64,000 bases of DNA, from assembly GCA_013368315.1 (NCBI GenBank), contig JAACJM010000226.1, positions 1-64,000 of the forward strand, given 5' to 3'. A program made the position numbers and the translations under genes. Of this stretch, positions 1-64,000 are shown piece after piece; within the stretch, counting starts at the first letter, position 1, and each line of letters opens with the position of its first letter. Source of the DNA: Tetrapyrgos nigripes. Lineage: Eukaryota; Basidiomycota; Agaricomycetes; Agaricales; Campanellaceae. The notes under the pieces were generated by a model. That model saw only the letters and a program-made list of their open reading frames with translations, did not search any database and was not told where the DNA came from.

Positions 1-1480
1 GTGTCTCAAATTTGTTCTGCCATCCTCCTTTCAATAGCACTATGCCTCAGGCTCCAGAAGCATCACCTTTGTCAATATTCTACTACTATTGGTCCAGAAA
101 ACTTCAGAGAACTCAAGTCCAATATGATTGATCTGAAAGAAGATCCAGTTGTGGAACCTGTAGACGTGCGCAAGTGAATCCTGTACTTAAGTCCAGTATC
201 TCTTACTCCTCAACTTGACTCTAACCCTCACCCTCACCCTCATTTCAGCATGCTACTGGATGCCCTGGTGATGTGTTAAAAGACAAATCCATTCAAGAGC
301 TGCGACAGTGAAAGGAGCAGCTTATTGACAGTCTTAAAATGATGCAACAGATGGTATATTTCCACTACGCACTGGATCTCCAAAACTCGCTTTGCATCAA
401 TCCACATTAGCCAATCCTCAACCCTCCAAATTACCCCGCATTCCAAAGAAGCACAAGCTCAATACTGCCGATTCCAACCCATGGCAAAATGCTTAGCAGA
501 AAGCTCCTAGAAAGCCCAAGATTGACTCACAAAGGTAATTCTGATTTGATCTGAGAATAATCTTCTAATGTGTTTTGTTTTGAACATAGATCTGTCCGTA
601 CTTGTACTCAGGTATCTTTGGACATGTATTTTGGCATTAATATTATATTCTACTGTATTAGATTGTATCTACTGACCACTATCTACTACTATGCCATCTA
701 GCATTTGTGTAACATTTGTAGAAGATTCACATTCAGTGGCACTGTGCTGTTCCTTAGCAAGTAAAAAGCACAGCCACTTTGTTGAATCTGAGGCACTTCC
801 ATGACAGGTCCTGAAGTCATAGTTCACAACCTCTTTTGGCTCTAAATCCCTTTTGAACTTATTGGCTAGGGTTTGACCTTTACCAGAATTTGTATCATAA
901 GTTGATGTGCTGGCTTTTAACAAGCCTGATGCATTCCACATTGGGATCTCTGTTTCCAAATTACTGGATCTCAGTGATACTTAAAATTGCAATGCTCCTA
1001 TTCAGACATCCAAGATGAGTAAACACATCAGGGTTCAGGCTCTTTCTCTTTCTGAACATCAATTCAAGCAGACTGAATGTAAAACTTCGCATTTTCAATG
1101 GATTTTGGAATATTTTTGAACTTTACATGCAATCTAGACATTTATCCATGCTAAACACTATTCATAAGGGTCTTAGTTTTCTTATATGCAATATAAAGAC
1201 TCTATAGGATGGTACATAGATGTATTGCATTGTAGAAAGACTACTACGCTGAAATGGCCACAAAGGAGCCTGGCCATGTGGCCAGGCGGCAATTTCCGCA
1301 TAGCAGAAAATGCATATGTCCACTTTGACGGCTCCTGAAGTCATACTTCTCTCTTTCTTATGGCTTCAAATTATAGTTGTACCTGCTCATGAGTGTCCTA
1401 AATTCATCCCATTTTCGATTTTGGGGTAATATATTGATTCCATATCCAATAGTGTACGTAGAGGTAGGAACATGTTTTAT
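1..1480. other. No recognisable gene
   Basis: I see no coding unit that I can name. A minus-strand open frame at 669-959 (96 codons) has protein-like composition, but no family is recognisable and it has no clear splice partners. The first 600 bases contain short plus-strand open pieces around 43-130 that end in stops and look like eroded transposon or gene remnants. Confidence 0.4.
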
Positions 1481-1930
1481 GTAGCCTCAAAGCACGTAGT
1501 TGAAGTACAAAGCGGTAAAAAGCATGTACAAAGCACAAAGCGGTACATAAAAAAGTGGTGAAAAGCACATACAAAGCACATACATAGTACAACCCCCTAC
1601 AAAGTGGTAAGAAGCACATAAGTATAAAGTGGTAAGATACAAAGCAGTAAGAAGCATGTAACTACAAAGGAAGCACATACATATACTGTAATTTCAAACA
1701 GGTAGTTTCGAGGCTTGGTAGCCTCGAAGCAAGCGAAGCACATGTACCAGTATAGAAGAAGGGTAGTTTCGAGGCTCCTCGAAGCATAAATTGGCAAGAA
1801 GCGCGCGACTACAAAGGAAGCACATACATATACTGTAACTCCAAAAGGGTAGTTTCGAGGCTTGGTAGCCTTGAGAAACAAGTGCTGAGGAGAAGCGGAA
1901 GGCATTTGATGCGCTCACAGACCTGGTCAA
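1480..1930. repeat. Short-repeat region with a 147-bp-spaced direct duplication
   Basis: The stretch 1,490-1,660 is built from imperfect copies of a short motif around ACAAAGCGGTAA and ACAAAGCACATA. A block of about 70 bp beginning ACTACAAAGGAAGCACATAC at 1,661 recurs at 1,808 with a few changes; both copies run into the same motif, TTTCGAGGCTTGGTAGCC. The open frames predicted on the minus strand here are by-products of this repeat. Confidence 0.6.
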
Positions 1931-2324
1931 TGATACTTAAATGTACCTCTATACTATACTTCAATATTTATTTAGACTTAGACTTAGAATCTCAAATCTC
2001 ATATGCACTCCTCTCTCCGATATGTGCTTTACTGCTATACCAAGATCCAATGTGCACTCCTCTGTTCAATATGCAATTGTGTGTCTATCCTTGTCAATTC
2101 ACATTGCTGTAAAGAACCCAACCAGTGGGAACCACGGGTTTGGTTCGGGTTCAGGATACTCTAAGATAATCAGTAGTGAGAAAAAGGTACTTAAATCAAG
2201 GCAAGCTTTCGCATTACCGAGAAATGAATCCGCTAGGAGCAACAACTTCATTCGAGACGCGTGGGAAAGTTATTGGATGTTGCGGCTATCGCAGCCATTT
2301 TATGATGGCTAGGCTGTGGAAAAT

Positions 2325-2940
2325 GACAGTGCGTAAACGCTATGTAAACGCAAGTGGAACGTCATGTAAACGCAAAGTAAACACTAGCGTCTACAATTTG
2401 CGTTGATATAGACGCTAGCGTTTACTTTGCGTTTACTTTGCGTTTACACGTGCGTTTACCGCGCGTCTAGCGTTTCAAAATTTGCGTTCACAACAATTTT
2501 TGAAAGTTTGAGTAATAATAAAGTATATTTGATGGAATTTTGATCAGCATATACTTGGTTCAAGAGTGTTTCTTGCTTATATCTGAAAATCTAAAGCTAC
2601 AAGTCTGAAGTCACTAGCTTGGGAGTGAAGTCTGTACATTATACACATGATATAATACTGGGATGGCTTTCTGGAACACTAAGAACCCATTTCTAAGTTG
2701 TATTTAGATGCAAGGCTATGTTTGAGACAGGTCAAATCACAAAGGATATTTACTGATTAGATTCTACATAAGTAACTACTTATTGAATTCAGGTTGGCCA
2801 TCTTCAATCAGTCTACCTTGGCCTGGATGGTATGAAATGCATGATGTAAACGCAAAAGTGAGCCAAGTGTAAATGCAAAACGCAAAAATGTAGACGCTCG
2901 CGTTTACATGAAACGCACGGTGTAAACGCAAAATTACATA
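2325..2940. repeat. AAACGC-rich element with a perfect 28-bp-arm hairpin
   Basis: Many copies of TGTAAACGCA, or its complement TGCGTTTACA, cluster at 2,325-2,470 and again at 2,840-2,935. Arms at 2,366-2,393 and 2,409-2,436 are nearly exact reverse complements around a 15-base loop. The two clusters could be the subterminal regions of a transposon of about 600 bp, but I could not find matching ends or a target duplication. Confidence 0.5.
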
Positions 2941-3395
2941 GACCGGGTTCCCGAGCACTTGGTGAGCATGCTGGTGGTCAGTCAAGGTCGAGAAACAGCA
3001 CACTAAGCAAGCTTGCGTGTTACTAAGGATGCCAGCTTATGATCAGTCAAGAAGTAAGATTGAAGCACAGGTGTGTATTGCGAGGCAGTAAAGGTCATTA
3101 CAGGGGTACATACCAAGATACTTATATACTTAAGCTATGAGTCATTAGAAGTATCTAGAATAGAAGGGAACATTTATTAGAATGCCATAGAAAAGGAAAG
3201 AAAGGAGGAGAAATGGCTGCCCGAAGCATCAATTACATTGTAAGTATGGTAGATCGAGACATAGGAAACTCAAAGAAACAGAATACAAGATGCTTACAAC
3301 CGGTCGTTCCATTACAGTCGCGATCATTATTCGACTTATGAAGTTGGTGAATGTCTATATTGGACCACCGACACCACGTGTATCGCAAGGCCATT

Positions 3396-3526
3396 CACGC
3401 TGAAAATACAAAAATATCCGCTCGGCAGAAAGGCGTACAGAAACACACTTGTTTACATATATATCTTATATCAGTAATAGTGATGTGATCTATCCGTCTA
3501 GCGGATATTTTTGTCTTTTCGGCGTG
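3396..3526. mobile_element. MITE, CACGCYGAAAA family, 131 bp
   Basis: Terminal inverted repeats of about 33 bp begin CACGCTGAAAATACAAAAAT on the left, and the right end reads CACGCCGAAAAGACAAAAAT when complemented. The element is flanked by the 3-bp direct repeat ATT (3,393-3,395 and 3,527-3,529). A 3-bp target duplication and CAC termini fit CACTA-like DNA transposons. It is too short to encode a transposase. Related ends occur at 5,088 and at 37,937/38,612. Confidence 0.75.
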
Positions 3527-3728
3527 ATTTCTGCCCAGCGTTTCCATGCACTTTCTATTAGAACTACTGCACTCTTATCAACTCTAGACTCAGTCAACTT
3601 GCTTCAGGAGTGCACTCCAGTCCAAACTGTGCACCTATGTATAAATGTATTATTATTGACTGATTTCCAAAATGGCTGTGCCCGGGGTCTCAGCGTCAGA
3701 AATCAAAATCTATCTCGCTTAAAGTGAG

Positions 3729-4420
3729 TAGTGAACAAAAAGTCCGGTCCCGGACTTTGGTCCGAACCGAACTTTACTGGACTGGACGGAAAGTCCGGTT
3801 CAAAGTTCAAGAATTTTGTGAACCGGACCATAGGTTCAGTCCGCGGTCCAGCAAATTCTGAAATTTACTGGACGCGTTTGGGCGCGTTTGGGCGCGTCCG
3901 AACGCGTCCGGACGTGCTGCACTTGTAATACATTTCTGACCAGAATTTGGTTGTCAGGGCTTGATTTTTTTGATGTTTTTTCGGTCACGATTTTTGGTAT
4001 TCAGCCGTAAATACATTGAGGAATACCATATGACAAACAAAATCTACGGAGTTGTAACAAGTAGCGACAAAAATACTGGGAAAAGGTAGATGTGAATATT
4101 TTTTGATTACCTCATAACTTTTTACTGGTGCAACGCTATTCATATTATTTTTCCAGGCTACATACACACCGTAAAGTGTGTATCGTCAGTCTGGTTTACC
4201 AGACTATTGCTATCTTGGTAAGAGAAATCCATTCGGCTATCTCGGAGATAGAAAACCTTCGGACGCGTCCGGACCTTACTTGAACTTGAACCGGACCGAA
4301 GTTCAGCGGACGTGAAGTCCGGTCCAAAGTTCAGAGAATTTCTGGACCGGACGCAAGGTCCAGTTCAGCGTTCAAGAAATTTGGCGCTGAACCGGACTGA
4401 ACCGGACTTTTTGTTCACTA
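3729..4420. mobile_element. Non-autonomous hAT-type MITE, 692 bp
   Basis: The left end TAGTGAACAAAAAGTCCGGT is repeated, inverted, at the right end. The element is bracketed by a perfect 8-bp target duplication AAAGTGAG (3,721-3,728 and 4,421-4,428). An 8-bp duplication and TAGTG-type termini are characteristic of hAT transposons. Subterminal AGTCCGG / CCGGACT motifs occur many times, as expected for transposase-binding sites. There is no transposase open frame inside. Confidence 0.85.
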
Positions 4421-4621
4421 AAAGTGAGGGTCTTCCGGCTTTCCATACTGTTGGGTATGTAGGATGAAATCAGGGATGGGGGTCAAGAATAGAAGCTATG
4501 AAGGCGTTCATCATTAATATAGACGTACGAGGACACGCAAAGCCGGTGTAACTGCTTTTACTCACACACTCTCATCCTTCAAAAAGAAAATACATGAAGT
4601 ACTCACATTACTATATTCTTG

Positions 4622-5088
4622 CACGCAGAGACGTTTCGCCGTGAACGCGTTGGAGACGCGACTGCGTCAAGCCACTGACGCACCTGCGTCCTATTCTGTC
4701 TCTCAAAATATCATCTATCAACCGACCTATCTGAACTTTAGATAGTTGGTCTATTCAGACTCCTATCTGTGCCTATATCTGAAGCCCAGATATACAGCAT
4801 TTCTGGACTCAATTCCGTGTGAGCAATAGACCATCTTTCTTTTGCTTCAATAGTTGTACAAATTAGACAGTCTTTTTGTACTTCTTTCTATTCATCACAT
4901 GTGCCATCTTTTCGTGTACTTATCAGGTGTAATTAAAGGTCTCCAAATGTATGTACTTTCTGTACAAAGATTCAGAGTCCGAATATATCATTTATTTGTA
5001 CATATATCTAGATTACAAATATATCCTACTTTCGTACAACTATTTGCTCGCCTATCCGTCGAGCCGATAGAAACGTCCTTTCGGCGTG
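4622..5088. mobile_element. MITE-like element truncating the P450 gene
   Basis: The right end, read in complement, is CACGCCGAAAGGACGTTTCT, clearly the terminus of the same family as the elements at 3,396 and 37,937. The left end is less certain: CACGCAGAGACGTTTC at 4,622 is a partial match. No target duplication is visible. The element begins exactly where the P450 reading frame stops resembling a P450. Confidence 0.5.
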
Positions 5089-6957
5089 TCAGGCGTTCGT
5101 CCAGGAAACGTTCGGGGTCGAATATCTCAGCTAGAGAAGCATAAACTAGAGCAGATATGGAATGAGAACGAGGACTCACCATCAGGTCCCCACAAATCCT
5201 TTCTGCGATGCATCATGAATACGGAGTACGAAATCCTGTAAAGACTATTAGTAGGTAGGTATTAGCAGGAGACGGGAGCTAACGAACTCGGTTCCAGCAG
5301 GGATATATACCGGTGGAAGGTTTGGATCAGGTGAAGGCCACGTCGTTTCGTTTACAGACTCACTATGGTTACCAGACGGAATGAGTACACAGAGATACTT
5401 CACTAAGGTAAGAACGACTCACCGAACATTGAATGGAACAATGGGGAACAATCTCAACGTCTCGTTAATCACAGCTCGCAGATACCTGCATTCCTTAATA
5501 TCCTCAAATCTTAGTTTGCCTTTCAGCCCAATCTTCTCTTCAACCTCCGCTCGGAGCTTTGAGAGGACGTGTATGTGCGCGGAGAGCAGATAGATGCAGA
5601 ATGTCAAGGTCGCAGCAGTGGTATCACGGCCAGCGAGAAGAATGTTAAGGGTTTCGTCTCGGAGGACAGTTGGGTCTGTACAAAACTGTGAGAGCTATGA
5701 AAAGGCTTAGATACGTCGTACTCACCATCTGTGATCTTGACCAAATGGTCCAGTAACGTCTCATCCTCCTCGACCTCATCTACTCGTTTCGCCTCTTTTC
5801 CTTCCTCAACAGCTTTTTTCTTCCGCCCAAGGGCTTCTTCGACAACCTTCTCAACGTATCCGCTGACTACCTTCATATGCTTATCCGTCCTATTCCCCAG
5901 AATCTCAAACAAAGGCCAAATGTCATCTCCCATTCGTCCACGGTTAGAAATAATCTCTTGTGCTTCATAGAATGCAGAAGCGAAGTCATCGCCTGCTTGG
6001 GTTGAACTTGACATGTTGGAAGGGGAGTGTATGGATCGGGAGAAGTAACGAGGGTAAGGTAGAGAAACGTTGAGGGTATGGAAGCTGGAGCCAAAGAGGA
6101 ATTCTGTCGCAGTATCAAGGGTAAAGCGACCCATGAGGTCCTGTCGACGTTAAGAGATTAGACCATGACTATACGAAAGATGAGACCTGAAAGGCACCTG
6201 AAAGTCAATGGCAAGTCCTTCTTTCATTCTCTTCTTCATCTGCTTGATGACGTCTTCCGCATGCCGGTCAAAAAGCTCAAAGTGCGTAATACGGTCTCTC
6301 GAGAAGAAAGGACGTGTCATGGAGCGATGGAACTTCCACATGTCGCCTAAGTGTAGGGAGCGGCATTAGTATACACGTAAAGGGATGAGAAGTGAAATAG
6401 GCACCATCGGAATTAAACACCCCAACACCCAGCACAGAATGCATAGCAGACCTAAAGCGTTCACCCTTGACGTAGTTTTTGAAGTCCGTCGCCAGGATAC
6501 GCTGGATATGCTCCGGATTGGTAGTGAAGATCAGGTCAGTCCATAGGACGCGAGCGTTCCAGACCGGGCCATAACGAGCGGTAAACTCCCAAAGACCGTC
6601 ACCTAAAACAAGTGAGAATTAAGTCAAACAATCGTCATGAGCGTGCTTACCAGGATACCCTGTCCTCTGATTCTCCATCATCCTCATTAATATGTCGATA
6701 TTCGCTGGCCATCCCTTGAGTACAGTCTTTGGAGCTAGCCTCGCCCCCAGAGCTGCAGCACGTCTTCGGACGCGTATCTCTTTATAGGTGATACGCAGTG
6801 CGACAAAAGCTGGAAGAGCCAAGGCGGAAGCAGTGACGATAGTCCATGTTGGTAAGTCCAAGTATTTGCTTAGCAGAACAGAGGCCACGGGTGGGACAGA
6901 GACAACGAGGAAAAGTTTGAAAAGATAGCGTATTCCTGGGGTCAACTTAAGCGTCAT
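5089..6957 (-). pseudogene. Cytochrome P450 (CYP63-like), C-terminally truncated
   Basis: Reading from ATG at 6,957, I can follow eight exons: 6957-6651, 6602-6405, 6346-6198, 6140-5726, 5675-5423, 5362-5284, 5235-5180 and 5130-5089. They code for about 500 residues. There is an N-terminal hydrophobic anchor, the I-helix motif AGRDTT, the K-helix ETLR, and the sequence WGPDAEIFDPERFLDERL. This order and wording match basidiomycete CYP63 enzymes, which are ER-bound haem monooxygenases. Immediately after DERL the frame enters a MITE. The haem-ligand loop (F-x-x-G-x-R-x-C-x-G) and everything after it are absent from the neighbouring sequence on that side, so the product could not bind haem. The junction of exons 6 and 7 is out of phase by one base in my model. 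That may be a second lesion or a misplaced splice site. Confidence 0.8.
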
Positions 6958-7095
6958 GAGGGGAAGAAGAAAACATGCAGTACTTATCGTTACTCGGTAG
7001 CACGGTTAAATATCGTTTCTCGGTAGTGTCATGAGGGTAAGAAGAGAAACATGCAGTACTTAAAAAGTTATCGTTTCTCGGTAGTACGCTTAAAC
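6953..7095. repeat. Tandem duplication of about 72 bp
   Basis: The stretch beginning GTCATGAGGGGAAGAAG at 6,953 is repeated with small differences from 7,027, and both copies contain ACATGCAGTACTTA and TCGGTAGTA/CACG. The first copy contains the P450 start codon, so the promoter-proximal region of that gene has been duplicated. Confidence 0.65.
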
Positions 7096-7161
7096 TTACC
7101 GGTGGTTAGGTCTTTCGTACTTCCTTTCAAGATGTTGTTGCTTCTTGGCTCGTAATCCAAC

Positions 7162-7265
7162 GTCCTTGTCGATTAGTGGTTAAATCATCACGTTGTGGAA
7201 GTTGCCTTTAAAGGCAGGTACCTCACAAGTCCGTGAAGCCGGGAGCTCGAATCTCCCCAGGGACA
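7162..7265 (+). tRNA. tRNA-His (anticodon GTG) with a 32-nt intron
   Basis: A full cloverleaf can be drawn. The acceptor stem GTCCTTG pairs with CAGGGAC (7,162-7,168 and 7,258-7,264). The D arm is GATT-AGTGGTTA-AATC. The anticodon stem TCACG (7,188-7,192) pairs with CGTGA (7,232-7,236). The T arm is GGGAG-CTCGAAT-CTCCC. The anticodon GTG is at 7,195-7,197. Splicing out 7,199-7,230, which sits in the normal place one base after the anticodon, leaves the loop TTGTGGC, typical of eukaryotic tRNA-His. The discriminator base is A (7,265). A TTTT tract about 20 bases downstream can serve as the Pol III terminator. The anticodon call depends on the intron placement. Confidence 0.8.
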
Positions 7266-7379
7266 CTACACGCCAATGGTTCTATTTTGGCCTTGACAGC
7301 ACTAACCTCGTTACAGTGTCCCACCTTGCTAATTATTTCTGGGACTCAAGCGCTAAAAACATATTGAATTCTAGGTAAC

Positions 7380-8095
7380 TTAGACGAAATGACCAGGCCG
7401 AAGTTCAATGAACTTGAAGGAACTTCACATTGAAGTAGTAAGTAGATGAGTATTGATCAATTTATGTGCATTGTTCCCCAAGTCACAGGAAAGTCATATA
7501 GAGTAGTACAGCCGTAGCATCTAAGTGATAAATATGAGTTCAGTAGAACGCATGGTAGATAGAGGTCGAAGATGAAAAAGTCCTGGGAAAACTTCGGCAA
7601 CGGCCATGGGCGTTGCATGGTCGTGCCCCTATTCGGCTGGCGCGTCACGCGTGCATGACTATTGGTTATTCTGCAAATAATAATAATAATTTTTTGTTTT
7701 TTACTACATATCAAACGCTCTCCAGCTCTCATCACAGGCTATTTCCATAGGTATGTAGGTCTATAGGGAAACTGAAGGTCGGAGGGCAGCTGATGTGACG
7801 CACTGTGACCTGGGGAGATGACGCGTTTTTGAGGGTTCCCTGTCACTTCGTGGTTCGAAACTTCTCGCACCTCGCTTTTCGGGGATATCTAATAGTACCC
7901 ATCGACTTAGTACCGACCTCTGAGTGAGATCTTTCTGACAGCAAACCTTATTACTTAGGATCTCCAGGAACCCAGCAGTCAATTCAAATAGCCTGCTTCC
8001 GTGCCTTCAGTTACGTCGGGTTTGCGTAGCTTCCATAAGTACCAGAGGTATCGACTAAGGTTCTTACTTTGATACGTTTTTAATTCATCACGGCA
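7380..8095. other. Intergenic, nothing recognised
   Basis: No gene, RNA or clear repeat was recognised. Short open frames on both strands lack splice signals or family resemblance. Confidence 0.4.
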
Positions 8096-9060
8096 TGCCG
8101 ATGATTTGCTTTCTCTTCCGTTTTTGGCGGCGCCAGCTCAGCGTGTAGTAGCTTGCAAGAGCATCCCACCCCTGGAGTAAACCTGAAATTCCTTTGATTA
8201 ATGCACGCCATGTCTGTCTGAGCGCTGCCCGACTCATGAGGCTGGTCGAAGGCTTGTATAGATGTACACGTTCCTCTGGAGCTAGCATATGCTCTTGACT
8301 ACCTCAGGCCAGATGTCGAGAATCAAAGGACTGAGGGCACCTTACAACTAATTCGAGTGCACTTGCTATGCGTTCTTGCGATCGCCGAGTCCGTCTTGGT
8401 CTTCTTACATCTTTATCAATTAGTACTGCTGATTAATTCAGGCTCGGACGTTTTCGTTCTCCCCGAACTGAGGCACCATCTGGGAATCTATCCAGGGATA
8501 TTCCCTTTTCCAGAACTGATTTTCGTATCAGACTTTTTGTTCCAAATAATCCTGATGACTGATCTTAACTCGGATGGTACCCATTGAAACCAGTAGTCGC
8601 TTCATGAATTGGAGCACGCTGGTTTTAACTCATTCTCCATTTCTCTTCCGTGTTTGGCGGCGGGTGCCTCAGCCTGGGCACCTTGACAAGACAGTCGAGC
8701 GTCCCACTCAGAGTAAGCCTGAAATTCCTTTGATCGTGTGCGCTATGTCCGTCTGAGTGCTCCCATAGTCAGGAAATGACAGAAGGCCTAGTCCCTCCTA
8801 AACGAAACAGGATATGTGCGTTATTTCCCTCAGGAAGATGTCGAGGTACTGCGTGTACAAAATGACTGACTGGGCAGCTTACGGCCAATTCCACTGTGCC
8901 TAGAACGTTAACGTTATAGTACTATGCATTTTCAAGTGTACGTTTGATCTCCTCACATCAGTAGTACTGCTGATTAACTCACGCTCGGACATTTGCATTC
9001 TCCCCGACTTGGCCTCATCGGAGGTCTAGAGCTAGCTAGAGCGCTTTTCAGTTTCCCTTA
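8095..9060. repeat. Imperfect tandem duplication, unit about 535-545 bp
   Basis: Blocks in 8,100-8,550 recur in order in 8,635-9,060: TCTTCCGTTTTTGGCGGC matches TCTTCCGTGTTTGGCGGC (8,113 and 8,643), followed by CCTGAAATTCCTTTGAT, then TACTGCTGATTAA (8,425 and 8,968) and TTCTCCCCGA. Divergence is high, so the duplication is old. No coding potential is conserved between copies. Confidence 0.6.
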
Positions 9061-9451
9061 CCTACTAGTGGCATTCTGTCGCATTGCCGGATTCTGCAGA
9101 CATGCACATGGCTATGCCTGGGCCTAATGTCAGTCCGGTATATGTATGCACGGTAGTTGAGCGCTGTCCTAGTTTCACTAGTAGTAGCTGATATTCTAGG
9201 ATATAGAGATGAGACGAAACACAGAAAAGTTGAATTTTACATTCAAGAGAATTTGGGACCGGGTTTGGGCGCAGAAAGTATTTTGGCACACCATTGCTTA
9301 TGCATCGAAAATGGAAAGCCGTGTTGGAAATGTTTCGTGTTTTGCCACAATGGGGAAGATTTTTGTATGTAAGCCACTCAGTACTCAGTACTATGAGCAG
9401 GTATGTTTTGGACAAGATACTAGTACTACTTATTTAATAGCTCATGGGTAG

Positions 9452-9459
9452 TATAAAAA
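9452..9459 (+). promoter_or_regulatory. TATA box of the DPBB gene
   Basis: TATAAAAA lies 79 bases upstream of the start codon at 9,538. The 5' leader between them is C/T-rich, as usual for highly expressed fungal genes. Confidence 0.6.
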
Positions 9460-9537
9460 GACGAGTGATTGCTTTGCATTTCCTCACAAAGAATCTCCTC
9501 TCCTAGATTCTCAGTATCGCCTCAACTTTCTCTAGCA

Positions 9538-10174
9538 ATGGCCGCTCGTCTTTTCTCCAACTCCGTGCTTCTCGTGTCGGTTCTGACCGCCCTCGCCCTC
9601 GCTTCTCCTGCTCCTAATAGTGAAACCAGGACCCTCGAGAAGAGGATTGATCACTTTGGCGATGTGAGTCGTCCAATTACCCATGTTCTTGACCATGAAC
9701 TCACTCGAATTAATCCGTTCTTGAACGTCAACAGGCTACCTGGTTCGACGTCGGCCTCGGAAACTGCGGTGTAGTCAGCGTCAACAGCGACAAGATCGTT
9801 GCTATTCCCAAGGCCTTGTATGATCAGAATAATGGCGGTAACTGCTTCCAGGTATGTTTGAACTTTGCGCGGCTCATATCTTCCGTTGGGCAATATTTCT
9901 GATGGTCCTTGCGTCGACGGACGTATACAGTGGGTTAAGATCACTGACCAGAGAAACGGAAACGTTCATTACGGACAGACTCTCGATAGTTGCCCAGGGT
10001 GTGGCGACGGTCTTGGTGAGTGGGATGCTATTCTACTGGATTATATGCTGACCATGCTTCCAATTTGTTCTAGACCTCTCTCCCAGTCTTTTCCAGGAGT
10101 TCGCTTCTTTGGATGTGGGAGAGTTCCCTATCAAGTGGAACTTTGAGCCTTTTGGCTTTGTTCCACCTAACTAA
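9538..10174 (+). CDS. Secreted double-psi beta-barrel (RlpA/barwin-like) protein
   Basis: Four exons (9538-9663, 9735-9851, 9931-10015, 10074-10174) join in phase to give 142 residues. Residues 1-22 form a signal peptide (LLVSVLTALALASPAP). A Lys-Arg pair (residues 35-36) suggests Kex2 processing. The mature part has the hallmarks of the fungal DPBB/expansin-like family: GDATWFDVGLGNCG, then NNGGNCFQ, the Cys-rich SCPGCGD, and the ending DLSPSLFQEFA..G.F.I.W. This family includes basidiomycete 'riboflavin aldehyde-forming enzyme'-type proteins and is extracellular; its members are often induced in fruiting bodies, and no enzymatic activity can be assigned from sequence. A TATA box precedes it. 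The short introns all have GTGAGT/GTATGT donors. I judge the gene intact. Confidence 0.9.
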
Positions 10175-11055
10175 TGGGCTGAGTTCGAGCCGCCGTTGAC
10201 ATATTAGAAATCGAAATAGGGTCATTGCTAACACTTTACTTACTATCACTGGTCTTTTCGGGATTATGGGTATATATGTGGCTGAAATATAAATATGATA
10301 TTGGGTTATCATGTTCGAAAGAGACGGATGTGTAGTTACTGCTTGCAAATCAGATCTCCCTGGACCCATGCCATGTAATAAATTCCTCCTCCTCCCTGAT
10401 TCTTATGATTCTCAGCTGGGCTTGATGCCTAAAGTGTCAAAAGGTCCAGGACATGTCCTTATCCGATTCTCGACCCGTTTTATGGTTATCTGATCCGTGA
10501 CCGGGACTAGACCCATGGTGACGTTAGTTTGTCTCTGAGCGTGTTGCCAAGCAATTGTGCTTGAACAACGACCATGACGACAGACTCAAGACAGACTAGG
10601 ACCGAGAGGTTCTCCACGCCGGAGTTTTCGCTAAGCCAGGGTCTGTATTAGCCAGCGCAGCGGAGGTCAGTACTGTTCTATTCTAATGATAATGTCGTGG
10701 TGCTCTCAGGCTGTAAGTACTTACTTCCCCAGAACTTCACAGTCATATTACGCCCTCCTCCAGGTTGGTCCGAGTCAACAGGTCTGTCGAGGCATCGGTC
10801 TCCGCAGTGCATACCAAGTCTTGGTCAGTATATGTACCGTCTCTCATGGGTGGTGACTCGACAGCCATGAGAATTAGACTTGAGAGTAAGCGCTCGAGAT
10901 CATCGTTTTTCTCAGGTACATGTATGTACATACAAGCGCCTGGGTCGGGTTGATCAGGGTCGATCAGGCGAACATCGCATATATATTTTAAGGTACCTTA
11001 CCTTGTGTGCACAACTTTCTTTCTTCCCCCCTCATTGCTGAAAAGCTGGTCCACG
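10175..11055. other. Intergenic, promoter region of the next gene
   Basis: No coding region was recognised. A run CATATATATTTTA near 10,978 may act as the TATA element for the gene starting at 11,056. Confidence 0.4.
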
Positions 11056-11820
11056 ATGAAATACATTCTTTTTGCTTCCTCGCTCGTTGTTTTGACAAAT
11101 CTTCTGGGTATGTACTCTGTCCTTTTACTTGCTGCCCTACCATTCACTAGAGTGCTCATCATGATCCACAGGCTCTGTCGTCGCCGACCAATTGACGTTT
11201 TACCAAGTTGTGGATCCAAGTGACCCTGGAGACGTCTTCCCTACAGATGCACCTGCTGCCATTCCTATTGGCGCAGCTGATGGTGCAACTACCTATCGCA
11301 TTGAGGATATAATCACCGACCCCGTCACCGATACTAATGGTGCTGTAAGTACGCAAACTGTTACTTATACCGGTGCGTCGCTTCATTCTCCACTCCACTC
11401 CCATGGGCTGAATGAGATACATCACCGGGACCTCCCTTTCTTCCTTCTAAACTTCCTGACCACCAACCATTCAATACCATCCCATTAATGCTGCCATGAT
11501 GTCACTTAGCAACCATCGTTGCTTCCTCTGCTGGGTGGAAGGTCGAACAACCTGCTGAGGACGGCGAAGGGGGTGGCGAAATCGAATGTCATACACCTGA
11601 TGCCCAGGGTAATGGTGAATGCATTGTACGCGCAAACCTAGACGGGACTACATTCGCTACCACTCAGACCGGTAGCATGGTCTCTCTTGTGGTTTCGGTT
11701 TCTGGCACTGCTGGTAACGGAGGCAGCGGTAACAACAAGAAGGCTGCTCGCGGACTGATTGGCGGGATGATAGGTGCTGTTGTTGGCGGTGTTGTATTCG
11801 GGGGATTGTTATTGATCTAA
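11056..11820 (+). CDS. Small secreted protein with C-terminal glycine-zipper anchor, unknown function
   Basis: Three exons (11056-11107, 11172-11372, 11510-11820) give 187 residues. The start is an N-terminal signal peptide (MKYILFASSLVVLTNLLG, then SVVAD). The body is Thr/Asp-rich (for example DQLTFYQVVDPSDPGDVFP and TVTYTATIVASSAGW) with two cysteines (in IECHT and GECIV). The end is a Gly-rich hydrophobic helix, GLIGGMIGAVVGGVVFGG, which could be a membrane segment or a GPI-type signal. I do not recognise the family; similar one-pass or anchored small proteins of unknown role are common in agaricomycetes. Both introns fit phase exactly (57-nt class and 137 nt), and there is no frame lesion. 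It follows the DPBB gene in the same direction, about 0.9 kb away. Confidence 0.8.
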
Positions 11821-11971
11821 GCGGCCTTGTACTGGGTTTTTGGGCATATGGTCTTTTCAGTTTATTCATTGGGTTATGTACATGTCTCAGAGTCTCTAGA
11901 TCTTTCACGTCGGAATTATGAGTATCACATGGTCCTTACAGTGTGACTGCAATATTAATAGTGCAATGAAA

Positions 11972-12235
11972 TTACGAGGCCTTTAGCCGAGTTAACTTAT
12001 GTCGTCTTCGCAACTTTTCCACGCCTGCAATTTCTATTGGCCAGTCTCTATGATGCCGACAACCGAACGAGGATGCCGTCGGCTTTTTGATCCGACCCAA
12101 GCTGTCGTCAACCATGAACAAACAATGACATAGCCCAAGTCGCATCGGATTTTCATAAGTCCTTTCACCTTCACCCTACGATGTGCTACTACAGGCCTCG
12201 TAAATTGCCATGCGAAGCAGTGGCATCTTTCCCCA
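11972..12235. repeat. Dispersed ACGAGGCC repeat, copy of about 230 bp
   Basis: The copy begins ACGAGGCCTTTAGCCGAGTT and ends AGGCCTCGTAAATTGCCATG, so its ends are inverted copies of ACGAGGCCT. The right flank continues into GCGAAGCAGTGGCATCTTTC. This is the same terminal signature as the elements at 21,239, 24,732 and 36,650-37,500. Confidence 0.65.
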
Positions 12236-12369
12236 GTGGATACTTGCTCTTATGACCCGTCCCGTGGCGTGGACCAGGAACGTCTTTTAATTTAGCGCCG
12301 TGTATATCGGCGAATGACGCATGGTTGACGCGATGTGTAGATTGATAACTCGTTTCTTTCTTGCTAGCC

Positions 12370-13805
12370 ATGATGACCTCTTCGCCGTATAAACCACTCG
12401 TCTTTGTACGTCACTCATCTTTCTTTTCAGAGTGCTTGGAGCACCCACTCCTACTGATTACCCTTATAACAGGTTACCGGCGCGTCTGGGTACATCGGGT
12501 ATGGGGTAGTCTATCAGCTTCTAGAGGCAGGCTACCGCGTTAGAGGGTTTGTTGCCCATTCATACTATCTTCTCAAGTCTTCCTTGGATAACCTCTGGAC
12601 CGTAGTGCAGCTCGGAACACCAAAGTTGATCGCCTGAATCTGGCTCTGAAAAAGTACGTCAACGAGGGTCTGTTCGAAGCCGTTGAAATCCCGGACATTG
12701 CTTCGGGTGATTTGAAGAAAATCCTAGCGGGCGCAGACGCTGTCATTCATACTGCTGCCCCTTTGATCGGTAAAAGTCATGCTGAGGTTGCATTTCGAGT
12801 GCGTGGTCCACGATTTCCTGCTTTCTATTTAATACCGTGCATATAATCCTTGTTATCAGACCGCTGTAGAAGGATCTCTCCATGTACTTGAGGAAGGTTA
12901 TAAACTTGGAATCAAGAGGTTCGCAGTGACGGGATCAGTTGCGTCGTTTCCAAGTAGTGGGCCTTTCGGTGACGATGGTGCGTAGTACGTCTTTAACTCG
13001 ATGTTAGGCTGCTGCTAAAGCCTAAGTTCGGTCGGTATGTACGTTCATTCCACGTACTTATCGTGTATACAGATTGGAACACATTGACCAAAGAAGAAGC
13101 AATTGAATCCAACAACCCTCGAACAATTTATCTCGTCCAGAAGAAAGTCGGTGAACAGGCTGTCAGAGAGTTTTCAAAAGAACATCCCGAAACCCGTATA
13201 GCAATATGTGAGTTCTCACTGACTTGGATAAGTTTAACCACCCACTATTGCGCCTCCAATCAGTCAACCCGCCCTATGTTTACGGTCCCTTCTCCCCTGG
13301 ATTCCAACACATCCTCGGATCACAATGGAAAGACCAGCTCGCTGCGGGAACTCGGCCTCTATCTACAGCCGGCCAGATTTATGGTCTTTTAGAAGGCGAG
13401 AAAGCGAATAATTTTGCGGCTCTACAGCCTGTACCCTACGTCGATATACGGGACGTGGCGAAGGTTCATATAGCTGCCCTTCAGCTGGATCACGAAGTCC
13501 CGGAACCGTTGAATGCTCCACGTCTCCTGGTCGTGTCTCCGTATCTTCCGAAATTTGGGGAGTCACTTGAGGTTATCAGGAAGGAGAGACCGAGTTTGGA
13601 AGGGAGGTTGGTGAGGCTGGAGGGGGTGGAGGAAGTGAAAGGTGGTAGAGACTTGAAAGAGTTCGATGAGGTGAAGACAGGATTGAAGAAAATTGAGGAA
13701 GTGCTTGGGATTAGGGAAGATGAGTATAAGACCTTTAGGGAAACTATTCTTGACACTGTTGACTCGTTGATTGCGTTGGAGGGCTTTAATTGGGGAGAGA
13801 TATGA
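12370..13805 (+). CDS. Extended SDR: NAD(P)-dependent epimerase / dihydroflavonol-reductase-like
   Basis: Six exons (12370-12405, 12473-12546, 12606-12798, 12860-12977, 13073-13207, 13264-13805) join in phase to give 365 residues. The Rossmann motif TGASGYIG starts at residue 14, and VRGAARNTKVDRL follows as the cofactor-specificity loop, whose Arg favours NADP(H). TGSVAS (about 125-130) supplies the catalytic Ser, and Y160-L-V-Q-K164 is the YxxxK pair. NPPYVYGPF and PYVDIRDVAKVH are standard for the family. Relatives include yeast Gre2-type carbonyl reductases and DFR-like ketoreductases. The likely role is reduction of a ketone or aldehyde, with unknown substrate, in the cytosol. A second ATG lies directly after the first. 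The gene appears intact and single-copy here. Confidence 0.9.
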
Positions 13806-14509
13806 TGGATGTGTAGAAATAGTAGATGACCATGTAACGTCCGTGTTTGCAATCTTTACAAATTGATAAGTTTTCTACATACTCTTCCTCCGGAACTATC
13901 TCTTTTACTCCATCTTCGGGTATTTCATCCTCCTGTGCATTAGCTAGTGCCTCCATCAACATCTCTTCCTTATTCATACCCCGACGGCTGGGCAGTAAAT
14001 CACCAAAAAGAGTCTATAGTCCCATAAAAGCGGGTTTACATAGGCAAAATGAACTGCCATGACTTCTGGAGTGGAAAGGAAGAAGTTACGACGTAGTATC
14101 GGGGGTGCAGTATGTAGATGGCTAGGAATGGAATACGGGAGCATTGAGGAAGGGGTGTTTCGTTGTGGGGGAAGTGGCGAGGAAGCGTCTCTTTGTGGCG
14201 GAACTAAGGTTACAAAAACAAAATGAACCAACTTTCGACGGAGACTGGGAGGTAGCTTGTGACGGTGAGAAGTTATGGGGTATGGACATGATGGTGGGTC
14301 TCAGATTTCGCACGGAGAGGGGGTGTTGAATGAGGAGGTAAATCTTGGAAGAGTATGAAGTGAAAATTGATGACTCAACACGTCGTAGGTTGCTTCAACA
14401 TCCAATTCCGAGGAGGCTGAGGAGGTTGGCTATTTGGGACTAAACGACCGAATGAGTTGATAGGTATGCTCTAGTTACGGAGACAAAAAGAATGCTCTCA
14501 ATGTAGTCT
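13806..14509. other. Intergenic, nothing secure
   Basis: Minus-strand open frames at 13,786-13,977 (Glu-rich, with CKDC) and 13,974-14,313 do not join convincingly and match no family I know. A small gene cannot be excluded. Confidence 0.35.
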
Positions 14510-15880
14510 TCAGCTAGAGCTCATGGCTAGCCATTCATCCGCCTCTCGATGAAAATGGCGACCACCTGCGGCCGTAATAAGTAGGTGGATCGAATAAGAA
14601 AGAGAACTGAACCTACAGAAGACGGCACGTTGAAGAGTCTGGAAACTTCCCGTCAGTGATCTGGCCATCCTTTGCGGCATATCCAGCTCTAACATACGCC
14701 TATTATGTTGGGTCGCGGCGCAATTGATCATGAATGTTTTGAGATTCGTAAATTCAAGAATCCGTTCTCCAAATCTTCCTGGCACGGTCTGGGAGTGGAA
14801 ACATTCTTCTGGTTAGTTGATCTGATACATAGAGACTTCAGGGAACTTACGAAGACCGCTCCATCAGCATTTATCAAATCGCCAGTTTGGTATGAAAACC
14901 GGATAGACAACGTTTCGAGGTCATCGGGAAGAAAGCAGACAACTTGATCCAAAAGATACAGGTCCACCGGAGACATGATAACCTCGAACGTTAAAGAACG
15001 AGCAGGGGAAATACTCGTACTAAGCTGATTCGTCCGTTCATCATTCTCATCCCATCTGTCCGCTCGTCCTTTCAACTGTGAAAGACACTGTAGATGATCA
15101 TCCGCCTTGGTAAGATTGTCCTTCGTGATATCCAGAGTGACTTGGGTCAACGAACACGCGTTTCGAAGGATGTGTTTTAGAACGAGTATCGGTCCTCGGT
15201 ATGAGCGGAGAGCAGGAAGAGACATGGGCTCGACGTCGCGCAGCTGGGTAGGCTGTACTAGTACAGCAAGCCTGTCGACGATATACGTGAAAATTTGTAA
15301 CCTGGCAATCTGAGGATGTCGACGAAGAAAGTCGAAAAATTCGAGGATGTACTCTTGAGTAGCTGGAAGTAGTATCGTGAGCTCTGTAAGGTTGGAGAAC
15401 GTTTTTGAGAATAACGCGTCCTGATAGAAGTACATGATATCATGAGCGGATAATGCCCGGAACTTCAGATAGATCTGGATTGTACTGGCGTTCTTTATAC
15501 GTTGAAGAATGATTTCAAGTTTCGTCGGGGATCTGGGTAGTCTCCAGAAAAATGATAAGAAACTAAATAGGCTTCCACATCCAGAGCAGTACTAACATCG
15601 GGTCATTCAATAGAACTTTGAAATACTTCACTTGCAAAGCCAACTTTTCGCCTGACGGTTCACCGAAAGTGCGGGTCAATTTCGTCGCCATCGACAAGTA
15701 AGTGATTGTGAGGGAACGATATAGGGAATTGACTCCTAAATCATATAGGTCTTTAGAAACGCGTAACATGGCAGCGTGTTCCGTATATCGACTGCAATTC
15801 ATGATCTCGAGTTTGATCTCATTCGGCAGCTGAAGAAAACCCTTTAGTGAGGACTTTTTTTGGCGACGGCGATTTGGCAT
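14510..15880 (-). CDS. F-box protein
   Basis: Four exons (15880-15597, 15541-14851, 14788-14617, 14565-14510) join in phase to give 400 residues. A basic start (MPNRRRQKK) is followed by an F-box-like segment at about residues 14-55: FLQLPNEIKLEIMNC, then LRVSKDLYDLGVNSLYRSL. The rest is made of leucine-rich, irregular helical or LRR-like repeats, as in the large basidiomycete F-box families (for example LTELTILLPATQEYILEFFDFL and LETLSIRF). The family role is substrate recognition in SCF ubiquitin ligases through Skp1 binding; the substrate is unknown. The first intron uses the less common acceptor GAG in my model. An alternative CAG-type site would add a few residues but needs an unusually short intron. 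Confidence 0.8.
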
Positions 15881-16281
15881 TATGTCTGAGAGGTGGTCAT
15901 AGAGGGCTTGATCTTGGTAAATTAAGCCCATAGAGCAAAAAGACCACTCACAGAGATGCTTGGACGTGGTGGTTCGAGACCAGTCGAGAACGAGTCCCGT
16001 GACCGTCGATCGGCGCTTTGCGCCAGAATAGTAGAAGGTGATGCCAAACAAAGATAGATACGCGGCGTCCTCGACGATAAGAGTACAACGCTACGATGAC
16101 GAATTCTAGCGGGCAGAAACATTGGAGGAGCCTTACATATTGATGTAGGTTCAATTCACAGTGATTGGGCCACAAGCTGAGCAATATCATAAATTCTACT
16201 TGTACATTTTATCTTGCTTACACCTCGATGTACATGGGGACAGTAATACATCAGGATACTAGCAGGAGTGTTAGCAGTGAA

Positions 16282-16861
16282 TTATGACTTTGATTGGGAG
16301 TAGGAGATGGAATAGGGGTATCCGTTGTTAATGTAAAGGTATGGTCTCGGCTGGTAGTATAGTGGAGATGTTGTGGAAGGATTATGGGCAGGAGGTGGCG
16401 TTGCTGGTGGAGGCAAGACATTTTGAGTGACGACCAGGCCCATAGGTTTGAGGGCGTTTTCTGCTTGTAGGAAGTGAGCGTCTTTGCGCATGAAGAAATA
16501 GTCGAGGCAGCGGCTATGCAATGTGATGCTGGTACCTAACGGGTTCCTGTGGATATTTTCTTTGCGGCGAGAATGCAAAGAAGGCAGACGAAGCATGGAC
16601 TGGGACTTGGTGTTGCATTTCCAGCTCGGGAAGCGATAGGATTGGTGTACGGCGTCTGGTCATCACAAACTTTGTCGGAGTGACCGGAGACTGCTGAGAT
16701 TACCGGGCTTTCTTGGAAGCACACTGCTGCGACTGAGGTGTGGCAGGAGAAGGTTCATTTGTCTTCTTGAAGTGTTTGAGGTACGAGAAGCCGAATTGGG
16801 AGATGTCTAGGGGGAAAGACTGACGGACAATGGACTTGGAGTAGGAGTTAGGGGGTTCCAT
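16282..16861 (-). CDS. Hypothetical protein, at least two exons
   Basis: From ATG at 16,861 the frame opens MEPPNSYSKSIVRQ and continues through LDISQFGFSYLKHF to KKAR at 16,704, where a GTAATC donor appears. Removing 48 bases (16,703-16,656) continues in phase into RRTPILSLPELEMQ, then FFAFSPQRKYPQEPVRY, and ends at TAG near 16,511. A second protein-like frame at about 16,480-16,282 (LPPPATPPPAHNPST, PYLYINNGYPYSIS, ending in TAA at 16,282) is probably a further exon, but I could not find a phase-compatible junction. The function is not recognisable: the protein is basic, Ser/Pro-rich and perhaps nuclear. Confidence 0.45.
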
Positions 16862-18477
16862 AAGAGACGCTGAGGACAATAGATAGGTAGACTACACCAT
16901 TCCAAAACCACTGGAAAGCATGCTTAGGATCCATAGCAGTAACGAATTTGTTTTAGACATACCTGGACATCTCAGACGACCACCTTCCAACGATCTTGCA
17001 TAGATCTTGTTTTTGTGTCTGAGGCCGAGAAGTCTGCCAGTATAACTTGAGTATTACATCCGGCGGCAAAATTTTGAGCAGGTGAGGATTTTGAGTGGCA
17101 TATTCTGAGTGGGCTGAGGCAGCCAGAAGAAGGGAACGGCGGAGAGAGTGGTAGAAGGTTGACCTACAAGCCCTTCAAAATTTCCAGAAGGCATGTCAAT
17201 AATGACAAATAATAAAGTGTCGCAAACAAACTCGGCCAATCAGAGGAGGGCTTGGAACGAACCTATACATTAAGGCGTGGTCCCCTTGGATTTATAAGTA
17301 GTACACAAGGTAAAGAATAAAGTTACTAACTCGTTACCTCAATTTTACCTTACGGGGCGGGACTCGAGAAGATTTCCCCTTATGCCTTGAGCCATTCTGC
17401 TCGGCATTGGATTAAAGGGGTGTGGGCCAATGCTACGCGTGGCGGGTATGAGGCCATCTCCACTCATCAAAACCTATTCAGCTGTCAAACGCGTCTATCT
17501 CATCGAACAGATTTTCGAGTTCGGAAGGAAAATTTTCAGGTTTTGAGATACAGAATGTGGAAACAGACTATAGAAATGAGAGACTTCATCAGCAATCATG
17601 TCAAAACAAAAATCCAAATGGAAGAACATGAAGGAAATGGAAACAGAAAGGGAAATACAAGAAAGTTAACATATGTTATGATAATAAAGCCCACCTTTCT
17701 CATCCGAATACTTGAAGAACCCATGTAAAAAGTCCATGTAGAAAAGTCAAAGGTAGAACGGACTTTGTTGGTAGTGGAAAGATGTAAGCTTGATTCAGGA
17801 ATGGCAGGAAGGAGCAGGCACGGTCGGACCGGGAGACATAGAGGCACTAAGTGAGGAAGAAACCTGGCGAAAATAGTCTCACGGTCTCAAATGCTGCGAT
17901 TCGAGAATAAAAAGCGAGGGCAAAGTCTAAAATCAGAAAGTGAAGGGAAGAGAAAGAGGAGAAAGCGAAAACAGGTTGTTTGCCTACAGCCTCCGAACAA
18001 ACAAATGACATATGTATGGAAGCAAAACAAAGCAGAAGAAAAGCAACAACAAAAACATAGCCACACGCGGAAAGAGAGTGTAAGAAACTCAGCCTCATTT
18101 CATTCGGCCTCGTAATTAGGAAATACTATACTACAGAACAATCAGCACAGCTATCTACTATTGTACTCGCACTTGGTGTACTTAATTAGCATACCTATAT
18201 TTGTATCTTCGCGGTCGCCATGACCAGATAGATCTACAGCAGTTTAAACACACTACGAACTCGTCCTCCCTGGAAGTGGTTGATCCCGTGGTGATGATGT
18301 ACCTAAATATTGCATATAGTAGCTACGTATACATCGGGTTGCCTCCCGGACCCCCAGCGTATCAGTTCTTGGTCCCGTATCAATGGCTCCTCCAATCCGA
18401 AACCAGGATTCATGAAGGGGGTGTGGGCCACCGCTGCGCGTGGTGAGTACGAGGCCGTATTCTATGTTAAACACTTA
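16862..18477. other. Gene-poor stretch with repeat fragments
   Basis: No secure gene was found. Two similar 45-bp pieces containing GGGGTGTGGGCCA and GCGTGG(C/T)G(G/A)GTA(T/C)GAGGCC (about 17,405-17,453 and 18,416-18,464) are relics of the ACGAGGCC repeat family. CCTCATTTCATTCGGCCTCG at about 18,092 recurs at about 20,708. The plus-strand frame 17,387-17,728 and the Lys/Arg-rich frame 17,891-18,115 have no family resemblance. Confidence 0.4.
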
Positions 18478-18765
18478 TTATTCAACTGCATCTCCATTTT
18501 CTGTACAGACATATAGAACCACCACTGCTTTTTTATTTGCAAAATACTCTAACCTATCAACTTCCATTGTTGGAGATAACTTCTTTGGTGTACCAGATCC
18601 TATTCCATCATATAGCCACTCCTGCGTCCTATCAAACATTCTGGTGATGAAGTGATTATCTCCAAAATAAATGATGCCATTGATGTGATAACTTTGAGAC
18701 TCAGTTTCGATAGTCACATGTATAACATCATCAATCAACATATCACTTTCGTAGGGTCGACTCAT
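18478..18765 (-). pseudogene. Fragment of a transposon-associated or protease-like protein
   Basis: This is a 95-codon open frame with GIIYFGDNHFITRMFD followed by TQEWLYDGIGSG. It resembles the C-terminal His-containing region of ubiquitin-protease-like domains found in many repetitive agaricomycete proteins; that match is from memory and weak. There is no upstream exon for the catalytic Cys part. The frame stops next to a 171-bp tandem duplication. Confidence 0.35.
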
Positions 18766-18767
18766 GA

Positions 18768-19109
18768 TGTATCTTTGTGAATGATATATGTGGCTGTAAA
18801 CTCAAAGCTCTTGTCAATTAAGTACAAATATCTTTCTCATTGTCGATGATCAGAGCACAAAAATATTTCCTTTGTCATAGTATGTGAGCCTGAAAATGAG
18901 CTAACAATATTGAGTCATGAACGGCCCGAGTAGCTCAGTGTATCTTTGTGAATGATATATGTGGCTGTAAAATCAAAGCTCTTGTCAATTAAGTACAAAT
19001 ATCTTTCTCATTGTCGACGATCAGAGCACAAAAATATTTCCTTTGTCATAGTATGTGAGCCTGAAAATGAGCTAACAATATTGAGTCATGAACGGCCCGA
19101 GTAGCTCAG
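18768..19109. repeat. Tandem duplication, two units of 171 bp
   Basis: Units 18,768-18,938 and 18,939-19,109 are nearly identical; I noticed two base differences. Each starts TGTATCTTTGTGAATGATA and ends ACGGCCCGAGTAGCTCAG. The close similarity means a recent duplication. It lies between two degraded coding fragments. Confidence 0.9.
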
Positions 19110-19138
19110 CAAACTCCAGATTTTTTGAAGTGGATAGG

Positions 19139-20118
19139 TCAAGGATAGGTTAAGGAGACTGGAGAGCTACATACCGAAGTATCACATATATTTTCTCCGC
19201 TTTTAGTCATATACCTACGAGTAGTCCCATTCCGCATGGTCACTTGTGGACCGTTGTTATTGCATTCCATGACGAGTGTTGTGTACTTTATGAGCGGCAA
19301 AAGTCTGTAGGTGGCGTCTAATAAATTTGGCTGTCCGTCAGGACGTCCATTCTTAGGTTCCAAGTTTCTGCCTTCACATAACCACAGATGTTGAGGATAA
19401 TCCGTTGGCTTCCAGCGGTGATAACTTTGTGAAAGCGATATACCTCTTAAATATTGAACCGCGCAACCTCGTTTGGCGCACATCCATTTGAGGCAACAAA
19501 CAAGAAAATCAGGATCACTCAACAATGTTATCGAGAAGATCGACGTACAAACTAGCCTATACCCTGAATTATCACCTTGAGACCTTTTCCAATGTAGTTC
19601 GTGCCCAATACTATGAGTTGCTCTTAGATCCAGTTTATTTTCAGCGCCGGTTCAACACTCTTCTCTTGATACTCAATCGTACGAGTGGGGTGGATGCAAT
19701 GAAATTGATAATGGCTATTATTTCCGGTAGCTTGCCATAAGATCAGATTCGACGCCAGTTTGCTGGAGGAAGCGAAGATAGATAAGCCAATCTTCTAAGA
19801 TCTTGGAGCGGGTAGTTGGGAAGAGCATGATGAGTCGGGAGACTTTAGAATGAGGAAGAATGGCTGCGAGGTATTTGACTGTGGTGCTGGAGGACATATA
19901 ATTTGTGTTGCCTAGAAAAGAGAAAGGTGGACAGCTAACGATAACTGACAGAAAAAAGGCATTCGTCTAAAGTGACTTACAGTCAAGTAAGATATCCCAT
20001 TCTTCCCAGATAAAATTCCACAGACCGTGTCTATGCCATGACTAGCGTTTGGTATGAATACCACCTCATCTACTCTTTCCTTCCCAACAATAGCTCTAGA
20101 CTCTACTATCATGGCCAT
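19139..20118 (-). pseudogene. PLP-dependent class V aminotransferase (isopenicillin-N-epimerase-like) remnant
   Basis: Separate minus-strand pieces match successive parts of this family. 20118-19981 has VDEVVFIPNASHGIDTV. About 19,910-19,735 has TVKYLAAILPHSKVSR, then LIMLFPTTRSKILEDW. About 19,730-19,650 has IIAIINFIAS, about 19,625 has ATHSIGHEL, and 19525 onward has SDPDFLVCCLKWMCAKRGCAV, where the Lys of 'LKW' occupies the place of the PLP-binding lysine (normally CHKW). Between pieces the frame changes and stops occur (TAA TAG at about 19,735). The N-terminal exon is missing. The family would act as a desulfurase, lyase or epimerase, but this copy is dead. Confidence 0.7.
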
Positions 20119-20710
20119 TGAACCCCTCGAATCAGTGGAACTTATTGGATTCCTGAGTGATTAACCCAGCTGGACGTCGAAAGTAGAATGGACTTTGTAG
20201 ACGAGCTCATTATCAAGCATAGTGTGGAGGATGGCCTGCGTTGTTTAGGCATGATGGAAGTTGTTACGAAAATCAACGAACCAAAGCGTGATTTTTTTTT
20301 CAACAGAAAAGTCACGTTACTCTATTGGAACAAGATTGAGCGTCGCTCTTAGATGGCCAGTTAGTAGGCTTGTAACGTCGAATTTTCAAGACTCGAAGCG
20401 AAGAAAATATGGTACACATTATTTATTCGAATTCTTCTCTGGAACTACCACCATAGATATATATAATACAAATTATTGATATGAACTTCTTGTATATGAC
20501 CTGCCGCCGAATAGAAGTAGGTCCAGGTCAAGGTGCGAGTCACTTGACACGTACTAGAACAAAGACGCTAATACAGTGCATTTTTTTTGCTATCCTATTT
20601 GACATAGCCACAAGCAGAAAGCGACCGTACAGAAACACGCGAATATAATGCACTGCCACTATCCTATTCGACATAGCCACAAGCAGAAAGCGACCGTAAA
20701 GAACTCGTCC
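20119..20710. other. Intergenic with a short duplicated motif
   Basis: CATAGCCACAAGCAGAAAGC plus flanking bases occurs twice (about 20,602 and 20,674), 72 bases apart. No gene was recognised. Confidence 0.4.
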
Positions 20711-21046
20711 TCATTTCATTCGGCCTCGTAATGCGGTGTCACTAAGTGTTCGTAAGATAAATACATTGTTATTCGTGCGGTATTTTGCTCGAAATCCATT
20801 CTGAGAGGGAGGAAGAAGGTTGTTTTCTTCAAAGATATGGTAAAGACGTAGGTGTACGAATAGTGTTATAATTTTTAGCAGACACCTTTCTAAATCCACA
20901 GTGCGGTAACTTTTCGGGTCTTTCGGTGAACGACCTTGTTTCAGAATTGGGATGAAGAGGATAATATTGAGCCAGCTAAGTATATGGGATAGAACGTGTG
21001 CGTATATATATTCATTGAGAAAACGACATAATTTTTTGCTGTTCAT
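20711..21046 (-). pseudogene. Non-LTR retrotransposon reverse-transcriptase fragment
   Basis: A 111-codon frame has the order typical of fungal LINE (Tad1/L1-type) reverse transcriptases: FIPILKQGRSPKDPKSYRTV, then LERCLLKIITLFVHLRL, then LLPPSQNGFRAKYRTNNNVF. This covers only the fingers region; the YxDD catalytic core, endonuclease and the rest are absent. A matching RNase H piece lies 1 kb away at 22,010-22,145 on the same strand, probably from the same or a related broken element. Confidence 0.75.
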
Positions 21047-21238
21047 GGCGAGTATAAGAAGCTACGAAACTCCATCGACTCCAGATGTAATAAAATGGGA
21101 ACACATTGCGATATGGCCTTTCTCTTCTTCAATATCTTCTACTACGAAAAATATTTTAGCGTGATTGAACTCTGGTTCTTTGCTGGTTCCACTTCCGTTG
21201 GTATTGCTTCCAGAACAACCGGAGTTTGGAGCAGCGTT

Positions 21239-21614
21239 ACGAGGCCCTTTAGGCCGAGTTAACTTATGTCGACCCCTCAATTGAGTAGCAAAGGTTCTCA
21301 CGGGTTCTAACTTTTACACGCCACCACAGCGCCCCGAAGTACCCGAACTGACGCTCGATACATCATAGCTCATTTCTGCCTTGCCGCCCACCAACCATGA
21401 TGAGCTTCAGGCATATTTACCTTCCTTTAGCAGCCATCGCAGGTCCAACTGCCGCTCTCTGAACCACTACAGGCTCCTCCACTCAACGTTCAAGATGTCA
21501 TTACAGAAGATATTAAGCTCTATCTAATTTTTTTAGTCAATTTTACAGTATTACTTACTTATACAATGGGCCTCGTAATTTGCCATGCGAAGCAGTGGCA
21601 CTTTTCCCCAGTTG
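21239..21614. repeat. ACGAGGCCC-bounded repeat, 338-bp copy without insertion
   Basis: The copy is bounded by ACGAGGCCC (21,239) and its complement GGGCCTCGT (ending 21,576), then continues AATTTGCCATGCGAAGCAGT to about 21,614. The inverted copy at 24,732-25,468 has the same length once its nested transposon and duplicated target are subtracted (338 bp). The inside contains GGCCGAGTTAACTTATGTCG and CACGGGTTCTAAC, which resemble Pol III A and B boxes. Confidence 0.8.
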
Positions 21615-22009
21615 ACTAGGTTTTCGTCTTGAATTTGACGCTTGAAGGATCTCCCACGGCGGTAAGCGCTTTCAAGTTTCGAGTAGGAGGAGCGAGAGGG
21701 AAGAGCTTGTTGGTTCGGAGGCTCTTCTGGAAGACAGGTTACGGTCTTTGGGGTTCAATTCAGTGAAGCTTTGAATTACTGATGTAACTTGGATAATCCA
21801 CTGGAGGTTCCCGAAGGAGTAGTCATTGTCTGGTGAAGAAAAGTCGAGGGATCGGCCTTCATTAACAAGACGATCTGCAGCCGGGACGTATGAAAAGGTA
21901 ATGGATAAATGACGTACTTTAAGCCATTTAGCAATACATTTCATCATGAATCATGATGTCCGCGTTCTCGCAGTTAAAACTCCTCCTCCTCATCCTACAA
22001 CCCTATGTA

Positions 22010-22145
22010 CCCTGTTTTGGACCCCACCAGCAGATAGCTCGAATAGCGTATTGTGAGTCAGTATAAATGTTCATCGCTGTTGCGCGAGTGGTACAGCAGG
22101 ACTGAATTGCAGCTAACTTGATGGCGTATAATTTAGATGCTTGCC
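22010..22145 (-). pseudogene. Retrotransposon RNase H fragment
   Basis: The minus strand reads SKLYAIKLAAIQSCC and, further on, MNIYTDSQYAIRAICWWGP. 'IYTDSQYAI' is the signature of RNase H domains in fungal retrotransposons, where the Asp is catalytic. There are no flanking domains and stops on either side. Confidence 0.65.
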
Positions 22146-22698
22146 AGCTCACCCGGTCACCAACCTGTACTTGCACAAAACCGCTGCTGTTCTAGAATTG
22201 ATTGCCACCTCAATCCTAACTGCCGTTTCAAAGGAACTATGTCGCAATCAATTAACCCTGTCTTAGGTACTGACCATTCGCGAACTCAACTCGTATGAGC
22301 TCATACCAGTGCTAGTGGTCTAATTTGGACTCCTACGAGGAACCCGCTACCGTATCTTGGATAATAGAACTAGAGCCTTATTGGTTGCCACCGATATGGT
22401 AAGGCGTCGCATCTTACCGCAAAAAAAAAAAACACCGACCACAGGCCTAGGGTCCACGAAGGGGCAAGCAACCAATTGCAAAGTGATGGTGCCGCGACCT
22501 GGCACATTCACAGTAGGTAACACGGAATGGCCGTTCCAGCGCTGCATCACGGGTCTCCCTGCAAGTATTTAACGATTTGACAGGAGTCGAAGGTAAACCA
22601 TTGGCTGGTCCAATTCTGCCTCGCCCCTGAAACCGCTGGTCGGATCGTCGTGATTGGAACCTCTCTCGGCACTGTATACCCTCAGGACCAGACAGACA

Positions 22699-24464
22699 AT
22701 GAATTCTATGACCAAGATATCCCTTCCTCCTCCGAGTCAAGTGCTCGTCAGGCTTACTATGTTCCTCTCCCTGGCTTCCGTAGTATTGTTAGCTCCTGTG
22801 TCAGGACGAAGTTCCACTGACATTGGAGTTGTAACTCGAGCGTCGTCGTCGACACAAAAGCCAATCTTCCTCACATACGTAGACGACTCGGATGACAAGC
22901 CTATACCATCCGTGGATCAGATCAAGGTGATTCTCGATTCTTTTGAAGAGACTTGGCGGTAGTACTAATTACATATTATGCGTGCATACATACTAGGGCT
23001 TCAATGTACTGTAAGTTTCCAACGATGCATATTGAACTCACATACTACAGCTTTCTCTAATCAACGTTCTCTTTGTCTCTTGCTTTCCATCTTACTTCCA
23101 TACTTTCAGCGCTCTCGGCTTCTACACCGGCATTCAGGGACCTATGGACTCAGCCGCTTGGTGGGAAAGCCAAGGAGATTCCAAACAAAAGGCATTGAAG
23201 AAGGCGTATACCGACGCAGGCATTAAATTAATCGTATCGATTTTTGGTGGCAGCGAAGAGGAGATGCACATTACATCGAAAGTGAATGAAACTGCTGCGG
23301 CTGGTTTGGCGAAAAGAGTTGGGGATTGGGTAATTAAGAATAATTTGGATGGGGTTGATGTGGACTTTGAGGTATGTACGACTGCGAGTTGTCCGTGAGG
23401 AGCGTTGATCATGACACGTCGGTGTCTCCCGAGTCTCTATATTTGTATGTGCATGGTGTTGACGTTAATTTTCCTTTCCTAGGATTTCGATGCAATGAAA
23501 GATGGCACAGGTGTCCCGTGGCTCGTCACCTTCCAAAAGGCATTAAGGAGTGCTCTGCCCAGTTCAAGCTATGTGATATCGCATACTCGTGAGTTGTCGA
23601 TCTTATCTCAACGCCTCCGGAGAAAACTCATCAAGCGTTTGTTCTTTTTGTACAGCCGGTGCATGGTTGTATGTCCTTCCTTCGATCATCGCTTTCTGGA
23701 TTTTCCTCTTCCTATCTCAGCCTTTGACTGATCCTTCTCATTCTGCATACTTTTATGCGTATATAGGTTTGCTAATGGCAAAGGACAATACGTAGACGTT
23801 CATAAGCAAGTTGGGGATACTATTGATTGGGTGAGTGTTTTGTGAAAATGTACTTCTACAGGCCCAGAAGGACTGATTGGCGTCGGGTCCTTAATAATGC
23901 AGTATAATGTGCAGGTAAGATCTTGAGCTCGTACGCGCTTGACAAGTCGTTCATTGCGTACTCACTGAATGGTCTACTCTCTTCCCAACCTAGTTCTACA
24001 ATGGTACGTCTGTCAAAATATACTAATGCCCACGACGTACTCACATTCTTGCATGTTACACAGCCGGCCCACAGGAATACACCACCTGCGACTCCCTCCT
24101 CAAAGAATCATCCTCTCAATTCCCCCAAACCGCATTATTCGAAATCATGAAATCGGGTATACCTCAAGAAAAAATAGTTCTAGGTAAACCAGCCACGAAG
24201 CAAAACGCTGGACAGGGGAATATGGATGCTAGTGCTTTGGCGAAGTGTTTGGCGACGGCGAAAGGGTCCGGGTGGAGTGGGGGGGTTATGGGCTGGGAGG
24301 TGAGTGTGATTTACTCGGATTCGGATTTGAGTGTTTATTGACTAGTAATGCTTACTATGCTTCACTTCATTTTTTGCATATGATTTATGCTGCAGTATCC
24401 AGAAGCAAATTCGGCGTGGATCACGACAGTTCGATCCGAGTCATGGCCCGTTGAAGAGGTCTAG
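22699..24464 (+). CDS. Secreted GH18 chitinase-type glycoside hydrolase
   Basis: Ten exons join in phase throughout to give 337 residues: 22699-22926, 22997-23010, 23110-23371, 23483-23588, 23656-23668, 23767-23830, 23903-23914, 23994-24003, 24064-24299 and 24396-24464. The N-terminus has a hydrophobic signal segment (MFLSLASVVLLAPVSG); initiation at the inner ATG 22,759 would give a cleaner signal peptide. GFNVLALGFYTG, LIVSIFGG and the catalytic DGVDVDFE (residues 161-168, with E168 the acid) define GH18, and DWYNVQFYN and GGVMGWEYPEAN are further conserved strands. The expected activity is hydrolysis of chitin or chitooligosaccharides at the cell wall or outside the cell. Four exons are only 10-14 nt long, so this genome routinely splices very small exons. 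I judge the gene intact. Confidence 0.92.
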
Positions 24465-24731
24465 GCTACAGAGATATTCCACTGGGGCGACGTTAACGTT
24501 TTTCAAGATCATCTTATATTACGAGAGTATATCTACGATTCAGACCAGTAGCTATCATATCCATTCCGACTCGGACTGTTCGGTGCTCACTGACTTCTGA
24601 GTGGCACACAGGAACCCTGTGGCTATGCTGAGATCGTCTCCCGGTCTTTGAATTTTGTATCGCCCTCCTCCTTCCGGGCCTTTGCTCATACTAATACTGG
24701 GGAAAGGTGCCACTGCTTCGCATGGCAAATT

Positions 24732-25468
24732 ACGAGGCCCATTGTATAAGTAAGTAATACTGTAAAATTGACTAAAAAAATTAGATAGAGCTTAATATCT
24801 TCTGTAATGACACCTTGAACGTTGGGTGGAGGAGCCTATAGTGGTTCAGAGAGCAGCAGTTGGACTTGCGACGGCTGCTGAGGGAAGGTAAATATGCCTG
24901 AAGCTCGTCCTGGTTGGTGGGCGGCAAGGCAGAAATGAGCTATGACGTATCGAGCGTCAGTTCGGGTACTTCGGAGCGCTGTGGTGCAAGGGGGTCCAAA
25001 AAGAATTAAATTATACCGGGGGTTGGAAAAAAAATTTGCGCCCCCATCAAGGGAACCTACCTACCTTACCTTCCTTATATAGTAGGTTACCTGCTTAATA
25101 TAGCAATAGCATGTGACTTATGATTACATAAATTATTTGAACTGCTGTGCTAGTCAGAAGCTTTGCGGAACCTTCAACGAAAAATTGACTGCAACGTGGT
25201 CAAAGCAGTATTATCAGACCTTAGATGCATTGTGAACAACATGTATTACTGCCAACATTGAGTGAAAAATTGTTCTAAGGCGCATTTTCGGGGGGGTCAA
25301 AAAAAAAATTTTCGCCTCCTCCAGAGGAACCTACCTACCAACCCCCGGTACGGGATTTCCCGGTCCGGACCCCCTTGCTGTGGTGGCGTGTAAAAGTTAG
25401 AACCCGTGAGAACCTTTGCTACTCAATTGAGGGGTCGACATAAGTTAACTCGGCCTAAAGGGCCTCGT
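24732..25468. repeat. ACGAGGCCC-bounded repeat, inverted copy carrying a nested MITE
   Basis: This is the reverse complement of the 338-bp element at 21,239-21,576, interrupted at CTGTGGTG by the 391-bp element described next. The flank TTTGCCATGCGAAGCAGTGG (in complement) is shared as well. Its paralogue supplies the uninterrupted target site. Confidence 0.85.
24987..25377. mobile_element. hAT-type MITE, CAAGGGGGTCC family, 391 bp
   Basis: The ends are CAAGGGGGTCC and GGACCCCCTTG. A perfect 8-bp target duplication CTGTGGTG flanks it (24,979-24,986 and 25,378-25,385). The empty site is seen in the paralogous repeat at 21,322-21,329 (CACCACAG on the plus strand). Near each end lies an ACCTACCTACC motif and a homopolymer A tract. 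There is no coding capacity. A second member is at 30,175-30,573. Confidence 0.92.
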
Positions 25469-25699
25469 AACCATTTTCCACAGTGTTCTAACTTCTAGGT
25501 AGTGGACAAAACCCAAGTTGGCGCCGCATCATCAATTTCTGAGCAATGCCGGGGGCCTCAGTGGCAACTCAGTGGAGGAGTTACTCTTTGAGATTATTTG
25601 TTGGTTTTCTAAGTAGCTTATGATACAGTATGTCCATTATGGTCATGATAAACTACACGCAATTTCGTCGAGACGTCGTACACTGACAGTAAATAGTCC

Positions 25700-27218
25700 T
25701 CAAGCCTGGCTCGAATCAGTGGGGGCTTCGTGTGCAGGTGGCTTGCTCCCAGCATGGATACTGCCTTCTCTCGCTCGCTGGAAGTTGGACAAAATCGTTG
25801 GGAGTAGCAGTTTCTAAATATGTCACGGCAAAAAGTGCGGATTGAGTATCGAAGCAACTGGTGATAAACTATACCCTACTCACCCTCACGACTTTACCAA
25901 TTTCGTCCTTGAATGGGATTTGCTCAACTGGTACGTCTGGCATCATGAAAGGCCAGGTGGTGCCCCACTCGAAGATGAGCAAGAGTACGCCAAAGTATTG
26001 TCGGCTAGAAGACAGAAGTTAAATATCATTAATCGCAAAATCGATCACCGTAAACTCACCCTTTCTTAAATTTCTCCTGCCAGGTTGCGTCATCAGAAGC
26101 GCTGTGCAGGAAATTATGTTTAACGCCCTAGCCTCGGCCGAGAATAGTCAGAATACTCACGAGAAGAACTGTAAGAAAGAGATCTGTAAGCCAAGTCCAC
26201 TATGACATCAAGACCAAAATGTTTACGAACCTGGTCAATATCAACATCCTGGATCCAGTCTAAACGGTCATATTGACCCCAGTTCTTGCCCCATCGAGTT
26301 CGTTCCATGTTGCTAACGTTGATAGGCAGAGTAGTGTCTGTAGGGACCCAAGCATCCCCAGTTGGGTAGCTGAAGATCGCATGGAGAGCATAGGCTGCGT
26401 ATTTGGAATTCTTCTCGTCCAATCCCAAAACGATAAGACCTTTTGTAGTATCAGCTACGTTGACGACACCGTTTCCATCTGTGTCGAAAAAGGTAGGTGT
26501 CTGAGATGAAAACCGATAAAGAACAGCGTCAGTAATGAAGTCATCGACGATACTCCAAGATAGTGATACGCACCTTCCCGCTCGTATTCAATGCTTTCAT
26601 AGCCATCCCACCAACTTCCTTCACAGCAGCAACCGACAATCCATTAATAGCCTCCACGCCCTCACCCAACTTAGAGAAAGCCTCTATCGATTTCAACCCA
26701 CTCGCAACAGGCTCAAACACCTTCCCACTCGTCTCCGCAGCAGTATTGACTATCCCACCAACGGCAGTCCCAGCCAGATCCGCAGTTCCACCAACGACAT
26801 TCGTACCCATGTCTAAACCAGACTTGGCTACCGTCTGGCTGATAGAAGCACCAGCTCGAGCAGCGTCAGATGCGAGCTGAGCTCCACCTTTGGCGAGGTC
26901 TGTAGTAAAGTTGACACCGGAATGGACACCGGTCTGAGCGTAATTAGAGGTAGAGGTGAAACCAGTCTGGACGGTGTTGCCGACTGATTTTCCAGCATTG
27001 GTGAGGCCTGACATGAAACCACCTCCTGATTGAGAGGAAGAGGACTCTTGACTCGAGCTCTGCGACTGTGGTGGTTGGACTTGCCCTTGAGAGGAACGAG
27101 ACTCGGTATCTAGGGTTTTCTTCTTCTCTGCTTGTTCTCCCTTGGACGCATCCTGTGGGCTGACGGTGTTCTTGGCCGTGTTGGCTACACCACCTAGCGA
27201 GTTCGTAACGAAAGACAT
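25700..27218 (-). CDS. Caleosin-domain protein with amphipathic-repeat N-terminus
   Basis: Six exons (27218-26574, 26500-26231, 26168-26161, 26101-26060, 26004-25884, 25813-25700) join in phase to 399 residues. Residues 1-215 are Ser/Gln-rich, then Ala/Gly/Thr/Val-rich with repeated helical segments (GKSVGNTVQTG, DLAKGGAQLASDAARAG, ADLAGTAVGGIVNTAA). They resemble LEA- or perilipin-type 11-residue amphipathic repeats. Residues 216-305 are caleosin-like: one EF-hand loop (D221-T-D-G-N-G-V-V-N-V-A-D232), then ALHAIFSYPTGDAWVPTDTTLPINV and WGQYDRLD. Caleosins are lipid-droplet or ER calcium-binding haem peroxygenases. Exon 3 has only 8 nt. I infer that the N-terminal repeats help bind lipid droplets; haem ligands are not evident to me. 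Confidence 0.8.
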
Positions 27219-28268
27219 TATGGAAAGAGTGTGAGGACGGAGACAATGACATACCGGGTTATATACTCGTATGTTGGAGCGGTAAGGTCATGCTCGTCAC
27301 TGAGCATGCAATGACGTTGAAGGCGCAAGGCACTGGGTCCATCATCAACCACGCGAGATAGGTCGTGTCACCCGATCGGACCGATCCCGGATCTGTTTCT
27401 TCTTGAGCTGGAGTAGGAGGCTCGAGGCCTGCTGGCGAGCAGAGTCAATTTGGTTTGAAATGATTTGTATATAGCTATGGACGTCCAAGAATATCTTCAG
27501 GTTCAGCGGAAGACTCATCAGTGCCGTTGTGCCGACGAGATTTCAAATTCAGGCACTGCCTGGTGGCCTTGTGCAGGTTTTGACTTTCCGCCCTCAACAC
27601 GTGATGTCCCAATGGGGCTTCAGTCGGCCGTCCGAAAGCCTTCCGTTTTGTTTATTTGCTTGTTCATTGACTGTTCTTTCACCACCACCACCGCTTGCAA
27701 ACGCCCTCCCTTCCCCTGATTCCAGGCCTGCTCAGTTCTCTCTCTATGCCTTGCAATATCTATTACCCTCATCTCTCTTTTTTGCTGTCAGTTTGCTTCT
27801 CTAATGTGCCATCAGTAGTCTGTTTTCACTAACTTGTTCATCTTTCTGGGCTATGATGTGGTTCTTCCAAGGTCCAAGGCCCTTTTTGGCCTAATGAGTT
27901 GCATAGAGTAGGATAGTGTAGTTTAGTGTCATTTGGACATGTTCAACATGTCTTTTTGAGGTCTTTGTACTGGGTTTACAGTGTATACTCCCTTAGCATG
28001 CTCAAATGTATAGTTTTGATGCTATTCCATGGTATTTAAGAGCTCGTATATCAGGCTGACTTTGCCTCACCATGGATCTGAGGCCTCTGTAGTCAAATGA
28101 TGGTCACAGCTTCAACCAGAGGCCAAAAACATACTTGTAACTTATGAACAAAAGCGCCTCCAGAGTAAGAACAATGGAACTCGCTTGGCCCATGAAGTTT
28201 GCCTTTTTGGGCTGTGGGAACATCACGTGTTGAGGGCGAAAAGTGCCCAAGTTAGGACAGCCCTCATC
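27219..28268. other. Intergenic; one end of a 40-bp direct repeat
   Basis: A stretch starting CCATCATCAACCACGCGAGA at 27,339 recurs at 29,701 with a few changes (about 40 bp). The 2.36 kb between them is filled with foldback elements. No gene was recognised; the plus-strand frames at 27,465-27,804 have no family resemblance. Confidence 0.45.
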
Positions 28269-28516
28269 ACTGCGGGCGGCCATTGATATTTGTAGGCATT
28301 TTTGTTCGGACTTAAATTATGAAAATTTTGCATGATTTCTAGGCTGATAAAAGTCAAAGCATTTGTCGCTGAAATGCCAGCTTGAAATGGAAAGCCGGCA
28401 TTTCAGCGGCAAAAACTGGTAAATACTTTGACCCTTATCAGCCTAGCAATTGTGCGAAAAATTCGTAATTTAAGTCCCAACAAAAATGCCTGCAAATATC
28501 AATGGCCGCCCGCAGT
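28269..28516. mobile_element. Foldback element (about 110-bp arms)
   Basis: The left arm starts ACTGCGGGCGGCCATTGATA (28,269). The right arm ends with the complement at 28,516. The arms match for roughly 110 bases around a short centre near 28,388. Flanking CAGCCCTCAT and CTGGTCGC(C/T)GTGAACCAG pieces recur at 29,665-29,700 in inverted form, so this palindrome is part of a larger inverted structure. Confidence 0.7.
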
Positions 28517-28778
28517 GCATGCCGCTGGTCGCTGTGAACCAGAGATACGGCGCTCTCATCTGTCACCATTCCACTTCGCTCGACGCTCGTTTATGGGGTC
28601 CAAGAAGAGTTCTGAGGCGAATTACGTGCAATATGTACAGGAATATTGCTGTGCCATTGTGAATGCAGAATGAGGGCGAGTCGAGAGCAAAGGAAGGACA
28701 ATACATGTCGAGATGGTGGTCAGAAGTTGAAAATTTCAGAGTGATGTCATGCAGGCCGTATCTCTGGTTCAGGCTTCA

Positions 28779-28985
28779 CCTTGGGCGGCGTTGCATATTT
28801 CCAAAGATCTCTGTGGAAACTTAAATTTCGGATTTTTCAGTGCCATTTTTGCTCACCCGGATCTACTCCATATGGGACCGATTTGAGGCCGAACAGCCAT
28901 ATGGAGTAGCTCTGGCGCCGAGCATAAATTCGTCATTTATGTTTGCCCAAAAGATCTTTCCAAATATGCATTGCCGCCCAAGGTG
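28779..28985. mobile_element. Foldback MITE, CACCTTGGGCGGC family, 207 bp
   Basis: The ends CACCTTGGGCGGC and GCCGCCCAAGGTG extend inward as near-complementary arms through AGATCT(T) and TCCATATGG. The element is flanked by the 3-bp duplication CTT (28,776-28,778 and 28,986-28,988). A diverged, inverted relative is at 34,199-34,408. There is no coding capacity; the open frame at 28,840-29,259 crosses this hairpin and is not a gene. Confidence 0.75.
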
Positions 28986-29698
28986 CTTATGGTCCAATGT
29001 ATTGGGTTCCCACGGTGGCAGTCAACTGGCAGTCAACGCGTTGACTGCCATGCACATTCCCACGCCATTGTTGACTGCCATGGGCTCAGTACCTACAGTC
29101 CCCGCTTTCGTTGTCTATAAATACTTAAATAAAGATAATACAGGTTCTATGAGACTGACCAATATTTGTTTGAGCTGGAGACAGCGTTTCCAATTGAAAA
29201 AACAAAGAAATAATCATTTGTGTAAAAAGGCCGCAGATCCTGAAAACTCCATACTGTAAGTCATAGATAACTAACTTCTGAGGGTCTGGCCATGCTAGAT
29301 TTGTGAGAGAGTGAAATTATGAGGCCAGGATGCAACTAGGATGGGGAAATGGATGACTAATCTGGGCTCGAGCTTCAGCACTTCAGCATTGAAAGAATTT
29401 AGTCCCAAAGGCCCACTGTTTATGGGAAAAATGTATTCTGTATTTCACCACTAGATTGTATACTCACAAGAGAATATTACTCACAAAGATCTACAAAATT
29501 TCAAAGAGACTACTTGACTATTATGATGCCCTGTGAATAGGGGCTATTGTATTTACTCATGCCGCACAGCGCACAAAGATTTCCTGAGCTCTCTCTTTTT
29601 CTTTTTTTTTTTCTTTCTCTGCGGCAAATTTTTGGGCCGAAGTACCCAAGACATTGGACCATAAACCCTGGTTCACGGCGACCAGCGGCATGAGGGCT

Positions 29699-29742
29699 GT
29701 CCATCATCAAACCACGCGAGATAGGTGGTGTCGCCCGATCTC
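29699..29742. repeat. Second copy of the 40-bp direct repeat
   Basis: This copy matches 27,339-27,377 (ACCACGCGAGATAGG, then CCCGATC). Just upstream, 29,665-29,698 carries CTGGTTCACGGCGACCAGCG, the complement of bases near 28,524-28,545. Confidence 0.6.
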
Positions 29743-30174
29743 GAATCTAGTTCCTCTTCCAACCGCTACAACGTTGGGATCTTATCACTCATACTATTTA
29801 TGAACTAGAAGTGAACTGTGACCTAGCAGTGAACTACGGGCAGTATTCCCTTTGTATCTCTTCCAAATAATTGTCGACAGCCTTCATATTTTCCAAAAAG
29901 ATAGTATTATGCATCATCTAGACTACTGTCCACTCAGAATTGTGTTCCGGGACAATGAAAAAATGGCACACCAATTCCACGTTGAAAAACGGTGCATCCG
30001 GAGGGCGTGAGACTTGAAGTTCACTATTGTTTAAATTTAGGATGTGTAGTCTACAGTTGACCTAGAATTTTACGCAACATATACAGGAGGTCATCATAAA
30101 GGGTATGAGTAGCATAAATCAGGGATAAAGGGTTGTTCTAGCTACTTACCAAGTGGGAGTTGAGGAGGAGTAGG

Positions 30175-30573
30175 CAAGGGGGCTCCACATGATAGCATTT
30201 CCATATAGGGGTGGTTAGGTAGTCCAGCTGCCAGGCCGTTAAAATTTTTTTGGAACCCCCTAGAATAGAGGGTCTGGAAGGGGTTCTGACTGGGTTATAA
30301 GGTAATCCTAGGTATGAATCACCATTTTTTCTCTAACAAACAATATTTTGAACTATTGTTAACCATAAATGCAATCACTTTTGAGAGAGTCTTACGAAGC
30401 TGCAGTAGACCTGGAGACATTTATGGAGCACTCCGGAGATAAAACTCGGATCTCGCCGGCTTATCATTACCATATTTGGTATATAAGCTTATGTAACAGT
30501 TAGTTAGTCCAGCGTCCGAGGCCTTAAAATTTTTTCCGACCCTATGACCCTACAAAATCCTGGACCCCCCTTG
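30175..30573. mobile_element. hAT-type MITE, CAAGGGGG family, 399 bp
   Basis: The left end is CAAGGGGGCTCCA, and the right end in complement is CAAGGGGGGTCCA. A perfect 8-bp target duplication GGAGTAGG flanks it (30,167-30,174 and 30,574-30,581). Size, ends and duplication length match the element at 24,987, so both belong to one non-autonomous family mobilised by a hAT transposase encoded elsewhere. Confidence 0.88.
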
Positions 30574-30581
30574 GGAGTAGG

Positions 30582-31745
30582 TGTAGCCGTTCAGAAAGTT
30601 TTCGAACTCCGACGCCGCGTCAAGATTTTGGGTGCCTGGCTAACCCTACGCGGCTTTTGGTCACATTCTTAGCGGCGCAACTTGTGCGCCAGTCCCCGAC
30701 TCCATTGTAAGCCCAGTTGAACTCAGCAGCAGTTCATCAAGTTGAGGTTCGAAAATCAAGTCATTCAGTCACGGTGTTAAACTGGGTCAGACGTATATGC
30801 AAGTTCCCTGGACCCTGACAGTACTAGTACTCACTACTAGCAGTGTAGCTCCAAAAACATTTCCACTCATGCACCATAACGCAGCCCACGCAGTTGACCA
30901 ATTAACACTCCGCAGTATAGGACCATTACTCTCCATGTCTTCAAACTCAGGCCACCAATCTCATTCCTCCAAAAACTGCGGTCGATACAAATCAATGGGA
31001 TCAAAAATTAGGATTTGTGATGATTGTTGGTTACATCTGGAGTTGGAATGAATTGATCAGTTCTGACAGCACCCAGACTGAACCATTGAATATAAAACCT
31101 TTTCACCAAACAGACGACAAAAGCCCTCACCGAAAGCGCGGTCCATTACTTGACACTTTGCTTCATATTCGTGAGCAAACAAGAAAGCTGTAGACGAAAT
31201 TCTCTGAATAAAGTAGCTTTTTGGCAATAACATCGGCTTTGAAACGAGCTCTCAATATTTTAGATTGCTTGTTCGGAGCTGTATGGTCTACTACACGCTG
31301 GTGGAGATGCAATAGGTCGATAGCAGACAAAAGTTGCAAGAGCTCTGACAACGTTGAGCAAGGAATAATGGGCACGCGCTGGCAGCAAGACCGAGGCATT
31401 GCGAGAGAGTCATGGTGGTAAAGCATAGAAGGCAATGGAATGCTGAAAACAATGACCTCATGCGGGAATCGCCGTTTAAAATTTCAGAACCCGAATTTGT
31501 TGATCGATCGGTGGGACACGTCCCTCCTCCTGTCCCTTCGGTCCGGAGTCGGGGACTCTGTCACGCAATTCAGTTCCCCACTAAATCGAAGGGTCTCTTC
31601 GGGACCTTCTGGCATCCTACTTATCCTCCCCAGAAAAACCTGAAACTGGGTAGACTGAAGATTTAGGTTATCAAGAGTGCATCAACAATTTTGTACAGCC
31701 GTCGACAATTAAATGCGAAAGTTTTTCTCACTTCTAGGTGATAAA
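30582..31745. other. Nothing recognised
   Basis: No gene or clear repeat was recognised. Short frames at 30,797-31,051 and 31,163-31,666 lack splice signals or resemblance. Confidence 0.35.
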
Positions 31746-32016
31746 TAGAGCTGATTAGCAGCGCCCTTTTTTTATCTCCGAAACGTAACCGAAAAGCGAG
31801 TTGCTTACTAAGTGCTTACTAAGACAAATTGCCGGATTTTTGATATGCCTCCATGCTTCATGAATCCCTCATACTTTAGTCTCAAAACTTCCAACATATC
31901 CCCTAGATATGTTCAGAATACATTGTGAGCACTAACAATGAGAAGTGTGCAGGAGGGATAGCAGAGTGCAAGCCTTCGACCCAGATGACGAGATTTAGAC
32001 AGTGTTTGCCATAAGG

Positions 32017-33441
32017 CCCAGTGAAAACAACACAGAGAAGAGCTGACTGAAAACCGACCAAAATCGACTGTGTCCGGCCCCAGCTGAAATGGTGGGCCTT
32101 GTCGGCTCCAGTCGGCAGTAGTTGTAGGGACTTGTAGAATTTTACATGCAGCATGACAGATTCCGACTGGATCCGGCTTGACCTGACTGGTTTGCACTGG
32201 TTACAGCACTCAGATAAACACCTGTAGTGTCAGAGAGCATTGGACCTAATCAGATTTCAGTGGGCATTTCATCTCGGACAGGATCAGAAATATATATAAT
32301 TATCAGCTTCTACTACATTACATGATATCTGACTATATCCAACTACAACTGCATAATACAAAGTCCAGATCCTAACAAGAAAACCAAAGGTGAGCCAAGT
32401 TTACTAAGTCCACAGTGGTGCAAAACACGAAGTGGAAGAGGGATAGAGACAGCAAAACTGAAAAGCAAAGAATAAGAATGGCAACGAAAATAAATAAGAA
32501 GAGTACATACTACCCATTGTTCTTGCACTTATCGGCCGGTTTTCGACACACCTAGAATCTAAATTAGTATTGAGTTAGGAACTAGAGTAAAAGTCGAGAT
32601 GAACCGCTTTAACTTCGAAGGTCTGTTGAGATCGAAGCTTAAAAAGTGAGACAGAAATCAAGGTAGAGACAAAAAGCGGGTCAGCGTTACTCAATCCCAA
32701 ATGAAAGAAAACATGTATGCACCTGTAGTAACCTACAATTCAGGCTAGGCTGTTACTTCAGTACCTTGGAGCATCCCATCCACCCTGCCCGCATACAGCT
32801 TCGCCTAGCAAAGAGTCCTACCACATATTCCAGGTAACTATCTTCTAGAAGAATGGTTGTTGGCTTTTTGATGTGTTTGATGCATTCTGGTAGGTTGTTA
32901 TAGTGTTTGGTGGCATCTAGTAGTGTCAGTGGGCAAGGGAGATATAGCCTCACACATTAGCCCGCCATAGAAGAAAAGTTGAAATGACAATGCCTTGGAG
33001 AAGAGAGCAGGGAGGTAGTATGGATAGTGGGAGAGAGCAGGAGGGAGGGAAAGAGGACCCAGGGAGATGTGGTGGAAGGGATGAAAGGACACGTCATCCA
33101 CATTGCACAAAGTGGAGCTTGAATTTTATGGATTTTGAAAGCGCTGGTTTAGAGCCGGACAAGAACAATGAGTTTGGACTTAAAAAAAAAAAAAAGAGGA
33201 AATGGTGTGATGACAGGGAATTCGAGGACAATAGATAGAATACAAAGAGGAAACCACTCTCTGTACGAGAGGATTTGATGGCAGAACTACTCAGATATGC
33301 TTGGCATCAATCTGACCAAGTCCGAGGATTTCTGAAAAGTCCTTGCTGTATCAGATTTTATCTGTAAAACTCAGTACAACTTGTATCTACTCGGAAATTT
33401 TGACATCCAGTCGGATCTTGTCTGTGTCATTTTTCACTGGG
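32017..33441. mobile_element. Non-autonomous DNA transposon, CCCAGTGAAAA ends, 1.4 kb
   Basis: The left end is CCCAGTGAAAACAACACAGA and the right end in complement is CCCAGTGAAAAATGACACAG, with similarity extending for about 32 bp. The same 7 bases CATAAGG flank both ends (32,010-32,016 and 33,442-33,448). An 8-bp duplication with one change is also possible, which would suggest hAT. Only short open frames lie inside. Confidence 0.6.
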
Positions 33442-34806
33442 CATAAGGGCTAAGCCTTACTTACGCTAAGGGCTTAAGTACTTGAGGGTCTTAAGCCATA
33501 ACAATACTGGCAACCCTTAAGCACCCTTAAGTAAGGCTTAAGCTGTAGTGGTCACATGATTTACTGCAGAATTTAGCGCAGTGCGCTACTGACAGGACCT
33601 GAGACCCGATACTGCTGACTTGTAAAAACATGTACTACCTATACAACCAGTACACTCGTCATCTCAAACCAATTAGATCCTGCCATGGTCACTTCAATAC
33701 TATCAGCAACTACAAAAGGTATAACCTTGCCCTCCAACATGCGAAAATCCATGCAAGTAATCTTAATGCAAAGCATGCGACCAAGCTTGGCAGTGGTGGA
33801 TGTGCAAAATGTGCAACCTGACTTCCTACAAGTTACAAGTCAGGGATTGAAGAAAGATAATAAACTGTCAATGAACGATTGTACCTAGCTCCATGCACAG
33901 TAACAGTGAAAGGGGCTGTGTTGAGCGAGTAAGTGGGGTTGACACTCGCGGAAATCAGAATTCCACTCAAAACTGATGCTCGTGAAAGAAGGAGAAAAGG
34001 GTGAGGTGCTTCCATAGCGACCAGTCCGATAGCCTGGGTGGCAGCCTCTGAGGCAGAGCACACAGTTAACATTCCTTTCATAGCCGAACTGTTGGTTCCT
34101 CAAAATGTTCAACAAATAGTGAAATCAGAACAACTGGAAAGCACGTGAACACGTGACAGATCACGTTTTGTTTTTTAAAAAAAAAGCTCAGTCCTACACA
34201 CCTTGGGGGGCAATGCATATTTGGAAAGATCTTTTGGGCAAACATAAATGATGAATTTATGCTCGGTGCTGGAGCTACTCCATATGGCTGTTCAGCTTCA
34301 AATCAGTCCCATATGGAGTAGACCCGGGCGAGCAAAAATGGCACTGATAAATCCGAAATTTAAGTTTGCCCAGAGATCTTTAGAAATATGCAATGCTGCA
34401 CACCCTTATACTAAAGTATCGGGAATAAATTTTTTTACTACAGGTAGTAGAGGAGCTACATGTCATGTCAACCCAGTACCACGGCTGCCAGCCAGTAGTT
34501 TGTCATGGTTACCTTATTTCCTTGCAGAATAGAGTGCACTGTCCAGATAGTATATTGTGCACTGACACACTCAGTAGTGACTGGGCTGGAGTGAGGAGGC
34601 CTTACATATGGAACTGTTAGCAGAGGAGGAGGGCCAGATACCAGATGAGGGAGAGTTGGAAGGCTCTGGTGATGAGTATGTTGGGTAATTACAAAATTTT
34701 ATACTAAGGCCTTAAGTGCCCTTAAGTAATACTTAACTTAAGCCCACACTTAAGCCTTTAAGCCGTAAGCTCCATGGGTACCCTTAATTAAGCCCTTAAG
34801 AACACT
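33442..34806. repeat. CTTAAG-rich inverted-repeat region
   Basis: Two blocks dense in CTTAAG/AGGCTTAAG motifs (33,445-33,550 and 34,705-34,800) face each other in inverted orientation, as in transposon subterminal regions. The right end reads CAGTGTTCTTAAGGGC in complement. Between them are no recognisable genes, only a 207-bp-type foldback MITE at 34,199-34,408. Confidence 0.5.
34199..34408. mobile_element. Diverged foldback MITE, CACCTTGGG family
   Basis: This resembles the reverse complement of 28,779-28,985: CACCTTGGGGGGC, GCATATTTGGAAAGATCTTT, CTCCATATGG and the mirrored second arm. The ends are more eroded than in the other copy, and no target duplication is visible. Confidence 0.65.
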
Positions 34807-34898
34807 GGATTTAGAACTTAGCCGATCAGTGTCCGGAGAATTCTGAGACCACAAAAATTGCGCAAAATTGGGCACTGCTAATCAGCTCTAATAGTATA

Positions 34899-36525
34899 CA
34901 GTGGGCAAAAAAATTGTCCGCATGTTTCACACTTTTGCAAAGATTGTCAGTTATAGAGCTACTGAATAGATATGAGACAAAATAGTCAGTAATGGCCTGA
35001 AAGCCCTTGATAAGTGCTATGATAATCTTCTTGTTTTGTGTTATTTGGTCAAATACCCATGGAGATATACCAAATTAAAAATGGTAAGTCATTTGGACAA
35101 TTTTTTGAGTTGCTACTTTATCAATACTATTGGCACAATGTGATGCCTCATAGATGACATCATAAGTGGAGCTGTACAGTGATGCAATGTATACATCATA
35201 ATGATGTCATAGCTGTCAGCTAGACCATATATAAGGACATCCAGATCATCTATTGCCCCCATAAAATTGTGAGACCCATCACCTCCACTCAGAAAGACAA
35301 TGTCCTCTCTCATCTCCAAACTGGCGCTTCATCCAGGGAAATCTCTGCTCAAACTGGAGTATCCAAGTCAACGGTTGCCTCTCTGGCCAAGGAGATGTAT
35401 CCTGACAAGGAGAACCATAAGGCAGGGCGCCCTAAGATGCTCTCTACCACTGATGAACGGGCTGCTATCAAACAAATCAACACTGGGAAAGCCAGGAACG
35501 CTGCAGAGGTGGCCAGCAACATCAATCCCCTTCTTGACCAAGCTATCTCCACCCAAACCATGCGAAATTCCCTTCACAAACATGGTGTAGACACCAAGAA
35601 ACCACAGAAAAAGCCCAAACTCACTGCAGCTCACAGGAAGGCTCGTTTAAAATTTGCAGAGAAGTACAAGGACTGGACTGTGGATGACTGGAAATGGGTT
35701 ATATGGTCAGATGAGACTAAAATCAATTGGTTTGGGTCAGATGGGCAGCAGTTTGTGTGGGGTAGGACAGGTGAATCCATGGGAGAGAGAGATGTGGTGG
35801 AAACAGTCAAATTTGGAGGAGGAAATATCATGGTGTGGGGGTGTATGGGATGGGATGGACCTGGAAACATGGCAGAGGTTGAGGGAAGGATGGATGCAGA
35901 GCAGTATGTGGACATTTTGGAGAACAATCTTCTGGAGAGCATGGATCGTTTGGGTATTGATCCGGAGATGGCCATTTTTCAGCAGGATAACGATCCAAAA
36001 CACAAGTCAAAACTAGCCACCAAATGGTTTGAGGAGAACAAAATCCATTGCATGAGCTGGCCTGCTCAGTCTCCTGACCTAAACCCCATTGAACACCTCT
36101 GGACAACCCTCAAATGCAAACTCAATGAGTATGATACAGCACCATCTGGAGTTTGGGAAATATGGGATAGAGCAGCAGAAAAGTGGGTAGAAATCACAGA
36201 AGAGGATTGTCAGAAATTGATCAGGAGTATGCCTAGAAGGATCAAAGCTGTTTTGAAGGCTAAAGGAGGGCATACCAAGTACTGAGCAAGCACTTTCTGT
36301 ATTTTAAGGCATATGTCAAAAAATTGTCCAAATGACTTACCATTTTAAATTGAGTATATCTCCATGGGTATTTGACCAAATAACACAACACAAGGAGATT
36401 ATCATAGCACTTATCAAGGGCTTTCATGCCATCATTGACCATTTTGTCTCATCTTTATTCAGTAGCTCTATAATTGACAATCTCTGCAAAAGTATGAAAC
36501 ATGCGGACAATTTTTTTGCCCACTG
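34899..36525 (+). mobile_element. Tc1/mariner transposon, nearly intact, 1.63 kb
   Basis: The ends CAGTGGGCAAAAAAATTGTC and the complement at 36,525 are flanked by TA on both sides, the obligatory Tc1/mariner target. The terminal inverted repeats are long, about 210 bp (34,899-35,107 and 36,316-36,525), and differ at roughly 20 positions. One transposase frame fills the middle. A TATA-like CATATATAAGG (35,226) precedes it. Confidence 0.92.
35269..36285 (+). CDS. Tc1-type DD34E transposase (no ATG at the expected start)
   Basis: There are 338 uninterrupted codons. Residues 1-60 are the helix-turn-helix (for example SSREISAQTGVSKSTVASLA), followed by the GRP hinge (KAGRPKML) and a second HTH. 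The catalytic triad is visible: WSDETKINWFG (first Asp), FQQDNDPKHKS (second Asp), SPDLNPIEHLW (Glu), with exactly 34 residues between the second Asp and Glu. This is DD34E of the Tc1 group. It cuts and pastes DNA at TA sites in the nucleus. The N-terminal HTH begins right after GTG (35,269). I find no in-frame ATG upstream without a stop; the first in-frame ATG is at about 35,395 and would remove the first HTH. The start codon may therefore have mutated, leaving this copy unable to make a full-length protein. Confidence 0.9.
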   Translation: MRPITSTQKDNVLSHLQTGASSREISAQTGVSKSTVASLAKEMYPDKENHKAGRPKMLSTTDERAAIKQINTGKARNAAEVASNINPLLDQAISTQTMRNSLHKHGVDTKKPQKKPKLTAAHRKARLKFAEKYKDWTVDDWKWVIWSDETKINWFGSDGQQFVWGRTGESMGERDVVETVKFGGGNIMVWGCMGWDGPGNMAEVEGRMDAEQYVDILENNLLESMDRLGIDPEMAIFQQDNDPKHKSKLATKWFEENKIHCMSWPAQSPDLNPIEHLWTTLKCKLNEYDTAPSGVWEIWDRAAEKWVEITEEDCQKLIRSMPRRIKAVLKAKGGHTKY

Positions 36526-36639
36526 TATTTAATTTAACCGTTAACGAGATGCACCTTTTCATTTGTATCTGTTTACCTATGTCTCCCCGTTCCGTTTTCG
36601 TCCTGCCCAGCGTTGCCGAAACTGAATTCGGTCCGAGCC

Positions 36640-37505
36640 ATGCTACATGTACTGGGGCAAAGGGCCATTGCTTCGCGTGGCAAATTACGAGGCCCTTTCA
36701 CGTAGTCCAACTCAGGTTATGCAGAAGAGAGGGCATTAAGCAGACCAATTTGGCATGCTAGCATGACCTTGTGGTTATTGACATCAATGGTCCTGGTCCA
36801 GACCAAGTCTTGACATTCCAGTTGTCAGGAAGAGCAAAGACCGGCTGTGTCAACAAAAAGGGGTGGGAGTTTGAGGTCGTGGTAAAATTTTCGAGGTCGA
36901 CATAAGTTAACTGGGGAAAGGTGCCACTGCTTTGCATGGCAAGTTACAAGGCCCTCCTCAACAAAACCTCACTCTTGTATTGACTACATTCCAGCTACTT
37001 GCAAAGTGGTATAAGCGAAATAAGTTGGGAGTTTGAACCTGCGGAAAAGACTTTGAGGTTGCTACAGGTCGCTAAGAGTACGACATAAACATAAATTAAT
37101 GACAATGAAGAGGCAAGAATTCTGAATTACGAGGGCATCGAGGCTGAAGCCAAGCTTCAGAAGTGGAGGAAGTAGGGCAGTGAGTACTGGCAAACGTCAG
37201 ATAACAATTAGTATGGCCATACTTGTGGAGAGAAAGCCGTGGACGCGAGTAAGTATCCCATGAAGGTGAGATGAGTCAACACACTGGCATGATGTCATGA
37301 TTGTCGACGTATGTAGACCCAGTCCAGACTCAGTCTGGATATTTCAGGTTGATCGGGAAAGTAGAGACTGGTTTGGTGTGGTGACAACACACAGTTGGGT
37401 TGAGTGGCAATGAAAAGGGGTGGGAGTTTGAGGTCGTGGTAAAATTTTCGAGGTCAACATAAGTTAACTGGGGTAAGGGGCCACTGCTTTGCATGGCAAG
37501 CTACA
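36640..37505. repeat. Cluster of ACGAGGCC/SINE-like repeat pieces
   Basis: Three copies of CTGGGG(C/A/T)AA.GGGCCA(C/T)TGCTT(C/T)GC(A/G)TGGCAA.TTAC(G/A)AGG occur (about 36,651, 36,912 and 37,468). Two are preceded by AGGGGTGGGAGTTTGAGGTC and CGACATAAGTTAACT-like segments. No coding region was found. Read in reverse, the family has GGGTTCAAACTCCC, close to a tRNA B box. Confidence 0.65.
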
Positions 37506-37936
37506 AGGTCCCTTCCTTTGGTATGGTCTTCAGCAGGACCAAAAATCACATCTTCCACGTAGAGCAATTGTGAGGCAAAACACATAATATTGACTATACC
37601 AGAACTTGTAAGACAGAGAACAGTAAATGAACAATGTTCAACATTGAATAATGCATAAGGATTCAAAATATATACAGAAATGACTTCAGCATCCGATATA
37701 TAAAAGAAACATCAATGTTAGCACCCAAGGTCATAGATGTCTCAGAATGAATGAGAACGACGGGCATCCTGACCACCAACAGTTCTAACAACCCAACTTT
37801 AACTAGGAAGTAAGGTCAACGATGTGAGCAGCCCGTTTCCCAATAACACCTGCACCTGTGCCATACCAGCAAAGGCCAATGCAAAAAAAACCAACCAGTG
37901 GTAAACATTGTCACCTGTGCATGAAGCGCTGGATCT

Positions 37937-38612
37937 CACGCCGAAAAGGGACAAATTTCCGCTCGACAGATCTGTGACTGGATATGTGTACGAGAATGAG
38001 ATATATCTGGAAACTAGATATACATAAGTACAAAAAGATGATGTATCAGTAAGCTAGATATTTGAACAGAAAGTTGCTATATAGGTATGCCTTTTAGTAT
38101 ATTTGATTGGTGTATAGACATATTATGTATCAAAGCTATTAAAAGAAGTACAAAAAGACCGAGAATCGAGAATCCGGATATAGTTACAGATATGCGTCTG
38201 AAAAGACAATACATCTGGCTTCCAGATATGGGTGCGTATAGTTTATATGTCCGTAATACTGATATTTTTATAGCATTCATTCTGATCTATCAGTTCATCT
38301 GCCAGGACTACTATCGGGACCCTTGTCCAGAATCCGGACTAATTGTCTTTTTGGACACATATCTGTAATCATGTCTGGAATCCTGATTTGAGGTCTTTTT
38401 GTAGTTCTTTCAATAGCTTTGATACAGAATATGTCCGCACACCAATCAAATATACTAAAAATTCATCCTTATATAGCAACTTTCTGATCAAATATCTAGC
38501 TTACAGATACATCATCTTTTTGTACTTATATCTTGATTCCAAATATATCTTGTTTTCATACACATATCCGGTCATGTATCTGTCGAGCGGAAATTTGTCC
38601 CTTTTCAGTGTG
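37937..38612. mobile_element. CACGCCGAAAA-family foldback element, 676 bp
   Basis: The ends CACGCCGAAAAGGGACAAAT and, in complement, CACACTGAAAAGGGACAAAT extend into long imperfect complementary arms (through GTACAAAAAGATGATGTAT). The 3-bp duplication TCT flanks it (37,934-37,936 and 38,613-38,615). It belongs to the same family as 3,396-3,526 and the element that truncates the P450. There is no coding capacity. Confidence 0.85.
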
Positions 38613-39409
38613 TCTTCAAGGCGGATCCAGGAGTGGGACGGGTAGAATGAGATGAACAGTGTAATGGTTCCTCTCAGCTTGGACCTAGACGTACGAGTAG
38701 ACCTCTTTCTACTCTGTGAAATAGACAATAGAGAGGTACAAAGTACATGATGGAGCTAAATAAAAGAACATGACAAAAATACGCACCAACGGGGCCTTGC
38801 TATTGTTTTGCCTGTATGTACATGTCTTGTGCGTGACTCGGAAGATAAGGACTTTGCCTAGGCCAGGCCGTGTCTAGTAGCCGTGAAATGCGAAGGGTGA
38901 GATGGGGAGAGGAGATGGTCGTGAGGATGAAGGTTGAGTCTGGACATGCTGGCATGATGTCGTGGTTGTTGTCACATGGATCTGATCCAGACCGCATCTA
39001 GACATTTCTGACCTTCGGTTGTCAGGAGTAAAGACTGACTTAGGGGTGAGAGATTGAACCCGTGGAAAAGATTTGGAAGGTCGCTCTGTGACATAAATTG
39101 AAAATTGACTCAGCCTAAAGGCCTTGTAAATGGTCAATATTGAATTTGAGAAAGGATGAAGCAGCAGTGGAGAGACCCAGGTGCAGTGGGGAACAGGGAA
39201 GAAAGGCAGCGTCGAAGGCAAGGTGCAAACACTGCCTTGGTTACCAGTTGTTCCAAGAAACCCATGAACAACGTCATAATGGATGGGTGCTCGACGAGCG
39301 GCAATGAACAGGGGTGGGAGTTTGAACCCGTGGAAAAGCTTTGGGAGGTCACTACGACATAAACTGGGGTAAGGGGCCACTGCTTCGCATGGCAAGTTAC
39401 GAGGCCCCA
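38613..39409. repeat. Dispersed-repeat copies flanking the giant foldback element
   Basis: This contains the pieces GAGAGATTGAACCCGTGGAA (39,043) and GTGGGAGTTTGAACCCGTGG (39,314), plus GGGGCCACTGCTTCGCATGG (39,374), all of the ACGAGGCC family. The 189-codon minus frame at 38,874-39,443 runs across these repeats and into the next element, so I do not treat it as a gene. Confidence 0.55.
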
Positions 39410-42400
39410 CACTGGGTGCAAATACCCGTAAATACATTGTCATACTGTGATATTACTGAAGACTTACTCAGTGCCAATCAGTTTGTAAATCCCCATGTAT
39501 TATGGAAGTATTATGTTAAAGCCAAAATTTCACAGCAATTCCATAAGGTTTCTGTAAGTCAAGGTGTATTACTGGGGTCTTTCTATGTGAGATTCTGTCA
39601 CAGTAATACATACTACAATACCATTGAGAAATACAGAAACATTTTGTTGTGACACAGAGTCACAGTATGTCATAGAGTAATACAGCCTGGATTTATAGAA
39701 GACTTACACAAATGAAATACTGTAAATACACTGTCATACTATGACATTAATAAAGACTTACTTAGTGCCAATCAATTGTATATCTCTGTGTATTACAGAA
39801 GTATTACAGAAGTATTACAGAAAAGCAAAAATTTCACAACAGTTCCATAAGGATTCTGTAAATCAAGTTGTATTACTAGGATTTTTCAATGTGACATTCT
39901 GTCACAGTAAGACATAGCGTAATACCATTAAGATATACAGAGATATTGATGTGACACATGGTCACAGTATGTCATATAGTAAGACTGGCCAGTTTTACAG
40001 AAGATTTATGAGATTAAAAGCTATAGTAAATCACAAGAAATTGTCATTGTATTTATCATAGATTTACTGAGTGACAAAATGGTAACAGAAATGGATCAAT
40101 AAAATCAGGTGTATTATGGAAGCTTTATGGAATCCAAAATATTTCCATAGAATGTCATAAGTTCACAGAAAAGTCTTACACCAAGATGGAATACATATAG
40201 TATCCTGGATATGCTGAAAGAGTTAAAGTATGACCCCTGTAAGTCAAGGGGAATTATTTTAAATTTATTGAATAGCAGGTATTCCATAAATCTTGGGTAA
40301 ATCATATGGACTTACATAAGATATATATAGAGACGGGAGTTCATAAAATGATAGTGTAAGAGTGCAAGTCTTACTGTAGATTTATGGAATCACAAGTCAA
40401 ATTTTTGAAGATAGTGAAGGTGTACAAAAGGTATACAAAATGTGGGGAGGTGCTGTGACAGTGCTGTGAGCTTGTGAAGAATATCATTGTCATGAAGGTG
40501 TCACAAAAGTGTCATGAAGGTATCATGAAAGTGTTGCAAAGGTGTCATGAAGATGTCATGAAGATGTCATGAAGGTGTCGTGAAGGTGTCACAAAGGTGT
40601 TGCAAAGGTGTCATGAAGGTGTCGTGAAGGTGTCGTGAAGGTGTCATGAAGGTGTCGTGAAGGTGTCATGAAGGTGTCATGAAGGTGTTGCAAAGGCGTT
40701 GCAAAGGTGTCATGAAGATGTCGCCGAAGGTGCCGTGAGGGTGTTGCAAAGGTTTGGTGAAGGTATCATGAAGGTATTGGGAAGGTGTCACGAAGGTATC
40801 GTGAAGATGTTGCAAAGGTATCAGGAAGGTGTTGTGAAGTTATCATGAAGGTGTCATGAAGATGTCATAAAGGTGTGGTGAAGGGGTCGCGAAGGTGTCA
40901 GAAAGGTATTGGAAAGGTGTTGTGAAGACGTCATGAAGGTGTGGTGAAGGGGTGTCATGGTGAAGGTGTTGCAAAAATGTCATGGAGGTAGCATGAAGGT
41001 GTTGTGAAGGTATCGGGAAGGTGTCGCAAAGGTGTCATGAAGATGTCGTGAAGGTGTCGTGAGGGTGTTGCAAAGGTTTGGTGAAGGTAGCATGAAGGTA
41101 TTGGGAAGGTGTCATGAAGGTATCATGAAGGTGTTGCAAAGGTATCGGGAAGGTGTTGCAAAGGTATTGTGAAGGTGTCATGAAGGGGTTGCAAAGGTGT
41201 CGCAAAGGTGTTGTGAAGGTATTGCAAAGGTGTCATAAAGATGTCGCTGAAGGTATCATGAAGGTGTCGTGAAGATGTCGCGAAGGTATCATGAAGGTAT
41301 TGAGAAGATGTCAGGAAGGTATCAGGAAGGTGTCATGAAGATGTCATGAAGGTGTCGTGAAGGTATCAGGCAGGTGTCGTGAAGGTATCCTGAAGGTATG
41401 GGGAAGGTGTTGTGAAGGTATGGGGAAGGTGTTCTGAAGGTGTTGGGAAGGTGTCTGAAGGTATTGTGAAGGTGTCATGAAGATGTCGTGAAGGTGTGGT
41501 GAAGGAGTGTCATGAAGATGCCGTGAAGGGGTCGTGAAGGTGTCATAAAGATATCATGAAGGTGTCATGAAGGTGTTGCAAAGGTTTTGTGAAGGTGTCA
41601 TGAAGGTATCATGAAGGTGTTATGAAGATGTCACAAAGGTATTGTGAAAGTGGCGTGAAGGTGTCATGAAGGTGTTGCAAAGGTTTTGTGAAGGTGTTGT
41701 GAAGGGGTTGCAAAGGTGTTATGAAGGGGTTGCAAAGAAGGTATTGTGAAGGTGTCACAAAGGTGCCACAAAGGTGTTGTGAAGGGGTCAGAAAGGTGCC
41801 ATGAAGATGTCGTGAAGGTGTTCTGAAGACGTCCTGAAGGTGTGGTGAAGGGGTGTTGTGGTGAAGGTGTTGTGAAGATGTCGTGAAGGTATCGTGAAGG
41901 TGATGTGAAAGTACCTTTTTGCTACTGACATCTTCATGACACCTTCACGATACCTTCATGATACCTTCCCGATTACTTCCCAAGACCTTCATGACACCTT
42001 CACAAAACCTTTATGACATCTTTATGACACCTTCGTGACCCCTTCACGACCCCTTTGTGACACCTTCACTACACCTTCACGACACCTTCATGACATTCTC
42101 ATGACACCTTCATGATACCTTCACAACACCTTACCTTCATGACACCTTCACGATACCTTCACAACACCTTCCCGATACCTTTGCAAAACCTTCACAATAC
42201 CTTCCCGACACCTTCATGACACCTTTGTGACACATTGACGACACCTTCACAACATATTCATGACACCTTGACTATACCTTCAGACACCTTCCCAACACGA
42301 CACCTTCGTGATACCTTCATGACACCACCTTCACAATACCTTCATGACATCTTCACCACACCTTCACTACACCTGCACAACACCTTCCTGACACCTTCCC

Positions 42401-45400
42401 AACATCTTTCATGATACCTTCATGATACCTTCAGGACACCTTCACAATACCTTCACAATACCTTCATGACACCTTCAGGACACCTTCCCGACATCTTCTG
42501 ACACCTTCATGATACATACCTTCATGTCAACTGAAGATGTCATGAAGATGTCGTGAAGGTGTCGCAAAGGTGTCGCAAAGGTGTCATAAAGGTGTCGTGA
42601 AGGTGTCATGAAGGTGTCGTGAAGGTGTCATGAAGGTGTCGTGAAGGTGTCATGAAGGTGTTGCAAAGGTGTTGCAAAGGTGTTGCAAAGATGTTGCAAA
42701 GGTGCTGCAAAGGTGTCATGAAGATGTCGCCGAAGGTGCCGTGAGGGTGTTGCAAAGGTTTGGTGAAGGTATCATGAAGGTATTGGGAAGGTGTCACGAA
42801 GGTATCGTGAAGATGTTGCAAAGGTATCAGGAAGGTGTTGTGAAGGTATCGTGAAGGTGTCATGAAGGTAAGGTGTTGTGAAGGTATCATGAAGGTGTCA
42901 TGAGAATGTCATGAAGGTGTCGTGAAGGTGTAGTGAAGGTGTCCTTCATGATATCTTCCCGACACCTTCATGACACCTTTGTGACACCTTTGTGACACCT
43001 TCACGACACCTTTGTGACCCCTTCACGACCCCTTTGTGACACCTTCACTACACCTTCACCACACCTTCATGACATCCTCATGACACCTTCATGATACCTT
43101 CATAACACCTTACCTTCATGACACCTTCATGATACCTTCCCGACACCTTCATGACACCTTTGTGACACCTTCACAACACCTTTGTGACCCCTTCACAACC
43201 CCTTTGTGACACCTTCACTACACCTTCACCACACCTTCATGACATCCTCATGACACCTTCATGATACCTTCACAACACCTTACCTTCATGACACCTTCAC
43301 GATACCTTCACAACACCTTCCCGATACCTTTGCAAAACCTTCACAATACCTTCCCGACACCTTCATGACACCTTTGTGACACCTTTGTGACACCTTCATG
43401 ACACCTTCACAACATATTCATGACACCTTCACCATACCTTCAGACACCTTCCCAACACGACACCTTCGTGATACCTTCATGACACCACCTTCACAATACC
43501 TTCATGACATCTTCACCACACCTTCACTACACCTGCACAACACCTTCCTGACACCTTCCCAACATCTTTCATGATACCTTCATGATACCTTCAGGACACC
43601 TTCACAATACCTTCACAATACCTTCATGACACCTTCATGATAACTTCACAACACCTTTCTGATACCTTTGCAACATCTTCACGATACCTTCATGACACCT
43701 TCCCAATACCTTCATGATACCTTCACCAAACCTTTGCAACACCCTACGGCACCTTCGGCGACATCTTCATGACACCTTTGCAACACCTTTGCAACACCTT
43801 CATGACACCTTCACGACACCTTCATGACACCTTCACGACACCTTCATGACACCTTTGCGACACCTTTGCGACACCTTCACGACATCTTCATGACATCTTC
43901 AGTTGACATGAAGGTATGTATCATGAAGGTGTCAGAAGATGTCGGGAAGGTGTCCTGAAGGTGTCATGAAGGTATTGTGAAGGTATTGTGAAGGTGTCCT
44001 GAAGGTCTCATGAAGGTATCATGAAAGATGTTGGGAAGGTGTCAGGAAGGTGTTGTGCAGGTGAAGGTGGTGGCATGAAGGTATCACGAAGGTGTCATGT
44101 TGGGAAGGTGTCTGAAGGTATTGTGAAGGTGTCATGAATATGTCGTGAAGGTGTCGTGAAGGTGTCACAAAGGTGTCACAAATATGTCACGAAGGTGTCA
44201 TGAAGGTGTCGGGAAGGTATTGTGAAGGTTTTGTGAAGGTATCGTGAAGGTGTCATGAAGGTAAGGTGTTGTGAAGGTATCATAAAGGTGTCATGAGGAT
44301 GTCATGAAGGTGTGCTGAAGGTGTAGTGAAGGTGTCACGAAGGGGTCATGAAGGGGTCATGAAGGTGTCATAAAGATGTCATAAAGGTTTTGTGAAGGTG
44401 TCATGAAGGTATCGGGAAGTAATTGGGAAGGTATCATGAAGGTATCGTGAAGGTGTCATGAAGATGTCGGTAGCAAAAAGGTACCTTCACAGCACCTTCA
44501 CGATACCTTCACGACATCTTCACAACACCTTCACAACGACACCCCTTCACCACACCTTCAGGACACCTTCAGAACACCTTCACGAAACCTGTGCAACACC
44601 TTCACGACATCTTCATGGCACCTTCCTGACCCCTTCACAACACCTTTGCGGCACCTTTGTGACACCTTCACAATACCTTCTTTGCAACACCTTCATGACA
44701 CCTTTGCAACCCCTTCACGACACCTTCACACTACCTTCATGACACCTTCATGACATCTTCATGACACCTTCACGCCACTTTCACGATACCTTTGTGACAT
44801 CTTCATAACACCTTCATGATACCTTCATGACACCTTCCCAATGCCTTCATGACACCTTCACAAAACCTTTGCAACACCTTCATGACACCTTCATGATATC
44901 TTTATGACACCTTCACGACCCCTTCACGGCATCTTCATGACACTCCTTCACCACACCTTCACGACATCTTCATGACACCTTCACAATACCTTCAGACACC
45001 TTCCCAATGCCTTCACAACACCTTCCCCATACCTTCACAACACCTTCCCCATACCTTCAGGATACCTTCACGACACCTGCCTGATACCTTCACGACACCT
45101 TCATGACATCTTCATGACACCTTCCTGATACCTTCCTGACATCTTCTCAATACCTTCATGATACCTTCGCGACATCTTCACGACACCTTCATGATACCTT
45201 CAGCGACATCTTTATGACACCTTTGCAATACCTTCACAACACCTTTGCGACACCTTTGCAACCCCTTCATGACACCTTCACAATACCTTTGCAACACGTT
45301 CCCAATACCTTTGCAACACCTTCATGATACCTTCATGACACCTTCCCAATACCTTCATGCTACCTTCACCAAACCTTTGCAACACCCTCACGACATCTTC

Positions 45401-46955
45401 ATGACACCTTTGCGACACCTTCCCGACACCTTCACAACACCTTCACACTACCTCCATGACATTTTCGCAACACCTTCACCATGACACCCCTTCACCACAC
45501 CTTCACGACGTCTTCACAACACCTTTCCAATACCTTTCTGACACCTTTGCGACCCCTTCACCACACCTTCATGACATCTTCATGACACCTTCATGATAAC
45601 TTCACGACACCTTCCTGATACCTTTGCAACATCTTCACGATACCTTTGTGACACCTTCCCAATACCTTCATGATACCTTCACCAAACCTTTGCAACACCC
45701 TCACGGCACCTTCGGCGACATCTTCATGACACCTTTGCAACACCTTTGCAACACCTTCATGACACCTTCACAACACCTTCACAACACCTTCATGACACCT
45801 TTGCGACGACACCTTCATGACACCTTTGCAACACTTTCATGATACCTTCATGACACTTTTGTGACACCTTCACAACAATGATATTCTTCACAAGCTCACA
45901 GCACTGTCACAGCACCTCCCCACATTTTGTATACCTTTTGTACACCTTCACTATCTTCAAAAATTTGACTTGTGATTCCATAAATCTACAGTAAGACTTG
46001 CACTCTTACACTATCATTTTATGAACTCCCATCTCTATATATATCTTATGTAAGTCCATATGATTTACCCAAGATTTATGGAATACCTGCTATTCAATAA
46101 ATTTAAAATAATTCCCCTTGACTTACAGGGGTCATACTTTAACTCTTTCAGCATATCCAGGATACTATATGTATTCCATCTTGGTGTAAGAGTTTTCTGT
46201 GAACTTATGACATTCTATGGAAATATTTTGGATTCCATAAAGCTTCCATAATACACCTGATTTTATTGATCCATTTCTGTTACCATTTTGTCACTCAGTG
46301 AATCTATGATAAATACAATGACAATTTCTTGTGATTTACTATAGCTTTTAATCTCATAAATCTTCTGTAAAACTGGCCAGTCTTACTATATGACATACTG
46401 TGACCATGTGTCACATCAATATCTCTGTATATCTTAATGGTATTACGCTATGTCTTACTGTGACAGAATGTCACATTGAAAAATCCTAGTAATACAACTT
46501 GATTTACAGAATCCTTATGGAACTGTTGTGAAATTTTTGCTTTTCTGTAATACTTCTGTAATACTTCTGTAATACACAGAGATATACAATTGATTGGCAC
46601 TAAGTAAGTCTTTAGTAATGTCATAGTATGACAGTGTATTTACAGTATTTCATTTGTGTAAGTCTTCTATAAATCCAGGCTGTATTACTCTATGACATAC
46701 TGTGACTCTGTGTCACAACAAAATGTTTCTGTATTTCTCAATGGTATTGTAGTATGTATTACTGTGACAGAATCTCACATAGAAAGACCCCAGTAATACA
46801 CCCTGACTTACAGAAACCTTATGGAATTGCTGTGAAATTTTGGCTTTAACATAATACTTCCATAATACATGGGGATTTACAAACTGATTGGCACTGAGTA
46901 AGTCTTCAGTAATATCACAGTATGACAATGTATTTATGGGTATTTGCACCCAGTG
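39410..46955. mobile_element. Giant foldback element, 7.5 kb, with minisatellite core
   Basis: The ends CACTGGGTGCAAATACCC and its complement are flanked by the 3-bp duplication CCA (39,407-39,409 and 46,956-46,958). The unique parts of the terminal inverted repeats (39,410-40,440 and 45,870-46,955) are over 1 kb and almost identical. Each contains two diverged copies of a module of about 290 bp (39,420-39,710 and 39,720-40,010). The whole interior is an 11-bp minisatellite. CACTG termini and a 3-bp target duplication suggest a CACTA-like transposase. The element encodes no recognisable protein; the small frame present in both arms (for example 39,341-39,652 and 46,713-46,949) is the same sequence twice. 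Confidence 0.85.
40440..45870. repeat. 11-bp minisatellite in alternating orientation blocks
   Basis: The consensus is GAAGGTGTCRT with many TTGCA, ATCAT and GTTGT variants. Orientation is forward at about 40,440-41,920, reversed to about 42,525, forward to about 42,945, reversed to about 43,905, forward to about 44,480, and reversed to 45,870. The 33-bp (3x11) periodicity creates meaningless open frames of the HDTFxTPSxHL type. A block of about 187 bp is duplicated at 42,950-43,320. Confidence 0.92.
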
Positions 46956-47400
46956 CCAGCAGCAAGAATCACTTTCATATAATACATTATATCTTCCATG
47001 TAGAGCCTAGGTAAGAGAAAACACATAGTATTGAGTAAACATGTACGTCGGCTCTTCTACTGGGCACTGATAATAAGTCAGGAGGAGTCTGAGGAATGGA
47101 TGCGACGGTTGCAGACCGAGAGAGGTACTTGACGCAGTGATGATGTATCAATGTCAAATGGTCTTTGGACCCAGTCCAGACCGAGTCTAGACATTTCGGT
47201 TGTCAGGAAGGATAGAGACCGGCCCTAAGGGCCTCGCGTTACTCCGAGGATGCCGTGAATGACGTCATGGGTCTCGACGATTCCAGATGAGCGCTTGACG
47301 AGCGCCAACAAACAGGGGTGGGAATTTGAACCCGTGGAAAAGATCTGGGAGGTCGCTACGACATAAATTAACTCGGCCTTTAAGAGGCCTCGTAATGATG
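46956..47400. repeat. ACGAGGCC-family repeat continuation
   Basis: This includes ATCTTCCATGTAGAGC and AAAACACATAGTATTGA (related to 37,545-37,600), GGTGGGAATTTGAACCCGTG (47,318) and TTAACTCGGCC...GGCCTCGTAA (47,367-47,393). It is the far side of the host repeat into which the giant foldback element inserted. Confidence 0.55.
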
Positions 47401-47999
47401 TATCGTGTTTTTCAGCAATGCACTACCCCCTGCCTTCCCTCCTTCCCTGCTAGCTAGGATAAAGGAAACTTAAGGAAACAGCCAACTGCGAATCACACTT
47501 TCCTGTGTCTTTCTTTTTCTCTTACGTTTCCTTTGTTCATTTCGGACAATTCGGAGTGGTTTTGGAGCCTTTCAATCTGTAGACAAAATCCAAGCGTCCT
47601 CAAAGATCAACAATTCGCATCCACCTCACTTCTGTTTGGTGCTTTCCCATCAGCACCTGATACGAACCAGAACGCTATCAGAGCTCTACTCAATCAAATG
47701 TTACTTCTTCCGAGTTCGAGCACAACGATCACGACGGTAGTTGTGTAAAGGGGTGCCGCCTGAGCTTGAGCGCACCAGTCACGCTTCCTGTGTTTAATAC
47801 ACTGATCCTTGCCGCTTATGGCCGGCCAAACAGTCTTGTCATCTCTAATAGGCTGATCGAGCTCATCCGCTTCCACCGACCCGAGATGATTAAATCTGGG
47901 CAGATCAGATGGATCATCCATCCCCATCCTTCCACTCGCAATCCACTTTCTCGCCCGCCTCTCTACCGTCTCCAAATACTCGTAATGCGCTAATTGATC
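47401..47999. other. No secure gene
   Basis: A minus-strand frame at 47,694-47,975 (METVERRARKWIASG...) looks somewhat protein-like but has no known relatives or splice context. It may be a downstream exon of the broken gene that follows. Confidence 0.35.
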
Positions 48000-49730
48000 T
48001 TAATTCGCTTGTGCTGGATTTCCATACCATAAGTCTTTGACTTTTGGTATACATTCACGGATCTCCTTGGGGATATCGAGGACGACGTCGGTGGGAGGTG
48101 CGCCTGGGGGCAGGTTTCCTACGGCACACCACAGGAACCCTGTGTCACGTATACGGTCAGCAGAGTGTTGAGCATGGTACAGGACGGGTACGTAAGAGCC
48201 AAAGAATGACTTAAAAGGATGGTTATTGTCGTCCTTTGGGAAACCTTGAGCTGCCTTCAAGAGTAGCACTGGTACGCCGCAAATAAGTTCTTGCCCAACC
48301 CGCGTGGATCAGCGTTTGGATCCGAATCGCACAAGCGTGCAACTTGGACGTGGTAGAAGCCTTTGCATCTGGTAAGTGTAAAACGTAAATCAACATACTA
48401 TATTTACACCGAGATGTAGAGAGTAGGAAGAAGTTGAAGGAAAGAATAATGATACCCACGCAAACGCATTGCCTTTGATGTTGTCCCCGAAGGACCATAC
48501 AAAGCCTGGGTCGAGTGTTTGCTCCTCTCCAGGATCAGGAGTCTTGTTTTCAAGATCCTTGGGCAGGCCATCGGCGTGTACGCTGACCTTATTCAGAAGT
48601 GAGCGTTTCCCCGGGCTATCGCTGTACGCGGCTTTCAATGGATAATCACCCATGGTAATCGTTCATAACGTATGATAGAGTAGACATCACTACTACTCAC
48701 CTCCATAGTAGCATTCAGCAGAAGATTCCAAACTCCCCTTCTGAAAGTCCGAGTAAAAACCGCTCCTCGCTGGTCCTTGTGCATAGTGGGCCATTGACCA
48801 CGACCCCAGTTGATCATATCCAGCGCGCGTTGGAGGTATTCCATGGCGCCGGTATAGTTGGGGTTGATTTTGGTACGGATGAAACCGACAATGATCCATC
48901 CGCTGTTCAATAGGATATTATGAGAAAGGGGTTGAAGGCTGGCGGGAGCCTAGAATCTTGATAGATTAGGGAAACTTACCGGATACTAGTAGAGCTCAGA
49001 GCGCGGCGAACTGAATCACGGCCTTGCGTACGAAGACGTTCCAAAGCTTCACGCTGAACAGTTTCGGACCTATTTCACTTAATCACCCATTGTTGTGTTT
49101 TCTCTCTACCACCGCTGGAAAAGTTTGATCATGTATCAATATCCAAGCACGAAATGAACAACTGACAGAAAGAACCTAAGCCTGACTAGAATTAAGCAAC
49201 TGCGGGAGAAGATCGGGTTGCGAGATACGAAAAACCCTGTTATCTTGCAAGATGGCGTTGGTAAGATTCCCAAGACCCTGATAGAACCTTAGTCTATTTT
49301 TTAGGTGTAGATGAATATCAATTTGTAAACACAAAGCTGCTTTTCAGGAGTCGGAGAGGCCAATTAGGTGGTAGACTCACACCAATCTTTGTTTTAGCCA
49401 CAGTTTGACCTCTGATGACTTCCCTTTTGTACTCGTTAATGTTGCTCCCTACCCGCGAAGAGCTAGTTATCGAAGTGTCACACATGCTGGCCGATGAATG
49501 AGTACTCCTGGAGGAAGAGGCGGCGTGGCTGTGCACACGCGGAAACAGACGGGCTCGTCGTTGCTGACGACGTCGACGGGGTAGAACACCAGCAATAGGA
49601 TTAAGACCATGGTTAATGGTAGAAGAGAGCCAGGGGAATGAGTGTACGAAGAATCAGCCCAGTAGACGGAGAATTGAGCTGGATGCTGCAATCTTAGTTT
49701 GGATGACGTTGCTGCTCGAAAGCATGGTGT
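48000..49730 (-). pseudogene. Hypothetical multi-exon protein, probably broken
   Basis: Protein-like pieces follow one another on the minus strand. About 49,730-49,390 has VGSNINEYKREVIRG, with an in-frame TGA upstream at about 49,665. About 49,300-49,190 has FYQGLGNLTNAILQDNRVFR. About 49,070-48,980 has TVQREALERLRTQGRDSVRR. About 48,900-48,715 has GWIIVGFIRTKINPNY and AMEYLQRALDMINWG. About 48,640-48,465 has SLLNKVSVHADGLPKD. About 48,380 onward has CKGFYHVQVARLCDSD, then, one base out of frame, ELICGVPVLLLKAAQGF, and a stop at 48,000. The AMEYLQRAL segment resembles a TPR helix pair. The combination of a stop, a one-base shift in the CCC run at about 48,299-48,301 and unmatched splice phases suggests decay or assembly errors. 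The function is unknown. Confidence 0.5.
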
Positions 49731-50404
49731 AAAAACGTGCTGGAGAATGGCGAGGTAAGGGACACTCATAGTAGGTAGAATTGAGGACTCGGAGCCAGGT
49801 CATACGGGTAAAGATGTGGCATTTCAGTCTAACTAGAGTACCAGGAAAGGGGTGTATATATGCAGTATGTACTGCCCCAAAATTAGTGGAGTCATAGGAG
49901 GTAGATGTGGAAGGCTGAATGCGTTAACGACAGCGACGCAGCTTGGAGGCATTCGGTAACCCTGCAGAACTGCAATATAGGTCGAATGAACGTAGATTAG
50001 AAGGTAAAACACGCACCTGAAGAAACAATGCCGTGCAAAAACCAATCCAAAGGTGCTAACAGGTATCCAATGGCGCAGTCCTGTCCTTTCTACATCCGAC
50101 GAATCTTCCTATTTTGCTTCAACTAGCCCTATAAGAATCATCCCGATGTATTATGGATGCGACGTGAACAGGATTTGGGGTCTGGGTGAAGGAGAGTTGT
50201 TAGGGAAGGAGTGACATAATCTTGAAGGCAAGGGTTGGAAATGAACCAGTAGACGTATATATATCTGTAGAATGGTGGTAGCACGAGGTTAAGCGAATAA
50301 AAGAAGGTAACAGAGAAGAAGGTGGTTGAGGTGAGTCTTGTGACCAAGGCGGGTGCAACGACGAGCACGTACATTCACCAAATTACCACGTAGCACCCAT
50401 ATTA

Positions 50405-50690
50405 GACCGACTATGGATAGCGATGATCCAGGGGAGTCTGTTGATATACTTCTTGTGAGGGTTAGGGGAGAACCGGCATGGATATAAGCTCACCTTGTGT
50501 AAAATGCCAACTTGAGAGTTATTGCGTCGGATTGCTGAAGGCGAACTTGGGCACTCCTTCACCGTTCGTCAGGGTTGGACCGGCTATGGATAGCAGTGAC
50601 CCTGGGAAGTCTGTTGGCATACTTTTCATGAGGGATAATCGAAGACTGGTATGGATATAGACTCACCTTTGCCCAGGTGCACGCGGCAGA
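50405..50690. repeat. Imperfect tandem duplication, unit about 173 bp
   Basis: GACCGACTATGGATAGCGAT at 50,405 recurs as GACCGGCTATGGATAGCAGT at 50,578. Both are followed by GTCTGTTG(A/G)(T/C)ATACTT and (C/T)GGTATGGATATA(A/G)(G/A)CTCACCTT-type sequence. The surrounding 49,740-51,250 stretch has no gene I can support. Confidence 0.65.
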
Positions 50691-51271
50691 TTGTTGAAAC
50701 TTGAGGGTGAGGCTCGGGCTGATACAAGTTGCTGTTTACCTTTGTTCAACGGCCCCGATCGCAAGAAAAAATCCATCCATCACATTGTGATCTGAGCGTC
50801 CAACCGACCTCTACTCATTCTCGACGTTCTGAGTCTTGTTGTTTGCTGCCTTCATGGAGTGAGGAGGTAGATAGAAAGGTTGTACTATACCCACTGTCGT
50901 GCTTGATGATATGATCTAGGTGCTCAAACTGAATTACATCGAGGTCAGGTCTCTCTTCTATTGTAGAGAAATCAGAAGTGGGTGTGGGTGTCCTTTCCCG
51001 TCACACACCGTGACATCGAACCTTGTCGCGTTCCTCCTCCGCCAAAACGCGTTTGTTCTCTCATCCGTTGTGCTTTTAACGTATCTTCTCCACATTCTGA
51101 GTATTGGACATCCAGTGAGGAGTGTCATGGATGGACTCAACCAGATGACGGTGAGGACCAAAGACGGTGTGGAAGTAGAGAGGGACGAGTGGAAGATTTG
51201 GGGGGAGAAGTTGCTTTGTGTCTTTGCAGACGAGACGAGACGAAGCTAACGCCCCACAGAGCTACTAACAC

Positions 51272-52131
51272 GAAGAGACCGTTTACGCTTACTCCAACGA
51301 CAACCCCAACAAGGTCTTTTCATACTCTCCCGGATCCCACAACCCCCCCCTCCCCACTCTCCAAATCCAACGCCAAATACCCAACCGTCGCCGCTCTCCA
51401 CAACTACTCGATGCCACCTGGGTCGACTACTTCTACTGCGACGGCAGCGAGTGCGGGTACGACGACGACGACGATGTGGAATGGGTCTGTGTCGGCGTTG
51501 CCGCCTATATCAAGTCTGATTATGAGTGCGTACAAGGGGAGGGGAGGGGGTGATGTAACAGGTGGACGTAAGTGTTGTTCTTTTTTGTCGTTTTTTGTTT
51601 TTCTATAGTGTCTTCTCTTTCGACTGCTACCCCATCCAACGTTTTCCGTCTTCATCTACTCCTGAAACCTGTCCTTTTGGTTTAATCTGCTCTGTCGTTT
51701 GTATTCTTTTTTCACATGTCTGTTCCCATCTTATCTTTAAATTTCTTCCTCTCTACGTCTTTGATTGCGTTTAAGCAAAGTAACGGGCTACTGACGTTCT
51801 CTTCCTTCTTCCCCCTTCCTCTCCTTCTCGTATTCCCATCCCCACTACCGACCTCGCCGCGTCCGACGTGTACGATGTCAGCTGTGACTACGTTGTCGAT
51901 TCGAATCCCCACCACCTCCCCATCTTCTCTCCTCCCCGCCAAACCATCATCCATACTCGCAAACGTGTTTGGTTCTTAGATTCGGTTTCGGGTTTTTGTT
52001 TCTCGTCTCAGTCTCGGTCTCGTACACAGGCCCTCTCGACGCCGTCTTCCTATCCAGCATTGGAGTTGATGTCCCGCCTGAGGACGGGGAGGAATGGTAA
52101 TGGGAAGGAGAAGAGGGGCTTGCTACAGTAG
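51272..52131 (+). CDS. Hypothetical acidic protein, uncertain exons
   Basis: One frame at 51,272-51,553 reads VYAYSNDNPNKVFSYSPGS and later LLDATWVDYFYCDGSECG, then D-rich, VEWVCVGVAAYIKSDYECV, before TGA. A second protein-like frame at 51,868-52,131 (YDVSCDYVVDSNPHHLP) may be its next exon. No start codon or donor could be placed with confidence. The Cys/Asp-rich block is not a family I recognise. A competing frame (51,411-51,590) is Thr/Ser-rich and probably a shadow. Confidence 0.35.
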
Positions 52132-53651
52132 GTCTGATAGCACATTACATTATTACATTGCAACGAATCACGAACACGAACACTTTTTTGGATATCTTTT
52201 TCTGTGTCACTGTGTTAGTTGGTCTCGGTGTGGAGAAGGGTAGCCCCGAACACTCGTGGGCACATTCAACCAACCGACTGGGGAATGAGTCTAGTGACGA
52301 AGGTATACTGTTGGTCGGAAAACGACATGTACATAGAAATGAGAAAAACTGGACGAAAAGTACCCGAGCCTTATTCATAGGTAAGTTTCTTGTACTAAAA
52401 TTATTTTCGCAAAATATAAACTTGCATGGGCTGCTCAAGCCTTGCGAGTTCCGCGTGGGTACCTCAAGTCGCCAACATAAAGGGTCATGTAGACATTCGA
52501 GTAGAGCGTGTTCTGCACCGCTCACATGAACCCCTTCATGCAGAAAAGACCTCAACCTTATTGTCATTGCTACTCTGCAGCAAATCCAAACCCTCGAACA
52601 AGCGGCCGGAGGACCAAATCATTCACTCCGTTTAATTAAGCAACCAAATCTTCACCGTCTTGAAGGGAAGAAGGACATGGCGCAACTTGGGCATACATAC
52701 ACGTACATCACTCATAACAGCCCCCTGATCATTCGCACTTATATCAATGACATTGACCAGCCTCTTTTTTTAAATCTTTGCTAGATATTGAACCCTGGTA
52801 GAGTAAAGTATAGTCGCAGATATACACTATATACAAAACAAATACAATTTTCCGGGTTTAAAATTTGTAGTTTTGGATGCCTACTACGATGACTTGAGTC
52901 TGGGGTATGAGGGAGGGGAGTTAGGGCTGTTGCGAATATGTATACGCGAGCAATAGAGGGAGAGGTGCAAAGACATTGGCGAACAGAGAAGCAGGAAGAT
53001 CATAGATGGGGAAGGACAAGATGACGGGGATTGTAAGGAGGGAAAGGACTGGGTTGGACATGAAAATTGAGCGGTATCAGGTCAGACAGCTGCGTTCCTA
53101 GTATCATGCCGCGCGCCACTCCTAGGTTGCTTCTAGGTTGGCTGTCAGTCATCCGGAACATGCAGTGCTTCTCGCCTACATTCTTGGTTCTTTTCTTCGA
53201 CACATGTCATACATGCTCATCGTTAATGTGACAAGCATGGAGTATAGTTACGATTCCTTAACGTCAGATTGAGACTTCTCACCAACTTCGCTGTCAATCC
53301 ATCTTCCGGAGTCAACTGTTCACGCCATTCTTGAAAAATTTTGGGGTTCTCACTAACTCATTTTTCAAGTCGCGTTTCGACCTTTTGTGCCGTAGGCATT
53401 CTTCCGATGTCCACGCATGAATGACAATACGCCATCGCAACGCGTTTACTATTTGAATACAGAGAATCACCGGAGCGCTCATCGATCAAATATTATTCTT
53501 AGTTCTGTCTCAACGTGTATCTGGGTGGTACGAATGCAACGTGTTCGTCTCATTCTTTTACTTCGACCATCGTTCCCTGCTCACCCAAGGCTCCTTTTCC
53601 CTATACTTTCCTACGCACACCCTCTCTACTCTTCTTGCGCATAGTCCCACT
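52132..53651. other. Intergenic, upstream region of the microexon gene
   Basis: No gene was recognised. The last 100 bases before 53,652 are C/T-rich, as in fungal 5' leaders. The minus-strand frame 52,145-52,567 and plus-strand frame 52,158-52,529 overlap each other, and neither has splice support. Confidence 0.4.
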
Positions 53652-56600
53652 ATGAGCTCACCATCCATTCCCCAGAACCACCCATCATTCCAGATGTTCA
53701 CAAACGCACACCAGTTCTCAATGTCAGGAGTAACAATTTGGGCTGTCAATGGAAATTATAATCACAGTACGTCGCACATCAACCTTTAGAGAATGAAAAT
53801 CCTCTGAGCGCTTATATATCATCTTAGATCAGGGCGATCATGCCGAGGTGCGTCGGGAGTCTTCGGACTTCATCGGTGAAGCACACTTGTGAACTGCAGC
53901 GCATATAGGCCATCTATTACTGCAAATATCCCTTAAGATCCTCTCGCTCTGAGCTTCAAAGCTACTATGTTGTGGGTCAAAAACAGAAAGGAAGCAACTG
54001 TGAAAGTGAGCTGGTAGTACGACGATTTGCACAGGAGAAGGATCGGGATAATTTTGTGGCATTACTAGCGAAGTACGGGTATGTGTCTTGAGTTTCTACT
54101 TGTGAATATCTTTCTCATATCATGAACCGTCAAGTTGGGCTCCATTTGTGATGAGAAAACTCTGGGAACTCACCATTAATGGTGATGCATGTCTGGCTGT
54201 GTCATCTGCAGGTAGTCTCATATTCCTGGCTCTGTTTTTTATTTGTTTGATTTTCATATACCAAAAGCTGTATATACATGGCAGGAAATGATGGGGAAGC
54301 ACCTACAGATGGATACTCTTGTATCTCGACTAAGAATGGTAACTTTTCATTGGATTTTTGGATTTAATTTCCACTGACTATTAATCAAAGTACTTCAAGA
54401 TTGGTGTATGGCATTGACTTATATCCTGTGGTTACAAGTATTGGACTGATAAAAAACAGGCTTTTTTTGAACAGACTCAAGCGATTCAACCAGGTGAATG
54501 GGAATGGCCATATGTATGGCATAGCAGGCGAAAATATGGGAATCTAAGACTCTTTGATGCAAATGGCAACTTGGTTTTGGACCCTGAACAGCTGGAGAAT
54601 GATCATATGGTTCATCAAGAACCTACACAATTTGAGGTATGGAATCTGTACCATAAATTGATAGCTTACCAAAGTATTGCAGCAACAAAGGGTCAACAAA
54701 TTTTGGACTACAATGTCTAGGCGGCAGGATATCACCAGACCATATCTAGGTAAGTCAAAGACTCCTATGAAGCATTTTAAGGATGGACAACATATCAGTG
54801 CTGCAGATGGGGTAGGTCTGCAGCGATTTATACAGGGACATATGGCAGAGCCAGTGAGTGTTTTCTCTGTTTCCAGCTGTGCCTTTCACCTCTGTCTGTG
54901 CTGACTCCTGTGTCTTCTGGTCTCTGCAGTTCGTGAGTGCCTCTGTTTCCAGCTGCACCTTTCAGCTCTGTCTGTGCTGACTCCTGTGCCTTCTGGTCTC
55001 TGCAGCCTGTGAGTGCCTCTGTTTCCAGCTGTGCCTTTCAGCTCTGTCTGTGCTGACTCCTGTGCCTTCTGGTCTCTGCAGTCTGTGAGTGTCTCTGTTT
55101 CCAGCTGTGCCTTTCAGCTCTGTCTGTGCTGACTCCTGTGCCTTCTGGTCTCTGCAGTTGGTGAGTGCCTCTGTTTCCAGCTGTGCCTTTCAGCTCTGTC
55201 TGTGCTGACTCCTGTGCCTTCTGGTCTCTGCAGGATGTGAGTGCCTCTGTTTCCAGCTGCGCCTTTCAGCTCTGTCTGTGCTGACTCCTGAGCCTTCTGG
55301 TCTCTGCAGCGTGTGAGTGCCTCTGTTTCCAGCTGCGCCTTTCAGCTCTGTCTGTGCTGACTCCTGTGCCTTCTGGTCTCTGCAGCCAGTGAGTGCCTCT
55401 GTTTCCAGCTGCACCTTTCAGCTCTGTCTGTGCTGACTCCTGTGCCTTCTGGTCTCTGCAGTTTGTGAGTGCCTCTGTTTCCAGCTGCACCTTTTAGCTC
55501 TGTCTGTGCTGACTCCTGTGCCTTCTGGTCTCTGCAGTTTGTGAGTGCCTCTGTTTCCAGCTGCGCCTTTCAGCTCTGTCTGTGCTGACTCCTGTGCCTT
55601 CTGGTCTCTGCAGCCAGTGAGTGCCTCTGTTTCCAGCTGCGCCTTTCAGCTCTGTCTGTGCTGACTCCTGTGCCTTCTGGTCTCTGCAGCGTGTGAGTGC
55701 CTCTGTTTCCAGCTGCGCCTTTCAGCTCTGTCTGTGCTGACTCCTGTGCCTTCTGGTCTCTGCAGCGTGTGAGTGCCTCTGTTTCCAGCTGCGCCTTTCA
55801 GCTCTGTCTGTGCTGACTCCTGTGCCTTCTGGTCTCTGCAGCGTGTGAGTGCCTCTGTTTCCAGCTGCGCCTTTCAGCTCTGTCTGTGCTGACTCCTGTG
55901 CCTTCTGGTCTCTGCAGCGTGTGAGTGCCTCTGTTTCCAGCTGCGCCTTTCAGCTCTGTCTGTGCTGACTCCTGTGCCTTCTGGTCTCTGCAGTGTGTGA
56001 GTGCCTCTGTTTCCAGCTGCACCTTTCAGCTCTGTCTGTGCTGACTCCTGTGCCTTCTGGTCTCTGCAGGATGTGAGTGCCTCTGTTTCCAGCTGCGCCT
56101 TTCAGCTCTGTCTGTGCTGACTCCTGTGCCTTCTGGTCTCTGCAGTTGGTGAGTGCCTCTGTTTCCAGCTTTGCCTTTCAGCTCTGTCTGTGCTGACTCC
56201 TGTGCCTTCTGGTCTCTGCAGGATGTGAGTGCCTCTATTTCCAGCTGTGTCTTTCAGCTCTGTCTGTGCTGACTCCTGTGCCTTCTGGTCTCTGCAGGAC
56301 GTGAGTGCCTCTGTTTCCAGCTGTGCCTTTCAGCTCTGTCTGTGCTGACTCCTGTGCCTTCTGGTCTCTGCAGGACGTGAGTGCCTCTGTTTCCAGCTGT
56401 GCCTTTCAGCTCTGTCTGTGCTGACTCCTGTGCCTTCTGGTCTGTGCAGGACGTGAGTGCCTCTGTTTCCAGCTGCACCTTTCAGCTCTGTCTGTGCTGA
56501 CTCCTGTGCCTTCTGGTCTCTGCAGGACGTGAGTGCCTCTGTTTCCAGCTGCGCCTTTCAGCTCTGTCTGTACTGACTCCTGTGCCTTCTGGTCTCTGCA

Positions 56601-59600
56601 GCGTGTGAGTGCCTCTGTCACCAGCTGCGCCTTTCAGCTCTGTCTGTGCTGACTCCTGTGCCTTCTGGTCTCTGCAGCGTGTGAGTGCCTCTGTTTCCAG
56701 CTGCGCCTTTCAGCTCTGTCTGTGCTGACTCCTGTGCCTTCTGGTCTCTGCAGTGTGTGAGTGTCTCTGTTTCCAGCTGTGCCTTTCAGCTCTGTCTGTG
56801 CTGACTCCTGTGCCTTCTGGTCTCTGCAGTTTGTGAGTGCCTCTGTTTCCAGCTGCACCTTTCAGCTCTGTCTGTGCTGACTCCTGTGCCTTCTGGTCTC
56901 TGCAGTTTGTGAGTGCCTCTGTTTCCAGCTGCGCCTTTCAGCTCTGTCTGTGCTGACTCCTGTGCCTTCTGGTCTCTGCAGGATGTGAGTGCCTCTGTTT
57001 CCAGCTGCGCCTTTCAGCTCTGTCTGTTCTGACTCCTGTGCCTTCTGGTCTGTGCAGGACGTGAGTGCCTCTGTTTCCAGCTGCGCCTTTCAGCTCTGTC
57101 TGTTCTGACTCCTGTGCTTTCTGGTCTCTGCAGTTTGTGAGTGCCTCTGTTTCCAGCTGCACCTTTTAGCTCTGTCTGTGCTGACTCCTGTGCCTTCTGG
57201 TCTCTGCAGTTTGTGAGTGCCTCTGTTTCCAGCTGCACCTTTCAGCTCTGTCTGTGCTGACTCCTGTGCCTTCTGGTCTCTGCAGGACGTGAGTGCCTCT
57301 GTTTCCAGCTGTGCCTTTCAGCTCTGTCTGTGCTGACTCCTGTGCCTTCTGGTCTCTGCAGGACGTGAGTGCCTCTGTTTCCAGCTGTGCCTTTCAGCTC
57401 TGTCTGTGCTGACTCCTGTGCCTTCTGGTCTGTGCAGGACGTGAGTGCCTCTGTTTCCAGCTGCACCTTTCAGCTCTGTCTGTGCTGACTCCTGTGCCTT
57501 CTGGTCTCTGCAGGACGTGAGTGCCTCTGTTTCCAGCTGCGCCTTTCAGCTCTGTCTGTGCTGACTCCTGTGCCTTCTAGTCTCTGCAGCGTGTGAGTGC
57601 CTCTGTCACCAGCTGCGCCTTTCAGCTCTGTCTGTGCTGACTCCTGTGCCTTCTGGTCTCTGCAGCGTGTGAGTGCCTCTGTTTCCAGCTGCGCCTTTCA
57701 GCTCTGTCTGTGCTGACTCCTGTGCCTTCTGGTCTCTGCAGTCTGTGAGTGTCTCTGTTTCCAGCTGTGCCTTTCAGCTCTGTCTGTGCTGACTCCTGTG
57801 CCTTCTGGTCTCTGCAGTTTGTGAGTGCCTCTGTTTCCAGCTGCACCTTTCAGCTCTGTCTGTGCTGACTCCTGTGCCTTCTGGTCTCTGCAGTTTGTGA
57901 GTGCCTCTGTTTCCAGCTGCGCCTTTCAGCTCTGTCTGTGCTGACTCCTGTGCCTTCTGGTCTCTGCAGGATGTGAGTGCCTCTGTTTCCAGCTGCGCCT
58001 TTCAGCTCTGTCTGTTCTGACTCCTGTGCCTTCTGGTCTGTGCAGGACGTGAGTGCCTCTGTTTCCAGCTGCGCCTTTCAGCTCTGTCTGTTCTGACTCC
58101 TGTGCTTTCTGGTCTCTGCAGTTTGTGAGTGCCTCTGTTTCCAGCTGCACCTTTTAGCTCTGTCTGTGCTGACTCCTGTGCCTTCTGGTCTCTGCAGTTT
58201 GTGAGTGCCTCTGTTTCCAGCTGCACCTTTCAGCTCTGTCTGTGCTGACTCCTGTGCCTTCTGGTCTCTGCAGTTTGTGAGTGCCTCTGTTTCCAGCTGT
58301 GCCTTTCAGCTCTGTCTGTGCTGACTCCTGTGCCTTCTGGTCTCTGCAGTTGGTGAGTGCCTCTGTTTCCAGCTGCGCCTTTCAGCTCTGTCTGTGCTGA
58401 CTCCTGTGCTTTCTGGTCTCTGCAGCCTGTGAGTGCCTCTGTTTCCAGCTGCACCATTCAGCTCTGTCTGTGCTGACTCCTGTGTCTTCTGGTCTCTGCA
58501 GTATGTGAGTGCCTCTGTTTCCAGCTTTGCCTCTCAGCTCTGTCTGTGCTGACTCCTGTGCCTTCTGGTCTCTGCAGCTTGTGAGTGCCTCTGTTTCCAG
58601 CTGCGCCTTTCAGCTCTGTCTGTGCTGACTCCTGTGCCTTCTGGTCTCTGCAGGATGTGAGTGCCTCTGTTTCCCGCTGCACCTTTCAGCTCTGTCTGGG
58701 CTGATTCCTGTGCCTTCTGGTCTCTGCAGTTTGTGAGTGCCTCTGTTTCCAGCTGCACCTTTCAGCTCTGTCTGTGCTGACTCCTGTGCCTTCTGGTCTC
58801 TGCAGGACGTGAGTGCCTCTGTTTCCAGCTGCACCTTTCAGCTCTGTCTGTGCTGACTCCTGTGTCTTCTGGTCTCTGCAGTATGTGAGTGCCTCTGTTT
58901 CCAGCTTTGCCTCTCAGCTCTGTCTGTGCTAACTCCTGTGCCTTCTGGTCTCTGCAGTCGGTGAGTGCCTCTGTTTCCAGCTGCGCCTTTCAGCTCTGTC
59001 TGTGCTGACTCCTGTGCCTTCTCGTCTCTGCAGTCCGTGAGTGCCTCTGTTTCCAGCTGTGCCTTTCAGCTCTGTCTGTGCTGACTCCTGTGCCTTCTGG
59101 TCTCTGCAGTCCGTGAGTGCCATTGTTTCCAGCTGTGCCTTTCAGCTCTGTCTGTGCTGACTCCTGTGCCTTCTGGTCTCTGCAGGATGTGAGTGCCTCT
59201 GTTTCCCGCTGCACCTTTCAGCTCTGTCTGGGCTGATTCCTGTGCCTTCTGGTCTCTGCAGTTTGTGAGTGCCTCTGTTTCCAGCTGCACCTTTCAGCTC
59301 TGTCTGTGCTGACTCCTGTGCCTTCTGGTCTCTGCAGGACGTGAGTGCCTCTGTTTCCAGCTGCACCTTTCAGCTCTGTCTGTGCTGACTCCTGTGTCTT
59401 CTGGTCTCTGCAGTATGTGAGTGCCTCTGTTTCCAGCTTTGCCTCTCAGCTCTGTCTGTGCTAACTCCTGTGCCTTCTGGTCTCTGCAGTCGGTGAGTGC
59501 CTCTGTTTCCAGCTGCGCCTTTCAGCTCTGTCTGTGCTGACTCCTGTGCCTTCTCGTCTCTGCAGTCCGTGAGTGCCTCTGTTTCCAGCTGTGCCTTTCA

Positions 59601-60206
59601 GCTCTGTCTGTGCTGACTCCTGTGCCTTCTGGTCTCTGCAGTCCGTGAGTGCCATTGTTTCCAGCTGTGCCTTTCAGCTCTGTCTGTGCTGACTCCTGTG
59701 CCTTCTGGTCTCTGCAGGATGTGAGTGCCTCTGTTTCCTGCTGCACCTTTCAGCTCTGTCTGGGCTGATTCCTGTGCCTTCTGATCCCTGTCAAAATGAG
59801 CTAGGAGGAGAAGGATGATTCTGAAGACCATGATGAATGCCGGTTTGAAGAAGTCTATGATTCTGAGACTGATATAGCACATAATGTCCAAGAATCAGGT
59901 ATCAATTTATAACAGTCATTCTCTCATTTGGCCTAACCTCATTCTCTAGCAATGGATGTAGATACTCCTGAATCCTTCCAAGCACAAGATCATTTCATGG
60001 ATGTTGACTCCACACCTATAGAGGATTCTCCTAAGCTGTCAAACTCCAGAAACTCCCAGGTGCTTCCTTTCTCCATTTGATATTATTGTTCAACTCAAAA
60101 TTTCCTCAAATTTTCTCTCCATCTCCTTTTTTAGTTTGAAACCATTTGTTACTCATGTGACTGTGTCACGGATGTTCCTATGGATATTGATAATGCTGGG
60201 ATGTAG
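53652..60206 (+). CDS. Microexon-array gene: flanking exons plus 64 single-codon exons
   Basis: Conventional 5' exons are 53652-53766, 53828-53847, 53909-54078, 54135-54211, 54285-54338, 54391-54437, 54475-54636 and 54683-54853. Then come 64 exons of 3 nt (first 54930-54932, then every 76 bases to 59718-59720), then 59805-59898, 59950-60059 and 60135-60206 (TAG). All junctions are phase-compatible; the spliced frame is 427 residues. The N-terminus (FSMSGVTIWAVNGNYNHNQGD) recalls the start of many agaricomycete repeat proteins. The middle has ESELVVRRFAQEKDRDNFVALL, and the last constant residues before the array are QGHMAEP. The tail is acidic (EEKDDSEDHDE) and ends with TICYSCDC. No enzyme domain is recognised. 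One weak point: 54438-54474 must be a 37-nt intron, or else a one-base insertion precedes YWTDKKQAFFEQ. Confidence 0.7.
54854..59804 (+). repeat. Tandem intron array: 76-bp unit = 73-nt intron + 3-nt exon, x64
   Basis: Sixty-five introns are in series: the first is 76 nt (54854-54929), the next 63 are exactly 73 nt, and the last is 84 nt (59721-59804, with acceptor CTAG). Every unit starts GTGAG and ends in TGCAG; the branch site is CTGAC (CTAAC or CTGAT in a few), 25 nt before the acceptor. The three bases between AG and GT take 14 forms. By unit: 1 TTC, 2 CCT, 3 TCT, 4 TTG, 5 GAT, 6 CGT, 7 CCA, 8-9 TTT, 10 CCA, 11-14 CGT, 15 TGT, 16 GAT, 17 TTG, 18 GAT, 19-22 GAC, 23-24 CGT, 25 TGT, 26-27 TTT, 28 GAT, 29 GAC, 30-31 TTT, 32-35 GAC, 36-37 CGT, 38 TCT, 39-40 TTT, 41 GAT, 42 GAC, 43-45 TTT, 46 TTG, 47 CCT, 48 TAT, 49 CTT, 50 GAT, 51 TTT, 52 GAC, 53 TAT, 54 TCG, 55-56 TCC, 57 GAT, 58 TTT, 59 GAC, 60 TAT, 61 TCG, 62-63 TCC, 64 GAT. 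Confidence 0.95.
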
Positions 60207-60905
60207 TTGACTGAATGTTACATGTATATAGATATAGAAAAGAGCGCAATAAGAACACCCTATGGACTACCAATATTGTAACATGATTAGGTAAAGGCCA
60301 CATGCCATATTACAATATTGCCAGGGCCTTGCCCACACAGTGTTCTAGGTGAGATATTGTGTGCTATATATGGGCTTGGCAGAGCTCAGCCAGGTGATGA
60401 AAGGGATAGTGGGGCATTTCATCAACAATAACAGTCACACAAACACTTTGTCTATTTGTTATTATTGCCAACACAGCTACTGATCCTCTTTGGGAAATCT
60501 CTTATGGAACAATGGGTACAGCCCCAGATCTTGGACTTAATGGATATATTGCAGATCCAGCAGTTCCAGGATATGGCTCCACATGCCTGTAAGGCTGCTT
60601 ATATTTCATACTATTCACTGCTTTGCTAAGTTCTAATGGTGCAGTTGGCTATTCCATTGACTTGATTGCCTTCTATGTTTGGTTCTGATATCCAGTGGTC
60701 TTGTGTTTGATTCCATGCAGTCTTTTTTTTTCTAAGTACACTGTTTTCTAGGTTTAAAGAGTATGCTATCTAAATACATTCCTCTGCCTTCTTGATAATG
60801 TCTCTGCCATCCTCTCTGAAGTCTAGAAAGAGAGTCAGCAATGACTGGATACAGTCAAGTACCTTGTAGGCATGGCTCCACAGCTTGTACCATCTTTCAG
60901 TGACA
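60207..60905. other. Downstream of the microexon gene; small hairpin
   Basis: CAATATTGTAA (about 60,272) and its complement TTACAATATTG (about 60,314) form a hairpin. A protein-like stretch at about 60,480-60,590 (WEISYGTMGTAPDLGLNGY) has no supporting exons. Confidence 0.4.
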
Positions 60906-62040
60906 TGAGTTGCTCTTTCCTCTATGCATAGGCATTCAAGCCTTCTGCAAACTCAGCAGTAACACCTGTCCTCATACTCTCTTGACCGCTTCATCCACCA
61001 CTCTCCCTTCCAAATCAAGTAATCAACCATCCAGCACAATTCCTCAGTTAGCAATATTAGCTTTTCCTGCCAATGACATACCTGAGCTTGTGCCTTACAC
61101 CACTCTACATGCAAATCATCAGGACAATCATGAGCCAAATAAGAATAATGGCAATACACACCCTCTTGGTCCTCTGGATCACCTTCAGAAAGCTCCTTGA
61201 GGCGCTATTACTGAAAAGGGAACCAAAGGGAAGGAAAAAATCAATGTCCAATTGCCTCAGACTCCCGCTGATAGGCGTTATGGTACTCCTGCACCCCCTC
61301 GTGCACGTACTTCCCCACTACCTCATACTTTTTCCCCATTCCCTCAGGCTTCTTTCCCACCACCTCGTACTCCTCCGCCACCACCTCCTATTCTTTCAAC
61401 ACCACCACCTCCTGTTCCTTCGCCACCTCGTAATCCTTGCCACCACCTTTGCCACCACCTCAAACCCCTTCACTACCATCTACTCCAAAACATACTCCCG
61501 CACCCTCTGCTACTCCTACAAATACTCCCAACACTCACAGAGACTCTCCTCATACTCCACTCCCTCATACACCCAAACCTTCTGCTTCACCACGTCCAGA
61601 CACTCCAGAGTCTACTCTGGGTAGTCGCTCCTCTGGATCTTTGTTTTCAAAGCCTCCCACCGTTAATATTGTTCTAGCTCTCGCAGCCTTGGCCTTGGGA
61701 GAGATGATCTGGAGCGGTCACTCATCATGGGTGTTGCGCTCATACAGCCAGGTCAGGCACAGCAGTTTGTTTCTGAAATGCGCTCTCTCTCAAAACAGCC
61801 TATTCGGCAGTCTTGTCCCGGCAGAGGGTGGCAAAGTCAGAGATCTAGAGGATACTGTGAAGCATCCGGTGGCAACTATCAACATGACTGTCGATGATCC
61901 AGACAACGTAGCTGTGGTAGTCAAGAATGCTGAGGACAATTGTGCGCTGAACAGGCCAAACGACAACAAGTACATCCCTGCGGGGCCTATCTCATGGTTC
62001 CTCCACTTTTTCCTACCCTCTCTGGTTGTCTAGTTTTTAC
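60906..62040 (+). pseudogene. Proline-rich hypothetical protein with stop and frameshift
   Basis: One frame runs from about 60,910 (IQAFCKLSSNTCPHTLL), hits TGA at 61,198-61,200, continues in the same frame as GAITEKGTKGKEKINVQ and RTPPPPPPILSTPPPP, then at about 61,440 shifts by one base into LPPPLPPPQTPSLPSTP and KPPTVNIVLALAALALGE. It ends at 62,031-62,033. The Pro-rich low-complexity part followed by a hydrophobic helix recalls repetitive multi-copy mushroom proteins. I cannot assign a function. The two lesions suggest a pseudogene, though the shift lies in a repetitive CCTTTGCCACCA stretch where assembly errors are likely. Confidence 0.5.
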
Positions 62041-62711
62041 AAGGAGCATCGGAGATTGTCTCGTTTGGGTTGGTCTGCTATGCATGGTTAGGGATTCCAA
62101 GAAGTGTCCTCAGACTTCTGAAAATATTGCTTGCCTGCCTGGCTTTAATATTCAGAGTGCCAGTTCAAGAAAAGTTAATGGGGGTCTGGAAAGTGGCGAC
62201 AGACACCTTTTGGCAAGCGGTTGCTGACGTCGACTTGGAGAAGGAGTCAGAGCCTGGAAGTAATTCGGAGAAGAAGGACTCAAAGAAGGAGGAGTCAGAG
62301 AGTAGCTCAGAGAAGGATCTAGAGAGTAACTTGTAAAACAAGGACTCAGGGAGTACCTTGTAGGAGCAGTCAGAGTAACTCAGAGACTGAAGGAGCTCAG
62401 AGAGGAAAGCAGCAGCTGACTCGGAGTGAGTCAGAGAGTAAGGACTCGTAAACAAAGAATTTAGGTCTTGTCGTCTCACAGTCCCCTAGCCTATAGTATT
62501 TTAACCTGGACCCCAAGTTTAAGGTATGTGGCCAAAGTGAGGCTCAAATCTAATTATAAGGCGTCTCCAGACAAGCGTTGCGCGGGGCAGGTCATGCATT
62601 CTTGAAGCTGAATTCGCCAAAAGCCTATTTGGCACACGACTAACTATGTGAGTTTGACACTTATGTAAGCTTTTGTGCTTCCTCCTGAACCATCACATCA
62701 CTTTGCTTTCG
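62041..62711. other. Ser/Glu/Lys-rich low-complexity stretch, no secure gene
   Basis: The plus frame ending at 62,334 (EKESEPGSNSEKKDSKKEE) is low-complexity and followed by more GAGTCAGAGAG repeats without an open frame. Confidence 0.35.
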
Positions 62712-64000
62712 ATGTCTGGTGCTCCTAGTGATCCACAAGCGAATACTGGTACACGTAGTCTTATGTACACTTTTGCACTGGACCCTGTACCGTCATCTTC
62801 GTCTACCTCTGCTCCTGAGAATTCCCAAGCGAAGAGAAAACACGTAGAAGACGACGAAAGAAAGCTTAGAAGAAAAAAACTAGATAGCGAGCGACACGCA
62901 GCGTGAGTGTTCAATCACATATGTTCACGCACAATGACTCATAAGATATTTTGGCAGGAAACTCAAAGTGTAAAGGCTTAATTGTGAATGTTTATATGTA
63001 CAACCGCTTATCAGAATTTGGCAGGAAAAGGGAGGGCACTGTCTATGTTCCGAAGTCTAGATCCAAGACAAAAGCTCTGGTGTAAGCATGCTTTCTAGTT
63101 CTCCTCTTGAAATACATTATAAGGTCACTCACGGTCTGCAGTACACATGTCTTTGAGGAAAACCCTCAGTGAGTCTGAAATTGTGCCTCGAGATGTTTCC
63201 TTTATTAAAGTACTTGTTTACTTAGCTTCGGCACATTGTTTACGCATACCACGGCCTTCTTTGACAGTATAAATCGAGCAAATGCGACTGCGAACTTGAA
63301 GAATAGTTTGCCTGTTGAGCTTAGTCTGGATCCGACCGACCCTGTCAGTGGAATTGATACTCCCAGTCCGTTTTTTACAATGCAAGACAGCACTCCTCTA
63401 AGCCGCTCGCTTTCCTCCACATCCGATGGGTGCATCTCTGGCTCTCAGGGGATAACAAAGCCGATGTTCAGCCAATTGATACCATCACTGTCCTTGCCCA
63501 TGGGCAACATGTCGAGGATTTCCGTTGTCTATCTACACTACCTCAGGACTCATCTCCGACAAATTCCACTCCACATTTCCCTCAGCATGACCACGGATCC
63601 CCAGAAGCCATGAAAACTCACCTTATTGACTCTGTAATTGGGTCTCAAGTAGATTCCCACGCAGAAACAATCATATGGGCGAACGGCTGGGAAACTGTGA
63701 AGCTGACTGCATTCAGGACCGAATCTCCAGCCAATATACTAGGAACGGTACATGGCCATGGATGTCTTCGAATCCATTATAATCCTCGTATATCGGCAAT
63801 ATCTCATGTATATATTGTTTTAGGATAGCCACACAGTGGAATGGATGGCCCTTGCCAGCCAGAAAGCTCGTGCCAGTGGAAGAAAATTCGTGACCTATGT
63901 GAATTGGCAAAGTCGGGATCTGTCCCGACGAGAAGGTCGACAAGCCTTGCGCGAAGCAATCTCAAAAGAGCTATCTCATGGCAAATTAATTGTCCTTCCT
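62712..64000 (+). CDS. Hypothetical protein, 5' part only, probable frameshift
   Basis: Exon 1 (62712-62902) starts MSGAPSDPQANTGTRSLMYT and ends in a basic run (KRKHVEDDERKLRRKKLDSE) that looks like a nuclear signal. Small exons follow (about 62,959-62,970, 63,025-63,081 and 63,143-63,168), then a long one from about 63,226: FGTLFTHTTAFFDSINRAN, then SDGCISGSQG. At the GGGG run (63,448-63,451) the frame must shift by one to continue DNKADVQPIDTITVLAHGQ and TIIWANGWETVKLTAFR. A last intron (63,750-63,828) leads to DSHTVEWMALASQKARASG and LSRREGRQALREAISKEL at the window end. The family is not recognised. The frame shift is either a mutation or a one-base error in the homopolymer. Confidence 0.55.

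Follow-up and report, generated by a model that had tools for sequence, protein, structure and literature searches.

Predicted gene and array in the window

The window analyzed here, the whole 64,000-nt stretch of Tetrapyrgos nigripes DNA, carries on its forward strand a predicted gene in which 12 ordinary exons, all open, flank a tandem array that meets them in phase 0 at both ends. The features of the gene are listed below; matches to the array loci C83 and C131 were gap-free, and some miss as many as 10 bases at the exon edge.

53652–53766, + strand: exon 1 (start codon, MSSPSIPQNHPSF...); open frame with a GTACGT donor, 98–100% identity in C83 and C131
53828–53847, + strand: exon 2, 20 nt; identical in C83 and C131, picked so that its phase suits exon 3
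53909–54078, + strand: exon 3; open frame with a GTATGT donor
54135–54211, + strand: exon 4; identical in C83 and C131, 84% in C180
54268–54338, + strand: exon 5; part of the gene model
54391–54405, + strand: exon 6, 15 nt; identical in C83 and C131
54460–54636, + strand: exon 7, 59 residues, which match five genome loci, each adjoining an array
54683–54749, + strand: exon 8; part of the gene model
54807–54853, + strand: exon 9 (...HMAEP); reaches the array in phase 0
54854–54929, + strand: first array intron, 76 nt, its 5' part slightly divergent; from the sequence
54930–59720, + strand: 64 predicted single-codon exons with 63 introns of 73 nt between them; 54930–54932, then every 76 nt until 59718–59720
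59721–59804, + strand: last array intron, 84 nt, with a CTAG end; from the gene model
59805–59898, + strand: post-array exon in phase 0 (EEKDDSEDHDECRF...); 87 of its 94 nt align with C83 and C131 at 94–95% identity
59950–60059, + strand: penultimate exon; 94–95% identity in C83 and C131
60135–60206, + strand: last exon, with a TAG stop; 98.6% identity in C83 and C131

The ordinary introns of this gene are 46–75 nt long, and the predicted protein comprises 253 + 64 + 91 = 408 residues. An alternative exon 2 at 53828–53875 broke the frame, and the 20-nt version was used instead. None of the 295 candidate homologues in the protein collection reached an E-value of 1 or better. Against Pfam, the 253-residue part gave a single hit at 17.3 bits, below the cut-off of 29.8, with neither NACHT nor ankyrin among the results, and two of the three exons of the 91-residue C-terminal part, scanned as pieces, gave no hits. 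Judged by eye, the predicted N-terminus is unlike a signal peptide.

Within the array, the motif CAG-NNN-GTGAG occurs at 64 places, all 63 spacings between them are 76 nt, and Tandem Repeats Finder reported a repeat at 54865–59790 with a period of 76, 94% matches, and 0% indels. An earlier note on this DNA had described 64 indel-free units of exactly 76 bp with three bases between AG and GT, and these values confirm that description. The span that it gave, 54854..59804, is exact, running from the first base of the first donor to the end of the last acceptor, and the gene model agrees with its statement that the exons at either end join the array in phase 0. Its GTGAG donors stand, but its TGCAG acceptor fails for the last intron; its CTGAC-type branch site holds generally, but units 53 and 60 have CTAAC there, and units 50, 57, and 64 have CTGAT. 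The donor GTGAGT is present in 65/65 array introns, versus 0/10 ordinary introns of the same gene. Column entropies were 1.52, 1.93, and 1.38 bits at the triplet sites versus at most 0.90 bits across the 73-nt part, and the triplet takes 14 forms among the 64 units, in line with the earlier picture of a near-constant 73-nt part beside a 3-nt part that changes at all three positions. Within the intron, variation peaks at a CpG dinucleotide, which reads CG, CA, or TG.

Translation of the repeat by read-through was rejected because the 76-nt unit is not a multiple of three and the plus-strand frames stop repeatedly. The 75-residue open frames on the minus strand of the array are by-products of the repeat.

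Thirteen arrays in one genome

A whole-genome scan for two such junctions 45–75 nt apart returned 191 forward and 0 reverse matches, versus 1 and 0 with the reversed control. The same design was found in 13 arrays in the genome, with introns of 73 nt in five arrays, 68 nt in two, and 66/67 nt in six. When the three intron sequences were used as genome queries, each matched its own set alone, with 5, 6, and 2 contigs scored, all of them array loci; these searches score the best candidates only, and weak single copies may be missed. All five loci that match exon 7 of the window gene carry an array. In total, 407 of the 419 spacers are 3 nt long. Twelve arrays hold 16 to 64 spacers each, and 2 of their 397 spacers deviate from 3 nt; C34, C314, and C156 were taken only near their arrays, which may be longer. 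The thirteenth, C388, lies at a contig end, and 10 of its 22 spacers, counted within the 419 and left out of the 397, are not 3 nt (12 are regular). Its length changes look like homopolymer errors, and decay is possible.

Four spacers with GTGTGAG heads (one in C221, one in C103, and two in C28) measured 1 nt at first reading and were re-registered. A 47-nt intron in C103 and one GTGTCT donor are probably register faults. C103 has a 1-nt insertion inside a conserved exon and may be a pseudogene, and C180 contains two 54-nt introns that lack the CTGAC motif. Introns of aberrant length changed by a number not divisible by three in 36 of 41 cases, a few of which are register faults.

The arrays belong to two gene families, which did not match each other among the matches listed. 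The GTPase exons of the array gene C28 reached 27.6 bits for MMR_HSR1 (cut-off, 21.9), versus 15.2 for NACHT (cut-off, 26.7). Four GTPase paralogues, C118, C278, C368, and C412, have no known array; in a 2.6-kb stretch of each of the first two, no array was seen. C118 and C278 were considered as empty sites and discarded because their stretches fail to align with the flanks of the C28 array.

Variable codons between near-constant introns

In 12 arrays (units of modal intron length only, for example, 41/56 in C304; C388 left out), the spacers were 3.0 to 55 times as diverse as the introns, and the three spacer sites ranked first to third among all sites in eight of these. The earlier note had suggested looking in related genomes for arrays whose units differ mainly between AG and GT; run within this genome, that check gave a positive answer. 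In C304, 29 units that share one letter-identical intron carry 10 codons. Upstream flanks of 1.6–1.8 kb are 95.7–97.1% identical among C221, C83, and C131, and the codon strings of these arrays are no closer to one another than shuffles. Codon runs recur in C221 (8 and 6 units) and in C180 (8 units), whereas the longest in 300 shuffles was 5, which shows that exchange occurs in multi-unit steps. Two block copies in C221, chosen for likeness, differ at 1/60 triplet bases and 2/1460 intron bases.

Unlike codons beside identical introns were two or three bases apart in most pairs in each of five arrays, and all four bases are present at all three triplet sites. The differences were nonsynonymous in 753 of 772 such pairs. 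This share was dropped as proof of selection because it is about the same over all unlike pairs from the same arrays (5254/5432).

Probable joining of single-codon exons and its alternatives

No stop codon occurs among the 64 triplets, as the earlier note had said, nor among the 407 spacers of 3 nt in the 13 arrays, whereas column shuffles of all units predict 21.1 (0 of 2000 shuffles were as low). The expectation was still 4.1 with distinct triplets per array (p = 0.006) and 3.1 in the strictest set, with distinct triplets in seven family groups (p = 0.02). Donor, branch, and acceptor sites were less variable than the remaining intron sites in 8 of the 9 arrays compared (of 13; introns of ≥80 nt and undefined ones were left out). 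In C103, for example, the values were 0.05, 0.10, and 0, respectively, versus 0.17 at other intron sites; the exception is C304, in which donor and branch vary above the rest of the intron. The low variability of donors and acceptors is partly built in because the unit-finding patterns demand GT and AG and resemble both sites; the branch site is free of this bias.

These observations bear on whether the triplets are read at all. The array could be a non-coding minisatellite within one large intron at 54854–59804 that is removed at once or recursively. Removal of the whole array keeps the frame because both flanks are in phase 0, and it also leaves an open protein, of 344 residues. Nor does the exact spacing speak against such an intron: with C388 left out, the two exceptions compare with 1.8 expected from the introns' own indel rate, and since the two values are equal, exact 3-nt length is no evidence in itself and was dropped as proof of selection. 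A non-coding spacer should nevertheless contain stops, the AG-NNN-GT layout is common to three intron sequences, letter-identical introns accompany differing codons, the splice signals show lower variation than other intron positions in most arrays, though partly by construction, and an intron of 4.95 kb is far from the ordinary size in this gene. We therefore consider this explanation unlikely. Insertion of an introner-like mobile intron, repeatedly and between the codons of an existing frame, would account for identical introns beside unlike codons, with a codon diversity older than the introns and no need for diversifying selection. Introners occur as many near-identical introns per genome, scattered over many genes. 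Here too, one genome holds many near-identical introns, but the copies were found only in tandem arrays (13 of 13 scored contigs, which are the best candidates), insertion exactly at each third base is not expected, and the multi-unit block copies point to growth by duplication; such an origin is very unlikely. It is highly improbable that directed mutation, by targeted editing or templated conversion, alters the triplets in place of ordinary mutation and exchange under selection. The two- and three-base differences beside identical introns do exceed what plain mutation would give, but the triplets carry no base signature, and the C221 block copies, though picked for likeness, hold too few changes to reveal a fast process.

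The arrays are probably made up of single-codon exons that splicing joins into a hypervariable peptide, with exchange keeping the introns alike and selection keeping the codons diverse. For the earlier reading that splicing concatenates 64 hypervariable codons, the triplet-centered variation, the lack of stops, the preserved phase, and the calmer splice signals all argue in favor; splicing of each unit is the step that we infer. In the predicted transcript, GAGCCA at the end of exon 9 would be followed by a string of triplets and then by GAGGAGAAGG, and the predicted 408-residue protein would contain, in frame, a hypervariable segment at most 64 residues long. Splicing would treat each unit as a small intron recognized by intron definition. 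Since the array exons all measure 3 nt and lie in phase 0, pairing any donor with any later acceptor would keep the frame, and unit skipping would shorten or vary the peptide with the frame intact. Unequal exchange and conversion between units may homogenize the introns while shuffling blocks of codons, and diversifying selection on the peptide may maintain the codon differences, in the way described for hypervariable codons in the NLR repeats of fungi. By analogy, the peptide would most likely serve in the recognition of a changing partner. This is the least certain step, and it rests on analogy because the protein collection yielded no homologue and the 253-residue part had no Pfam hit that exceeded the cut-off.

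More tentatively, these genes may hold one cassette per residue of a recognition peptide, in which the near-identical intron acts as a recombination handle for in-frame duplication, deletion, and reordering of codons, singly or as blocks, and skipping at the RNA level adds variants per cell. As two gene families would have acquired the device on three intron sequences, it may be a general and repeatedly evolved means of encoding hypervariable peptides.

Comparison with known systems

The closest precedent comes from truffles, which are ascomycetes, whereas the host here is a basidiomycete, and the many matches to STE3 receptors in its genome point the same way. The earlier note knew of no described system of this kind, but codon-sized (3-bp), alternatively spliced microexons are cited for the NACHT-ANK (nank) genes of Tuber melanosporum (Iotti et al. 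2012, as cited in passages of PMC4986451, PMC3689799, and PMC10197012). As those passages describe them, the truffle genes and the arrays are alike in having tens of codon-sized exons, here predicted ones, in an expanded fungal gene family; the truffle genes combine NACHT and ankyrin, whereas the parts scanned here did not reach the Pfam cut-off for NACHT. New here are the basidiomycete host, the genes without a recognized NACHT domain, and the hypervariable codons set against near-constant introns.

In the fungal NLR genes het-d and het-e, repeats of high internal conservation evolve in concert and are exchanged within and between genes, and diversifying selection acts at a few positions of each repeat (PMC1805685, in the part on these repeats). 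The translated repeats described as conserved in this way are WD40 (PMC1805685) and also ANK and TPR (PMC4986451), in the sections concerned. The arrays share with the repeats described there the combination of near-identical units and a few hypervariable codons; the constant part is protein there and intron here, with the variable codon alone predicted to enter the protein. If this is true, a diversity-generating repeat can have introns as its constant part, and the protein keeps only the variable letters. Codon-sized exons, cited for one NLR family of truffles, would then also occur in other gene families and in a basidiomycete. The 13 arrays and 419 spacers are enough to test the origin of the diversity, and a transcript with 65 introns in a row around 3-nt exons offers a sharp test of splicing.

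Schistosome micro-exon genes have very small symmetrical exons whose skipping preserves the frame, and their proteins are linked to secretions and glands (PMC4350168, in the portion on these genes). The window array, with predicted 3-nt exons in phase 0 on both sides, resembles them in this symmetry as described there; in contrast, every array exon here is one codon, and the introns are near-identical. The "3-bp exon" of Ganoderma gpd was set aside as a precedent, since it belongs to a longer exon (PMC8379801). In the P450 genes of the basidiomycete Phanerochaete chrysosporium, microexons, the shortest of 6 bp (two residues), occur with short introns as single exons in many genes (PMC1184071, in the part on gene structure). 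Very short exons and short introns are thus common to both, but the P450 microexons are single, as far as described there, whereas those predicted here form tandem arrays.

Organization of the array and its gene

The array and the gene that holds it were located in the window as follows.
54854..59804 (+): array of 64 predicted single-codon exons and near-identical introns
53652-60206: gene containing the array

Triplets of the form CAG-NNN-GTGAG occurred 64 times in the window with a spacing of exactly 76 in 63/63 cases, bearing out the earlier description of 64 indel-free units of 76 nt, each consisting of an intron and a spacer (the bases between the AG acceptor and the next GT donor). The three spacer columns showed the highest variability within the unit. 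The gene model, which was set by eye from an alignment of five paralogous loci, has nine exons upstream of the array and three downstream, which stay open and encode 253 and 91 residues, respectively, and the junctions between array and exons are in phase 0 at both ends, as the earlier note had claimed. The predicted protein has 408 residues with all array codons and 344 with none. The exons gave gapless matches to the paralogous loci on contigs C83 and C131, some ending up to 10 bases early. A Pfam scan of the 253-residue part found no family above its cut-off, and no homologue was found when the protein collection was searched with the window protein. The ordinary introns of the gene are 46 to 75 nt long. 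The donor GTGAGT was present in 65/65 introns of the window array and 0/10 ordinary introns of the same gene, and in 390/405 across all arrays, whose units were detected by resemblance to that donor. Such strong donors may offset the missing exon context.

Distribution of arrays in the genome

Whole-genome searches (98.5 Mb, 587 contigs) detected 13 arrays; the layout is a design, not a one-off oddity. Three intron sequences were found, and each intron query recovered its own set alone: 73-nt introns in five arrays (the window array, C221, and those on C83, C131, C103, and C180), a second sequence of 68 nt in two (C164 and C96), and a third of 66 or 67 nt in six (C28, C388, C304, C34, C314, and C156). 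The five loci matching exon 7 of the window gene were the same five loci with 73-nt introns. The contigs of all eight other arrays carry a P-loop exon from a single GTPase family, which has 12 matches genome-wide, and the GTPase exons of C28 scored above the Pfam cut-off for MMR_HSR1; the link is uncertain for C96 because the P-loop match lies 8 kb away from the array. Among the matches listed, none linked the window family to the GTPase genes. The upstream flanks of C304 and C388 were very similar, and these may be two assembly copies of one locus. C103, whose array is the most diverged, has a one-base insertion in a conserved exon relative to its paralogues (fetched piece L072, about 3944-3986), and may be a pseudogene or carry an assembly error.

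Lone 3-nt spacers also occurred outside the arrays, in unlike introns (ACA in C164 and ATG in C96, in a stretch otherwise closely matching between pieces L074, 4480-4830, and L077, 1-330), and a 6-nt spacer read GAGGCA in C28 versus AAAGAT in C304 (L075 about 4390, L078 about 125). The genome is likely that of a basidiomycete: the STE3 pheromone receptor family had 22 matches, spread over three contigs and above the cut-off in 21 cases, against four short STE2 matches, one barely above the cut-off with an internal stop. An abundance of STE3 genes in combination with the lack of a clear STE2 gene is typical of that phylum.

Spacers as predicted codons

The absence of stop codons claimed for the window holds for all arrays (0/407 triplets). 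When columns were shuffled within each array, a mean of 21.1 stops was expected for all units, and 0/2000 shuffles were as low; counting only distinct triplets lowered the expectation to 4.1 when they were taken per array (p 0.006) and to 3.1 when the arrays were pooled into seven family groups (p 0.02). Spacer length was 3 nt in 407/419 cases, the 12 others being in C388 (10, at a contig end) and C304 (2); this exact length is not significant alone, since without C388, 2/397 spacers were off-length versus 1.8 expected from the intron indel rate. Diversity at the donor, branch, and acceptor was lower than at other intron sites in 8/9 arrays tested, the exception being C304, in which donor and branch diversity was higher; because units were detected by donor and acceptor likeness, low diversity is partly built in there, but not at the branch site.

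Across the arrays of this genome, spacer diversity was 3.0 (C103) to 55 (C304) times intron diversity. Spacer sites ranked first to third among all sites in 8/12 arrays; in C314 they ranked 1, 2, and 4, and in C103, C164, and C96, the third spacer position showed little or no change. In C304, 29 units with an identical intron bear 10 codons. In five arrays, unlike codon pairs beside identical introns were nonsynonymous in 753/772 cases, resembling the background of all unlike pairs in the same arrays (5254/5432). The nonsynonymous share is therefore uninformative as a sign of selection, and we infer diversifying selection only from the contrast between spacers and introns and from unlike codons beside identical introns.

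The most variable intron columns of the window unit form one CpG (CG 25, CA 19, and TG 18 in 62 units), and at intron positions 24-25 of the array units this CpG appears as CG, CA, and TG in three genes. This pattern is expected from deamination of methylated CpG, suggesting that the arrays undergo CpG methylation and deamination.

Block copying within arrays and comparison between loci

The codon strings of C221, C83, and C131 were no more alike than shuffles (as-good fractions 0.39, 0.29, and 0.59); their near upstream flanks shared 95.7 to 97.1% identity across 1.6-1.8 kb, and their downstream flanks 93.2 to 95.6%. Repeated codon runs of 8 and 6 (offsets of 7 and 13 units) were found in C221 and one of 8 (offset of 7 units) in C180, exceeding the longest in 300 shuffles (5), which indicates that blocks of units have been copied. 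Two blocks compared in C221 differed at 1/60 codon bases and 2/1460 intron bases, too few for a rate. Near-constant introns, varied codons, and block copying fit the model of Podospora het-d and het-e, in which, according to the available part of PMC1805685, WD repeats undergo concerted evolution with four codons per repeat under positive selection.

Window positions of about 50000-61200 lie in a segmental duplication, with stretches 93-96% identical to C131, where it extends 1.4 kb beyond the array, and 90-97% identical to C83.

Precedents and possible function

The earlier note knew of no described system of this kind, but one is cited: excerpts of PMC4986451, PMC3689799, and PMC10197012, citing Iotti et al. 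2012, state that in Tuber melanosporum an expanded NACHT-ANK family, or the sensor domains of NLRs, are diversified via alternatively spliced codon-sized or 3-bp microexons. In the available text of the open-licence literature searched, no tandem arrays of codon-sized exons in a basidiomycete were found; the parts of the sources at hand report single short exons of 6 bp and up in P450 genes of the basidiomycete Phanerochaete (PMC1184071), a 2024 statement that functional microexons were undescribed in filamentous fungi (PMC11121469), and a single 3-nt exon in mouse Ncam (cited in PMC8042270). Small symmetrical exons are common to the present arrays and the schistosome micro-exon genes, as excerpted from PMC4350168.

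In the predicted array peptides, D, F, L, R, G, and Y are abundant, with no T and one K among 407 residues, and composition varies from array to array. By analogy with NLR repeats, they would likeliest form a recognition or binding region for a changing partner.

Other elements in the window

39500-46865: inverted repeat with arms 39500-40557 and 45808-46865, 99% complementary (minimum extents, set by the stretch searched)
35224-36285: open frame of 353 residues with Tc3-type HTH and DDE_3 transposase domains
18768-19109: two copies of a 171-bp unit, 98% matches

The inverted repeat contains inner 11-bp repeat blocks (TGTCGTGAAGG / ACCTTCACGAC) in alternating orientation and looks like a foldback-type element.
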